Origin: Telopea speciosissima
Lineage: Eukaryota > Streptophyta > Magnoliopsida > Proteales > Proteaceae
Assembly: GCF_018873765.1 (NCBI RefSeq)
Contig: NC_057922.1
Location: 9,685,563 to 9,749,562, forward strand
DNA: 64,000 bases
Reading direction: 5' to 3'
Shown here: in pieces, positions 1-64,000 of the stretch
Layout of the letters: each line of letters begins with the position of its first letter
How positions within the stretch are numbered: the first letter of the stretch is position 1
Program-made: the position numbers and the translations under genes
The notes under the pieces: generated by a model
Told to the model about the DNA's origin: nothing
The model's database searches: none
Seen by the model: the letters and a program-made list of their open reading frames with translations, nothing else

Positions 1-1296
1 CAAGAGAATTGGGGAAACTTAGCTCTTTGCTGATACTAAAGTTGAACGATAACCAACTCTCGGGCACCATCCCTGAGGATGTGGGATTGTTCTCCCAACT
101 TCAGCAACTTGACCTCTCAATGAACAATCTAAGAGGATCAGTTCCAAAACAATTAGGGAAATGCAAGAACCTGCTTTACTTAAATTTGAGCAAGAATAGA
201 TTCAACGGAAGCATTCCAGGTGAAATTGGTAAATTAGTTTCCCTACCGATCCTACTTGACCTTAGTGATAACTTGTTCACTGGAGAGATCCCTCGGCAGC
301 TTGGAAGCTTGGACAAGCTAACAATTTTGAATCTCTCTCATAATAAGCTGTTTGGTTCCATTCCATATACTTTCTCTCAAATGCTCAGCTTGATTACCAT
401 CGATGTATCCTACAACGAGTTAGAGGGTCCTCTACCTGATACTAAAGCCTTTCAAAATACTTCAATGGAAGCTTTCATTCACAACAAAGATTTGTGCGGC
501 AATGTCACACGTTTGCGACCTTGCATTTCTCCATCAACCGAAAAGCAAACCCCAAAACAGAGCCACAAAACAATGATTCCTATCATATCTCTCATAGCAG
601 TATTGTTGTTTCTTCTATTAGCATTCCTTGGGGGGACATTTTTATTTTTTGGCCAAAGAATGAGATGCATAAATGAGGAGGACCCAATTACAAACCAACA
701 ACGAAGGGACATGTTTACAATATGGAATTATGATGGGAGGATAGCATACCAAGACATCATTGAAGCAACTGAACAATTTGATCCCAAGTATTGCATTGGT
801 GTGGGAGGACATGGAAGTGTTTATAAAGCAGAGTTGTCAACGGGTCAATTGGTAGCTGTTAAGAAGATCAACTCTTCTTCAGATGACGACGAGATTTCTG
901 ATCAACAAACTTTCAGAAGTGAAATTCTTATGATGACGGAAGTGCGACATCGAAATATCGTGAAGTTAAATGGTTTCTGATCTCACGTGCGGCACTCATT
1001 TTTGGTTTATGAATATGTGGAGAGGGGAAGCTTATCTAAGATCCTAAGCATGGACGAAGAAGCGGTAGAATTGGATTGGACTAAAAGGGTTAATATCATT
1101 AAAGGTGTAGCCCAGGCTCTAGCTTACTTGCACCATGACTGCTCACCCCCAATCATTCATCGAGACATATCAAGCAACAATATTTTGTTGGATTTAGACT
1201 TTGAGCCTCATGTCTCAGATTTCAGCATTAGTAGATTTCTAAAGCTTGATTCATCTCATTGGACAACTCTTGCAGGAACATATGGATATTTTGCAC

Positions 1297-1364
<68 letters not shown>

Positions 1365-2037
1365 ACGCACACACAATTTAATCATTGTGTATAAACTTTA
1401 GAATGTACCAATACCTAGAAACTCTCTTAACCTTTAAGTCTATTGATCAAAGTAGAGTTGGTGACTCTCAAGTCTACTCATGAGTCATCAAATCCTTACA
1501 ATTTCAAAATAAATATGAACCATTATCTATGTTTGCTACATGTTACACCTAAGGTATTAAACAAATCTATCCAAATTTCAAATGCCATTTTTTTTTTTTG
1601 CACCACATGGTATAAAATAGCCATATTGTAGGTGTGAGAAACCACTTTTTATTTTGATTAATTTTATTTGTTTTACTTATTCTGCAGAACTTGCTTACAC
1701 AATGAGGGTGACTGAAAAATGTGATGCCTATAGCTTTGGTGTGTTAACATTTGAAGTGATGATGGGAAAGCATCCAGGAGAACTAATCCCCACTTTGTCA
1801 TCATTATCCTTTTCATTGCCATTTGTTGAACAAAACATACTATTGAAGGATATAATTGACCAGCGCATCTCACCCCCCATAAATCAAGTTGCTGAGAAAT
1901 TGGCTTCGATTATGAAGTTGGCATCTTCTTGTTTGCATGCAAATCCACAATCTCGGCCAACCATGCAACATGTGTCAAGAGCTATCAATTTGCAGTGTTT
2001 CCCAAAGCAACTCTACACATTGAATCTTGAGATGTGA
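1..2037 (+). pseudogene. LRR receptor-like kinase (MIK2-like, subfamily XI/XII-type architecture), 3' part, disrupted
   Basis: The reading frame runs in from beyond the left edge, so the 5' part of the gene is missing from the window. About five leucine-rich repeats come first (residues 1-145 counted from the Met at 9), then a juxtamembrane Cys pair, a hydrophobic membrane segment (about 189-214) and a Ser/Thr kinase domain with glycine loop GVGGHGSVYKA (264-274) and VAVKK lysine. The second exon starts at 1688 after an intron at 1300-1687 (phase 1, joining ...APE-LAY). Catalytic loop IIHRDISSNNILLD is intact. Two lesions argue against function: an in-frame TGA at 978-980 where the paralogue at 21.4-23.2 kb has Cys (GYCSH), and Gly-to-Ser in the activation-loop DFG motif (DFS, AGC at 1224). 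Such kinases sense peptides or wall signals at the plasma membrane. The call to the MIK2-like group is from recalled family resemblance. A sequencing error could explain the TGA, but less easily both changes. Confidence 0.82.
1301..1374 (+). repeat. Compound (CT)n(CA)n microsatellite at the splice donor
   Basis: The intron of the kinase begins GT and runs at once into a CT tract followed by CA with some CG interruptions. The same compound repeat sits at the same place in the paralogue (21935-21968 on the other strand), so it predates the duplication. Confidence 0.9.
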
Positions 2038-2984
2038 ATTTAGTCAAAGAGATGAAGAATTTGTGTTGTTTAAGCCCGTTCACCCTTTTCCTTCTTGTGT
2101 GCCTAGTATGTTGTGAAGAAGGCGGTTTGTTTGTCATGCATTTTAAACACATTATTGTGAAAATTCCTATTATGTGAGGTCATGATAATTTTGTATGTTT
2201 TTGTCATGTTTGCCTTGTTTTTATCTATATGTTTGTTCTATATATAATGTTCAAGGGTATTAGTTCGAGTGTATGAATTTTGTGTTCATTGTCTATGATA
2301 GCTATACAACTCTTTTCACTCTTGACAAGATATTAACCATTTAAAATGGTTTATTTATTTCACTTGCTTTAAATTTAGGTATTTTTAAAACTAATTAAAA
2401 ATAGGAAAAAGTTTCTTTGAACCGCTAGGATAGGGTATGCTAGCACCTTTGTGTCTATATATTCTTAGTGTTATATCATTGGCCAATAACAATATTTGGT
2501 ATTCTTCAAGAGACTAAGAAATTCCTCACAAGGCAAATTCAAATAAAAATATGGGTGAAACAATTGTATTTTTTGGCATTGATATTCATAGAGACGGAAA
2601 ATTTTGTGCCTTGAGCTTATCTCAGAAAACATGAATAGAGTAGGTGTTTGAAAGACTTTAGATAAAAAGTTGTTCTCCATCTTTTATTATTAAAGGAGAT
2701 AAATTTAACTATTGAGAATAATAGTTAGTGGATTATTATTTTTAAAGAAGAGGGTTCTCTGAGCAAGTGGCATGGAGGAATACATCGATGAGGTGCGATA
2801 ATACGATTAACTACAATGTAATCTACTCAACCAATACAATAAAGATGCCTTCCCACTTTGGGTATGAAACAAAAAATCACTTGGGATTGCATGTATCCAT
2901 CACCTTAACCCATTTCAAGTTGTAAACAAGTGAACTTCTTTGGATCACTTCTAGTTCTTAGAAAGTAGTTTTCTTTTATTTTGC

Positions 2985-3174
2985 TTTCAAAATACTTTTG
3001 TATGGGTTGGGGTGTATGAGTGTTTGAGAGAGTTTTCTCGTTTGGGTTGGGGTAAGGTGGCTATATCACCCCCCCCCCCCACACTTGTATCTGTTTCTTA
3101 TTTTTCTACTTTCATTAATAAAAATTTAGGGGCTTTCCCGGTCCCAGATAATATTCGGGATTAAAAAAAAAAAA
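2985..3174 (+). mobile_element. LINE-like 3' tail
   Basis: The stretch has a pyrimidine-rich segment, a C homopolymer, the phrase 'cattaataaaaattt' typical of plant L1 3' ends, and ends in an A run at about 3163-3174. No coding part is left and no clear target duplication was found, so this is tentative. Confidence 0.35.
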
Positions 3175-3595
3175 CTCAACAATTTTTTTTGTTGTTGGCA
3201 TGTATCCGAGATGCAAGCCCAACTCAAAACCTGTAAAAAAAATTCACTGTGGGTTCTTCTGAAGGGCCCATCACAATTGGGTAGAAAGGGCCATTCAAAT
3301 AGCTGCCATATGGCCTATCAAATAGTTGCGTGCGGTAAAAATTTGACCTGGGCTGGCCCAAATAACAAGTGTTTTAAAAACTGATCATGGACCTAAGGCT
3401 TAAATCTATTAAAGTAATAGAGCCACCCACAGGTCACAACCTTAGCATTAGAAGCATGGGCTCATAAGGATGTAATGTAATCATGAACTTTGAAAATGTT
3501 AACTTAATGGGCCTAAGCCTTAAAATCTATTAAGTAATAAAGCTACCCAGAACCTTAGTATTTTTTTTGTTGAGCTTGAAAATGTTAACTTAAGC

Positions 3596-3775
3596 GCTTC
3601 CCCTCACCCCCCAACTCTTTTTTTGAGATTCTATTATGCAGGTCACAGGGACCCGGACAGTCTTGTTGCTGCCGGCCGGCCGGCAGCCATAAAGCACCAT
3701 ACTGCAGTCACGGGCTGGCCTGCGGCTTTCGGCCATGGCCCTGCACAGCACAGGGTTTGAGGGGGGTAACATATG
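3596..3775. repeat. GC-rich island with a perfect 20-bp palindrome
   Basis: A GC-rich patch in AT-rich surroundings. Its centre, 3668-3687, is the perfect palindrome GCTGCCGGCCGGCCGGCAGC. Flanks read CCCCTCACCCCCC on the left and GGTTTGAGGGGGG on the right, a rough inverted pair, so the whole may be a foldback element. Confidence 0.5.
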
Positions 3776-4679
3776 CCAAATCCAAATCTCTACTGATTAA
3801 TACAAAGACAACATAGTATCCCAAATCCACCAAATCACACCAAACAAGCGAATAAATTACCTACCACCAGTTTAAAATAGCCAATACATACTTGCAGTGA
3901 TAAAGTTTGATCTGTTGTACCTATGCAAAGTAGAAACCAATTTTTAATTCTCTAAACTCTGAAGGATTCTCTTTAAGTTTTTGTATGCTTTGTTGGTATG
4001 TTTGGAGAAACCGCTACCATACCATCCATCCATCCATTATAGCATATGTTTTATAGGTTTGATTTTAAGATTTCGATAACTCTTTTTCAGTCTTGCCCAG
4101 ATCCCATATATATTCTAAGTTTTGGACCTCTTACATTGCAGTAAAATGGCCGGGCACCATCATTTCTTTCAGTTAGTGCTTCAAGTCTTCATGAAGGCTC
4201 AAGATATTTTAAAGTATATATGAAAGCGCGCAATCATCGATTATTTCCTTTTAAGGGAGAGTTGGCGGGCCACTATATGTCTCTCAGTTCCATGCCTTAA
4301 AATAATTCCGATAGCTTCTGCCCACCCCTTAGGCTTAGGTAGAAGAAGTTCTTTTCAAGACTTTTTAACCTTCCCAAACTTGGATGCATGCATGGGTTTT
4401 TTTAATAATTCGATAAGGGCTAGAAGCGTTTGGTTCTTATCAACTTTCTCTGCTTTTGGGACCTTTTTGAGACCTTAACAAGTTCCAACCCATCACCGCC
4501 ACCTCACAATTTTTGGTTCTTTGTGAGTAAATTGGTTCATATTGCTTCAATCCCTTGGATCACCAACACGTGTTAAGGTCAAAGAAAGAATCTGTTTGAC
4601 CTGAGGGAATCCCACATGATAGGGTAGGTATCGGAAAACGGTTCAGATTCTTGCTGACAAAGATTGATACCTACCCCAA

Positions 4680-4920
4680 GCGTACAATTGTACAAACACC
4701 TGGCAGGCACCGCCGATTCGCTGCGTTCTGATAGTCAAATCCGAGTCCTCATAGATGATGGTGAGAGAGAGATCGATCTACCAGTCTACCACTGCCAGAA
4801 TAGATATTTATTACAAGCGCATAATTTTACAAACACCTGGCAGGCATAGGCCGATACGCCGCGTTCTGACTTTGGAGTGAGTCAAATCCGAGTCTTCCTA
4901 AGGTGATGTGAGAGAGAGAG
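4680..4920. repeat. Imperfect tandem duplication, about 137-bp period
   Basis: Two neighbouring copies share the blocks 'acaaacacctggcaggca', a '...gcgttctga...' block and 'gtcaaatccgagtc', each followed by a GA run. First copy starts near 4692, second near 4829. Non-coding. Confidence 0.7.
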
Positions 4921-6117
4921 AGAGAGAGGGGAAAAGAGTGTGAAAAACATTTAACACAGACTTAGGGCTGTAAGTGTCTGTGGGGCCATTCTCGGAGATG
5001 GGCACTAATGAATAATGATGAGAATATGGAATAAAAAAATAGGGGATAGGAAGAGTTGACCGACGCATCTCTTTGTGAAGTCTCGACGACTTCAAATGCT
5101 TCTTTTCCTACAATCGTCTTCTGGTAGGTCCCACTCCCGCCCACTAAAAGACATCAGGTTTGACGATATACCATCCATTGAGGAAGATAAGAAAGATCCG
5201 GCGGCTGATACTGAAAGATTCGACTTTCCTTCATCCTCCACCCTTGGTTTCCTAATCACTCCCCTCCACCCATCATTGATCTCATTTTCAGCTAATAATA
5301 TAGGAAAGAGATCGCAGCGTGAGCTTCTCTAGAGCCTCGGGCATTGACCAATGGGAGTGCACGTGTAAGCATCGTCTTATGCAAGATTTTTGCCTTTTCA
5401 TAGAGGTAGTGCAATGTTTTCACATGCTTCTGTGTCTAGACCCACGAGCCACATCAGCCACGCCAGCCACGCGAGAGTCCGGATCCTCTCCAACGTGCAC
5501 GTACCCCAAAGCTAGCGCCCAGCCATACACACTTGCATGCTAGAGAAGATTTTTACACACCACGGGACCAAATAGCGTTCTTTTCCCTTAATAATATATT
5601 CTGACCATAATCTTCTCTTATATACAAATCAAGAGGATATAACTTCCGAGGGGTCTATGACCACTGGTGTCTAGTGGCAACTTGTTCTACTACTTCCACT
5701 TTCACCTGTCCTGTTGGCTTCTCACACAACAAAACCCTACACCTATAGCATCAAACATCATCTTTGTTACTATTAATTTTGTGGTTAGGTTGGAAGCTCA
5801 AGGTCCTTAAAGTCCTTTAGTTTGAAATTTGAGACATGTTTGGTTACCATTATTAGTTCTAGTTTAATAACTAAATAATCATCAGTGATCGGTCGGATTA
5901 CAATTTTGTTTTTACTATCTAAGTTTATGAAGAAACTATAACATAATTTTTTTTCATTTTTGTTGCTTTCTTTATAGATTAGGGTAGCGGTTACCTAACT
6001 TATGTCTAAACTATAGTCTAATCATGTTTCATTTTTGTTGCTTTCTTCAAAGTTTAGGGGTTTGGGGTGTTATAGGGGGAGGAGAATACTTAAGATCATA
6101 AACTTTAACTTAATCTA

Positions 6118-6290
6118 GAAACAACCACTCTGTGAAGCAGGGTAAGGTTGCGTACATTATGACCCTCCCCAAACCCCGCAGTGATTAGAAGACAGACCTT
6201 GATGTAACGGTAAAGTTGCTCCTTTAAGACCTACAGCCTCTCTGAGAAGCAGGGGTAAGACTGTGTACATTATGATCCTCCTCAAAACTA
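6118..6290 (+). mobile_element. Two partial Au-type SINE copies in tandem
   Basis: 6118-6186 and 6199-6290 both carry the Au SINE body (GAAGCAGGGTAAGG, then G-C/T-GTACATTATGA and a CCTCCCC-like block). The second retains the tRNA-like head 'aacggtaaagttgctcc'. Both lack parts of the consensus as I remember it. Confidence 0.6.
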
Positions 6291-8635
6291 AAGGGTTGCC
6301 ATTTCCCGACTAGGTCCTAATGGCCGCAGGTTCGAGTCTAGTTTACATGCATTTTTAACTTTATTTTGATATGAATCAATTTTCATGAGAAAAGAAACTA
6401 CTTTCATGAAGTATTGCATTCAATAAGATTCAAAGCTATGTCACATAGTTTTTGTGATTAGAATTTTATGACTAGAAGAACAAAAAATTTATAAAAAAAC
6501 AGAAACATGAGCTAAGCATTAAATCCCCCTTTAGGAGGAAGAACGCCACCTGGTCACGTAACACACCCCTGGTCATAACCATCTTTCCAAGGGGGTGCAA
6601 TGGTAATTTTGTATGCCCTGTAATAGTCAACATAGTTCTAAAGATGGGATCTGAAGTCCACATTTTAGGTGCCTTAACGACGAATTAAATCACCGTATAG
6701 TAATTAGAAGGAATTAGGGATGAGTTGAGCTATCCTTATGTTGATTATTACTAGGGTTTTTAACAAAATCTAAGCAGTTTCTGATTAAAAAACAAACACA
6801 AAACAAAAGAGTGAACTAATCAATTACACTTTTAGTTTACAATATTGTAAGTCCTTAAAAGTTAACAGGCAATGACTCATTCAATAATTTTGAAAAATTG
6901 TATGGTAAAGAAGTGGTAGTTCATGAACATCTGATTCAAGCAATAGTCACCCTCACAAGAAAGAACTCTGATAGAAAATCATATATTGGTTTATACGTTT
7001 CGTGTCTGTTTCTGAATCCGATTCCTGATTAATGTGAATCACTTATCCAAGAGAATGAAAATAATTTTGTCTTGATGCTTCATTTGGGTCTTCAAAGTTA
7101 AAAAACAAAAAGAACAACAATCCCCATCAATAACTATCAAAGTATAGCAAAAATTTTTGCAAACCAGACAACCAAAACTTTTGTATTTAGCTTCAAATCC
7201 ATAATTGATAGATACCCACCATATTGACCAGGAAATTTGTTCTTCCCATGAATGGATGCTTCATAGGAATTCTGTTTAAGCAACCTTAATCATCTAATTT
7301 TAGAGGTGTTTCCCTTTCTAATACATATAAATACTTAGTAAAATTATTTTTGACAATCAGATTAATGGACATTTTTGGTGGGCCATAAGTCCATAACCCA
7401 TTATTAGAGCAGACTGGTCCATCAATCAGATGATCCATGTGAATGGGCATTGCTTAATTGGGATTGAAAGAGGGAAAAAAAAGAGAATGCCCATATCCAT
7501 GCAAGCCATATGCTTCCTCTTTTGAGTATTTCACTTTGAGAAATAAAATATGAAAAGTGGAAATAAATAAATGGAAACCATGAAACCTTTTCTATGAGGA
7601 GTGGATACAAGTTGAGAGGAAGTGAGGTAGTTAAAGACTTAAAAAGCCCATTTCAGATATTTTTGCCTATTGTTTTTTAATACACTGGTGGGTCTAATCA
7701 GGCGTGTGGAGACCAACCCACCTAAAGGCCACTACAAAGGGCAAAAATAGTCATCCCAAATGTTCATTTAGAGGCACTAACTTATGGGTTTTTCTCCCAA
7801 GTTCACATATTGAAATAATTTTAGATTTATCTTAAGAGTACCGTTTTGACTGTTGTGTGATCAACTTGATTTTCTTCCTTAAACAAAATCCTCAGAACTA
7901 ATTAAACAGATTTTCAATGTATTTATAAGATAAGTAATTGTTTCAACTTGCAAAGACACAGTCATTTCTTGTATCTTCTTTTGAATCTTCCTTCTTAATT
8001 TATACAGATTAATATGTTGTGGATTAATAAGTAGATCTTAATAATGGAATTGGGGTCTTACTTGTTATGCTTCTAGGACCCACAAATGCTTGAGGAAGGA
8101 TTAACATTAGACTGATTGTCAATTCTTATCGTATAAAACTTTGTCCTTATTAATTAATATATAATTCCATTGCCTAAACATTACTATTCATCCACTTAAT
8201 TCTAAACCAGTAAGAGAGAGGGCTGGTTGGGTTTTTTTTATTTGGGGTCAAGAATAGAATGATTATCAATTTATGATTAGGTTACTTCGCGCACGGTTGG
8301 AAAGTACGGACTTTATTTGCTTCAAATTGTCTTAGTTGGATTGAGTTAATGAGAGATTAGGAATTTAGAAACACCAACTTGTGAAGTATTGATTTAGTTA
8401 GGCAGGGAGGCAGGCAGCCCTGTTGGGGTTCCATGGGAAGGCAGAAGTAATAAGCCAACATTGGATGTGAGTAGCCCGATGTGGAGACTTCTAGGTACTT
8501 GGACTTTCTGTCCTTAGCGGCTTGCTTTTGAGGACGAGTTCTGCTCTAAGAGTAGTATACCCTAAGAGTATTGAAACAAAATTAGGATTATCTGATCAAA
8601 CTGATTTGGAAGTTGTGTCATTTCCTATTTTCTAT

Positions 8636-8705
8636 AACAAACAACAACTCAGCCTTCTCCAAATTAAATGGGGTCGGACATGGATCCTTGCCTTCCAAAT
8701 AGAAT
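8636..8705 (-). mobile_element. RTE-type LINE 3'-end fragment
   Basis: On the minus strand this reads 'ccccatttaatttggaga' then AGGCTGAGTTGTTG, the recalled 3' terminus of plant RTE LINEs, which end in TTG repeats. Only the terminal ~70 bases are recognisable. Confidence 0.45.
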
Positions 8706-9254
8706 CCATGTAAAAGGGTTTGAATAAGGTTTTTTTTTTTCATCCTTTATCTGGGTTTGGGACTGGCAGCAAACCCATATCCTACTTGCTGAAGTCCTTA
8801 TATTGAACTGTTATTAGCATTAAGCAACTATGCTATGAGATTCTGTAACTTCCTGTTTAGTGATTCTAAATTGTGTAATCATCATCAAGTGGTCTTCTTT
8901 ATTCATTTTTCTAATTGATCCTCCACTTAATTAGATGGTTATAGCTCAAAGACAGTTAGTTTATTCGGCTAATTCCTTGAACAAACAAGGACGGTTGAAA
9001 TCTTTCCTTAAGTAATCAAAATTCTTATAGAACAATCTGAATTCACTTATTGGAGCTTTTCTGATCAACCACTCTTTGAAAATAAAATAATCTGCACTTT
9101 ATCTAAAAGTGGTCTAACACTAAGCTAATGGGTGTCTTGTTATTGAAATCCTGATAAGTTTAAATGGCTAATGCTGTGCTCTGCTTGATCTACCGCATTT
9201 GAAATTCTCCCCCCCTCCCCCTCTAGTTCAACAGAATTGATTCCTCCTACGTAT

Positions 9255-9372
9255 AAAAAGGGTGTATCCAGTGCACGAGACTCCCGCCATTGCGGGGTCT
9301 GGGAATGTCATAATGTACACAGCCTTACCCCTGTTTTTGCAGAGAGGCTGTTTCGAGAATTGGTCCCCTGTC
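9255..9372 (-). mobile_element. Au-type SINE, partial
   Basis: Starts AAAGGGTGTATCCAGTGCAC and runs through 'cataatgtacacagcctta' and GAGAGGCTGTTTC, the minus-strand Au SINE body. The tRNA-like head beyond the AGGCTGTTTC block is degraded. Confidence 0.7.
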
Positions 9373-9843
9373 TAATAGAAATAAAATCAAGATTTAATGT
9401 TTAATGATTTACCCAAAAAGAGCATTCGAACTTCAAAGATACTCAGAATAAATGGTGTTAAAAAAGAGCCCTTTGTTCACTACTTCATTAATCAGTCCTT
9501 AGTCTTTGGGAGCTAAAGAGGGAATTAGATACGATGAGTCCAACTATAGATGGTAATGATTTGTAGTTTAATCATAAACCGATTGAGTGCTCATACCACA
9601 TTAACACAGACAATCTGTACAATAAAACCAAGCTAAACCACTTCTGGTATTCTCAGGCTTTAAGTTTGTATGAACATTTGGATCGAAAGTGATGAGTTGG
9701 GTTCCTTACTTAATGCTTTTGTATACGATATATCCCTGTTCCATTGATGTTCCTGTCAATTGGTCTGTGCACCCAATAAAGATAAGATTTGAAAGTACGA
9801 AGGAACCTATTCTATTTTCAGGAAGGATGGAGGGGAGGCCACA

Positions 9844-9933
9844 CACGTGAGTTGAGGGGAAAATAATGGATATGCGAAAGATATAATAATGTAAATATAT
9901 TTTTTGCTTTTGCTTATGCTTCTCTATATAAAC
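9844..9933 (+). promoter_or_regulatory. Putative promoter of the amino acid permease gene
   Basis: A TATA box CTATATAAAC lies at 9924-9933, which would place transcription start near 9955. A CACGTG G-box at 9844-9849, 80 bp upstream, is a candidate bZIP/bHLH site. The link to the gene rests on position, strand and the spliced leader that follows. Confidence 0.5.
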
Positions 9934-9954
9934 TTAGATGAGTCAGAAGGAGAA

Positions 9955-10952
9955 GCAGCATTCCCATCTCCCTCTGTAGTTTTAACTCTTCCCTTCATCT
10001 GTTCTTCTCTGTTGTGGAAGAAAAAACTCCATTTTCATTAAAGAAGGAAGGGGGAGCTGAAATAATGAAGGTAAGGTCTTAAGTACATTGAGAAGCTATG
10101 TTATCAATTTTGCAAGAGATGGGTTTTTTTTTAGGTTCTTATTGATGAAGCAATAAGTAGAATTTTTTATTTTTGTGCCACAGTTTGTCTTTTTTGGTTA
10201 TAAACTCACTATGGTAGGGGTGAGGTCCCCCTTAAGGAGTAAAGGGTGGAGAGATGGGGTTCCTATGAAGACACTGTGAGAGCTACAGAGAGAGAGAGAG
10301 AGAGATCTGATTGTTTGATGGGTAAATGGGAGTAGGTCGTTGACAACAATGTTTTGGGTATTTGGACCACGTGCCTCTCTCTCTCTAGCCTTATTTACAC
10401 TAGAGTACCAGAATGCCATATATACCCCAGTAAGTCTCCAAGAGACTCCATTCAATTCAGTTGCTTGCTTTTCCCTTCTCTCAGGTTCCTAGACAATACC
10501 AGAGTCAGAACAGAAGAGCTCTTTCTCTCTCCCTCTCTCCAATAGCTTTTACTTTTCCTTCATTTTCTCTTCTGCTGGTCCCTTTCTCTGCTATTGTTAA
10601 GCTCTGTGAATGCTTGCAGTAATTAGTGAAACATAATTGAGGTACACCCACCTTGCCCAAACTTCAGAATTGTTTTGGGTTTTTGGGATCTTGGGTGGTG
10701 AGATAGAGAGACAAATACTGAACTTAAATAGGTGAACTGCAGTAGCAGACCGACCTGTCTTCTCCTACTTCTCTTTTTTCTCTGCTCTAACTGCAATTTT
10801 CATCCATTTCATGCCCTTTTCTTAACATATTAGTTACTAACAGTGACTGCAAATCCATTTTCCAATAAATTTAATAGAAGAAGCCGAGCTTCTTTTTCTA
10901 TCTTTTTATTTTTCCCTCACAAAAAGCTAATCTGTGTTGGTCTATTTCAAAG
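9955..10952 (+). other. Likely 5' leader with intron upstream of the permease
   Basis: Pyrimidine-rich leader sequence runs to a good splice donor, AAG|GTAAGG, at 10070. A leader intron would end at one of several TGCAG sites (for example near 10620 or 10740) before the start codon at 10953. Introns in 5' leaders are common in plant transporter genes. A GA run (about 10288-10305) and several short upstream ATGs lie inside. Confidence 0.45.
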
Positions 10953-12839
10953 ATGGGGGAGAATGCTGCCACCAAGAACCATCACCAGCAACACCACCAA
11001 GTTTTTGATATCTCCTTAGATGTCCCTCCCAAAGCTGGCTCCAAATGTTTCGACGACGATGGCCGTCTCAAGCGAACAGGTACTTTGGAATAACTTCAAA
11101 TTCCTCACAAAAGGTTGGTGCTTCGCTTCTCTGTTTTGTTACTAAAAAAACTGTTTTTCCTCTGAAACAGGAACTGTATGGACTGCAAGTGCCCACATCA
11201 TAACCGCAGTGATAGGCTCTGGAGTGCTGTCCTTGGCATGGGCCATAGGTCAGCTGGGATGGATTGCTGGTCCTACTGTGATGTTCCTCTTCTCCTTTGT
11301 GATTTACTACACTTCAGCTCTCCTTGCCGATTGCTACCGGTCCGGCGACCCAGACTCCGGGAAGAGAAACTACACTTATATGGAGGCTGTTCGATCCAAC
11401 CTTGGTATATGATCTTGATTCTTTCGCTTTCTAAATCTTATTAACAATTGGGTTCTTTTCTGATCTTCTAAAAGGTTCTCTCTTTTTTATTTTATTCTTC
11501 CTCAGGTGGGTTTAAGGTCAAGATTTGCGGACTAATTCAGTACCTGAACCTTTTTGGTGTCGCTATTGGATACACTATTGCAGCATCTATAAGCATGAAG
11601 TGAGTTGAATTGAGGCCAAAATTATCTTTTATCTCTCATTTCTAAAGCTTTTTCAAGAATTTCTGGTTTAATGGTTTTCTTCTTTGTTGGGCTTCAAATG
11701 ACAGGGCTATTAAGCGGTCAAATTGCTTCCATGAGACAAGAGGAAAGAGCCAATGTCAGATGTCAAGCAATCCATACATGATCATGTTCGGAATTGTAGA
11801 AATTTTGTTCTCCCAAATCCCTGATTTTGATCAGATATGGTGGCTCTCCATTGTCGCAGCTGTTATGTCCTTCACTTACTCTACAATTGGTCTGGCGCTT
11901 GGAATCGCTAAAGTTGCAGGTTTGAATTTTGAATTTTAAATGCCTTTTGTTTCTCTTCTTCCATGGAATCATTTACACAAGTTCTTTGAACCAAACTGAA
12001 GCTCTTATCTTCTTCCTCTGCAACCAGAGACTGGGAAATTCATGGGAAGCCTCACTGGAATAAGCATCGGCGCCGTCACCAGCAACGGCACCGTCACTGA
12101 GACCCAGAAGATATGGAGAAGCTTCCAAGCACTGGGAGACATCGCCTTCGCTTACTCTTACTCGATAATTCTGATTGAAATCCAAGACACAATCAAGTCC
12201 CCACCTTCAGAAGCCAAGACGATGAAGAAAGCAACCCTTGTCAGCGTTGCAGTAACGACTCTGTTCTACATGCTCTGTGGTTGCATGGGCTACGCAGCAT
12301 TCGGCGACGCAGCACCCGGAAACCTTCTCACTGGTTTCGGATTCTACAACCCATATTGGCTTCTTGACATTGCTAACGCCGCCATTGTAATTCACCTAGT
12401 CGGAGCTTACCAGGTCTACTGCCAACCCCTGTTCGCCTTCATCGAGAAATGGGCAATAAACAAGTGGCCCAAGAGTGAATTCATCACAAAAGATATCAAA
12501 GTACCACTCCCAGGTTTAAAGCCTTACAATTTGAACCTCTTCAGATTGATTTGGAGGACTCTGTTCGTTATTGCAACCACAGTCGTTTCAATGCTTCTTC
12601 CCTTCTTCAATGACATAGTTGGAATCCTCGGAGCTTTTGGGTTTTGGCCACTCACTGTTTACTTCCCAATTGAGATGTATGTGGCGCAGAAGCAAATACC
12701 CAAATGGAGCTCTCGGTGGATTTGTCTGCAAGTCCTCAGCTTTGCTTGTCTGGTCATTTCAATTGCAGCTGCTGCCGGTTCCATTGCAGGGGTTATGCTT
12801 GATCTCAAGGTGTATAAGCCATTCAAGACCACTTACTAA
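10953..12839 (+). CDS. Amino acid permease, AAP2/3/4-like (AAAP family)
   Basis: Five coding exons: 10953-11079, 11171-11404, 11506-11599, 11705-11919 and 12028-12839. All introns are GT-AG and the joins preserve frame, giving 493 residues, the usual AAP length. The protein is a proton-coupled amino acid symporter, expected in the plasma membrane of vascular or sink cells, with about eleven membrane helices. Visible signatures: a soluble N-terminus rich in His/Gln, the first helix ITAVIGSGVLSLAWAIGQLG, RSGDP and GKRNYTYMEAVRSNLGG, FSQIPDFDQIWWLS, ALGDIAFAYSYSIILIEIQD, MLCGCMGYAAFGD, and the C-terminal AAAGSIAGVMLDLK. Around residues 240-248 an extra SNGTVT-like segment repeats TVT before ETQKIW compared with the Arabidopsis relative I recall. 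The start was chosen because it opens the frame spliced to RTGTVWTASAH. Nothing is broken. Confidence 0.95.
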
Positions 12840-14795
12840 TCTCAGATTGTCATAGTTGTCGTCAGTTCGTCGACATTGAATTACCTGTTAAAGGCTGAGA
12901 GTTAAGAAAAATTAAATCCTGTTGGATTCCACAACTACTGCTAATGTTCATAAAAGCCTAAAGGCGGTGGTGGTGGTGGGGTGGGCTTGCTTGTAATTTT
13001 TAGTTTTCTGTTTTACTTTGTAAGATTAAAGAATGAGAAGAATGCTGAATCGTGTTTCGTTACGCTGAATTCAAAGTGTCCTGTTTTGTCAACTTTGCGG
13101 AGGAAATTAAAAAATAGAGAGAGAGGTTGGGAACCTGGTTAGACCAGAATGAACTGGTTAGGCCGGATGAACAAAAAACTGGACCCCTTTGTGGATTAGA
13201 CCTGTATGCTCTTCAGTGATGGATTAAAACAAAATATTGAACCCAAGACATGAGATGAGATTACTGATAAGATATTGACCAGGGCTGACCATCCGGTTGA
13301 CCCATGTCGCACCAATTTGTAGTTTTTCTTAAAGAGAGAACTGGTATTGGTTGGTTCAAGCTCGAAGGATGGTGGTCCAACTGATTCAATCGCTCAGTAC
13401 GACAATCAAACCTAGGTATTCTTAAAAATTGTTGATCATTCAGGTTTTTAGGTTGTAAATCCGAGCGGTTGAGGATGTGGTCCAATTATTTGGTTCAATG
13501 ACCTTTAAAAACAGATTTGTGGAGATGTTTGGTTTTGATCAAACCTTTTTTAATGCCTATATTAGGAAGGGTTTACTAAACCAGCGCCTTAGTTTTTCCA
13601 CGTGGAAGGTGATGTGGTAATTTTGACTATACAAATATCAAGATAGTGATATGAATTGGCCACTTGATCAATTTTAGATTCAAATTCAATCATTTTTCTT
13701 TCTCATGTTTATGTTTATATACTCTTGCTCTGAATTTTCTATTATTTTATTTTGTCACTTGGTAAATTCCATTTAGATTTAAATTTGACAAGTGATCAAA
13801 AACCTTATTGGTGTCTAGTTTTGGAATTAGTCATATGCAAAACCTGGTACTAGCATAGAAATATCCTTTAGACCTAGACCCTAATTAAACTAGGGAAACA
13901 ATTTATATTTTATATTAAAATATATAATGATAAATTTTAGGCTACAATACCCTCACACCAATGCGGGGCCAATGAGAATGCACATAAGGGCATCCAATAG
14001 GGATGAGATTTTTTTAATTTATGATGGATAGATTGATTATTTCGCCCTTCTAGTGTGAGCATAAGCACCATGCAACCTCACAAGCTATTTTTCTTCTTAG
14101 GCTTGAATTTATTAATTGTTATTTAATTCACTTTTTGTTTTTGTTGGACATAGGAGGGGTATCTGACTTTAGGCCAACTAAATCCCCCCTGAGATCGTAC
14201 ATGACCCCGTGATACACATGAACCAGGAGTTTTTGGACCCTAGTGAGCCTCAGGCGGTTATTTAATTCACTTTTTAACATTATAGCCAACATTGGTGATC
14301 TCAGCCACCCAATCAGGGTAGTTCGTACGAAACCTATAATTGTGGATGGCATCCAAAGTTTTTGGTGATCCAACATGTGGGACCCACTTGATCAGATGCT
14401 TATTAGAGTTTGAACCATAGCAAGGTTGTGATGTGATATTGAAAGGGGGTGGGGAGGGAATCTAAGCGGTAGTGTTCATTGATGGAATCGTGAAAGGTTT
14501 AATTTTTGGCATATATTGACCAATGGATCAAATCAGTTGGCCCACCGAGTTGGAACGAAGGGTAGAAAAGTTGGAGGTTAGAAAATCTGATCCGAGGGAA
14601 ATCTATTTTGTGATGGACCTTTATCCCCTCAAGTATAGTACATTGTCAAGTGTACCAAAAAGGTACATCTGACGGTGCACATGCACTTGTGGGAGTGTTT
14701 TAAACAAAAGCATTTTTGGGATGCACGTTAGGAACTTTTGAGTTTTGATGGATGGAATGATGTTTCTGGCTAATTCTTATCGTCAAATAGAGATT

Positions 14796-14887
14796 CCTTT
14801 CCCCTCTCTCTCTCTCTCTCTCTCTCTTTTACGTAGAAATCATGGTTTAAGACGATATGGTATCAGATCACCCATATTGGCAATATG

Positions 14888-14959
<72 letters not shown>

Positions 14960-15012
14960 GCAATCATGGTTTAAGATATTGGCATCAGATCGCTCATATT
15001 GGCAATATGTAT
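14796..15012. repeat. Duplicated unit of long CT microsatellite plus unique segment
   Basis: Two units lie head to tail. Each is a CT tract followed by GTAG-A/C-AATCATGGTTTAAGA and ending TATTGGCAATATGTAT. The second tract (about 14892-14956) is roughly 65 bp, twice the first. The copies of the unique part differ at several places. Confidence 0.8.
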
Positions 15013-15984
15013 TGATTTTGCTAGTCATCAATCCGGTACCGATACCATTAGACAAGGTGTAAAACATTAAAAAAACCTGTTTTTTTTTGTAAAGAAAATG
15101 AGGTGCAAATTTATTGGAGATTGATCCATGTTATTACCATGCACTAAAACCATGATAGAAAAAGGAATTTTATTCTAATAATAAGCAAGGGTAAATTTTA
15201 CCAAGAAAAAAAGAAGGAAAATACGATTGTTGATAGGGTTGTGTACAATAATACAATATGAATGCTCTACGCAAAGTTCATTGGATTGCATCTTGCTGTT
15301 GTACTTCTAGTAGTATCTATTATATGACTATTAGGTGAAACAGGTAAATCACATTTTTCTGTACTTATGTGTTAAGTTTGAATCAACATAAATTCACTAT
15401 CATTACTATTGAATCAAGGATAAAACGAATGAACTACCACACAATTTGTATGTATTTCCTATTTTCCTTAATGTATATGTAAACTTCGGTATAAATTGTG
15501 TGATACTTCATTCATTCTATGCTTGATTTAGTGGTAGAGTTGGAGTAGAGTCAAACTTGGACATGAAAGGCATAACAGGGGAGAGTGGGGTGGTTTATAT
15601 CAAGGAAACACACATAGATTGTGTGTAACTCATTCATTTTATCTTTCATGGTGTCAAAATGAAGTAAGAACAAAAAAAAGTTCGAATAATCATGTGCAGT
15701 TAAAAGTATGTTAAAAATATGCAATAAAAGATTGGTCATATAATTGATTTAGGGTCATTAATTTGACATTCTATTTCTCATTAATTGGTTTGGGAAACCT
15801 ATCAATCAAAAGAAATGATATGAATTGTACAAAAGTTCATATCTAATATAAAACATTGAATAAACATCATTTCTCTCAACATCTTTAAGAAAATGTAATA
15901 CAAAAAATACTTTATCAAAAGTTTAATCGTGTACTTACATATATTGCAACATATTAAATATATGGGGGATCATTCTCTGCAGGG

Positions 15985-16245
15985 AAACATAGTCTCTACG
16001 CGTGCGTGGGCCAATGAAAGCACTCTGAACAACATCGTGATCAACTCTAACCCCACTCCACAACCCACGGTTGAGTCTGCTGAGACTCTTGCACTTAGAG
16101 AGAAGGTGGAGAAGTTAGAGATGTGGAAGCATCATGGGATTAGGATTTTCGCTTTTCATTGGGGGTGGGGCGGTCAATTTGCCCCTCCTCCAAACACAAC
16201 CCACATTGTGTTTGGGCGTAAGCGATGCACTTACCAACAAAAAGC
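15985..16245 (+). mobile_element. Foldback repeat family B copy with extra internal segment
   Basis: The right part (about 16136-16235) matches the repeats at 54.1 and 57.5 kb: ATTTTCGCTTTTCAT, GGGGTGGGGCGGTCAATTT and TGTGTTTGGGCGTAAGC. The left edge GGGCCAATGAAAGCA matches too. Between them lie about 110 bases absent from other copies, with an open frame containing ESAETLALREKVEKLEM, a Leu/Glu/Lys-rich stretch. Origin of the extra piece is unknown. Confidence 0.5.
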
Positions 16246-19184
16246 TTTTCTCCATAATATACATAGATAAACCGTTTGAACAAATCAGAAAACTCAAGTA
16301 CTAAATCGATTTTTCATTCTCGAATGATAAAATTAGTTTTTTTTTTTCGTCTGAAAATACGAAATTGACCTAGAATATGTTTAAAAAATGCAAACCAAAC
16401 ACAACCCTAGTATTTCCATGGCCAATTCGCCATACGATCTCCCATGGCCGGAGTAATGAGATCAACTAGTCTTCTTGAATCCACCAGCATTTCAACGTTT
16501 GTCATTGCAAGGTTCAACATTTGTTGCAATCCTTTGCTTTAGATATTTCGCTTCCAGCTAATCAGGTCCTCTGCTTTTTTTTTTGTTTTTTTTGGTGGGG
16601 GAGAAGAAACTCAGGGTCCTTGTTTGGTAGGTATCCCATCGCTATCCTTGGGATGCTGCAGCACGAGTTTCTAGTTATGTTCATGACCTGAATCCGTGAG
16701 TGGGTTTTCTCATTATTCCTGTTCTTCCAAATACAGCACCTTGGAAGAATAATAGTTTTCCTTTTTTGCATTTGCTTATTTAATTAGATAATTAAGGTTA
16801 GGGCAAGAGATTGTTGTCTGATCATGTAATGCGTCAGTATGGGGGCTAATGAACTATATGAATGAATTTTTGTCTTTTTTTTTAAATTTTATTTAAATTG
16901 AACAGTAATTTCATGGTTCTGTGCCTAGGCTTAGAAACCACGCGACCAATAAACATTCTTTTTCCTCAAGCAGTGTATGCTTACATATGAGAGGATACAT
17001 GAAATTTTACATGCCGTTAGTTAACATCATTTCCTAACCCTCAAGGCTCAAGCTGTCAGAGTTTGCAAATAATCATATCATTCCAAGTGGCCAAAAACAT
17101 AACATGCGTTGATCTACTTTGAGTAGGTGTGTCAACATAGTTCTCTTTTCTATTAGTTTGTTTTTTCTTCCCAATTATACCGCAGCCCTATTGTTCTTCA
17201 ATTAATTATGTATATAACAACTAAGATTTTGTGGTAAATAAACTATTCTTTTTAAGAAATTTTTTTCCTTCACCCACAGAAGACGGATCTTCCACCATCC
17301 CAACATTTATAAACTCCTACATGATTTTAGTATCTTTCCAAAACACCCTCATGATACGCTCTCCCACCCATCCAACACCTACATTGAATGAGACTCCATT
17401 CACCGTGCGTGGAGGAAAATTCGGTCCTCGAGCTTCCATTCAAAATGAAGGTAAAGTAATTTTAAGAAAAAGTTAAATTCAACCCACTTAAAATAATACC
17501 AACCAATATTTGGTTCAATTAGGGTAGTTCCTTATGATCCTAATATGCATTAGAGAAGCCTAACTACTAACTTAAGATCTTTATCCTTTTTGGAACCCCA
17601 CCCCTTTTTCCCTAACCCGGTCAAACAAAACCAAAACATCGTATGTTACCAACAAGGGACACTTTAAAGTTTTTTTTTTTTTTTTTTTAATTTTTTAATT
17701 TTATGAAAGCGTAATCACAAACCACATACCAATCCCAAAAGGTTAACTGACTTGTAGGACCGTAGAATGGTAAATATACACAACACACACCATACTCATA
17801 CACCGGATGTGGGTCTAAACCCACACACCCCTTCTTTTTAGGGACACTTTAAAGTTTGATTGCTAGCTTAAGGCCCAGTTTGCCAACCCTACCTACTTAC
17901 ATGTTCCTTCATTGAACCCTTATTGATGCTTCTCATACACTTGATCTCTCTCACACACCAGAATTGATGAGTTGTCGCCCAATTCAATTAAAGGTAACGA
18001 AGAACAAACAAAATAAACACTTGACCATGGGAGGGTTGGGCTTTGGGCATACACCACACACACCCTCCCTCCAAGGCCTTGAAAACCATGGCATGATAGA
18101 GATCTTTCAATAAAGTTATTGCAACCCTAGGCTAATCCCTACATGGGTAGGGTGGTCCCTGTTAACTGCATTTTGAATGAATTAGGTCTCTCTGTTATAG
18201 TTTATGATTGCCAAAAGCTTTCAAATGATCTAAATTCTTAAAATGAAAATGAGCCAATCTTTAAAGCTTTATTAAGCATGCTTTGCCAAAACCAGGCTTT
18301 CTTCTGCTAATTAAACAATGGTTAAGAGGTTGCGAAGCTCACAAAATAAGAAGTTTGGCCTTCCAATTCCCAAAAAATTTAGATTTATTACAAAACGACA
18401 CAATTAATATACAATCTCGATAGCAGAAAAATGATGGGATTTTGTGCCCATTTAGGATCTACTACTTATAAACTGCATAACAATTAAACAAGTTACCAAA
18501 AACCAAACACAACTTTAGGTTCAAACAATGTAATTTTTCTCAATTCTGCAAGGACAGTGTGAAGAAACAGCTCTAGCTAGGGTGGCAGTTGATACCTGTG
18601 ACCATATGTTGCACTGTCTCGATCCTAAAGCCTTAACATACATAGTTGGTAAGGTTAGCCTCGGCAAGGTCATTACAGCTCCCAATGAAATATCTGGTCA
18701 TCTAATGGGCTTGTTAGTGTTTGAGGCTTTAATGGAGTCAGGAGTCCACCTGTGCCTTTAGCCCATGGTCTACACCTTTTACCTAAAATTTCTAGGCCCA
18801 TTTAAACTTTTGTCATGGGTTGGATTTTGTAAACCCACAGCCTTTGTTTAAGGCTGCCGGCCTTCTCTTTAGTAAACAGATTTCTAGGCTTTTGGCAGAG
18901 GGGGTGGGGCGGGAGTTGCAGTTGTTAGGGAGGGGGGGGGGGGGGGAGACCGGGAAGGGGAGATGGGGGTATCCGGTTAAGGGTGATGGGTAAACCTGGT
19001 CAGCGGGGTAATTTGATCGGATTTTTAAATTGCAGGGGAGGAGGAGAAGTAAAAGTTTAAATGTAGGGGAGTATCAGAAAAGAAGTTTCCAATAGGGGAC
19101 TTTCAGTAAATATAGGTTAGGTAGAAGGGAGTTCATTCCATCGTTACTGCCAACTTGATGTTTTTTAATCCATAAGACAATTGA

Positions 19185-19958
19185 CTGCAAACCATGGTTC
19201 GTAATCTCGGATCGAATTGGTTGATATTGGCCAGATCGGATCGGTATCGATCGTAACCAATCCTATCTAGGTATTGTGAATCGCCATTTGGATCGGATAA
19301 CCGGATCCGATACATGCATGACTCAAAACCCTTTTTTTTCCCCTTCATTCTTTGAGCCTTCAAATCGCGCTTCACAGATTTGCTAACCTAAAATCCAAAA
19401 GAAAAAAGAAGGAATCTTACCGTTTTGACTAGGGAATTGATTGAGGAAATATTTTATTCGATCCATTTAAACATTTATCTTCTTAAGGTGGTTAGGGTTT
19501 TAAAAACCAGATTTTTCAACTTTTCTTCTTTCTAAGTTTTTCACGTTGTGATTTATATTATTAGGAGCCTTAAATCGACGAGATAAAAGGAAGTGACCTT
19601 ATCATGTTTTTCATTAGGAATTAAACGTGGAGTTTTTTTAAGTAATGGCGGTAGCCACGGTAGTGGTTGAGATTGAGAAGGCGAACAAGGTAAACTCAAC
19701 ATAAAAGTAGGGATTAGATAAGCTCAAATAGAAATTAGGCGTGATTACCATTTTTTTCAATTTTTTTTTTTTTTCCTTAAAATTTTAATGTTTTTCTGAT
19801 CGATACTGGCCGGCTCTAGGACCTTTCCAGTAAAACTGAATTTTTTATAAATTTTGAACAATTCGGATCGATTTTGATCGATCTAGATTGGTATCAAATC
19901 GATTTTGGCCTTGACCGATCACAGGACCGATCCCGGGATTAAGAACCTTGCTGCAAAC
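19185..19958. mobile_element. Non-autonomous hAT-like element with 8-bp target duplication
   Basis: The direct repeat CTGCAAAC at 19185-19192 and 19951-19958 flanks a 758-bp element. Its termini are CATGGTTCGTAATCTCGG on the left and, reverse-complemented, CAAGGTTCTTAATCCCGG on the right (15 of 18 match). An exact 8-bp duplication points to the hAT superfamily. The inside is non-coding, rich in GATCGG/CGATC motifs in both subterminal regions, with T runs in the middle. Confidence 0.82.
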
Positions 19959-20494
19959 TCTTCACGACTCTACTTAGAACTGTAGATTAGAGTCTTTGCA
20001 GGTTTTTCATATGTTTTAACACTTAATTCACAAAACCAGGATCATTGGTTTAACCAATACCTTAACCCACTCCTCCCATGCATCAACAAGTGGAATTGAT
20101 GTCAATCTCTTAAAAATTGCAAACTGTCCGATGTAACCTTCAGCCTTTAACGATTCAAAATAGGAACCGCTATCAAGAGAGGTACGCGGCCATTAAATTG
20201 GATCGCTTCAGCCAACATTTTTCCACGTGTTTAATATTATTCTATAAAGACAAAAAGTGTCAAGAATTGCAAAACTTAATGAATAAGCATTTTGTAACAT
20301 CTAAAATTAGAACCAGACCGGGCCGGGCTTTGCTCGAAGACTCAATCCTGGTTGGATCGATTCTAATCGCAGGCTTGAAAAATTGAACCTCAATTCATCC
20401 TCAGGGTTGAAAAATCTGGCCCAGGTCCTGTTCAAGTCAAGACCAGTCAAAGTTACGGGGCCAAACTTGCATCCCTAGTTACAATCATATTGTA

Positions 20495-20498
<4 letters not shown>

Positions 20499-20526
<28 letters not shown>
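20499..20526. repeat. CT microsatellite
   Basis: Fourteen or so uninterrupted CT units next to a GC-rich repeat (about 20310-20480) that contains CCGGGCCGGGC-type motifs similar to those at 58.8-59.4 kb. Confidence 0.9.
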
Positions 20527-20530
<4 letters not shown>

Positions 20531-21054
20531 GAAGTTTTTTTTATTAAGTCATGCATATACCATAGTATACATTGGAAAATTAATTAAAATCTTCATCTTG
20601 AAGAAATCATTCTAATTCTTAATTTTCTATTCAAAAGTCATAACCAGAATCCTATTGATTGTACTGGTCTAATTACTGTTTTCTCTTAATATTTTGATTT
20701 GGATGGAAAATGATTACATTATGTATTAACTATAAAGTATAATAGTAAGTGGTTCATTATTTTTTATTTGTTTTAACTTCTAAATTTAAGTCAAAGAAAC
20801 CATTTTTAAATGGTCATTATCTTTTCATTGTGAGATTTGGTGTTGATTTTGATGGAAAATGATATTAATTTCTGTATTATATTAAAGGAAGTTAGGAAAG
20901 GTTTGCATTAGGAAGTCTGATATCTTCATAGATTTTGTATATTGCAATCTCATTAGTGGTCCGATCCTTAGCTCTAAAGAATTGAGAACGTGATTGCAGC
21001 ATCTATACAAATTATAATTTAGTAGTAAAATTAAATGAACAAGAAGTGAGTGTG

Positions 21055-21398
21055 AAGAAATTTACAGCCCTAATAGACAATGAACACAAATTTTATGAAA
21101 TGACATATTTGCTCCTATTGTGGGAGGAGAGAAATAGACATATAGGGAGGATGGAACTCAATCCCTAAACAAAAATAAGACAAACATTTAAAAAAAATAC
21201 TCATTATAACATGACCAACAAGGAAATAATAAGTATTTTCACAATAATGGTATGAGATACATGACAAAACAAACCTCTTTCTACACAACATAATTGACGG
21301 AGAAGAAGAAAAACGATAAACGAGCTTAAACTACATACAAATTCTTCTTCTCTTGGATTGAATTCACATCTCAAGATGATTCAATGGTTGTCCCAAAG
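21055..21398 (-). other. 3' flank homologous to the flank of the first kinase copy
   Basis: Read on the minus strand after the stop codon, this matches 2038-2305: GATGTGAATT, AAGAATTTGT, 'tattgtgaaaat' and 'tttgtgttcattgtctat' occur in the same order. A short extra segment rich in TCCTCCC lies within this copy only. The duplication therefore included the 3' untranslated region. Confidence 0.7.
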
Positions 21399-21935
21399 TT
21401 ATTGTGTGGATTTGCCTTTGGGAAACACTGCAAGTTCTTGAGACACTTGTTGCATGGTTGGTCGTGATTGTGGATTTTCATGTAAACAAGAAAATACTAG
21501 CTTCATAATTAAAGACAATTCCTCAGCAACTTGATTTATTGGAGGTGAGATGCGCTGGTCAACTATATCCATCAATAATATGATTTGTTCAACAGATGGC
21601 AATGTTGAAGAGGATAGTGATGGAAAAGTGGTGATGAGTCCTCTTGGATGCTCTCCCATCATCACTTCCAAAGTTACTACACCAAAACTATAGACATCAC
21701 ATTTTTCAGTCACCCTCATTTTGTAAGCAAGCTCTGCAGAATAAGTAAAACAAATGATATTAGGGGAGAGTTTACAGTATCCGATACCAACAATTCCCAT
21801 CTCAATCTGATTGATCAAGTGTGGTACTTGCTGAGAATTAAGGGAATGTTGCTGATCGAGTAGACTCCTAAATCACAAACTCTACTTTGGTCAATAAACA
21901 TAAAATTTAGCGAGTTCTTAGACAAGGATTGAATG

Positions 21936-21969
<34 letters not shown>

Positions 21970-23237
21970 CCTGGTGCAAAATATCCATATGTTCCTGCAA
22001 GAGTTGTCCAATGGGATGTATCAAGCTTTAGAAATCTACTAATGCCGAAGTCTGAGACATGAGGCTCAAAGTTTGAATCCAATAAAATATTATTGCTCGA
22101 TATGTCTCGATGAATTATTGGAGGTGAGCAGTCATGGTGCAAGTAAGCTAGAGCTTGGGCTACACCTTTAACAATATTTACCCTTTTATTCCAATCCAAT
22201 TCTGCCGCTTCTTCGTCCATTCTTAGGATCTTAGTCAAGCTTCCTCTCTCCACATATTCATAAACCAAAAAAGAGTGCCGAATGTGGGAGCAATAACCAT
22301 AAAACTTCACAACATTTCGATGTCGCACCTCCATCATCATAAGAATTTCATTTCTGAAAGTTTGTTGATCAGAAATCTCGCCATCTGAAGAAGAGGTGAT
22401 CTTCTTAACAGCTACCAGTTGACCTGATGACAACTCTGCTTTATAAACACTTCCATGTCCTCCCACACCAATGCAATATTTGAGGTCAAACTGCTCAGTT
22501 GCTTCAATGATGTCTTGGTATGCTATCATCCCATCATAGTTCCATATTGTAAACATATCTTTGGGTTGTTGGTTTGTAATTGGGTCCTCCTCTTCTATAC
22601 ATCTCTTTCTTCGGCGAAAAAATAAAAAAGTTCCCCCAAGGAATGCAAATATTTGAAACAACAAAATTGCTAAGAGTGATATGATAAGAATCACGGCTTT
22701 GTGGATCTTTTTTGGGGTTTGCATTTTGGTTGATGAAGTAATATTGCAAGGTCGCAAACCTGTGACATTGGCGCACAAATCTTTGTTGTGAATAAAAGTT
22801 TCCATCGAAGCATTTAGGAAAGCTTGATTATCAGGTAGAGGACCCTCTAGCTCATTGTAAGATACATCAATGATTGTCAAACTGAGCATTGCAGAGAAAG
22901 TAGATGGAATTGAACCCAACAGGTTGTTATGAGAGAGATTCAAATTTGTAAGCTTGTCCAAGTTTCCAAGCTGCGAAGGGATCTCTCCTGTGAACAAGTT
23001 ACCACTAAGGTCCAGTAGCATCTGTAGGGAAACTAAATTACCAATTTCAATAGGAATGCTTTCGTTGAATCTATTACTGCTCAAATTCAAGTAGAGAAGA
23101 TTTGTGCAATTCCCTAATTGTTTTGGAACTGGTCCCCCTAGATCTGTAGGGAAAATACTAAGACCCAATAAATTGAGCTCTACATTTCCGTATAAATGAA
23201 AACTCTTTTTATCTACAAATTTTGTGAAAAAAGCCAA
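21399..23237 (-). pseudogene. LRR receptor-like kinase (MIK2-like), 5'-truncated paralogue
   Basis: Two exons (23237-21971 and 21733-21399; intron 21734-21970, phase 1) give about 533 codons. From about 23145 onward it is collinear with the kinase at 1-2037: four to five LRRs, membrane segment, and a complete kinase domain with GVGGHGSVYKA, VAVKK, HRNVVKFYGYCSH, IIHRDISSNNILLD, an intact SDFGISRF and APELAY. Upstream of about 23145 the sequence no longer resembles LRRs and the open frame contains no ATG (the codon at 23237 is TTG; the frame is closed by TAA near 23325). A full-length family member would have a signal peptide and some 20 LRRs. So the ectodomain and promoter are missing. The kinase half is intact and could be expressed only through a new start. 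Stop is TAA at 21401. Confidence 0.83.
21935..21968 (-). repeat. Compound (CT)n(CA)n microsatellite at the splice donor
   Basis: On the minus strand the intron donor GT leads straight into CT then CA repeats, the same arrangement as in the first kinase copy, but shorter. Confidence 0.9.
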
Positions 23238-23461
23238 GGGACTTAGGAAGGGACTATATACATTGTTCGGGTATATAAAATTAGGACAGACTCTGCTGAC
23301 GTATCTAGTGATGTAAGTACTTATTTATATATATCTTTTATTTATATTAAAAAAAATGTCCTTGACATGCTGATGTAACGATTTTTAACCCCAAAAAATT
23401 AGAAGTAGCTTGCTAATGCAGATTGGAAAACTCATTCTCCTTTAAGTACGTACGTACTTGA

Positions 23462-23668
23462 GCCTACGCCATAGCTGGCCGGATAGATGAACTTCCATCT
23501 TCAATAGGAGACCTGCAAAATCTACAAACTTTGGATTTACGTGTATAACTAACTAACCTCACACACCTGCCTATGAAGAAGATAATGAAATTGCAGCAGC
23601 TAAGAAATCTTGTTTACTCGAGTAATAGAATAGATGATATGTCCAAGAGATTCGATATTTATTACCCT

Positions 23669-23703
<35 letters not shown>

Positions 23704-24025
23704 CATTATGAACAACCTGCAGATACTAATGCTACCTCAAGAAGGCAAATGGATAGATAGGCTCGACAAATTGACTAATTTGAGAGAGCTATCTATACTG
23801 TTGTTGAGTTGGCCGATCAGCCTGTCTTCATACAAAGAGGCATTGTTAAATGCGATCCCCAAATTGAATCACCTTCGGAGCCTCAAACTCCTAGATCGGA
23901 ATGTACGCTTTTCGTATCCAGATCTAACACTACTCCTTCCTGCTTCATTTTCTTGCCCACTTGGAGCTCTATCATATGGTTTTAATCAGAATAATTGGAA
24001 TCCAAGATTTCCCCCCAAATCTTGA
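23462..24025 (+). pseudogene. NLR (CC-NBS-LRR type) leucine-rich-repeat fragment
   Basis: The frame reads IDELPSSIGDLQNLQTLDLRV, a stop TAA at 23546-23548, then LTNLTHLPMKKIMKLQQLRN, NLQILMLPQEGKWIDRLDKL, TNLRELSIL and LNHLRSLKLL. These are the LRR phrases of RPP13/RPM1-like immune receptors. No NB-ARC domain (P-loop, GLPL or MHD) is present in the flanks. An ATC/CAT trinucleotide repeat inside (about 23671-23704) encodes a run of eleven His where the parent would have ordinary LRR sequence. After about residue 130 from 23573 resemblance fades. It is a relic without a start or nucleotide-binding part. Confidence 0.7.
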
Positions 24026-25990
24026 TTGGTAGGATCCTGACCTGGACGGCCTATACATTCAGCACTATGGAGCCCTGGTAGATCCCCGGCAGGGATGATG
24101 GTGGTGCAGTTAAGGTGGGTTCCGGCAGTGTAATCCAAGGGGAGAGGTGGAATAGTAGAAGTTGGGGCTGGAGATTGAGCCGCAGCTGAAAAGATTGGTG
24201 GTGAAGATTCTTAAGGTGTTGTTGTCTTCAGGGCTGGGCTGGTGATAGAAGAAGGTTTCATTGTTGGGACAGGTTGGTTTGACGTTTAGAGTCAAAACTT
24301 TTTTTAATGGCTGGTTAACTGATTACAGAAATCATAAGATTCATTTGTTTCACGTGAAAATATTTTCGTGGAATAGTTTACTTTGTAAATGTAAAATTTT
24401 GCATGTTTCAACTGAACAAACGGAGCCAAGTAAATAATCGAAACTTAGAGAAACATGCAAGGTGATGGCAAATCCTATTCCTTTCTCTTACAAAAAGTTC
24501 CCAGACCAGAACATCTCAATTAGGGAAAGACCCAAAACCTACAGTCCCACTGTTAGGCTCAGGCGATCAATGGTGTTCCTCCCTGTCCTGTCCTGCTTCC
24601 CATATAAAGCACCCATTAGAATAAATTAGGCAAAAAGATGGCCATCCTGTTTAACCCCAAATGCCTAAAACCAAGAATTGATGATTCCAAGCCCTATGAC
24701 CACCTCAAATCAAGAATTGAAAATCTAAATGTATGTATATATAATGGGAGAATGTTTTCTGTGCCAGTGGCGCACAGGCTGCGCCCAGACACATGAAATG
24801 GGCAAAATGACCATCCTAATCCCCTGAATGATGCGCCCATGTGTGTGAACCCAGGTTGCACTGCAGCACAAACATCACCAAACATATTATTTCTTTATAC
24901 GAAGTGGTATCTTATCCATTGGGTGAACCTCTCAAAAGAAAAGATTATGTAGACATTAAACGAAGGCTGAAAGCATATTTAAATGTGGATATTATTTCTT
25001 TAAACTTCCAAATAGAACACTACTAGTTGATATCTGAAGATATTATGGCCACCCGATTAAACTTCTACGAATGGTGACCCTCCAGATTGTTCATTTTCCA
25101 AGGGACCAAATTCTTATTTCGCTACCCCTTTAACTTTTCTATTCGTATAATTCCGGCCCCCATACGATTCATCTAATCTTTTTCAATTTTCACTAAACAA
25201 TTAACACATCAATTATAATCAGTTTAGACAAATCCTAACAAAACAAAATGATGTGACCAATATGGATTGAGAGAGGAGGGATAATAATGCCATGATTTAA
25301 ATGAACTAATCAAATATCTTATTCTAAGACATGCACCTACTAGATTGCATTGCTGCCTACGCACTTCCTTTGCCATGTAATACGCCTTATGGGATTATTA
25401 TTATTATTATTATTTCTACCTATGTCAAAATAGAAAGGGGATGATCACACAAACTACTTAGACAAAATGTATGAATTGATACATAGGTTTTTGGAATTAG
25501 GCTTAGGTAGATCACTTGGAACAATCAAATTAGATCCCCAATCATAAATGACTCCTCTGTTTCTTTCCGGGTTCAAATTCAACCATTTTAGTGAAGGTTA
25601 GATTTCCTATTGATCATGAGAAAACAGATTCATGTGACTCCAGATTGATTCCACTGACCCAACTTTAAGCCTTCTTTTTTGAGGTTGAAGATCACGCCCA
25701 ACTTCTAACTGACAACTTTTTACAAGAATCGTATTCCTGTAGTGGAAGTTGGTCCCCATACTATGTGATCAAACTGCAACAGAGCTCATAAATCATATTA
25801 TCTACAACCACAATTATTAGTCCGGATGAATTGATAATAATACAAAAATAAAAAAAAAGAGCAAAAATCGACACAACTAGAAAATTTACAGAGTAAAATA
25901 AAAAATAAAAAATAAAACTACACTAGAGTTCACCAAGAAGGTAACCAAATCCATTCACTAACAAAATAAATTCAGTTTATTTTGTGTTAG
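24026..25990. other. Intergenic, no gene recognised
   Basis: The first 270 bases may be further decayed NLR sequence, but frames are broken. About 24745-24880 resembles the foldback family B repeat in minus orientation (GGGAGAATGTTTTCTGTG, GCGCCCAGACACATG, AAAATGACCATCC). A short ATT repeat occurs near 25397-25414. Nothing else is recognisable. Confidence 0.5.
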
Positions 25991-25998
25991 GTTAGCTA

Positions 25999-26940
25999 TC
26001 ATTTGTTTGGTGTAATCCAAATGGCAGGCGAGAAAGGATGAGAAGCATCACCAGAGTAATGAGGCTCAATGCGTCTGTCCTCCAAGTGAAAGATCCCCCC
26101 CCCCCATGTCAATACCACGCAACACTTTGAAACTCCCTTGAACTGGGTCCAGATTGTCATCTGTGAAATAAATACAATTTTTCTCGACCCCTGTTGCTCG
26201 AGAATCATCACAGAAAAATGAGAAAAGAAGTATTGTAACCTAAAAACAATGAGCGGTCTCCTAAACTTCTCATCTCGCTGCAGAAGTCCAGCTTGAAAAC
26301 AAAGAACCCTCTATTGTTTCATAAGCAGGAGAAGAATCCTTGTCAAGGTCTATTAATCTTCTAACTAGTAATAGGCTAATAGCTCCCCCGAACATTCAAC
26401 CAAGTAAATTAAACTGTCCAAAACTTAGCATCTCGATCAGGAGCGGTGATTACAGTAGTGTTTGGATGTGCACCAACATCACAAGACACCACTACCCCTT
26501 GCCAATTTATGGCATAAAACTGTTCCTCGTAGTATATGGCATCACAAAACATATCCCATTCACCTGGTATGGTAGTCCATGCTTCATCTCCTGGTCTAGC
26601 AATTGCCAATTTCTTATAATCAGAATAGATGGCCATAGCAATGTAATCAGAGTTTGAAGGGCTGGATGATAACACAACTTTTTGAATGAACGTGTCACGC
26701 ATCTCTATGAAGATGGCTTCCCTCTATGGATTTCTCCTCACCTTCGAATGTCAATTGATGTGGAAGCTGATATTGGACTCTGGTGTACGGATTGAACAGG
26801 TCGATATATAAGCTTTCATCCACCATTACCACCCAGACTTTAGAAGATCCGACACAGCGCTTTGCATGATGAGCTTCAGGCAGCTTCAACTCAAAAATGT
26901 CTCTGTTAGATAAAGTGTAGGAGTTCAATCTATCTTATTT
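25999..26940 (-). pseudogene. DUF295 / F-box-associated (KIB-like) protein, decayed
   Basis: Minus-strand frames carry DUF295 beta-propeller phrases in order: SYTLSNRDIFELKLPEAHHA, SSKVWVVMVDE, LFNPYTRVQYQLP, then in another frame YKKLAIARPGDEAWTTIPG, IYYEEQFYAINWQGVVVSCD, and finally NCIYFTDDNLD, GIFHLEDRRIEPHYSGDA and PFSPAIWITPN. The frame shifts by one near 26700, stops follow after 26409, and the FTDDN and GIFHLEDRRIEP segments are again in different frames around a G homopolymer at 26096-26105. The N-terminal F-box is not visible upstream. In intact relatives the F-box joins an SCF ubiquitin ligase. This copy cannot encode a full protein. Confidence 0.8.
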
Positions 26941-27926
26941 TACAGAACCTTAAAATATTTTAATTTGAGAAACTTGATGCATATTCTAACAGTTTAATTA
27001 AATTCGTTACAACCTGAAATTGCCAAGCAATTCTTGTCCTCTTTTTTAAATGGACAGGTAAAAGTAGAGAGAGCAAACTTCTATCATGAAAATAAAATTA
27101 TAATATAATAAAAAGATGCAACAACTACAAACAAAGACATCTATATTTTAGTAATTACTTCCAGACTGATACAAATTATCACCCATCTAAAACTAATAAT
27201 TATGAGTTATGCTAACATTTTCTTCCTGGATATGAGATGCAGAAAAGAAAATTAGTATGCTATATACTGCACAATTAGTAGATAAAAAACTGAATTCTTC
27301 TTTTTCTTATCTATCCAATTGAGAAGGCATAGATCAGAGTCATATCCTACCTGACAACAAAAATCAATCTTGTGCAGTAGGCAAATGGAGCCTACACTTT
27401 TAGCTGCGTCTACAAGAATGCAAGATAGATCACCAAGGTAGTTAAATGGATGAACCGCATCCAATTGGGTACTGGGTTCAGTAGGATATTGTAACTATTT
27501 ATTGATTTAGATCTATTATTGAGATTTAATATTGTAATCTTTTATTTTAAATGGGCTACATAGTAGTAGGATCCTTTCCATACTTTAGTTTAATAGACTA
27601 ATTAATGGTAGAGTTGATTTAGAAATTTAATTTCCAGTTTTAGATTTTACTCATAGGAGTCTTTATTTGCTTCTTTAAATACGCAAGATTTGGACTGAAT
27701 TTAATTTTAAAGATGGTATTACCTGCGGGTCACCAATTGTGAATGTGTGCTCTCGTTCTCCCTCTCTTCTTCAATTCTTCTTCTCTCTAAAGCCCTCTCA
27801 TCTATATCTTTATTTCTCCTTCATTATTTCCCTTCCCGTATCCTTATTTACATTTATCGTTTCATTCTTGGTTCCTATTACTACCATACTTGTGGTTGAA
27901 CAAGAGATTGTTAGATCTACTTAGAC

Positions 27927-28142
27927 CAGATTTGGAATGATTTCTATTTCAATTTCATGGGGCGATTTCTATTAGGAAATTGTTTGGTTTGATTTTCGCA
28001 CCTTATTTCAGTGAAATAGAAACAAAAAAGAATAGAAATTCTGAAATAGCTGAGGAGCTGTTTCAATTTTGAAATTAAAAATGATTTCACTCTTGCTTTT
28101 TAATGAGCACAAAGTTAATTTGATGGGCAAAGTAGTAATATA
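27927..28142 (+). repeat. Dispersed repeat family A, copy 1
   Basis: Shares, in order, TTTGG-ATGATTTCTATTTC, GGAAATTGTTTG, GTGAAATAG, 'aattctgaaatagctgagg', and 'taatgagcacaaa' with the copy at 29968-30178, and more loosely with 56133-56309. Non-coding and about 210 bp, probably a MITE. Confidence 0.65.
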
Positions 28143-29967
28143 TACAGGTATGTATTCACTATGCAGCAGATATGTACATCGTTTAATAAACAGAAGGGAA
28201 AGGTATTTGTGCACGGGAGATTCTCCCATCGACTCCATCAAATAGGGGGCAGGGGTGTTTATGTCATTTTGGATGGGCATTTAAGCCCATCTGACTGCAC
28301 TTAATGCCGGTCATGCACATGCACAGCCGTGCATAAAAACTTTTGCTTAAACAAAATAATAGCATGTAGATAATGATTTATCAAAAGGAAACCTCACAAC
28401 TGAAATTAATGATAAACATTAAGATTGAATGCCTTGCAACAGCGGAGGAAATTGTAGCAATTGCACTCAATGAAGTTCATATTATGGCAGTGTAAATCTC
28501 AGTCTTTCAAATATATATCCAAGGAAATTCCAATGTGCAGATACCTCATATCCCAGCTTCAGAATGTAAAGGTTACACTACAACCACCAATTTCTCAATG
28601 CTTTTATTTGGGATTCCACCAAATGTATAAGCCAAATCATCTAAAAGGAGTAGTCCATTATCTTCATTGTAAATAAGTCTCAAAGTCAATGAAGAGACTG
28701 TGTCTTCTCATTAGAAAAATAAATAGTTAAGGGGAGAGAAAACAAAAACAAGAAAAATAAACGGTAACCCTTTAAAACAATGAAAACATGGTAATGGTTG
28801 GTACCAAGCAGTAAATCTGAAAAGCAGGGTAGTAATAGCAATCCTAGAAATGAACTTTTCTCATACGACATCAGTCACTCAAATAGTGAGGAAGAGATCA
28901 CAACTAGCAGTCATCACTGATTGAAATATTATATTCTAGAGAAACAGTTCAATACAGAGGGGGAGAGATAGAGAGAGAGAGAGTGATACTTTCAAGGGAA
29001 CGCTGCAATCCACCGGAGAGTCGGAGATTGGAACGAAAAACGCCGCTGTAATCGGAGACTGAAGACTGGAACGAAAAACGAAATGCAGATTACAAAAAAA
29101 AAAAACAAAGATCGCCGCTGCAACCACTGCCAGAAGTGAAGATTGAAATCGGGAAGAAGATGGGGCGAGAAGGATTTGGGGGTTTTAGGGTTCCAAACCA
29201 GAAACCTGGGAAAGAGGGGCGTCAGCAAAGGTAAATCGGGATTTTTGGATATTACTTTTGCTGTTTTGCTTTTTTGTAACAACGTATTTGAACTTTTTTG
29301 TTTTTTGGGTAAAGAACAGCGAATTTGAACTTGAAGACGTATAATACGTAAAATACATGTTTTATACGATTTTATAAATTCATTTATTTTCCCTTATATG
29401 CATTTAAATAAAAAACGTATCGGTCCACATGAGAGAAGGAGGATGATCTCAAGATTGGCACTTTGGGCTGGGTTGGGCCGAGATTCTTCAGTATTTATGA
29501 AACTGGGCCGTTGATTTAACATTCATTCGAATCCATATTTTTTGGTAAAAGTTTCTGATGCAACACATCTATTGTTGGATCTTTATCCCCTCCAATTCCC
29601 TGCCTGGCCAAGTTCCCCAGTTCCCCTAACAAGGGGGTACAATGACCATTCTACCCCTGCCCCAATTCTCTGCATTAAAGATTCTTCTTAGACTTTTCCT
29701 TGACTTGCTTGACAAATTCAGGATTTTTGCTCCCAGATAGAAAAGGGGCTTAATCATATAAAATTAGAGCCTTGGATCCAACAACTGCGCTAAACTTGGC
29801 CTTATCCCAGTGAAGTAACCCCTAATATCAACAATGAAACTGAAATATGGTCCCATTCAGATGACTTTTGAAAATTTTCATAACCAATTGTTTTGTCGCT
29901 TATTATGAAATACAAAATTTGTAAAGAAAAATACAATAAATTCTAATGTACCTGAGTAATGACTTAA

Positions 29968-30178
29968 GCCTAATTTGGTATGATTTCTATTTCAATTACA
30001 TGGAGTTAATTCTATTTCGGAAATTGTTTGATTTTATTTTTCAGTAAAATAGAAATCAAATGGAGTATAAATTCTGAAATAGCTGAGGGGCTGTATCAAT
30101 TTTAAAATTGAAATTGATTTTACTCTTACTCTTTAATGAGCACATGATTAATTTGATTGGCAAAGCAATAATTTCATG
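29968..30178 (+). repeat. Dispersed repeat family A, copy 2
   Basis: Collinear with copy 1: TTTGGTATGATTTCTATTTC, GGAAATTGTTTG, AATTCTGAAATAGCTGAGG and TTTAATGAGCACATG. The two copies differ by many substitutions and small indels, so they are old. Confidence 0.65.
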
Positions 30179-30424
30179 TTAAAATAAAATAGCTGATAAT
30201 CACACCACCACCATACCGCCACCAACCCCTTTCCAGCCCAGCCTAGAGATGGTCTTAAATTTAAGGGGTCACCCCTCAAACTCAAAACTATCATCTTCAT
30301 TTATATTAAAAAGAATATCATCTTCATATTAGCAAACCAAGCTCTTCCCATCACACCATGCGACAGGCCTAGGGAAAAGATTCTCTCACCCACTAGTGTA
30401 AACGAGAATGTGAACCCAGGGGAT

Positions 30425-30620
30425 TTTTTTAGGAATCGGTTTTGGATCGGCCAATTATCTGTATCGGTCTCCACCGATACCAATATCCGGCCGATCCTGA
30501 ATCAGTGGATCAGTTCGGACAAGTTAAAATGTAAAAAAAATCAAGGTTTTCAAAGAAAACATGAACAATCCGGATCGGTTTCTACAGAGATCAATAATAC
30601 TGATACCGATCAAGACCCTG
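30425..30620. repeat. GATCGG/CGATAC-rich repeat block
   Basis: Contains repeated GGATCGG, ATCGGTC and ACCGAT motifs with a partial inverted arrangement, like the subterminal parts of the hAT-like element at 19.2-19.95 kb. Ends are not defined. Confidence 0.45.
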
Positions 30621-31656
30621 CACCAGGGTAGAGGCATGTGGATTAGGGTCAAAGCCTCGAAGAGCTCCCATGAAATAAAAAATTGCATCTAAGTTGATGC
30701 CCCTACAAACTCTTTCAGTGGCCCCTATACTGGTTCAGGCGCTACACGACCACACAGTGATATCTTGCCCAAAACAATAATATATCTTATCTATTCATAA
30801 AACCAAAAACATCCAGGCCTGGAACCTTGAAAGATGCAGCTATGGGCAGACCACAACCAAACCATGAGAACACCCGCACTCTTAAGCGGACCACTAGGAT
30901 TAGCTATGCAACTGCGTCATGGGGCATGTTGAGAAGTTACATTTGTTTCAAATGAAGTTCAGGAACTACTTCAACCCACGCTAGCAATTTAGAAGAAGAA
31001 TCTAATTCGGACAACTCTAGATCTGCAAACAGTCCAGCTGATTTAATCCAATTCAAGCAACTAATTTGTTCAGGTAGCAGTTTGAATTAAACATAGGGAG
31101 CTCCAGGGTAAAGCAACATGTTTTTTCTAGAACATACCATGATTCAGAAACAATGGAACATAAACTAAAACCATAGACCAAGGATCTGAATTGCACATTC
31201 AATTTCTCAACTCAAGAAAAAATAATTTGCCTGAGTCTATTTTGATATTACAAATATAACACTAAATTTGTTGGTATTCCATTCAATCAATCAAGTACTC
31301 ACAAAAAAAGAATTAACACCGGGACTAACTCTCACTCAAATGGATAGCCGATGCAATCTGCCAAGGACATGAGTACTCTACAATAACCAGCCAATACACC
31401 TAGAATTCAAGCCCGTATTTTCCCTGAGAACAACATCAATTTACAGCAACAAAAACAAACAAGAAGACTACCTTTCAGGCACCTAGGCAGTTCAGGAAGG
31501 AAACCTGTTTAACAAATGGTATAAAGAAATATCAAGACAAATACATGATTGTCGCAAGAAGCAACACCTCCACTAATATCACTCATGTATTTTTGCCCCA
31601 ATAACTCGAGCAATTTCCGGATGAAGCATCTCAGAACAAAAGAATAAGCAGAGAAA

Positions 31657-34600
31657 TTAGAAAAGCTCCTCTGAATTGAATTTGTTCCATGCTTCCTGTT
31701 CCAACAACTCAGATGTTAGGCATTCTCAATAGGACGAAAATATTAAACCAATAATAGTAGGTATTCAACAGGATATCATAATATTTAGTCCAGCTATTAA
31801 CTATAAAAAGAAATCTGACACAGTAGCAAAGGTACATTTCATCATCGAATAAAGAGCTATAAATATGAGGCATAAGAATATCACACTACAAAAAAAAATA
31901 TAAACTACTACTTACAAGAATTAAATCAGTATTCTAGTGTAATATTTGCTGTCTAAAGTGATTACTGGCACACCATTCCAAAACTAGTAGCCAACATCAA
32001 GGCACATCCTAATTTAAGGATAAGAAACATCTTGGAGAATGTCCCAGGCACTCTTTCTGAACCTCAACAGATGACTAAGTAACTTTCAAGTTCTATTTTC
32101 TTTCTACTCAAGGCCAGGCTCTGCCAAGAAGGAAATTGATCAGGGTGTCCACCGATGGTGAGCCATGATACTTTTCAAGTGGTGAGTCCACAGGATTGTT
32201 GTTACCAGATCAAGCATATCACTAAACTGAACAATATGCAGGCTTAAGGACAAAAATTACTACCAAAAAACAAACCTTCATTAACAGATCACCAACTGGG
32301 CGACGGTGGTAGGAGACTCTACCCATCTATTATAACCTAGGATTTAATCCAATTTCTAGGAAATAAAAGGAATGACAAATACTCTCTTTTTATCCTAATC
32401 AAAATTTTAACCCTTGCAAGCGTAAATAATTGCTAAAGATGAACCCCACCCCCACCCCCCTGGTTCACCAAAAAATAGACAAAGAAAAACATGCTTCCAT
32501 CTAACTTGGAACTGGTTGTCTTCAAGTAATCATTCACGCTCTTTTTTTGAAGCAATGTCATTGAAGGGATAACCAAACCCCTCTAAACTGAAACGTGAGA
32601 AAACCAGCCACATGTATTAGCTGCACATAAGTTGATGATGCTCTGTTGCCAAGATGTCTCCAAGAATTCAAAGGGAAAAGAAATGGCTCTCTTTATAGTG
32701 TAATGAAACAAGCCCATTTTACGCTTTCAGTGCTCACCCAGCATTCACTGGTTGCAGCCAACAACTTTGTTTGCATAATTTCGTTTACAGAAGCTTTGAT
32801 AGCTAAGCCTAATCAACAGACTTCTGATCATACAACCCATGTGATCATCATTCTCTGTCCTTTCTCCCACAACACCCCCCCAATACCCAACCCAAAGTTA
32901 ACCAAGGGCATACCCAGTGCCCGAGACTCCCGCCACTGCGGAGTCTGGGGAGGGTCATAATGTACGCAGCCTAACCCCGTTTCGCGGAGAGGCTGTTTCC
33001 GGACTCTAACTGAGCAACCTTACCATTGCACCCAGGTTCGCCCTCCCAAACCAAAGTTTTTTTTTGGATGAATAAATAATTCAATTACCAAAGGAAGAAA
33101 AAGGGGGGGGGGGGGGGAAGGATACAAGCAAAACCAAAACAAGCCCTACCAAAAGGCAAGGACAAAACAAAAGGGCCAAAGCCCAACTAAGAACGTGCAC
33201 TAAAAGGAAAGCACTGCAAGCAAACCCAGAACCAGGCTCATCACCCCAAACCAAAGTTAACCAAAAAGAATAAATCATTTGGACATTGATACATATGCCA
33301 TATATTTATTTAATCATTATGCACTCAAAAAATCATAATTTAAATATTTTTATGTCTATTGTTTCCAATTTTACAAGCATTAAAGTCCAACACAGTGAAA
33401 TGTCAGATTAAATAACAACTAGCTGACACATATCTTATCCCTACAAATTACAGACACAATTTATGTATGAACGTATTTATATATATCCCACACAGGAGGT
33501 AATTCCAACATGGACACAATTTGGACTATCGACTTTAAGTGAGCAAATTGTGGAAGTTATTGAAGGCCTTATGTGGCAACTGGCAATGGGATGTAATTTT
33601 CACTTGACATTAACATTGTCTAAGCAATGGGTCTCAACCCATCCTCTTAGCTCCCCCATTGGTTTGGGCTTCTCCCATAGTAAATGTTAAATCCATTCTG
33701 TCCAAGGTTTTACCTCCAATGGCCACCTTCCTCTTCGCTAGAATACCAGTGGATCTATGGGAGAGGCATTCTTCAAAGATATAGTCCAGAACAAAGCAAG
33801 AAAAGACAAATCTTAGGGCTGCTCCAGTACTTCATGTCCCATGGTCCTCTCAACAGACCACAGAGCTCTGATGGAGATTATTTTCAGTCCGTCCTGCTGC
33901 CGTCCGACAGGGTTTTCCATATCAAAAGGGGGGGGGTGTTGGATAGTGTTCGAACATGAGCAGGTGGACAGAGGAAAAGGTAATAAGGTATTGCCAGAAA
34001 CTGAAAAAATGCTTTGCACGCAGGCCCTAATTTTTTTTTCTTTTTTTTGGTAGGGATGGTGGAAGTTTAATGGTGGAAAGGATGAACACACTGTTCAGGA
34101 GAAATGGGAGAGAGAGGGTATTCCCATTCCCATATTTCTGTCAGATTCCGAATGTTTCCCCATTATTAGTGCAGGAATCCCATCAGAAAAAGGAAGTTCT
34201 ACACAACAACTGGTTTCCAGTTTACATGTTGCTTTATCATCTAAGGCTGAGGTTTGGTCATCCCTGTCCAGATCACATCCATGTAGAAACCTTTATCCTA
34301 TATGTTTCTGACAAGTAAAAGACTTTGCCAACAAAGGAAGAAGCAAGGGTAGCCACTAGAGAGGCTGCATATATTGAAAAAAGTAGACACAGCAGATAGT
34401 TTACAACAACAACCAAAGGTCACAAGGACCAGAAAAGACGGCAAAGACACATAGTAGGAAAGGGACCCAAGTCTGTCTATGGACTCTGGTCCTAGCTAAT
34501 TCATCTGCTGAGACAACCGAAGATCGCATCCTCCAGAAAAAAGACATATTGACAGTCCTACTAAGAATTCAAGCTTCTCTTATAAGATGCATGTACCTCC

Positions 34601-37600
34601 AAGGTTCTTAAGACTTAGAGGACAGCTATTCATAACCAACACGGTCTCACACTTGATAATCAAATTAAGCCATCTGTGGCCCAAGTAATCCTCAAGTCAT
34701 CCTATGATAGCCTTCAGTTCTGCTGTAATGCCTTCAGCCAAGTCAATCAGTAATTGGACCTGAATAAGCCAAGGCAATGTTGCCTTGGTGATCTCTCTCT
34801 CCATACAAGGTATGATACTCGGAGTTATTGTAAACAAGCTCTAATAAGTAAATCTGATTCATTTTGTCCTCTCTTCCGTTCCTTTATTTCGCATTTGAAT
34901 TTCTGGTTACATGGGAAAATCCCATTCCACTTGGACCTTCCTTGACCAAATAACTTACAGTCTTATACCAAATCATTCAAACCAACACTAGGATAACATA
35001 TGTAAATAGTAAATCATTCGAACTATACCGTGCCATTCTTCCAATGCTTGACAAGGACATCTAATGTAGTCCTAGATTGGTAAAAGACCAACTAGGAGCC
35101 AACAACCAGGATCTATTATGAACAGGTAAATCGGCTAGGTCAAAATAGGATTTTCGGTGAAATTTGGGCTAGGGTTTGGATCGATTATTCCTAGTGTAGG
35201 GAATGAAATTCGATTCAGGTATGGTGTGTGTCTGATGGTTGGATTGGTCTGTGAAGAATTTAGGTAATGGGATGATCTCCATAAATAGGTGGGATGTTGT
35301 GGTTTGAATGAGGTAATGGAAAAACAGCTTGGTTTGAGTATTCCAATTGGGCAGGAGAATACTCGATTAAATTATGTGAAGGTGTTGTTAGTTGAATGGC
35401 CTGTTAAGAATTTTGGGAGATGGGATGGTTTCAAGAGATGGGTGGGAAAATTAGGGTTATGGGATTGGTTTGGAGGATTAGGAGAAGAATGGGTATCCTC
35501 AAGTTTCTCATCTTTGAAAAGAGCATTCTCTTCTATATTTCTGCAGTTCCAATCCTTTCCTCAATAGTCATATCACTATGAGCTTTCCCTGGTTGATTAA
35601 GGCGGCCTTGGGGATGTAGAGGATTAGAAGAAGAAGATTAGGGATGATTCCAAACTTACTTCTGGTTGCAAACAGTTATTGGCTGCAGCTTGTTGATGAA
35701 CGAACTTGAATAAAAATTGAATCTTTGACTAAAACTAGAAAGTAGAACTTGAAGAGAACCACTCGGCCTTCACACCGCAAAGTGTCGATTGGATCAGACA
35801 CCAATCCCACCAACAAACCACCCGGGCTTCCCACCGCAAGGTGTCAATCGGATCAAACACCGATCCCATAAGCCTTGATCAAACACAAGACCAAAATCTT
35901 CAATGGAGAAGAAGAGAAGCAAAAGCTTTTCATTAATATCAAAATTAGTGTAGGCCCCGTTTGTTTAGAAGGGACTTAGGTGGGGTGGGAGAATTGAGGA
36001 GGGAAAATGCTGATGTGGCACTTCAAAATCCCATCCCAACCTTGTTTGGTTAATTTGGGGTGGTGAACTTACAAAAGCTCAGGGAGCATCATTAATTGCT
36101 TTGTCTGCTGATGTGGCACTTCAAAGTCCCACCCCTTTGCTATCCAAAGTCCCTCCAAATTGGTGGGACTTTGGTTACTATTCATGGGAAAAGTAACTTT
36201 ACCTCAACATTTCCACCCCAACAAAACCCCACCAACATGTGGGTCCCATCTTCCCAACAATCCCACCCCACCTTCCCCTCTAAACAAACGAGGCCGTAGA
36301 GGTGTGGACCATAGTTGGAAAACCAGGTTTTCTGACTCGACTTGTCTTTCATAAAAACCTGATGACTCGGCCTTGTCAAACCCGGTCAAGGCGAGTCACG
36401 TTTTCTTCTTATTTTTAATGCAATAATATGTATAAATTATAAAAAACCAGAAAATACAGGAAAAACATATGGGAAAACTAAAAGAAAAAAAATTAAAGGA
36501 ATCACATATCAATGCATTTGAGTTTATACCTTTGAACAAGGGAAGGGAGACAAGGAGTTGAGGGTTTCTTACTGTTTTAGAATACGGATTTATTATTTTA
36601 CTCAACTCAGTATCTAAGTGACTCAGCTTCATGGTTTTTTTTTAAAATGACTAAACTCGCCAAGTCTGTGATGACTCGGGTAAAATTATTGAGTCTTATT
36701 ATCGTCGATTTTTACCCTGACCTAGTCTACACGAATCTTGACCAGGTTTTCCAAAATTTTGACTCGACTCGGGCGATTCGGCCAGTAAAAACCCGGTTTC
36801 CCAACTATGGTGAGGACCCTAAAATAAAACTTAAGTTAAGAAGATTCTACCTTAAAGAATATTCTAAAATCATTTAAATTGGACCAGTGATCCAACCGGT
36901 TCAATTTAAAACACTACAACATGAAAATAAACAAAGTATAGGGCTAATCCCGTATGCAACTTATGTACCCCAACTTAGGCCAATAAAAGCGGCCTATTAC
37001 ATAGAAAACCCATGGGACCAAAGGCCCAACATGTCAATAACCCAACCCTAGACGTATTTCTAGGGAAAGAAGCCTAATTTGGTGATTAACCTGCATCAGC
37101 TCTCCCCATCTTGAAAAAATTCAAGGACGAATTTTGTAGTGAGGAGGGGGAAACAACATGTGAGTAGCAGCTTTGACCATTCCCAAGCAGAATTCTAGTT
37201 GCTTGTTGACTTTAGGGATGTAGTCTCCAAGGCATGGAGCTTTCTCTCCAAAGAACCATAGTGGCATAACAACTCTATGTGCTCGACCTCTGAATCAATA
37301 TTAATTATGTATGACGTGTTCATAGAGTCTTCAACAGTTGTAACCTTTTCATCTAAGACTTGAGGCGCAAGTTGTGCCTCTTCAAGAACAGCACCTTGAA
37401 GGCCAACGATTTCCTGTGGAGTGATCTCAACCACCTCTTTAGCAAGGTACTAAAACTCGGGTCTCGGTACCAACTCGGCCCTTGGAAAAACTGAGTCGAG
37501 TTGAGATCTCGCCGAGTTGGTGCTTTTTTTTTCGACTCAAAGCCTCAACTTGGTGGGTTTTAGACCTAGTTTGGGTCTGAAACTTGGTTTTCAGCCTATT

Positions 37601-40600
37601 TTAGGCCATTTAAACACAATGGCACTATCAGATTTTGCAAAAACAAAGTCCAAATATGAGTTTCAATTTGCACCATAGGTTGGTCGGCGATGACGTACTA
37701 AAATACCTTACTCTACACATAACTTAGTAATAGAAAGCAAGCAAAACATTCAATTAATAGCTAAACAACTTAAATAAGAATTAGAAATGTTAAAGTGATA
37801 CATCAAACTGTTTAACAGTGTTACAACTATCATCACATAAAATGACTTTGAATCAAGTATTCAGTCCCTGCTAGTGTCACAGTCTTCCCATGAGGCCATG
37901 ACATAGTGTTGTTGTAATGTTGCATATAGTGCTCCACAGCAAGCATATAAGAGTTCTGTCGAGTTAGGTAAATAAATACATAGTAGATGGGCCATTTCCA
38001 TGGGTCAACCCGAGATCCGAGATCTCACCGAGATGCGTCAAGTTCTATGGAGTTAGGTAAGTAAATACATATTAGATGGGTCATTTTCATGGGTCAACCC
38101 GAGATCCGAGATCTCGGCGACATCTTGTCTTATTTTGTATCATATCCTATCTCGTCTCAGTTTCTCAAAAAATCGAGAAACTCACCGAGATCTCGCGAGT
38201 TCTCGAACTATGCTCTTTAGTAACTACATGAACCACATAGGAATCTTCCTCATCAAGCATGTTGTCATAATATTCAACATCCATGGGATAAGGATGCAAT
38301 CCTTCATCATCTTTAGCTTGATCTTCCTTTTCAGCAACAACAATAGACTTTTTACGATAAGGGCAGTCCTTGGCATGGTGTCCAATGTCTTGGCAGTGGA
38401 AGCATCGGACTTTGTCAGTACTAACCATAAGGGCTTTACCCTTGTTGTCAACTTGTGGAGGAGCTGCCAGACGTGAAGGTTCAGCAGTAGAAGAGCTAGT
38501 AGTAAAAGGTTTGGGTGCTGGAAAATTTTTGTTGTTGTCGATAGCAGGAGTACTAAACCGTTTACCTAGTGATGCTAAAAGCTCCTCAGCCTTAAGAGCT
38601 TTCTCAAAACAGTCCCTAACATTAGACATATCTGCTACACCAATGACCTTGTTGATTTCATATCTCAATCCCAAACGGAAACGTGACAATACCTGAATCT
38701 CATTCTCTCTAATGCCCGTACTAGAAGAGAGCGAATCAAATTTTTGCATGTATTCAGCCACTGTCATGTTCCCTTGGCATAGAGTGTTCAGCTGGTCTTG
38801 CAATTGTGCCCTAAAATGCTTGGGCAGATACTTCTTCCTCAACTCATGTTTCTTCTCAGCCCATGTGGTAGGTGCATTACCATCATATTCCATGTCACCC
38901 TCAGTGGTTCTCCACCACTCACGGGCAGGTCCCACTAGCGTGGAATGTGCTAGTTTATTTTTCTCTCCTCCGGTAAATCATACCAGGCATAGTAGTCATC
39001 CAATGCAGCTAAGCAATCATAAAAACCTGGGGCTCAGGGTTGCCATTGAATTCCTTTAATTCCAGCTTGACCTTTTGCACATAAAGATATCTCCGACGAG
39101 GAGCACCATTATCAGCATTAAAGTAAGACCTAATATGGTCTTCAAAGCTCATACGATTCTCTGGGGTTCCCTATTTTCTCTGTCGTCTCTATATCTATCT
39201 TCTCTGTATTTGTCTTCTCAGTATCTGTCTTCTCTATGCCTGTATCTGTCATCCCTGTACCTATCCATGTCTTCCCTGTCTCTACGATGAGGTCGATGGA
39301 CTTGGGATTGAACCTAGTACATGTCCTCTTCCATGGGCAGGTTGTTGTCCTTAACAGATGTAACTTGTCTTTGCTCAATAACTTGCAGCCGATCATGAAT
39401 AAACTTCTGATCAGCTTGTAACCGTTGTAGCATCTCAAGAACCTTTGTCATAGGGTGGGTAGAGACAGATGGAATAGGCTGGCCATGTTCATCCATGGCT
39501 CTAATACCACTTAATTTAGTCCTAGATTGGTAAAAGATCAACTAGGAGCCAATAAACCAGGATCTATTATTAACAAGTAAATTGGCTAGGTCAAAATAGG
39601 TTTTTCAGTGAAATTTGGGGCTAGGGTTTGGATCGATTATTCCTAGTGTAGGGAATGAAATTCGATTCAGGTATGGTGCGTTTTGGATGGTTGGATTGGT
39701 CTATGAAGAATTTGGGTAATGGGATGATCCCCATAAATAGGTGGGATGTTGTGGTTTGAATGGGGTAATGGAAAAACAGCTTGGTTTGAGTATTCCAATT
39801 GGGCAAGAGAATACTCGATTAAATTATGCAAAGGTGTTGTTAGCTGAATGGTTTGTTAAGAATTTTGGGAGATGGGTGGGAAAATTAGGGTTTTGGGGTG
39901 GTTCAGAGGATTAGGAGAAGAATTGGTATCCTCAAGTTTCCCATCTTTGAAAAGAACATTCTTTTCTATATTTCTGCAGTGCCAATCCTTTCCTCAATAG
40001 TCATGTCACTATGAGCTTTCCATGGTCGATTAAGAAGGCCTTGGGGATGTCGAGGATTAGAAGAAGAAGATTGGGGGTGGGGATGATTCCAAACTTACTT
40101 GTAGTTGCAAACAGTTATTGGCAGCAGCTTGTTGATGGAGGAACTTGAATGAAAATTGAATCTTTGACTGAAACTAGAAAATAGACCTTGAAGAGAACCA
40201 CTCAGGCTTCACACCGCAGAGTGTTGATTGGATCAGACACCAATCCCACCAACGAACCACCCGGGCTTCCCACCGCAAGGTGTCAATCGGATCAAACACC
40301 GATCTCACCAGCCTTGATCAAACACAAGACAAAAATCTTCAATGGAGAAGAAGAGCAGCAAAAGCTTTTCATTAATATCAAAATTCGTGTAGAAGTATGG
40401 ACCCTAAAATAAAACTTAGGTTAAGAAGATTCTACCCTATAGAATATTCTAAAATCATTTAAATTGGGGATTCAACCAGTTCAATTTAAAACACTAAAAC
40501 ATGAAAATAAACTAAGTATAGGCTAATCCCGTATGCAACTTAGTAACTTACGTACCCCAACTTTAGGCCCATAAAAGTGGTCTATTAAATAGAAAACTCA

Positions 40601-43600
40601 TGGGACCAAAGGCCCAACATGTCTGTAACCCAACCCTAGACTTTATTTCTAGGGAAAGAAGCCCAATTTGGTGATAAACCTGCTTCAACATCACATATAG
40701 AAGAAAATGCCCTTTAAAGTCCAAGTCTGTATGGCTAACAGATGCAACCAATTTGTGACATGGTCACTATCAATCACAGGATATACTTTCCTTCCAACTA
40801 GGTTACACCAAATTATGACTGGTCAATTTAACAAATCAACAATAATAAATCAAAATTTTTATTGACTAGAGAAGTGCTGATTTGATTATATAAACTACAT
40901 TGCTTTCAAATAATGAAGTACCTTAAGAAGGTCGAATACTTTCTCTGCAATGCATTTCTGTTGAAGATTAGCACCTTTCTGTTGCACCTTATCAGGATGG
41001 ATACACAAAGTAGCTTTTCTGTAAACCTTTTTAACTGAGGCAGCAGTTATCAAATCAGTCAAAGAAACAGGCTGCCAACCGCATTCAGGCCAAAGCACCT
41101 GCTCATGATTAAATGAATATTAGAAATAACTTGGCATGTGGAACAATAAGCTATACATGATTATTAACCAACAAGACCAAAAAAACATTTCAGACATGTC
41201 AAGAATAGGATCCCATATTCCCATGTCATTCTACACCTCTAGCACCAACTAAAGAAGTATGCTTTCCTGAGGAAGCAGATAATCACCTTCTACAAGGTGT
41301 AAGACTTCATTGAATTACTTACTTATTTTACCTTGGACATTGGTCAACTCAGAAAAATGGTCTATTACAAAAAACAGAGGATCGAGGACAACTAGGTAAC
41401 TGTTCATCCGGGAAATAATGGATAGTAAACTAGAAAAAGATATGCAATTAGTAAATGGACCATCCAACTTCCTTGAAACCTGGGTAACATCAGATGAGTT
41501 AGACTCTATTCTGTGGGCCCCCTCAATCAAGAACAGAAACCTTCTTAAATAACCTAAGTTTTTACTTTGACAGGGCCCTCAATTAAGCAGGACCAGAAAA
41601 CTAGAAAAGATCTGTGAGACAGCATTTTTTGGGTCAACATAGCCCCAACTCTGGCTGTGCTAGTTTCTAAGTTAACATTAATCATCCACTCTGGTTTCTT
41701 CTGCAGGTCCCACCTTGTTCCTTGACTCATACAACTAATAGATCACTATTAATTAATGTGGAAACCCACTACATGGAACCTAGAACTCATCAAGATTGCT
41801 GCATATGAGACTGGGCATGGAATTTTTCCCCGAACCACTATATCACCTCGGGTTAGCTTTCTTTCAAGACTGTCCACAGAATTTACTTTAAAAAGAAAAC
41901 TGCAGTAGCTCACCCATCAAAAAATCTCAAGGAATTCTCTTAAACATTTTTTTGTCAGAAACTTGATAGTTCCATACAGTACTTCACATGGAAGCCTCAA
42001 AACTCATCCAGACTGTCTCCCAAGGATTTCTCCTGAAAAATTATTATGCTAGAAACTCGCTTCTTTCTTCTCTAGTATTTTACTTCATATTCACTGAAGT
42101 TTGGTTGAAATTAAGAACCTTGCTAGCTAGATACTTGAACACTTCAATTTAAGCTACAAGAGACACTCCGTTTCCATAAAGGAATGTTTTACTGCATCTA
42201 TGACCTATCTATGGACAATAGAACCAGAAATCAGTAAAAGGTTGATCAACCAGTGCAAATTAGTACAGAGACAGTGGAACTAAACGTTGACAAGTCTGTC
42301 AAAGTCAGTGAAATTCATTTTCTAACAAGAAACTTGAATGACTGGGATGTTGAACAAATGCTGCAGCACCATTGTTAGAATGGAAGAAAAGGAGGGCAGA
42401 TTGATTTCGTGACTGGGAAATAGAGGCTGTTACTCTAATTTCTCAATACAATTCAACTGGACCTAACAGAAGTTCCCCTCCATTTCAGGTAGTATAGATG
42501 AAGGGATTGCCAACAAAACAAAGTCTTTCGGCAGAGGCCCTTGATAGCAATCCAACCATAGATCATTTGATTTCATGGGGTTACTGCCTTCCTAATGCCT
42601 TCCTGTTGTGGTTATGATCCGATCATTCGAAATACAGATTACTCTTTTTGATGATAACATAGGCAGGGTTACGTCCAGGGATGTAGAAGACCTAACACAG
42701 AACTGAAATGAATTGAAACTCAGATGTTGGGCGAAGATATTATGGTCCTATTTCCAGCTGCCATCACTTAGAGCATATGGAGAGAGCTTAAGAAGATAAA
42801 AATTGAAAAGGATGATGAACTAAACCAGATGGGACATCCTTTTTTATTTGTTTCCTTGTTTATGTTATGCCTACAGGCTACAGCCCATTCTAAGTTGTTA
42901 GGGACCTAGGAGCCCTCCCCACAATTTGAGATGTGTTTCATGAAGCTTTGGTTTTCATGCCATGTTGCTGTGTGATGCAGTGGAGTGAGGTGAGATACCT
43001 AAGATTAGTGAGAGACTGACCAAGGCCATAGATGAGAGGCCTTGGTCATATCCCTCCCCCCTCTTTCTTCTCTACCATCTTTTCCTCAGTTTCTAATTTA
43101 TTTCACTGCAACTGAGGATCACTGCAAGGTACCGAGACCTACTGTGAGGGTGTTAAATGTGTAGTTGGTAGTTGGCTTGTTGCATATTCCATCAATCTTT
43201 GTAATGCACTGAAGATTAGGAAGCAGGAACACTCTACTATTCTGGGTTTTCTGGCAGCAACCTTCAATGGTGTTTTCCTCCAAGCATTAACTCCCACCGA
43301 TCTTGTCATAGTTATCAAGGCGGCAAGGCGACCATTGAGTTTTAGAGGGTCCAAAATCAAGACAGCAAGGCACCTGTCTAGGCGACCAAGGAGCCTGGAT
43401 GCCTAGGCAACGCCTTGATCACTATGCATCTTCTAGTATGTCAATCCTCCATTCATTGGCCTCCTTCGACAGTAAGTTCATACCCATCCAAATGGCTATA
43501 AACCTCTGAGGTAACAACCTTCTAAATCTGGTTCTATAGTTTCTAATTTTGAAGCACTGTCATAACTATTGATCTAGCTATTGGATGTGGCCATAAATTT

Positions 43601-46600
43601 GAAGTGTTGAAGCTCTCTTCTAACCTTCCCTTAGTTTGGAGTTACAGCACCATCAGAGTTGGTTAGGGTTGGTTAATGCTGTTACCTTAAAGTTAATATT
43701 TTGGGGTTATTGCATTTATTGAGCATGAGAATATGGTAAATTCTGCGAAACTGCCGACAACGGGGTCTCACTTTGCTGTTATTCCCTGTTGTCTAGCCTT
43801 TGATAACAGAACCTTGCATCTGATAAATTTGGGTTAACCAAATGTCAACACGCCCCTATTGTCAGCCTGCTGTTAGGCCTCTTTATAGTCTTTCTGTTAC
43901 TGTTAACAGGTCTCTAACTTACTGTCTATGTCCTAGTAATGGGATAGGTTGTTAGCTTGTTTTTAGTGACCTTAGTCCCACATTAGAGAGGTTCCATCTC
44001 CAATTGTCCACCAAAACTAGAAACCTTCCTTTTTGTAGTGTTTATTCTTGTACCTTTTTGTATAGCCTCATGTGGGTGATGTGAAGGACAACAGCCTCTT
44101 CATTTGTAATTAAATTTGATTTATCAAAATAAATACATATATTTCAGCAAGGCCTGAAGACATTGCAGGCTCTATATATATGCAAAAGGAGGCAGTTTCC
44201 CTCCACCAATGGTGACCAAAGAATCCCTTGGCCATGAGTTTGGGCGCCTTAGGATGGGTATCGGGAACAGTGGGGAGGGCATCATCGACTTCGTACAGTA
44301 GGGGGGGGAGAGTAATAATGACCCTAGATGCAAAAACTCTCTCTCTCAAAAATATGACACTATATGTGCAAAAGCAGAGGTTTTCACATCCTGAAACAAG
44401 AAAAAAGGCATTTTTAACAACTGACTAATTACTAGGTGGACCTTGTTGCAACGGATAGGTTGCTCCATTGTGACCAAGTGGTCACACGTTCAAGAGTCTG
44501 GAAACAGCCTCACTGCGAAGCAGGGGTAAGGCTGCGTACATTATGACCCACCCCAGACCTCGCAGTGGCGGGAGCCTCGTGCACTGAGTATGCCCTTTTT
44601 TATTCTTTTGTCCCCACTAGAATAAGAGCAACAATAGTGGCATGATTCTTCTACTTAAGTTGTCATTTTGTTTCAGATATAAACATAAGGTACATGGTTC
44701 AGGTAAAAATGGGTAAGCTAATTTCCACTTTTCAGTGCTATCCCAAGTCCTAACTCTCTCTTTCACTGACTTCTCATAAGAGTTAATTTGGTGGTAGTAA
44801 CACCTTCACCAAACGAAACCTCTAGAATTCAACAAAGCAAATGTGGAAGCCGCTCAAGCCCCCCACAAGGTTCTGTGACGTGTGTTTCTACCAAACACCA
44901 TCAATTGGCGGTGTGGATCTCCAAATGAGGAAGGATCAAATATTCTTAGTCCCAATTTATACAGAACCATTATAGCTCGCCAGCGCACATTTGATCATCA
45001 TTATCCTGTTCAAAGGATACTCTAATCTCTCATGACAAAAAAATTGAGACGATACCTTCAAATTATAAATCTGAAAAGATAAATTACAAGTAACTAGAGC
45101 AAAGCCTTTACTGGTGGCTATTGCCAGTAATAAATACTACTCAGAATTTGCTCCAATAGAACAAAAATGCTTTCTAGATGTTAGACCATCAAGGAAATTG
45201 GTTTCCTTAAGAAGCATAAAACAACAATGTCCAAATACGCAATTGGATAAATTTAGAACCAACACTGGTACAAAACAGGAAGCAGGAAACATAAAATAGA
45301 ACAGGAATACAAAGTACACGTACGCACATATTGTAATGTTGATAGCAGAGCACGCAGATTGCCTTCCTTCCCCGCAGCCCAACGCTTAATCTCAATGTCC
45401 AGTGTTTCAGCAATCCTCTGAAATTAATGTAGAGCAAGATTTACAAATATGGAAATTCAATTAACTTGAAGAAAATGTTGACATAGCCATAAAAATCAAC
45501 AACTGAATCAAAAATCACATAATCCAAAGGAAAAAAGAGAACCATTTCATGTTTTAATGTTCACAAGTGTACCATTTCCATATAACTTGGCCTGATATAA
45601 AAGACTTACATGTCTTTCTGCTTGGTCCTGCTGAGTTTGAAGGTCGCGCTGATTCTTCTCAGCCAGTGCTTTTGCCTATAAAAGAAGACTCAGTAACAAA
45701 GACTTGAGAGGCCGCCATTGTAAAGTTAAATTCAAATTGATCAAGAACTTCAATCATATATTTGTCCTATGCAAGTGAATAAGACATAATACATATTTCA
45801 TCATTAAAAGAAAGAAAGAAAAAAAAAACAAAAAGAACATACCGCGCGCTCCTGAGTCCTCTGGTGACGCTCCCATCTGGCTTTCCGTCTTTCCTCACTC
45901 TCCCCATCCATTTCGTGAAAGTCCCCAGATGGGGAGGGTGCCCCTATAGAATAGAGAATGATGAACGAATTATCATAGGTCAGAATCTCGCACATAACAA
46001 TAAAAAATTTGCATGTAAACAGTGAGATTACCTCCAAAAATTAAATTAAGGTCATCAACAATATTTGTCGTGGAGGATGCCTTCTTTATGCTGGTCGAAG
46101 TTCCAGAAGACGTCCTACGCCCTTCAGACCCTCCCTTGTTGTGAAATTGGGTTTCAAATGGATCCTGAAACAAATGACCAGGAAGTAAATGATATGATCA
46201 GCTATGTTTGTAACAACAAATCAAAGTGCAACATCAGTGTCACCTTCCTAGGTACTCACCGATGTGTTAGGCCTTGGCCTTGGTACACTTTTTGGTCGAG
46301 CACCCATATTACCAAAGAAAGACTCGAGATCATCATTATCATTCTTTTGCTGATTTTCTCTTGCAGCAGCCGCAGCTGCTGCATTTTCTCGAGCCTCTGC
46401 AGCAGCCCTTTCAACAGCTGCTCTTTCCGCTCTAAGCCGTACTTCGGCTTCAGCCCTTGCAACAGCAGCTCGCTCTCGTGCTTCCTTCTCCCGTGCTTCT
46501 GCAGCTGCCCTCTCCCTGGCTTCTGCAACTGCTCTTTCGGCTCGTTCCCTTGCATCAATTGCTGCCCTTTCACGAGCTTCAGCTTGTGCCCTCTGAACAG

Positions 46601-49600
46601 TAGCACGGTCACGTGCTTCAGCTTGAGCCCTTTCAGCTTTTAGGCGAGCTTCAGCACCTGCTCTCTCGCGTGCTTCTCTGGTAGCCCTCTCCACGGCTTG
46701 TCTGGCCTTCCCCATTTCAATCTCCCGAGCTCTCTCTCTCTCCCTCTCAATTCTCCTTTGTTCTCTTTCTTTCTCCTCTCTCTCTTTTTCACGATCTAAT
46801 CTCTCTTGCTTCTCCCTAAGTTCCCTTTCTTGAGCATCATGCTGGACCGATTCCTTACTTCTTGCAGCCCTCGCAATTTCTCTCTCCCTTACTTCCCTAG
46901 CATGCTTGAACTTTGCCTCAGCTCTATCCATGGCCTCCTTCATAGCAGCAGCAGCTGAGTTTGTCTCTATGTCATCTTCACTAGATAGACTGTCTGCTTG
47001 TTCATCAGCATTATTTTGGAACCTACCCATGGCAAAGTCTTCAAGTTCATCAATCGAAGAGACACCAGAGCTCTTCTCTGAATCAGGGACTGTCCTAGGA
47101 CTCTGGAAGTTTTGAGTGGAATGTGGAAAGGTGGGGAAGTCATTAACCTTCTTCATATTTACAGGTGCAACAGAACCTTTATCTCCTTTAAAAACTTGTG
47201 CTGGTTTAGGAGGAGGAGGTCTTGAAGGTGGTGGAGCACTTGTAGGTTGTGTGAAAAGAGGGATCTCAGAGACAGTCAACCATACATCATCAGCTCCTTC
47301 CCAAATTTTTTCAGATTTCGGAGACCTGTCTACCCGAGAGGTTGTCTCATTAGAATCGGCATTTACAAAAGAAGTGTGAGAACCAGCATGACCAGCAGGT
47401 TTATTAGAATTTGATGAAACACTGGGAATGTCAAAGAGGGTTTGATGAGATTCCCGATAATTGTCAACAGGTACCTTCTTCTGTGAGGTGTCCTCAGACA
47501 TCCTTACAGAAGATTTCCCATTTGACTCTTTGCCAGCAGAAGCATCTGTGTTACCTGTCCTTAAAGGGCTTTTTTCCCTCCCTCTGTTATTCATCTCAGG
47601 TGAAAACATGGGCACAGATTTCCCCAGGCTATCAAGAGGATCTATATCATCTAATGCCATCCCACTACGTGCTGAACCTTCAAATTTTGCACTTCCAGAA
47701 TTACTGGGCTTACTCATTTGCTCCAAAGGATCAGTAAACATGCTTGAGGATGGGTAGACTGGTGAAGAAGTTGATCCCAAGACTACAAAGGGATCATCCA
47801 TCATGCTGGCAGTTGATTTAGATGAAGGAACAGTAGACTGCTGAGGCTGATTTGTCTCTGAAGTTGCTCTGTGGAAAGGATATGATGTTTCCAAGACCAA
47901 ATATCAATTAATATCTGATATATCAGCCTGACTATCATTTAAATGGAGAGATATACACAAAGAGATTCTGAAGAATAAACTAACTATAATCTTCAGAAAT
48001 GGATTAGAAAAAATTCATATCAATTTACCTAATTAAACAATGAAAAATAGAACAGCATCAGAAGTACTACAGACGCATATATACTAGAGCAGACAATTTT
48101 TTTGGTCAATCATAGCAAATCCATGTGCGAATGATCAAACACCAAATAACTGGGCTAGGAAGGAAGCAAATTGCAAGCATAAAAAGTGATCAAAATTTCA
48201 ACAGCATTAAAAACAAAATCTCATAACGTCCAGTCCAACCTTCCTTTCACAAGTCAATAAATAAAAAATAGACAGGCGCAAAAAAACAGGTATACTTGCA
48301 AATCAAATTTATACATATTTCAGCATATCTTTCTTCACTATCTTTACTCAACTTTGAGCTAATAAAGGGGCGTGTTGTGATTTGGGGAATGATGGCTTGT
48401 CAATTGACAAAGGCCTGGGTTTTATTTATAACAGAATAGAATAGGTACAAGTACAGCACTGCCCCTAGGACAATTCTACCGTTATACCCATATACATCAG
48501 TCCCCCTCAAGTTGGTGCATAGATATCAAACATGCCAAACTTGCACACAATTGCTTTTGAAGCAACATTACATAACTAGAAACTCTTCATAACCAAGGAA
48601 GAGTTCTCAAAATAGAAAGTAGAAGCTTACAAGAAATAGTATCTGGAACCTTATATACTAAGGTAACTAAATAAGCAATAAAGAAGCCACAAAATAAAAC
48701 CCACGATCCCAACAAGTAGCTGGAAGATCTCAACATAATATTTCCCACGCAAATCTCTTTTAGATCTTGGAATATCTCAACAGAATATTCTCCAAATATT
48801 ATGGTCGATCTCCTCTAGATGTTCTCCATAGATGCCGGTCAAGCCCCAATCGACTTACTTTTAAGGAGACCAAAAATCTCCAGCTATAGATAAGATCCCC
48901 ATCTAGGAATCCTTCGAACCAATGGACCCCGCTACTAATACAAAATTAAAAGACTAAATTTGTGCACCCCCTTGGACCTAAGATTGAGGCCTTATAATTG
49001 AGCCCATTACAAATAAAAATGCTTAAAAGAAAAACCCATAACCAAATAATATCAAAACATGCCCAAAATAAAAGATCAAATCACATCCAAATATCCAATG
49101 GTGATGCGAATGGGTTTTACATATAGTGGGCTTATGGTCTAATGGGTTTTCTTTGTATGGGATACTTTAAAGAACCTATAGTATCAATACTATGCAGGAT
49201 CACAAATCTTATTTCAGTTTCCTTTTTGCACCGGGACCCGAGCCAGCCCCTAGAAATTTTATTAACCTAATTTCAGTTTCCTAGTAGAACTAGGATTTCC
49301 GAACCCATATCCAATTTAACGTGGTCTATGGGTCCTTGTTTGGCAGGGATCATATAATAGGATTCTTTTAACAGACTGCAAGTGTCACTGGGATTCCAAA
49401 TCCCAAAGCTCCTGGAATTCTTTATGATGCTTCCCCTTCATCAATAATATTCACTTTTATACATAAACTGATGAGATATTATGAGTTGCTTTTGGTGATT
49501 ATTAACTTGTGTATGTTGATGAAAAAGCATTAATATGAATGGTTAAATCGGTACCCTCTCGAGCATCAAGAGTTCAAGACGTTGTATGGAAAGCTAGTCT

Positions 49601-52600
49601 AAGCAAGTGGATGGAGACAGCAAGCAAGTATCTCAATGGAAAATCCAAGACAAGATTGAATGACAAGTGGCATGAAGTTGAGAAGCCAGACTGGAAGACT
49701 CAAGCTTCACTTCAGTAAGGCCAAAGTCATGAAGGGTTGAAGCATTCAAATTAAAGATCAAGTTTCAAGGAACCATAATGAAGATCAAGAATTAGGAATT
49801 AGTTTCAAAGTTGTAAATGTAATATTTCCTAAATGTTGTAGAAGTGATTCTAAAAAGGCCTAATTAAGTCACCGAAGATATAAAGGAACAATGCCCCCTA
49901 ACTTATGTAAGGTTAAATTTGTGACTTAGCTCAGTCCGAACACAAAAACTTTGTATTGCAGATGACCGCACTTAAGTACACACATCCGAGATCAATAATG
50001 ATGTGTTTTAAAGCTCCACTGTCTGAGGACGTCCACACCTTTGTGCAAACATCCACAAGATAGCATGGGCATCCGCAGTCGAACGTAGACGTCCGACTTA
50101 GCCTGATGTAGATCCCAAGTCCATGTGTAGCCCCAAAACCAACCCAGTGTAGTTGTGGGATTCAACTGATGGGAGAGGCAGCCTGGTCTGATGATGTTGC
50201 AGGTTTTTGTAGGTTCGATGGAGCATCTCTATCAAATTTGTGGATGAGTTTTTTCAAGGTAGGGGAGAATTGATGCAAATACGTCACCTAAAGGGCTTAA
50301 TTTTTTAAAAATAAGCTTTGTTATGTAGGTGTTGGGCTTTTGATCCCATGGTTTTACTTTGTAATTGGCCAATTTAATGAGCCTAAAATATGGGTAAAAA
50401 GTAGGAAAACGGGATTTACTTCATTAGTTTAGTTAGAGTCCCGTTTTGAGTCTATTTCCTTTATTATTCAACTTTCCTAGTCAATTTAGGTTACCTTGTT
50501 AGTTAAGGATAGGGTTAGGCCTTTCCTTTTTAGTGTCTCAAGTCTATTTTTGAGTCTTCTATATAAGTGTGTAAAGGAGGCCAGCATTGTACACGAATTT
50601 GATTAATGAATATTGGCTTAAGCCTTTGTGAAAATTCTGAGATAGGATGGGTGAGATGCCCAGGCTGAGATGGCCAACCCCAACCTTTCCTCACCCCCTT
50701 CCTTCGGTAATGGGTGAGAGCCTTTGACTGAAATTAGGGTTTGGAATCAAGAACCGATGGAAGGGGATGGAGGCAGGTTGGTGTTGGCTATCTCAGCCTG
50801 GGCATCTCACCCATCCTATCTCAGAATATTCACAAAGGCTCAAGCCAATGACTTAATCAAATTTGTGTATCATGCTGGCCTCCCGTACAAACTTATATAG
50901 AAGACTCAAAAATAGACTTAAGACACTAAAAAGGAAAGGCCTAACCTTATCCTTAACTAACAAGGTAACCTAAATTGACTAGGAAAGTGAAATAATAAAG
51001 GAAATAGACTCAAAACAGGACTCTAACTAAACTAATGAAATAAATCCCGTATTCCTACTTTTTACCCATATTTTAGGCTCATTAAATTGGCCAATTACAA
51101 AGTGAACCCAGTGAACCCATGGAATCAAAAGCCCAACACCTGCATAATCCAACCCAAAGCTTTTTCAATAAAATAGCCCTTTAGGTGACTTATCTACATC
51201 ATCTGGTTTATTGTACTTGGTTTTGTCACAGGCATATTATTCCACGTAACCCAATTCACCCCCTTGGGTTGCCACATGATCCTACATAACATGTCTCATA
51301 GTCAGAAAAGGACTCTAAGTATCTGAGGTTAGTGTTCACTATGATTCTTAATGTTCATGTTCACTATGATTCTTGCTGAAAATTCAGTTCATTAGTATCA
51401 TTGAATATGTAATATACCATAATGTCTACTTCATATTTCCCACAAGTTATGCAAACTTACCGATTTTTCAACACAAAAAAAGTTTTTTGTAAAAAGTGCA
51501 AAATTCAACATCTAACCAGAATGTTCTATTTAGGATATGGGGGTGGAGGACTTCAGAAGCATATGCCACCATGTTTCTGCAGTAATCTGGTTCTGTTCTT
51601 TCCTTGACACCTTGTTTTGGAGAGATTTATGACCATTTGAGGATAAGTAACTAAGATGAGGACATGGATATTAGAGAAAAGAGTAAAATGCTGAACACTT
51701 TTACCTCAACAAAGTCTCCACGTCCCCCCCCCCCCCAAAAAAAAAAAAAAAACGGAAGAAAAAAATACAAGCATGGAATCAGCCAAATAAATGAAGAAAC
51801 ATGCAGATCAGAAAGATGTTCTGCTGTAATGTCTGTCCATGTGAACATTTGCAAACTGCTGAAAATCACAATGCTGTTGAGGATTCAGTATTTAGATATT
51901 TTAAATCCAGAGAGTGGTGACGCTATTTCAAATTTGACATGATTTAGGAGTACCTTCTGATAGAAGAAAAGTAGAACTGTAGATGGAAGACGTTTCGGGT
52001 CGTATGGCCATCTGCAGTGGAGGCCTTTAAGTGCACTGCTAAGGAGGAGTGATATGATGAAGTTCACAAGAGCTAAAAGACCAATAGATAGACCGAATTA
52101 CTTGTGAATAGATGGTGAGAAAGGAAATAAATAGTTTTTGGTTGATGACAAATATGGCTTTAAACAGGGTGGAATGGCGAAACAGGATCCATGTACCCAA
52201 CCCATTTGGTTGGATAAATGCTTAGTTAAGTTGAGTACCTAGATATTTTAAATCCAGAAAATATCTTCTCCAATTATTATGTTAGACATTAATGCAGCAT
52301 CAGCACATTAGTTACTTGTCTCAGACACCCAAGTCAGCAAAAGCCAAGACTAAAGAGGTACAGTGACAAGTGATAACTGAAATGAAATACTAACAAAGAT
52401 TTATTTCACCTCATTCCTTTCTGATTTAGAAGTGACTGAGAAGAGATTATAAATACGTCACAGAATGGGATATAGAAAGAGAACCAACAAAAGACTCACC
52501 AACAAAGCTCAGTTTAGGATAAATGATATTTTCCATTTGTAAGTGGAATGTAGTCCCACGTGAATAAAGGAAATCTCAGTTTCCAAATCGTAGCTATAAT

Positions 52601-53540
52601 CCCATCTAAAACGTAAATTTCCGTGCTTCATGTGCTTAATAGGAGTGTGAATTTACTCACTCCAAATACCAATATAAAAAAGTGGCAATTTAATCCAGTG
52701 AGCTACAGATTAGTAAACGAATTGGTGAAAGAATAAACAAAATTCACTCAAAAATACATTAAAGTTCGGAAACGAAAGCAAATTGAATCATCAACATATA
52801 CCACTTGATTGCATGCCAAAAATGTACCTATTCTTTGGAGGACTGATCCCACCAAAACCAGGTATTAAATCATCAAAATTAGATGCATCCTTCACGACTT
52901 CTTCCGATCTCCTTCCGCTAGAACCCTTAGAATCCGGCTCCTTCCGTCTAAAACTCCCTAACAAATCATCGAATGGAACAGTTTGTTTCGGAGGCGAAGC
53001 GATCGACGCGAACACATCATCATTATTTACAGCAGCAGAAGAGCCCTTCATACCAGGCAACCCATGAAATATATCGCCGTCGTCATCATATTTAGGCTTA
53101 TCAAAAACAGGCAAAGACGAAACCTTTGCACCCGAATCCTTCGACCCTTGAAATATTGAATCATAGTCGAAAGAAGAGGCTGAAGAAGCACCACCACCAC
53201 CACCACGAGTCTCCGTTCGATTATCATACTTAGGAGGGCCACCAAATACATCGTCGTAACCACCATCTCCATAACCCTGGGTTTTCCGAGTCGCAGCGGA
53301 ACCAAAGAGCCCGTCGTGATCGTCAAGGAAAGACCCACCAACTGAATTGGAATTCCAGCCCGATTTCGAACGGTTAGACGACAATGAAGCGGATCTAGAG
53401 TCTCCCCCTGGTCCGATCCCGACATTAAGGTTTCCAGAACTATTAAGGCCACCGGCACCCTTCGATGCCGCCATGGGAGCCGATTTGCCTTGAGGCCTGA
53501 ACCCAAAATCCCTCGCCAACAGACCAGGAAACTCATCCAT
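31657..53540 (-). CDS. Auxilin-like J-domain protein (auxilin-related, AUXILIN-LIKE1/2 type)
   Basis: Eight coding exons on the minus strand: 53540-52828, 47868-46260, 46164-46032, 45943-45843, 45675-45610, 45417-45328, 41098-40922 and 31695-31657. Every intron is GT-AG and the frames join to 975 residues. The protein recruits Hsc70 to strip clathrin from coated vesicles in the cytosol. The N-terminus [14 protein letters not shown] is diagnostic of plant auxilin-like proteins. DPL/DPF motifs (for example DPFETQF) are likely adaptor-binding. Residues about 540-740 are a long Glu/Arg/Ala coiled coil, followed by [19 protein letters not shown]. The C-terminal J domain (about 875-975) has [35 protein letters not shown] with HPD at 938-940, and EKVFDLLK. 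The final exon supplies [12 protein letters not shown], the expected C-terminus, 9.2 kb beyond the J-domain exon. Introns 1, 6 and 7 are swollen by transposons. No coding lesion seen. Confidence 0.93.
32906..33044 (-). mobile_element. Au-type SINE, near full length
   Basis: Minus-strand Au SINE: GGGCATACCCAGTGCCCGAG, then GAGTCTGGGGAGGGTCATAA, 'tgtacgcagcctaacccc', GCGGAGAGGCTGTTTCC, and the tRNA-derived head with AACCTTACCATTGCACCCAG. Opposite in orientation to the SINE at 44.4 kb relative to the host gene. Confidence 0.82.
33059..33244 (-). mobile_element. 5'-truncated LINE (L1-like 3' tail)
   Basis: On the minus strand it ends TTGAATTATTTATTCATCC plus an A run, a typical plant L1 3' end, preceded by a pyrimidine-rich stretch and a C homopolymer. 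Only 186 bp remain and none codes for reverse transcriptase. Both sides carry the 14-bp target duplication. Confidence 0.75.
34500..34760 (-). pseudogene. Possible RNase H-like remnant of a retroelement
   Basis: A broken minus-strand frame reads [13 protein letters not shown], then [13 protein letters not shown], resembling the AE-x-A...G...ETDS-ALVV pattern of retroelement RNase H domains. There are stops and no surrounding reverse transcriptase could be identified, so this is weak. Confidence 0.28.
35954..36295. mobile_element. MITE in the 3' LTR (Tourist/Harbinger-like?)
   Basis: 342 bp with terminal inverted repeats GCCCCGTTTGTTTAGAAGGG and, from the right end reversed, GGCCTCGTTTGTTTAGAGGG. 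The flanking repeat is GTAG (35950-35953 and 36296-36299). The 5' LTR supplies the empty site. Inside, GATGTGGCACTTCAAA occurs twice. The superfamily is uncertain because the short target duplication is not a clean TWA. Confidence 0.78.
36310..36809. mobile_element. hAT-like MITE in the 3' LTR
   Basis: 500 bp with inverted termini CATAGTTGGAAAACCAGG and CATAGTTGGGAAACCGGG. Flanked by GTGTGGAC (36302-36309) and GTGAGGAC (36810-36817), an 8-bp duplication with one change. The matching empty site GTATGGAC is in the 5' LTR near 40394. The body is rich in GACTCG/CGAGTC motifs. Confidence 0.82.
37195..39496 (-). pseudogene. gag-like gene of the LTR element, interrupted
   Basis: It starts with the ATG at 39496 that abuts the primer site ([11 protein letters not shown]...). 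Then come an Arg/Asp/Tyr-rich stretch now in other frames, a retrotransposon gag core (38935-38300: [51 protein letters not shown]) and a zinc knuckle [14 protein letters not shown]. The coding frame passes VVTKE, is cut by the 770-bp insertion at 37443-38212, and resumes as [19 protein letters not shown] to a TAG at 37195. Frameshifts and stops also occur between 38940 and 39310. Without the insertion it would be about 500 codons. Confidence 0.8.
37443..38212. mobile_element. hAT-like element inserted in gag
   Basis: Exact 8-bp target repeat CTCTTTAG at 37435-37442 and 38213-38220. Termini GCAAGGTACTAAAACTCGGG-like and, reversed, GCATAGTTCGAGAACTCGCG (14 of 20 match). Non-coding, rich in GAGATCTCG motifs. 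A segment of about 80 bp (TAAATACATA, TAGATGGG, CATGGGTCAACCCGAGATCC) is repeated in tandem at about 37970-38030 and 38055-38115. Its termini resemble those of the element at 19.2 kb. Confidence 0.82.
39495..39509 (-). other. Primer binding site of the LTR element
   Basis: Minus strand TGGTATTAGAGCCAT, one base from the recalled plant initiator-Met primer site TGGTATCAGAGCC. It directly follows the 5' LTR end. Confidence 0.85.
39512..40687 (-). repeat. 5' LTR of the gag-only element
   Basis: 1,176 bp beginning TGAAGCAGGTTTATCACC on the minus strand and ending GGACTAAATTA. No insertions, so it serves as the empty-site reference for the two MITEs in the other LTR. The ends are TG...TTA instead of the usual TG...CA. 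Confidence 0.88.
43307..43426. mobile_element. Small hAT-like MITE
   Basis: 120 bp with inverted ends CATAGTTATCAAGGCGGCAA and CATAGTGATCAAGGCGTTGC. Flanks GATCTTGT and CATCTTCT match at six of eight bases, an eroded 8-bp duplication. It lies in intron 6 of the auxilin-like gene. Confidence 0.7.
44434..44602 (+). mobile_element. Au-type SINE, full length
   Basis: tRNA-like head with CTTGTTGCAACGGATAGGTT (A-box region) and GTTCAAGAGTCTGG (B-box region), then CTGCGAAGCAGGGGTAAGG, 'ctgcgtacattatgaccc', AGTGGCGGGAGCCTCGTGCA and a short T tail after TGCCC. It sits in intron 6 of the auxilin-like gene, antisense to it. Confidence 0.85.
48373..48513 (-). mobile_element. Short LTR and polypurine tract of a copia-like element
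   Basis: On the minus strand a purine tract ACTTGAGGGGGAC leads into TGATGTATATGGGTATAACG and ends AAATCACAACA, a TG...CA unit of 127 bp. Copia elements characteristically have CTTGAGGGGGA before the 3' LTR. Sequence to the right (about 48514-48950) is presumably internal remnant; the 5' LTR was not found. It lies in intron 1 of the auxilin-like gene. Confidence 0.55.
49100..50270 (+). mobile_element. Probable retroelement interior, decayed
   Basis: No long frame. The last codons before 50271 read [11 protein letters not shown] and a TGA that overlaps the start of the following LTR-like arm, the same layout as at the 3' end of the gag-only element (LEFFQDGES then TGA). That supports a gypsy-like interior upstream of the arm. 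The rest is unrecognised. Confidence 0.4.
50271..51201. repeat. Large near-palindrome of LTR-like sequence in intron 1
   Basis: Left arm 50271-50707 and right arm 50754-51201 are inverted copies across their full length, separated by only 46 bases. Each arm's outer end is TGATG-CA/TA-A-TA-GTCACCTAAAGGGC, and shared blocks include 'tgtaattggccaatttaat', 'gagcctaaaatatgggtaaa' and GCCTTTGTGAA...TTCTGAGATAGGATGGG. The outer part also resembles the LTR start of the element at 35-40.7 kb (TGATGCAGG..., ...GTTGGGC-CTTT-GG-TCCCATGG). Transcription of the host gene would yield a foldback RNA. Confidence 0.85.
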
Positions 53541-53960
53541 ATTTCGTCAATTTAGTTTCCCAGATCTGGGCGTAATTGAACTAGAAAGATATGATCCAAA
53601 GCAAAGGGTTTTTGAGGTTCGAAGTTAATTTAAGGGTTCAGAGATTCGTGACACGCCAATCGATCTCAGCTGATAAAAACAATTAAAGAGAAGTAAGAAA
53701 TGTGAGATCTAAAGAAAAACAAGGATTGAATCAACGGCTTTGAAAAAATTCGGTGTCGTTTCTCGGAACTGAGTCGGAATATGGTGCCCTCCGCGTCGTC
53801 TGGACGGGAGTTTACAGCGAGAGAGAGGACGTAGGTGGTGAAATTCTGACCTGCACTGCCCTTTTCAAATATCTCTCTCTCTCTCTCTCTCTCTCTGTTC
53901 CTTGTTTTCTTGAGCTTTTGTCTTAATTTTTTTTTTTGTTCTTTTATCCTTGTATAGATC
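53541..53960 (-). promoter_or_regulatory. Leader and promoter region of the auxilin-like gene
   Basis: Upstream of the start codon. A GA tract on the coding strand (CT on the plus strand, 53871-53896) lies about 330 bp upstream of ATG, a common position for GAGA-type elements in plant promoters or leaders. No clear TATA box could be assigned. Confidence 0.4.
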
Positions 53961-54109
53961 ATTAGATCCACTGACTTCTTCTTCGGAAATAGATTTCTAG
54001 TGAAAATGTCTCTGGCCCAAGAGAGAGAGTATGCTTTTTATTTTTATTTTTTTTAAGAGAGAGAGTATGTTGAGTATGTGGGTTTTTAGCCACCTGCAGT
54101 CTATCATTA

Positions 54110-54320
54110 TAAAAACCATGGACCCCACTTCTTTTATTGATAAAATGTTCTCTGTGAGGGGTGCAGGCCATGTCCAAACACAGTGGGGGATAAAATGACC
54201 ACCCAGCTCCACATGAAAGGCGAAAATCTCACCCTGAGATGCTACAACGCGTTTTCATTAGCTGTCCTGTGCACGTGGCCTCTGCGCTCCCCCACAGAGG
54301 ATGCTCCCCTATATCATTAT
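54110..54320 (-). mobile_element. Foldback repeat family B copy
   Basis: TTCTCTGTGAGGGGTGCAGG, CCAAACACAGTGGGGGATAA, 'aatgaccacccagctcc' and GAAAGGCGAAAATCTCACC match the plus-strand repeat at 57.45-57.67 kb in reverse. Right edge near CCCCCACAGAGGATG. Confidence 0.65.
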
Positions 54321-54582
54321 AGATGTAATCCATCTATTGGTTGGTATTAAAGGATGGGCCATATGGGCATAATATCTTAGATGTTGGATTTTAATTAATA
54401 AATGGTTGAAATTGATTTTTTAATGTGGGGGTGTTTATGGGAATGGAGAGCATAGAATCTATGAATATGAGAATGATGGACGCACGTAATATCTCTTTTG
54501 TATGTTGTATAAGGTGGGAATAGAGTTCACAAGACTAACTTGACCATTCTCATACCATATTACTATCTATTTTATCATAGGT

Positions 54583-54751
54583 AAAAAGTTCTCTGTCGAG
54601 AAGTGTGGCCTACGCCAACACTCTCATGAGTCTATCTCTCTCATCCCCATATGAAAAGACATCTCTGCCCCCTTGTTTTAAGGAGGAGAGAGATAGACAC
54701 ATGGGAATACTGGCATAGACCACACTCCTTTATAGAAAACTGCTTCCCTTT
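54583..54751. mobile_element. Foldback MITE
   Basis: Arms of about 65 bp: AAAAAGTTCTCTGTCGAGAA...TGTGGCCTACGCCA...GTCTATCTCTCTC on the left and its imperfect inverse on the right (GAGAGAGATAGACACATGGG...TGGCATAGACCACACTCC). About 30 bp separate them. A possible TTTA/TTTAT target repeat is not certain. Confidence 0.75.
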
Positions 54752-56132
54752 ATTATATTAATAAATATGCACTTCAAGAGCAATAAGGGAAAAGTAAAGT
54801 AGAGAACGATGTTTTTAGACATAAATTACAACCGATATAAAGTAATGAAGTATATTTCTAAATTTGGTATACATGTTATTCATATGAATGAGATGATCCA
54901 CGACGTTAGATGGTTATAACTCCTTTCTCATATTTCTTTTTATCTTTGTATATAAGTATACAACTGGATTATTGATATTAAGTATACTCTTCTTCTAGTT
55001 AACAAGTTTCCTAATTTAATTCTATAATATTAATAAATACCAATTTTGTATTGCCTATCATTTCAAGTACAGGGATATAGGAACGCCAACAAAAATTATT
55101 TGAATACTACATTCTAATAGTTGAATTTGTTTTTTATCAAATGTAAGAAGGATTTTCTTTAATTGTTATATTTTAAGTAGTTAAAATTAGTTTGTGGCAA
55201 TTCAACCATTAGTTATATATACAAATAAAGCCCGTGCATGTCTTATGAAGTTATTTATGGAATATGGATTAGTAGTTAAAAAAAAAAAAAGATTTAACTA
55301 ATAGGTTTTACTTAATTCTTAATCACTTATCAAGTATCTCTTAAAATATATTTACAAAATTATCTGGAAAAAAAACTGGTGTTTTCAAAATTCAAAACGA
55401 CTAAAATTTATTATGAAATATATTTTATATCATGCCTTCACCCAGAAGTAGATCAACATGGTTTTTTTTTATTCTTTTTTTGTCAAATGGAAGGGTGATT
55501 TGAAAAATCGGATAGTTTAATGTTTAAAAAAAATGATGTGGATTATTCACATGTCAAATTTCAAATCAATATTCAATATGTATTATCTCATATTTACACA
55601 TGTCCCTATGTGCATGTCTATGCATCAAATTGTAGATTCTAGCTGTTAGTCCTTTATTTTTCAATCCTTGTTTTTTCAGTTGGCAAACTCAGTTTGGATT
55701 GAAACTTAACGGATAAACAAAAGACCCAGGGGTCACCTATATACAAATTTTCACCCCACTTGAACTGCCACATAGCAAGTATTAAAGCTTGCTATTCAAT
55801 TTTTTGATGAGGGCATGCCAAGCTCCCATTCTTAATTCATGATCTATTAAATTAAACTAAAGAAATTTTTAAACCATATAATTTTTGGATAAAATATCAT
55901 TGGACAATAAGAAAAACTAAAGCAAAGTATTACCATCCATTATTAATGAGCTAATAATACCCATTGAATAAGAGGCTACTGAATAGACCAATATGAAGAC
56001 AACCAAGAATAATATTTCTTCTATTTCTAAAAAAGACGTAGAAATCAATCTAAAATCACAACCTACCATATACCAAGCAGTTTAGACTCTATGATCTTCT
56101 GTCAAACCTAAACAGTCGAACAATGGAATATG

Positions 56133-56309
56133 GTGTTTGATATGATTCTTTCACCATATTTATGAGAAGTTGAAATCAATTTCATATGAAATAATGAAAA
56201 AGCTGAAGAATTGTTTCAATATTGAAATTGAAATCAATTTCAAGTATATTATATGTTCCACTTTAATGAGCATGTGTTAATAATAGAGGTAAATGTGTCA
56301 TTCGACATG
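56133..56309 (+). repeat. Dispersed repeat family A, copy 3 (diverged)
   Basis: TTTGATATGATTCTTTCACC, AAAGCTGAAGAATTGTTTCA, 'attgaaattgaaatcaattt' and TTTAATGAGCATGTGTTAA line up with copies 1 and 2. Confidence 0.5.
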
Positions 56310-57449
56310 TTTACAAAAAAATAAAAGTTTTAGGGTGAGTTTTAATCTCTGTACTTCCGTATAATTGTGTTGGAGTGATATCGAAGCTTGTGACTGATGC
56401 ATTATTCCTATGATTACAAAGGTGGAGATTCTATTAGACATATTTTAGGTTTTTATTTTTTATTTTTTTGGAGCTCCATTGAGGGTGTAATGGTGACCAT
56501 AAGAAAACTTTTCTGTTTCATATCCATTTTTCTTCTTTTGTTTTGAAATTTGGCTCCAAATCCTTTTCTAACCAAGAGAACCAAAAGTGGACTTGAAAAC
56601 AGAAACAAAAAATTCAGAGCATAGAACAACATTAAAGTGATTAAATGAAGTTGATGAGGCTAGGGATATTGTATATGTTTCGTTCCTTAGCTAAGTACGT
56701 TTTAGAATCTATGTTGTGTCTTTGTTGCTTAATTGAAGAAGGAAACCTTTACTTAGACTCCATAGCAAGCATATTCAAAACCCTCTCTCCGGCCTTCCTT
56801 GTGTGAGAAATGGTGTGTTCTGGGGGGCCATCAACCTACTTTAAGTAGAAAAAAGGTGGGACATTACTAATTAATGTGGCCCACAGACTGTCTTTTACGG
56901 ACCCATACAACCTACCAAGGCCCACCCTAGTAGTCGGGGTCACCTTATAGGTGCAAGACACATGTTGGTGTTGGACCCACCTGTGATGTGATCAAGTAAT
57001 TTTGAATTTTTTATATTTTTCTTTTCTATATCTTACCAAAAAAAATATATATATATATATTTTCCTTTTCTATAGACTTTTTCATGGCTAAACCTGATTT
57101 TTTTTTCCCTCACTTTGGTTTTAAAGTTTAGGAGAAAAGATTATCAAGATGCAGTCCATGTTTTTTCTCTCATGTGAATTTTTAGATACTCATTGATGTG
57201 GTATGCAGATTCATCCTCACATTGACAACATGGGGAACCCTTTTCTTAAAGTGTTTTTTCATTTTTCTCGGTTTGAAAACTAATTCTAATAGTCTATCAT
57301 ACTAGACTCTATGGGTTAAATAATGACCATTAGAACTGTATGTGCCCATAACCAAAACCTCCTTGGGGGGAGGGGGGGTAAACTTTAGTCGGGTTCTAAC
57401 GATTAGAGAAACTATAGAGTACCCTAGGTTTTAGAAACTTTGGGGGTAC

Positions 57450-57665
57450 CTTTTTCCATATGGGGAGTGTTCTTTGTGGGGAAGCACAGGGGGCACGTGC
57501 ATGCAGCAGCCAATGAGAGTGTGTGCGTTGGCATCTCAGGGGGACTTTCGCCTTTCATGGAGGTGGGGTGGTCATTTTACCCCCCACTGTGTTTGGGCTT
57601 GGCCTACGCCACTGCCCCCCCCCAACCCTCACAGAGAACATTTTCCCTTTTTAATTTTACCCATA
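57450..57665 (+). mobile_element. Foldback repeat family B copy
   Basis: GTGTTCTTTGTGGGGAAGCA at the left and CTCACAGAGAACATTTTCCC at the right form inverted ends. The interior has GCCAATGAGAGTGTGTGCG, GACTTTCGCCTTTCATGGAG and GTGGTCATTTTACCCCCCAC. It contains no gene despite short open frames. Confidence 0.68.
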
Positions 57666-57993
57666 TCATTAGTTTAAAGGACACCTCGCTAGTGGTACTT
57701 CTCCTACGACTACCTCTCTACTTGTGCACCCATTGCTCCTGGAGTTGACTTCCTTTCACACACGAGAGTCACGACTTCCACTCACCTCCTCACGCTCTGT
57801 AGTCTGGATCTTCTACTCGCGTGAGGTGCCACCCCACATGGTGGAGGGCCAATGAATTGGAATTTCCACCCATCTAACCCTGTTTGGGTCTTTGACCCCT
57901 TTGTCAGATGGGATACGTGGAGATTCCACTTCATTGACACTCACCATGTGGGTTTTTTTTATGAAGAAAGATAGCTATATATTATTTATGGGC

Positions 57994-58132
57994 AAGAGAT
58001 CTCTACTTGGTGGTGTTTCCTATCCCCTCTCACAAGGCATCGTGAGTTGACGTCTCTGCCCCCTAGGTAGATACCCAAGTGTACTTACTCATTGGAGAGT
58101 GTAGGAAACACCACCAAGTAACTAGAGATCTT
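57994..58132. mobile_element. Foldback MITE
   Basis: Inverted arms of about 38 bp: AAGAGATCTCTACTTGGTGG and GTGTTTCCTATCCCCTCTC on the left; GAGAGTGTAGGAAACACCAC and CAAGTAACTAGAGATCTT on the right. The loop contains GACGTCTCTGCCCCC, a phrase also seen in the loop of the MITE at 54.6 kb. Confidence 0.78.
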
Positions 58133-58401
58133 TTTTCCATTACTTAAATATTGAAATGTACAGCGTGGTGTTGGTGAGGTGAATAAGTTGCATCAACTAA
58201 TTCAAAAAAAAAAATCCTGTCTAGGTAGTAAAGCCCAATGGGCTCATCCCCGAGTAACCTCAGATACACTTCCGCCAACTCTTCTCAGCGAAGAAGGCCG
58301 AATCCATCGGACCAAAAGTTTACGGGGAGGTCCTCTTTGATTTTTTTTCTATGCAAAATGTTACCTTTCGGACATTTTTTTTTTTGGGTTGAATAAAAAT
58401 T

Positions 58402-58472
58402 GTGGCTGCTGGGATTCGAGCCCAGGTCTCCACGGCCACAACGTGGAATTCTCACCACTAAACTACAGCCAC
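58402..58472 (-). tRNA. trnH: tRNA-His (anticodon GUG)
   Basis: On the minus strand the gene begins GTGGCTGTAGTTTAGTGGTG and ends CCCAGCAGCCAC. The acceptor arm GTGGCTG pairs with CAGCCAC, the anticodon stem CCACG pairs with CGTGG around TTGTGGC (anticodon GTG), and the T arm CTGGG/CCCAG encloses CTCGAAT. Internal A and B boxes are intact (TAGTTTAGTGG; GGGCTCGAATCCC). A TTTTT run five bases or so after the gene is a pol III terminator. It matches the nuclear, not the chloroplast, tRNA-His as I recall it. Confidence 0.96.
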
Positions 58473-58729
58473 TTGATACCATCAGACATTGTTATTATTA
58501 AGTTTTTTTCTCAGAGTCAGCAGAGTAGCAGACTAAACGTTTTCCCCTGAATTCTCATGATTAGATTGCAGTGTGGAATTGATTCTTACGAAATAGCTAG
58601 TTACCTTGAATTTCTGCCAAGTGCTTCACAAGCAGGTTTGACCCGACAATTTCGTGGAGGAACGGAATACCCTAAAAAGATTGTCCTAGCCAGCTCCAGT
58701 GGAGGGACGGATCGGTGAACCTCGGTCCT

Positions 58730-59420
58730 TTAATTTTGACCTCAAAAACATCATATAGGAATATAAGTTTGGTCCCGTCGGTTCGAGCCTGAATAGGATT
58801 TGGGCTGGATTTTTCAACTTTGACGGCAAATTAGGGTTTAAATTTTTAGGCCCTGAGTCAGGGTTGGGTTAGGCCAGGGTCGAGGCTTCGGATTAAGCTC
58901 AGCCTAACCCGATCCTGTATTAAGTTATGCTTTACAATCTACTGTTTATATTTTACAATTTTTGTTTAGTATCTAATTATCTATTGGTTTATCAAAAAAG
59001 GCTAATTATCTATTGTACGAAAAATATTTACAATTTTAAGATTGGACTAAGTTTTTTAACCCCAAAAAAATTATAATAGTTAATTGAGTATGAAACAAAC
59101 CAGTAACTAATCACATGTGTCTCACTTTTTAAATGCATAGGACAACGTAAATGTACAAAATTAGGGCAAGTCAAGGTCAACTAGGCCTTTGCAAAAATGA
59201 GAGTCAACCCAACCCTTAGCAAAATCAGGGTCAATTAGGGCCAACCCGACCCAGCCCGGTTCGATCAAGGTCAATCAAGGTCGGATTGGGTTGGGTTGGG
59301 CTGAGCTTGGCAAGGTTGGGCCTGGGCTTAGATATCTTAGCCCGACTAGGGTCAGGTTGGGCTTGGGTTGAGCTAAGACGACTCAAGGTTGGGCTAGGGT
59401 TTTAAAAAATCTGACCCTGT
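58730..59420. repeat. Degenerate GGGTTGGGC/GGTCAA-rich repeat, MITE-like
   Basis: Motifs such as GGGTTGGGTT, GGGTCAGGTTGGGCTTGGG and AGGGTCAA recur at both ends of a 0.7-kb block whose centre is AT-rich. The ends are approximately complementary in composition but exact termini could not be set. Similar motifs occur at 20.3-20.5 and 63.1-63.2 kb. Confidence 0.45.
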
Positions 59421-59519
59421 TTCACCCTCATCAGACATAATTGAAAATTTCCAATCAATTGTACATTATTAGTCCATCCAAATATCATAATTTTTACAAG
59501 CTCGGGTATAAATAATGGT

Positions 59520-59770
59520 TCATAATATTGGGATCGCTTTTTGGATTAGTATCAGGATCGGTCTGGGGATAGCCCTGAAATGGGCGACGGATTTGCCATT
59601 TTTTAGCAATAAAATTCATTTTTTTTAAATGTTTTTACCTTTGAATTGTACCAATGGATCAGTATTGGATCAGTCAAGGATTAGGTTTGATATCGGCCGA
59701 TACAGTTCCAATCTGGGCGAATCCACCGATCCAAGACCGCTATTATGAATCTGGTATAAATAGGCAAAGC
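59520..59770. repeat. GATCGG-rich repeat block
   Basis: GGATCGCTTTTTGGATTAGT, ATCAGGATCGGTCTGG and GATCAGTATTGGATCAGTC resemble the subterminal parts of the hAT-like element at 19.2 kb and the block at 30.4 kb. Confidence 0.4.
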
Positions 59771-60094
59771 GATCTCTTCAGAAACATTTGGAGGAGGAAA
59801 TATTGGAGGAGGAAATATAGATATATTTTTATGCCTTACGAGTGGAGCCTTCTGTTTCCCCCAAATTTCTCCGATCTGGAGACCATTGTTGGATGAGAAA
59901 ACTATTCCATAAAGTGAATGGAATCAAAGAGTGGGTTCTACCAGTGTCTTGGTAATCCAAGGACTTTTCAAAACAAATGCAAAGATTGCAATGTCAAGAA
60001 GAGGAAGATAGAAAGATATTGATATTGATTTAGAAAAGAAAAAAAAAATAAAAAGATATAACAAAAGAAAACAGTAGATCAACATTCCATTCCT

Positions 60095-60335
60095 GACCTG
60101 CTTGATAACATGATGCTAATGACCTGCTGATATTGAACATGATGCCCAGTGTTTCAAACCTACAGATGTTGATAACATGATGCCCTGGCCTACAGATGTT
60201 GGTAGATCACACGGTTGCCTTGGCCTACTGATGCTATAATATGATGTCTTCGTTTCTGGTCTACAGATGTCAATATGATGTCAAGTAGCCTGCTGATGTG
60301 TAGAACATGATGCCTCTTCCAGATGTTGATCCCCC
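60095..60335. repeat. Degenerate tandem repeat, period about 45-60 bp
   Basis: The phrase GCCT-ACAGATGTTG / GATAACATGATGCC recurs five or six times with variants (CCTACAGATGTTGATAACAT, CCTACAGATGTTGGTAGATC, GTCTACAGATGTCAATATGA, AGCCTGCTGATGTGTAGAAC). Not in frame and non-coding as far as I can see. Confidence 0.65.
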
Positions 60336-60584
60336 TCTAAGTAAAATATGAAAATCTTATATATAGACTAAACTTGTAGAATCTTGAGTTGTGGGTAGTT
60401 ACCGCAACTTCCATTTCGCATTTTGAATTTGAATTTGAACTCTTTAGGTGGTTACATAACTGCACATAACCTCCTTCGCCACCTTCCCACTTTGGGTTTT
60501 TTTTCAAATTCAAAGGAACCCATTTTATGGCATACTAGGTAGTTTCACAACTACCCACTTCTTTGAGAATTGGTTGTAACCACC

Positions 60585-60745
60585 TTACTGATCGATCGAT
60601 GGTCAATGACCATTTTCTAACCGATTGATCGTTTTCGGTCATTGACCGTTTATTGACTGACCGTTTTTTATCATTGATCGTTTTTTCTGATCGTTTTCGA
60701 TCATTGATCATTTTCGATCTGACTGTTTTTGACTGTTTTCAGTCA
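60585..60745. repeat. Degenerate short-period repeat of GATCGTTTT / GGTCATTGACC
   Basis: Units of about 12 to 24 bp combine GATCG-TTTT with TCATTGACCG or TCATTGATC. Many are self-complementary (GGTCAATGACC, CGATCGATCG), so the array has high local dyad symmetry. Confidence 0.68.
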
Positions 60746-61537
60746 CTTACTAATAAGTCAGTCTTGGCATAAATAGATTTCAATCTATTTGTCTATTGAC
60801 CAAAATAAACCGAAAATAGAGTGTAAACACCTTCATAAGTCATATGTTAAACCTAGGATTCAATAAAAAATCTAATTCATATTGATACCCTTATATAACT
60901 TCCTGTGCTTGTGCAGGGGCCACATGCCCAAAGAACGATTGATTACCCATTTAATTATTAGTATAAAAGAAAGTTTTCAAGCACACGTTAGCTAAAAGGA
61001 TTTTCAGACTTTTAGCACATAGAGTATAGAATAAACTAGCATGTGGATTGATGATTAAGCACTTAATTTGATCATTAGGAGATTCCCTAAAAAGGGTTCA
61101 TGGTTTGTGGACGTATATTGAGGCAATGTCTGGTTATAAAGGACAGATAAGCAGAAAGGATTTTCAGCATATAAGAGGGTTTTTCTACTCTAGGAGGGCA
61201 GAAAAATCCAAGATCTTATGCTCATTAATGCTGGAATACTCCTCCCACTCAGTCAGGCCCACATAAGGAGGCGGTAGTGGAGATTCGAAAATGATTCATT
61301 CTCTACTTCTTCAACTATTTTAAATGGGGGAGGAAAGATTCGCGGTGGAAAAGCAACCAAACCATGAGTTGTACACACTACGTTTTTGGATCTTCTCCCA
61401 AGATTTTTGGTAGGGGGGGGGGGGGTGGTATTTGGTTCCTCTACGGCAGCGGGTGGGACGATCATTTCACTTTTGTCTGTACGAGGTGGTCAAACTGTGG
61501 CTTGGCTGCTAGTCATTGAGGATTAGAATCCGAAAAA

Positions 61538-61683
61538 TTATCTTCTCCATTTATCTGCCTTTTCATTTACTCCATTTCATCAAATAGGTGGGGAGGGAGG
61601 GGGGGGGGGGGAGGAGGGTGATCATTTCTACCCTTATAGGATGAAATGGAGGAAATAGAAAGACAGATAAATGGAGACGATAA
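61538..61683. mobile_element. Foldback MITE with G-rich loop
   Basis: 44-bp arms: TTATCTTCTCCATTTATCTG...CTCCATTTCATC at 61538-61581 and its inverse GATGAAATGGAGG...CAGATAAATGGAGACGATAA at 61640-61683. The loop contains a run of about 25 nearly uninterrupted G (61584-61617). Confidence 0.8.
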
Positions 61684-62245
61684 AGATTCATCAGAATCTT
61701 CCGTGAGGGTGTTTCTCTCTCTCATATTATTATGAGTGAATGTGAGTAGGGAGAGAGAAAATATTATATTTTCTGTTTTTTTTTTAATTTGGGTTGTGGT
61801 GCAACGGTATTTTCCCTGTCAAAAGAATAAGTGAAGGTATTTTCTCCACCTTCTTTTGAGGACGTCTGTTTTTCATCTCAAGTCCTTGAAAGAAAGGGAA
61901 ATATCATTTTCTTGGCAGAAAAAAAAAATACTATTAAGAGTCGTCATCTAGATTAGAGTTCGATCCATGTATGATTCCAATGGAAACTAGTCGAATCTAA
62001 GAGAATGGATACACATCAGGTAGTGAACAAGGAAGATGTTAGGCACCTTGATCCACTTGATTAAATTGACCTATTTTGTTATTTGATATTTTTATTAGAT
62101 AAAATACATCACATCAGAATTAAACATGAATATAAAGTTAAACATATGATGAATTAAAGATTAGAAAATTGAAAGAACAGACTTAGATTTACCTTTGCAC
62201 TCGGCTAAAAAACGAAGTTAGTAAACTATAAATAATAGATTTTTA

Positions 62246-62249
<4 letters not shown>

Positions 62250-62312
<63 letters not shown>

Positions 62313-62313
62313 A
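62250..62313. repeat. AT microsatellite
   Basis: About 30 TA units with one G interruption. It is followed at 62320-62480 by a weak family B foldback match in minus orientation (GTGTGGCCTCTGCTCCTAGA, AAATAACCACCCTGCC). Confidence 0.88.
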
Positions 62314-63623
62314 ATAATGGATGGGGGATTACTGCCAGGTTGTGTGGCCTCTGCTCCTAGACACAGGGAGGATGAAATAACCACCCTGCCCTCGTGAGCC
62401 TGCCTTTGTTGGATGCTTGCACACACGCTCCCATTGGCCCTTGCATTGGCTCAGGTGCCACATGGCTTAACAAACTTCTTTTTTCCATAAATAATATGCA
62501 TTAAAGACAAAATGAAACCAGTATTAACCCTTATCATATGCTGGATTTCTCTACTAAGATCTAACCTTGAAAATCATGTATAAATATGAATAAAAAATAA
62601 ACCCTATATATATTATGATAAATCTTAACCCTAATACAACCAAGAAACATGACATAGACTAAAGGAATTATAAGAACAAAGGAAAATTGCATGCATTAGA
62701 AGAAAAAATAAAATTATCAATCATTACAAGAGTTTAGACCATACAAAATGTTGGAAAAAACAATCCATTTTCCACGTGTACGCAATTTAGTGGAGATATA
62801 CAAAGATAACTAAGTATGAGCAAAATAATAATACATTGAAACAAATCAACCCAAGTTCTAAAAGGTACATCAATTTTATATGAAAAAACCATTCCAATGT
62901 GAAAAAGAAAAACCAAACGACCTTGTCTAAGAAAAAACTTTCACTTTAATAATAACGAGTTTACAATACTTTCCAGACAATGCTAGAGCCAGTCAAACAT
63001 TAAGAAAAAAAATTCCCTTGTACTTTTTTCTCCACTTTCAAGAGATACTTTCCCTGTTTGTTTTGAGCATACAAATTCTTGAATAAAGTTGAATTTTTAT
63101 TGTACCATAAAGCTACAAACTCAAGAAACCCACATGATCCTGACTCAACATGGGCTGAGATGTGGGTTGGGCTTGGGTTGGACTATTTAAAGCCCCGGGT
63201 TGAGCTTGGGTTATGTCCAAAGCCTCGCCCAACCTACTCACCACCCCAATGCGAAAAAAACTCCACCACCAACATGCCAGGTGGATTTCGAATGTGACTT
63301 TGACCGCCTACCAGAATGAAGTTTCCTTGTGATGACAATGTAACTCTTGTTAGTTAAAATGGGTAGCTTTTCTCTAACTCCATTTGATCTTCCAAGCATT
63401 TGACTCTCATATTTGACTTTTAGCACCCAATGGCCAATGTTGAGGATTTGTATTCCTAGTGGGTTTTGTTTCTGTAGGGTGGGCTATTTTTTGGCCCATC
63501 ATAGTTGTGGGGGTTACCCCAGAGGTGCAATACGAGTTTAGATCCACCCAGACGTATAACCACCACTCATAATTGTGGATATTATTGGCACAACAACGCC
63601 GACACCGTCACACCGCCTTTCTC

Positions 63624-63731
63624 AATGGAGTTTTCCTTTTATTGGAAAATTCTCTAGGATTGGGGCTGGTCCTTAGGATTTTATTAATATAAAAAACAAT
63701 CAAAAGAGGAAATACAAGAATGGAGTTTTCC
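63624..63731 (-). mobile_element. Short LINE tail with target duplication
   Basis: The 13-bp direct repeat AATGGAGTTTTCC occurs at 63624-63636 and 63719-63731. The 82 bases between read on the minus strand as TTTCCTCTTTTGATTG, TTTTTTATATTAATAAAATCC, a typical LINE 3' end, with a short A run. Strongly 5'-truncated. Confidence 0.6.
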
Positions 63732-64000
63732 CTCTTGTCTACTATGGATCTGTGAAATACCCATTTTGTCATCAAGGGCAATTTGATCATTTTATAACGG
63801 TATGAACATGTTTATTAAGCCTTTACTGTTTCATTTAGGTGGGGGTCTATTTAGTGAAGAGGGCTCTTTCGGTTGTCAAATTGTCATATTCAAGAAATTT
63901 AGAATCTTTTTTTTTTTTTTTTTTTTTTTCTGGATTAAGAGCTTGTATTAGAGGTAGGGGGAGGAGGGGGGGAATAGGGGATGGAGATAGACGCTAAGGT

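Follow-up and report, generated by a model that had tools for sequence, protein, structure and literature searches.

The first intron of an auxilin-like gene was found to contain an imperfect palindrome of 931 bp (positions 50271-51201), the arms of which are two truncated LTRs lying in opposite orientations. By our assessment, there is about an even chance that this palindrome terminates an aberrant ~1.7-kb LTR-retrotransposon insertion with a single origin. All positions refer to the window, i.e., the whole 64-kb stretch of DNA that was analyzed, and the features considered are as follows:

47869 to 52827, minus strand: auxilin-like gene, intron 1 (splice sites GT at 52827 and AG at 47869; a codon split AG/A spans the junction)
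49469 to 50270, plus strand: left-truncated internal 3' part of a family element (left edge uncertain by ~20 bp)
50256 to 50270, plus strand: polypurine tract AAGGTAGGGGAGAAT, immediately preceding the left arm
50271 to 50708, plus strand: left arm, LTR_A, the first 438 bp of a ~770-bp LTR (U3, R and part of U5), matching the 3' LTR of the family copy L030 at 1-445
50709 to 50722, plus strand: junction filler AATGGGTGAGAGCC, 14 bp (6 bp if LTR_B extends to 50715)
50723 to 51201, minus strand: right arm, LTR_B, the first 479 bp (possibly 487) of the LTR, inverted and ending exactly at TGATG
51202 to 51287, no strand: right flank, unaligned to the paralog until 51288
35062 to 40687, minus strand: intron-7 element, a diverged LTR relative with gag and the target-site duplication (TSD) GATGT on both sides (coordinates counted by hand)

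A self-BLAST of the window paired 50271-51201 with 51201-50271 at 85% identity over 957 gapped columns, and the coordinates proposed in an earlier sequence-only reading proved to be exact. Against its own reverse complement the palindrome scored 1075 bits, compared with 41.9 bits for the best minus-strand self match among ten dinucleotide shuffles of the window. The arms (50271-50709, 439 bp, and 51201-50753, 449 bp) have the length of about 440 bp that had been suggested, whereas the spacer between them, determined by an inverted-repeat search, amounts to 44 nt instead of 46. In the alignment of the arms, 404 of 430 ungapped columns were identical and 28 columns contained gaps, corresponding to a K2P distance of 0.063; the 26 mismatches comprised 16 transitions and 10 transversions. 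For the gene-sense RNA, an MFE of -672.6 kcal/mol was predicted, compared with a mean of -230.7 (sd 6.9) for 20 shuffles. The longest perfectly paired runs in the predicted duplex measured 52, 41 and 38 bp, and 94 perfect 21-nt windows were counted. If transcribed, the intron would thus be able to form an extended RNA duplex.

A fold-back artefact of assembly or reads is unlikely, since it would give near-identical arms running on into the flank, whereas the arms differ at 26 columns as well as by indels and stop at the LTR boundary, the polypurine tract continues on one side only, and the flanks differ. A search of 47800-52900 against Rfam at gathering cut-offs yielded no matches, and neither did searches of viral contigs and genome contigs with one sequence pattern each. 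The arrangement was not recognized in the literature searched, which was covered by the starts of abstracts, and it may have been published before.

The position of the palindrome inside intron 1, as previously proposed, is supported by the gene model, in which frames ending in ...SPPKN and starting with ATSETNQPQ... join in frame over a GT..AG intron, the splice positions having been counted by hand on the sequence. An exon further left encodes a J domain (DnaJ, 1.8e-4, 22 bits, below the Pfam cut-off of 27.8), for which structurally characterized J domains of the auxilin type were retrieved as matches (3ag7, 9.8e-18; auxilin 1nz6, 4.3e-10), and the motif AWNKF is located near 31692. The auxilin-like host gene lies on the minus strand, and its transcript is predicted by the gene model. 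Contig C1 carries a paralogous locus, with exon as well as intron stretches alignable at ~69-84% identity. Intron 1 also carries fragments of other repeats (48373-49090, with many genome matches at 71-93% identity) and a run of 13 C followed by 16 A (51724-51752), which is likely a length-variable site.

Numerous sites in the same genome (823 Mb) carry single LTRs that match both arms, as determined for the 40 scored out of 4928 first-look candidates. The LTR start occurs 747 times at up to three mismatches, the control giving none, and full LTRs of the family are ~770 bp long. In the two-LTR relative L030, LTRs of 773 and 767 bp enclose an internal part of 706 bp, with TGGTATCAAAG following the 5' LTR and AAGTAGGGGAGAAT preceding the 3' LTR; the arms align to the L030 LTR at 1-445 and 1-484, which assigns them to this LTR family. 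Family LTRs mostly begin with TGATG, those traced to their end mostly finish with ACATTA, and a TGGTATC-like primer site is present in family copies elsewhere. Both arms match the family LTR starts, confirming that they are LTR-like and start with TGATG. Exact 5-bp TSDs were identified at L004 (GGGTT) and L041 (ATATC), both single LTRs, and at L031 (CTACC). Tracts similar to the polypurine tract of the palindrome precede LTR starts in L006, L020, L030 and L031 (4 of 42 matches).

When 37 further family loci were aligned to the L030 LTR, two of them featured LTR matches in both orientations. At L031 (C5:40512500-40522499), the first 417 bp of the 5' LTR were inverted in place together with ~484 bp of upstream flank, the TSD CTACC being exact at both ends (parts at L031:1392-2652 and 9076-9849). 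At L025, a locus cut at its left end, a diverged LTR piece (15-168, plus) faces an LTR (1236-1970, minus) tail to tail at a distance of ~1.1 kb. The first 100 listed of the 747 LTR starts, inspected by eye, included two pairs within 2 kb, each in the same orientation. A C/T-rich stretch rendering the LTR break region fragile was considered and rejected, the richest windows of the L030 LTR starting at 175 and ~690.

The internal sequence at 50129-50270 is contiguous with the polypurine tract and LTR in L062 and L063, where contiguity covers 50129-50609, and we infer that 49469-50128 is part of the same element. The labels U3, R and U5 were assigned by position and a TATA-like box. As to the right arm, family matches commonly reach LTR position 479 and the L030 match reaches 487; a complete LTR of 487 bp was dropped as an interpretation of LTR_B in view of the full family length of ~770 bp. 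No polypurine tract is present in the flank upstream of LTR_B, and a genome search with 51202-51352 gave no other match among 40 scored of 279 candidates. The downstream (U5) sides of the arms face each other, and both LTRs are truncated in U5, which agrees with the earlier notion of an inverted layout abnormal for an LTR insertion. A full LTR with both termini and a 5-bp TSD was not found at the palindrome.

Thirteen bases of the filler equal the LTR segment ATGGGTGAGATGCC, located ~60 bp away, except for one deleted base, and only 1 of 5000 shuffles aligned as well, although this likeness may be due to chance if LTR_B is read 8 bases further and the filler shrinks to 6 bp. Templated filler can arise from end joining by polymerase theta. 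The 44-nt 'loop' consists mostly of right-arm LTR, because most of the top matches span the palindrome from its position 445 or 453 to 931 unbroken. These family copies settled the strand of the loop, which the comparison with the U5 of the intron-7 element did not: for the loop alone, 20 to 106 of 1000 shuffles were as good on either strand, and for the stretch from R to the loop, this applied to 5 and 11 of 300 shuffles for the right arm and to 13 and 16 of 300 for the left arm. The junction between the arms was found only once in the 823-Mb genome at up to three mismatches.

In the C1 paralog, 49468 and 51288 are neighbors (paralog positions 7324 and 7322). The intervening sequence looks like one insertion of ~1.7 kb, as the paralogous intron is without the stretch. 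Its right edge is fuzzy, since the paralog is only ~73% identical at the site and 86 bp (51202-51287) are unaligned. On the left, 40 other matches in the genome were considered for 49430-49720, of which 15 start at 49487 or further left and three of these at 49468 or further left (49468, 49456 and 49446). A left edge at 49496 with the one-mismatch TSD TTTGG/TCTGG was rejected because the homology of these 15 copies runs through it. An exact TSD was not found, TCTGG in the right flank being without an exact partner before a TG in the left part of the intron.

Searches of the window for remains of the element were largely negative. Twelve U5 pieces (from LTR position 440 on) compared with the rest of the window gave one match of 23 bp (E 0.009, at 56443), the matches of three internal parts in the window were confined to the intron-7 element and 50234-50270, near copies of the arms were absent beyond the diverged intron-7 element, and a 5' LTR belonging to the left element was not detected in the window. 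A separate piece resembling an old LTR start (49108-49223, 65-71% identical to the family) recurs in the C1 paralog of the intron and, being shared, probably predates the duplication.

To place the arms within the family, a tree was calculated from both arms and 40 of the 42 matches in the fetched loci, two short L048 pieces being left out, as were 11 locus ids that were either repeats or the window. Among these 42 LTRs, LTR_A and LTR_B are mutual nearest neighbors by K2P (0.063, followed by 0.080 and 0.082) and split off together in the tree (SH-aLRT 92.6, UFboot 98); in a tree of 25 LTRs, the pair received a UFboot value of 95. Other LTR pairs as close as the arms numbered 12 of 780. In the 25-LTR multiple alignment, LTR_A has a marginally higher identity with L019 (0.918) and L030 (0.915) than with LTR_B (0.914). 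Since the tree is limited to the LTRs scored in a single search (40 of 4928 first-look candidates), the genome may contain an LTR that is still closer to one of the arms. The distance between the arms is close to that between the LTRs of the intron-7 element (0.064 over 279 columns, 0.069 over 868 columns).

The insertion would thus read, from left to right: truncated internal part, polypurine tract, LTR_A 1-438, 14-bp filler, inverted LTR_B 479-1, and intron DNA. It could have originated from plus-strand DNA that was primed at the polypurine tract, stalled in U5 and switched template, the switched strand then priming minus-strand copying back through U5, R and U3, the tract and ~800 nt of internal sequence, after which end joining would have fixed the partial cDNA in the intron. 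The self-primed cDNA step, taken alone, is put forward tentatively. A single event is favored because the arms are mutually nearest by K2P, the flanks are adjacent in the paralog, and neither a 5' LTR nor a U5 remainder was found. The outer ends show an exact TGATG on both arms and the polypurine tract on the left only; a right arm ending exactly at TGATG without a tract would follow from a polypurine-primed plus strand starting exactly at U3. Points against one origin are the missing exact TSD, the sparse tree, the alignment that places LTR_A marginally nearer to L019 and L030, and the distant paralog with its 86 unaligned bp, as well as the L031 inversion, broken at nearly the same LTR place, and the facing pieces of L025, which indicate that facing LTRs also arise without an unusual cDNA.

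Alternatively, independent insertions of two oppositely oriented family members may have been followed by a deletion that removed the sequence from U5 to U5 and left filler, which we consider possible but rather unlikely. Such a course is compatible with the abundance of the family (747 LTR starts), with the existence of single LTRs bordered by exact 5-bp TSDs (L004 and L041), with the two facing LTR pieces of unequal age at L025, and with the fact that filler DNA occurs at deletions in plants. However, neither arm has a closer relative in the sample by K2P than the other arm, and more than one deletion would be needed, since the 5' LTR of the left element was not seen and the paralog shows one contiguous extra stretch. 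A captured self-primed cDNA is favored over two insertions followed by deletion.

It is improbable that one normal element underwent a chromosomal inversion with breakpoints in the U5 of its 5' and 3' LTRs and then lost its left part: inversion does occur in this family at nearly the same LTR position (L031, first 417 bp, TSD CTACC), but under this model remnants of U5 and of the 5' internal sequence would be expected to the left, none of which were found in the window. Three further candidates were rejected: autointegration, as the joint would be expected to hold an LTR terminus and the observed joint lies inside both LTRs; chromosomal fold-back duplication of one LTR, for which a polypurine tract would be expected on both sides; and a dispersed inverted-repeat element, given the single occurrence of the junction. 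If the cDNA reading is true, the site would be a retrotransposon replication intermediate fixed in the chromosome and would show a one-step route to a natural hairpin-RNA locus against a transposon family; if it is false, the site is an instructive rearranged relic.

In either case, the idea of the intron-7 element as a target of the hairpin, put forward in the sequence-only reading, has to be corrected. The hairpin and this element have no 15-mer in common, exact matches between them extend to 12 nt at most, and two mismatches remain in the best 21-nt window. The element encodes a gag frame (Retrotrans_gag, 5.3e-17; zf-CCHC), with the primer site TGGTATTAGAGCC and a diverged polypurine tract before the LTR, and an insertion of ~850 bp lies inside its 3' LTR. 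In contrast, exact 21- and 24-mers from the perfectly paired stretches recur in all 23 family LTRs checked, a set selected for its similarity to the palindrome, so that any siRNA from the hairpin would plausibly fit its own family.

The palindrome is most likely a passive relic. That intron 1 is a functional hairpin-RNA locus, yielding 21-24-nt siRNAs that would silence the family in trans, appears quite improbable: the arms have drifted by 6% and carry indels, and retrotransposon families of this kind are usually silenced by other means. In its favor are the perfectly paired runs of up to 52 bp with their 94 perfect 21-nt windows, the 24-mers shared with all of the similarity-chosen family LTRs, and the siRNA-rich introns described in PMC5260113. 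Two other sources report that secondary structure correlates with small RNAs in maize transposons and genes (PMC10760457) and that transposon-bearing introns of transcribed rice genes are often heterochromatic (PMC7145194); these facts fit a passive relic as well as a siRNA source. Highly unlikely is the combined scenario, in which a fossil of self-primed reverse transcription, a mirror-image LTR fixed in an intron, would have become a trans-acting hairpin against its own family.

Among known systems, the palindrome resembles the 3' end of an LTR retrotransposon in its polypurine tract and TGATG start, and its family is related to the gag-bearing intron-7 element; it differs in that its 3' LTR breaks off at 438 and is followed by an inverted LTR half, and in being without a 5' LTR and an exact TSD. 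The inverted 5' LTR of L031 belongs to the same family and likewise shows an inverted piece and an LTR broken at nearly the same place (417/425), but represents a local inversion that includes upstream host DNA, with an intact TSD and no tight palindrome. Foldback elements and long-TIR MITEs possess long inverted arms and a short loop. The palindrome shares this architecture, whereas its arms are LTR parts with a polypurine tract and its junction is present once in the genome. Like the 'sirtrons', a term used for siRNA-enriched introns in PMC5260113, the host intron contains sequence predicted to form a duplex, any siRNAs from it being putative.

Elsewhere in the window, two inverted copies of a kinase gene (127-2222, plus, and 21171-23143, minus) lie ~20 kb apart and are 79-89% identical, the latter copy featuring LRR and kinase domains. 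Smaller inverted repeats were observed at 54579-54749 (68% over 176 columns) and 61538-61683 (89% over 44 columns, with a gap of 59 bp).
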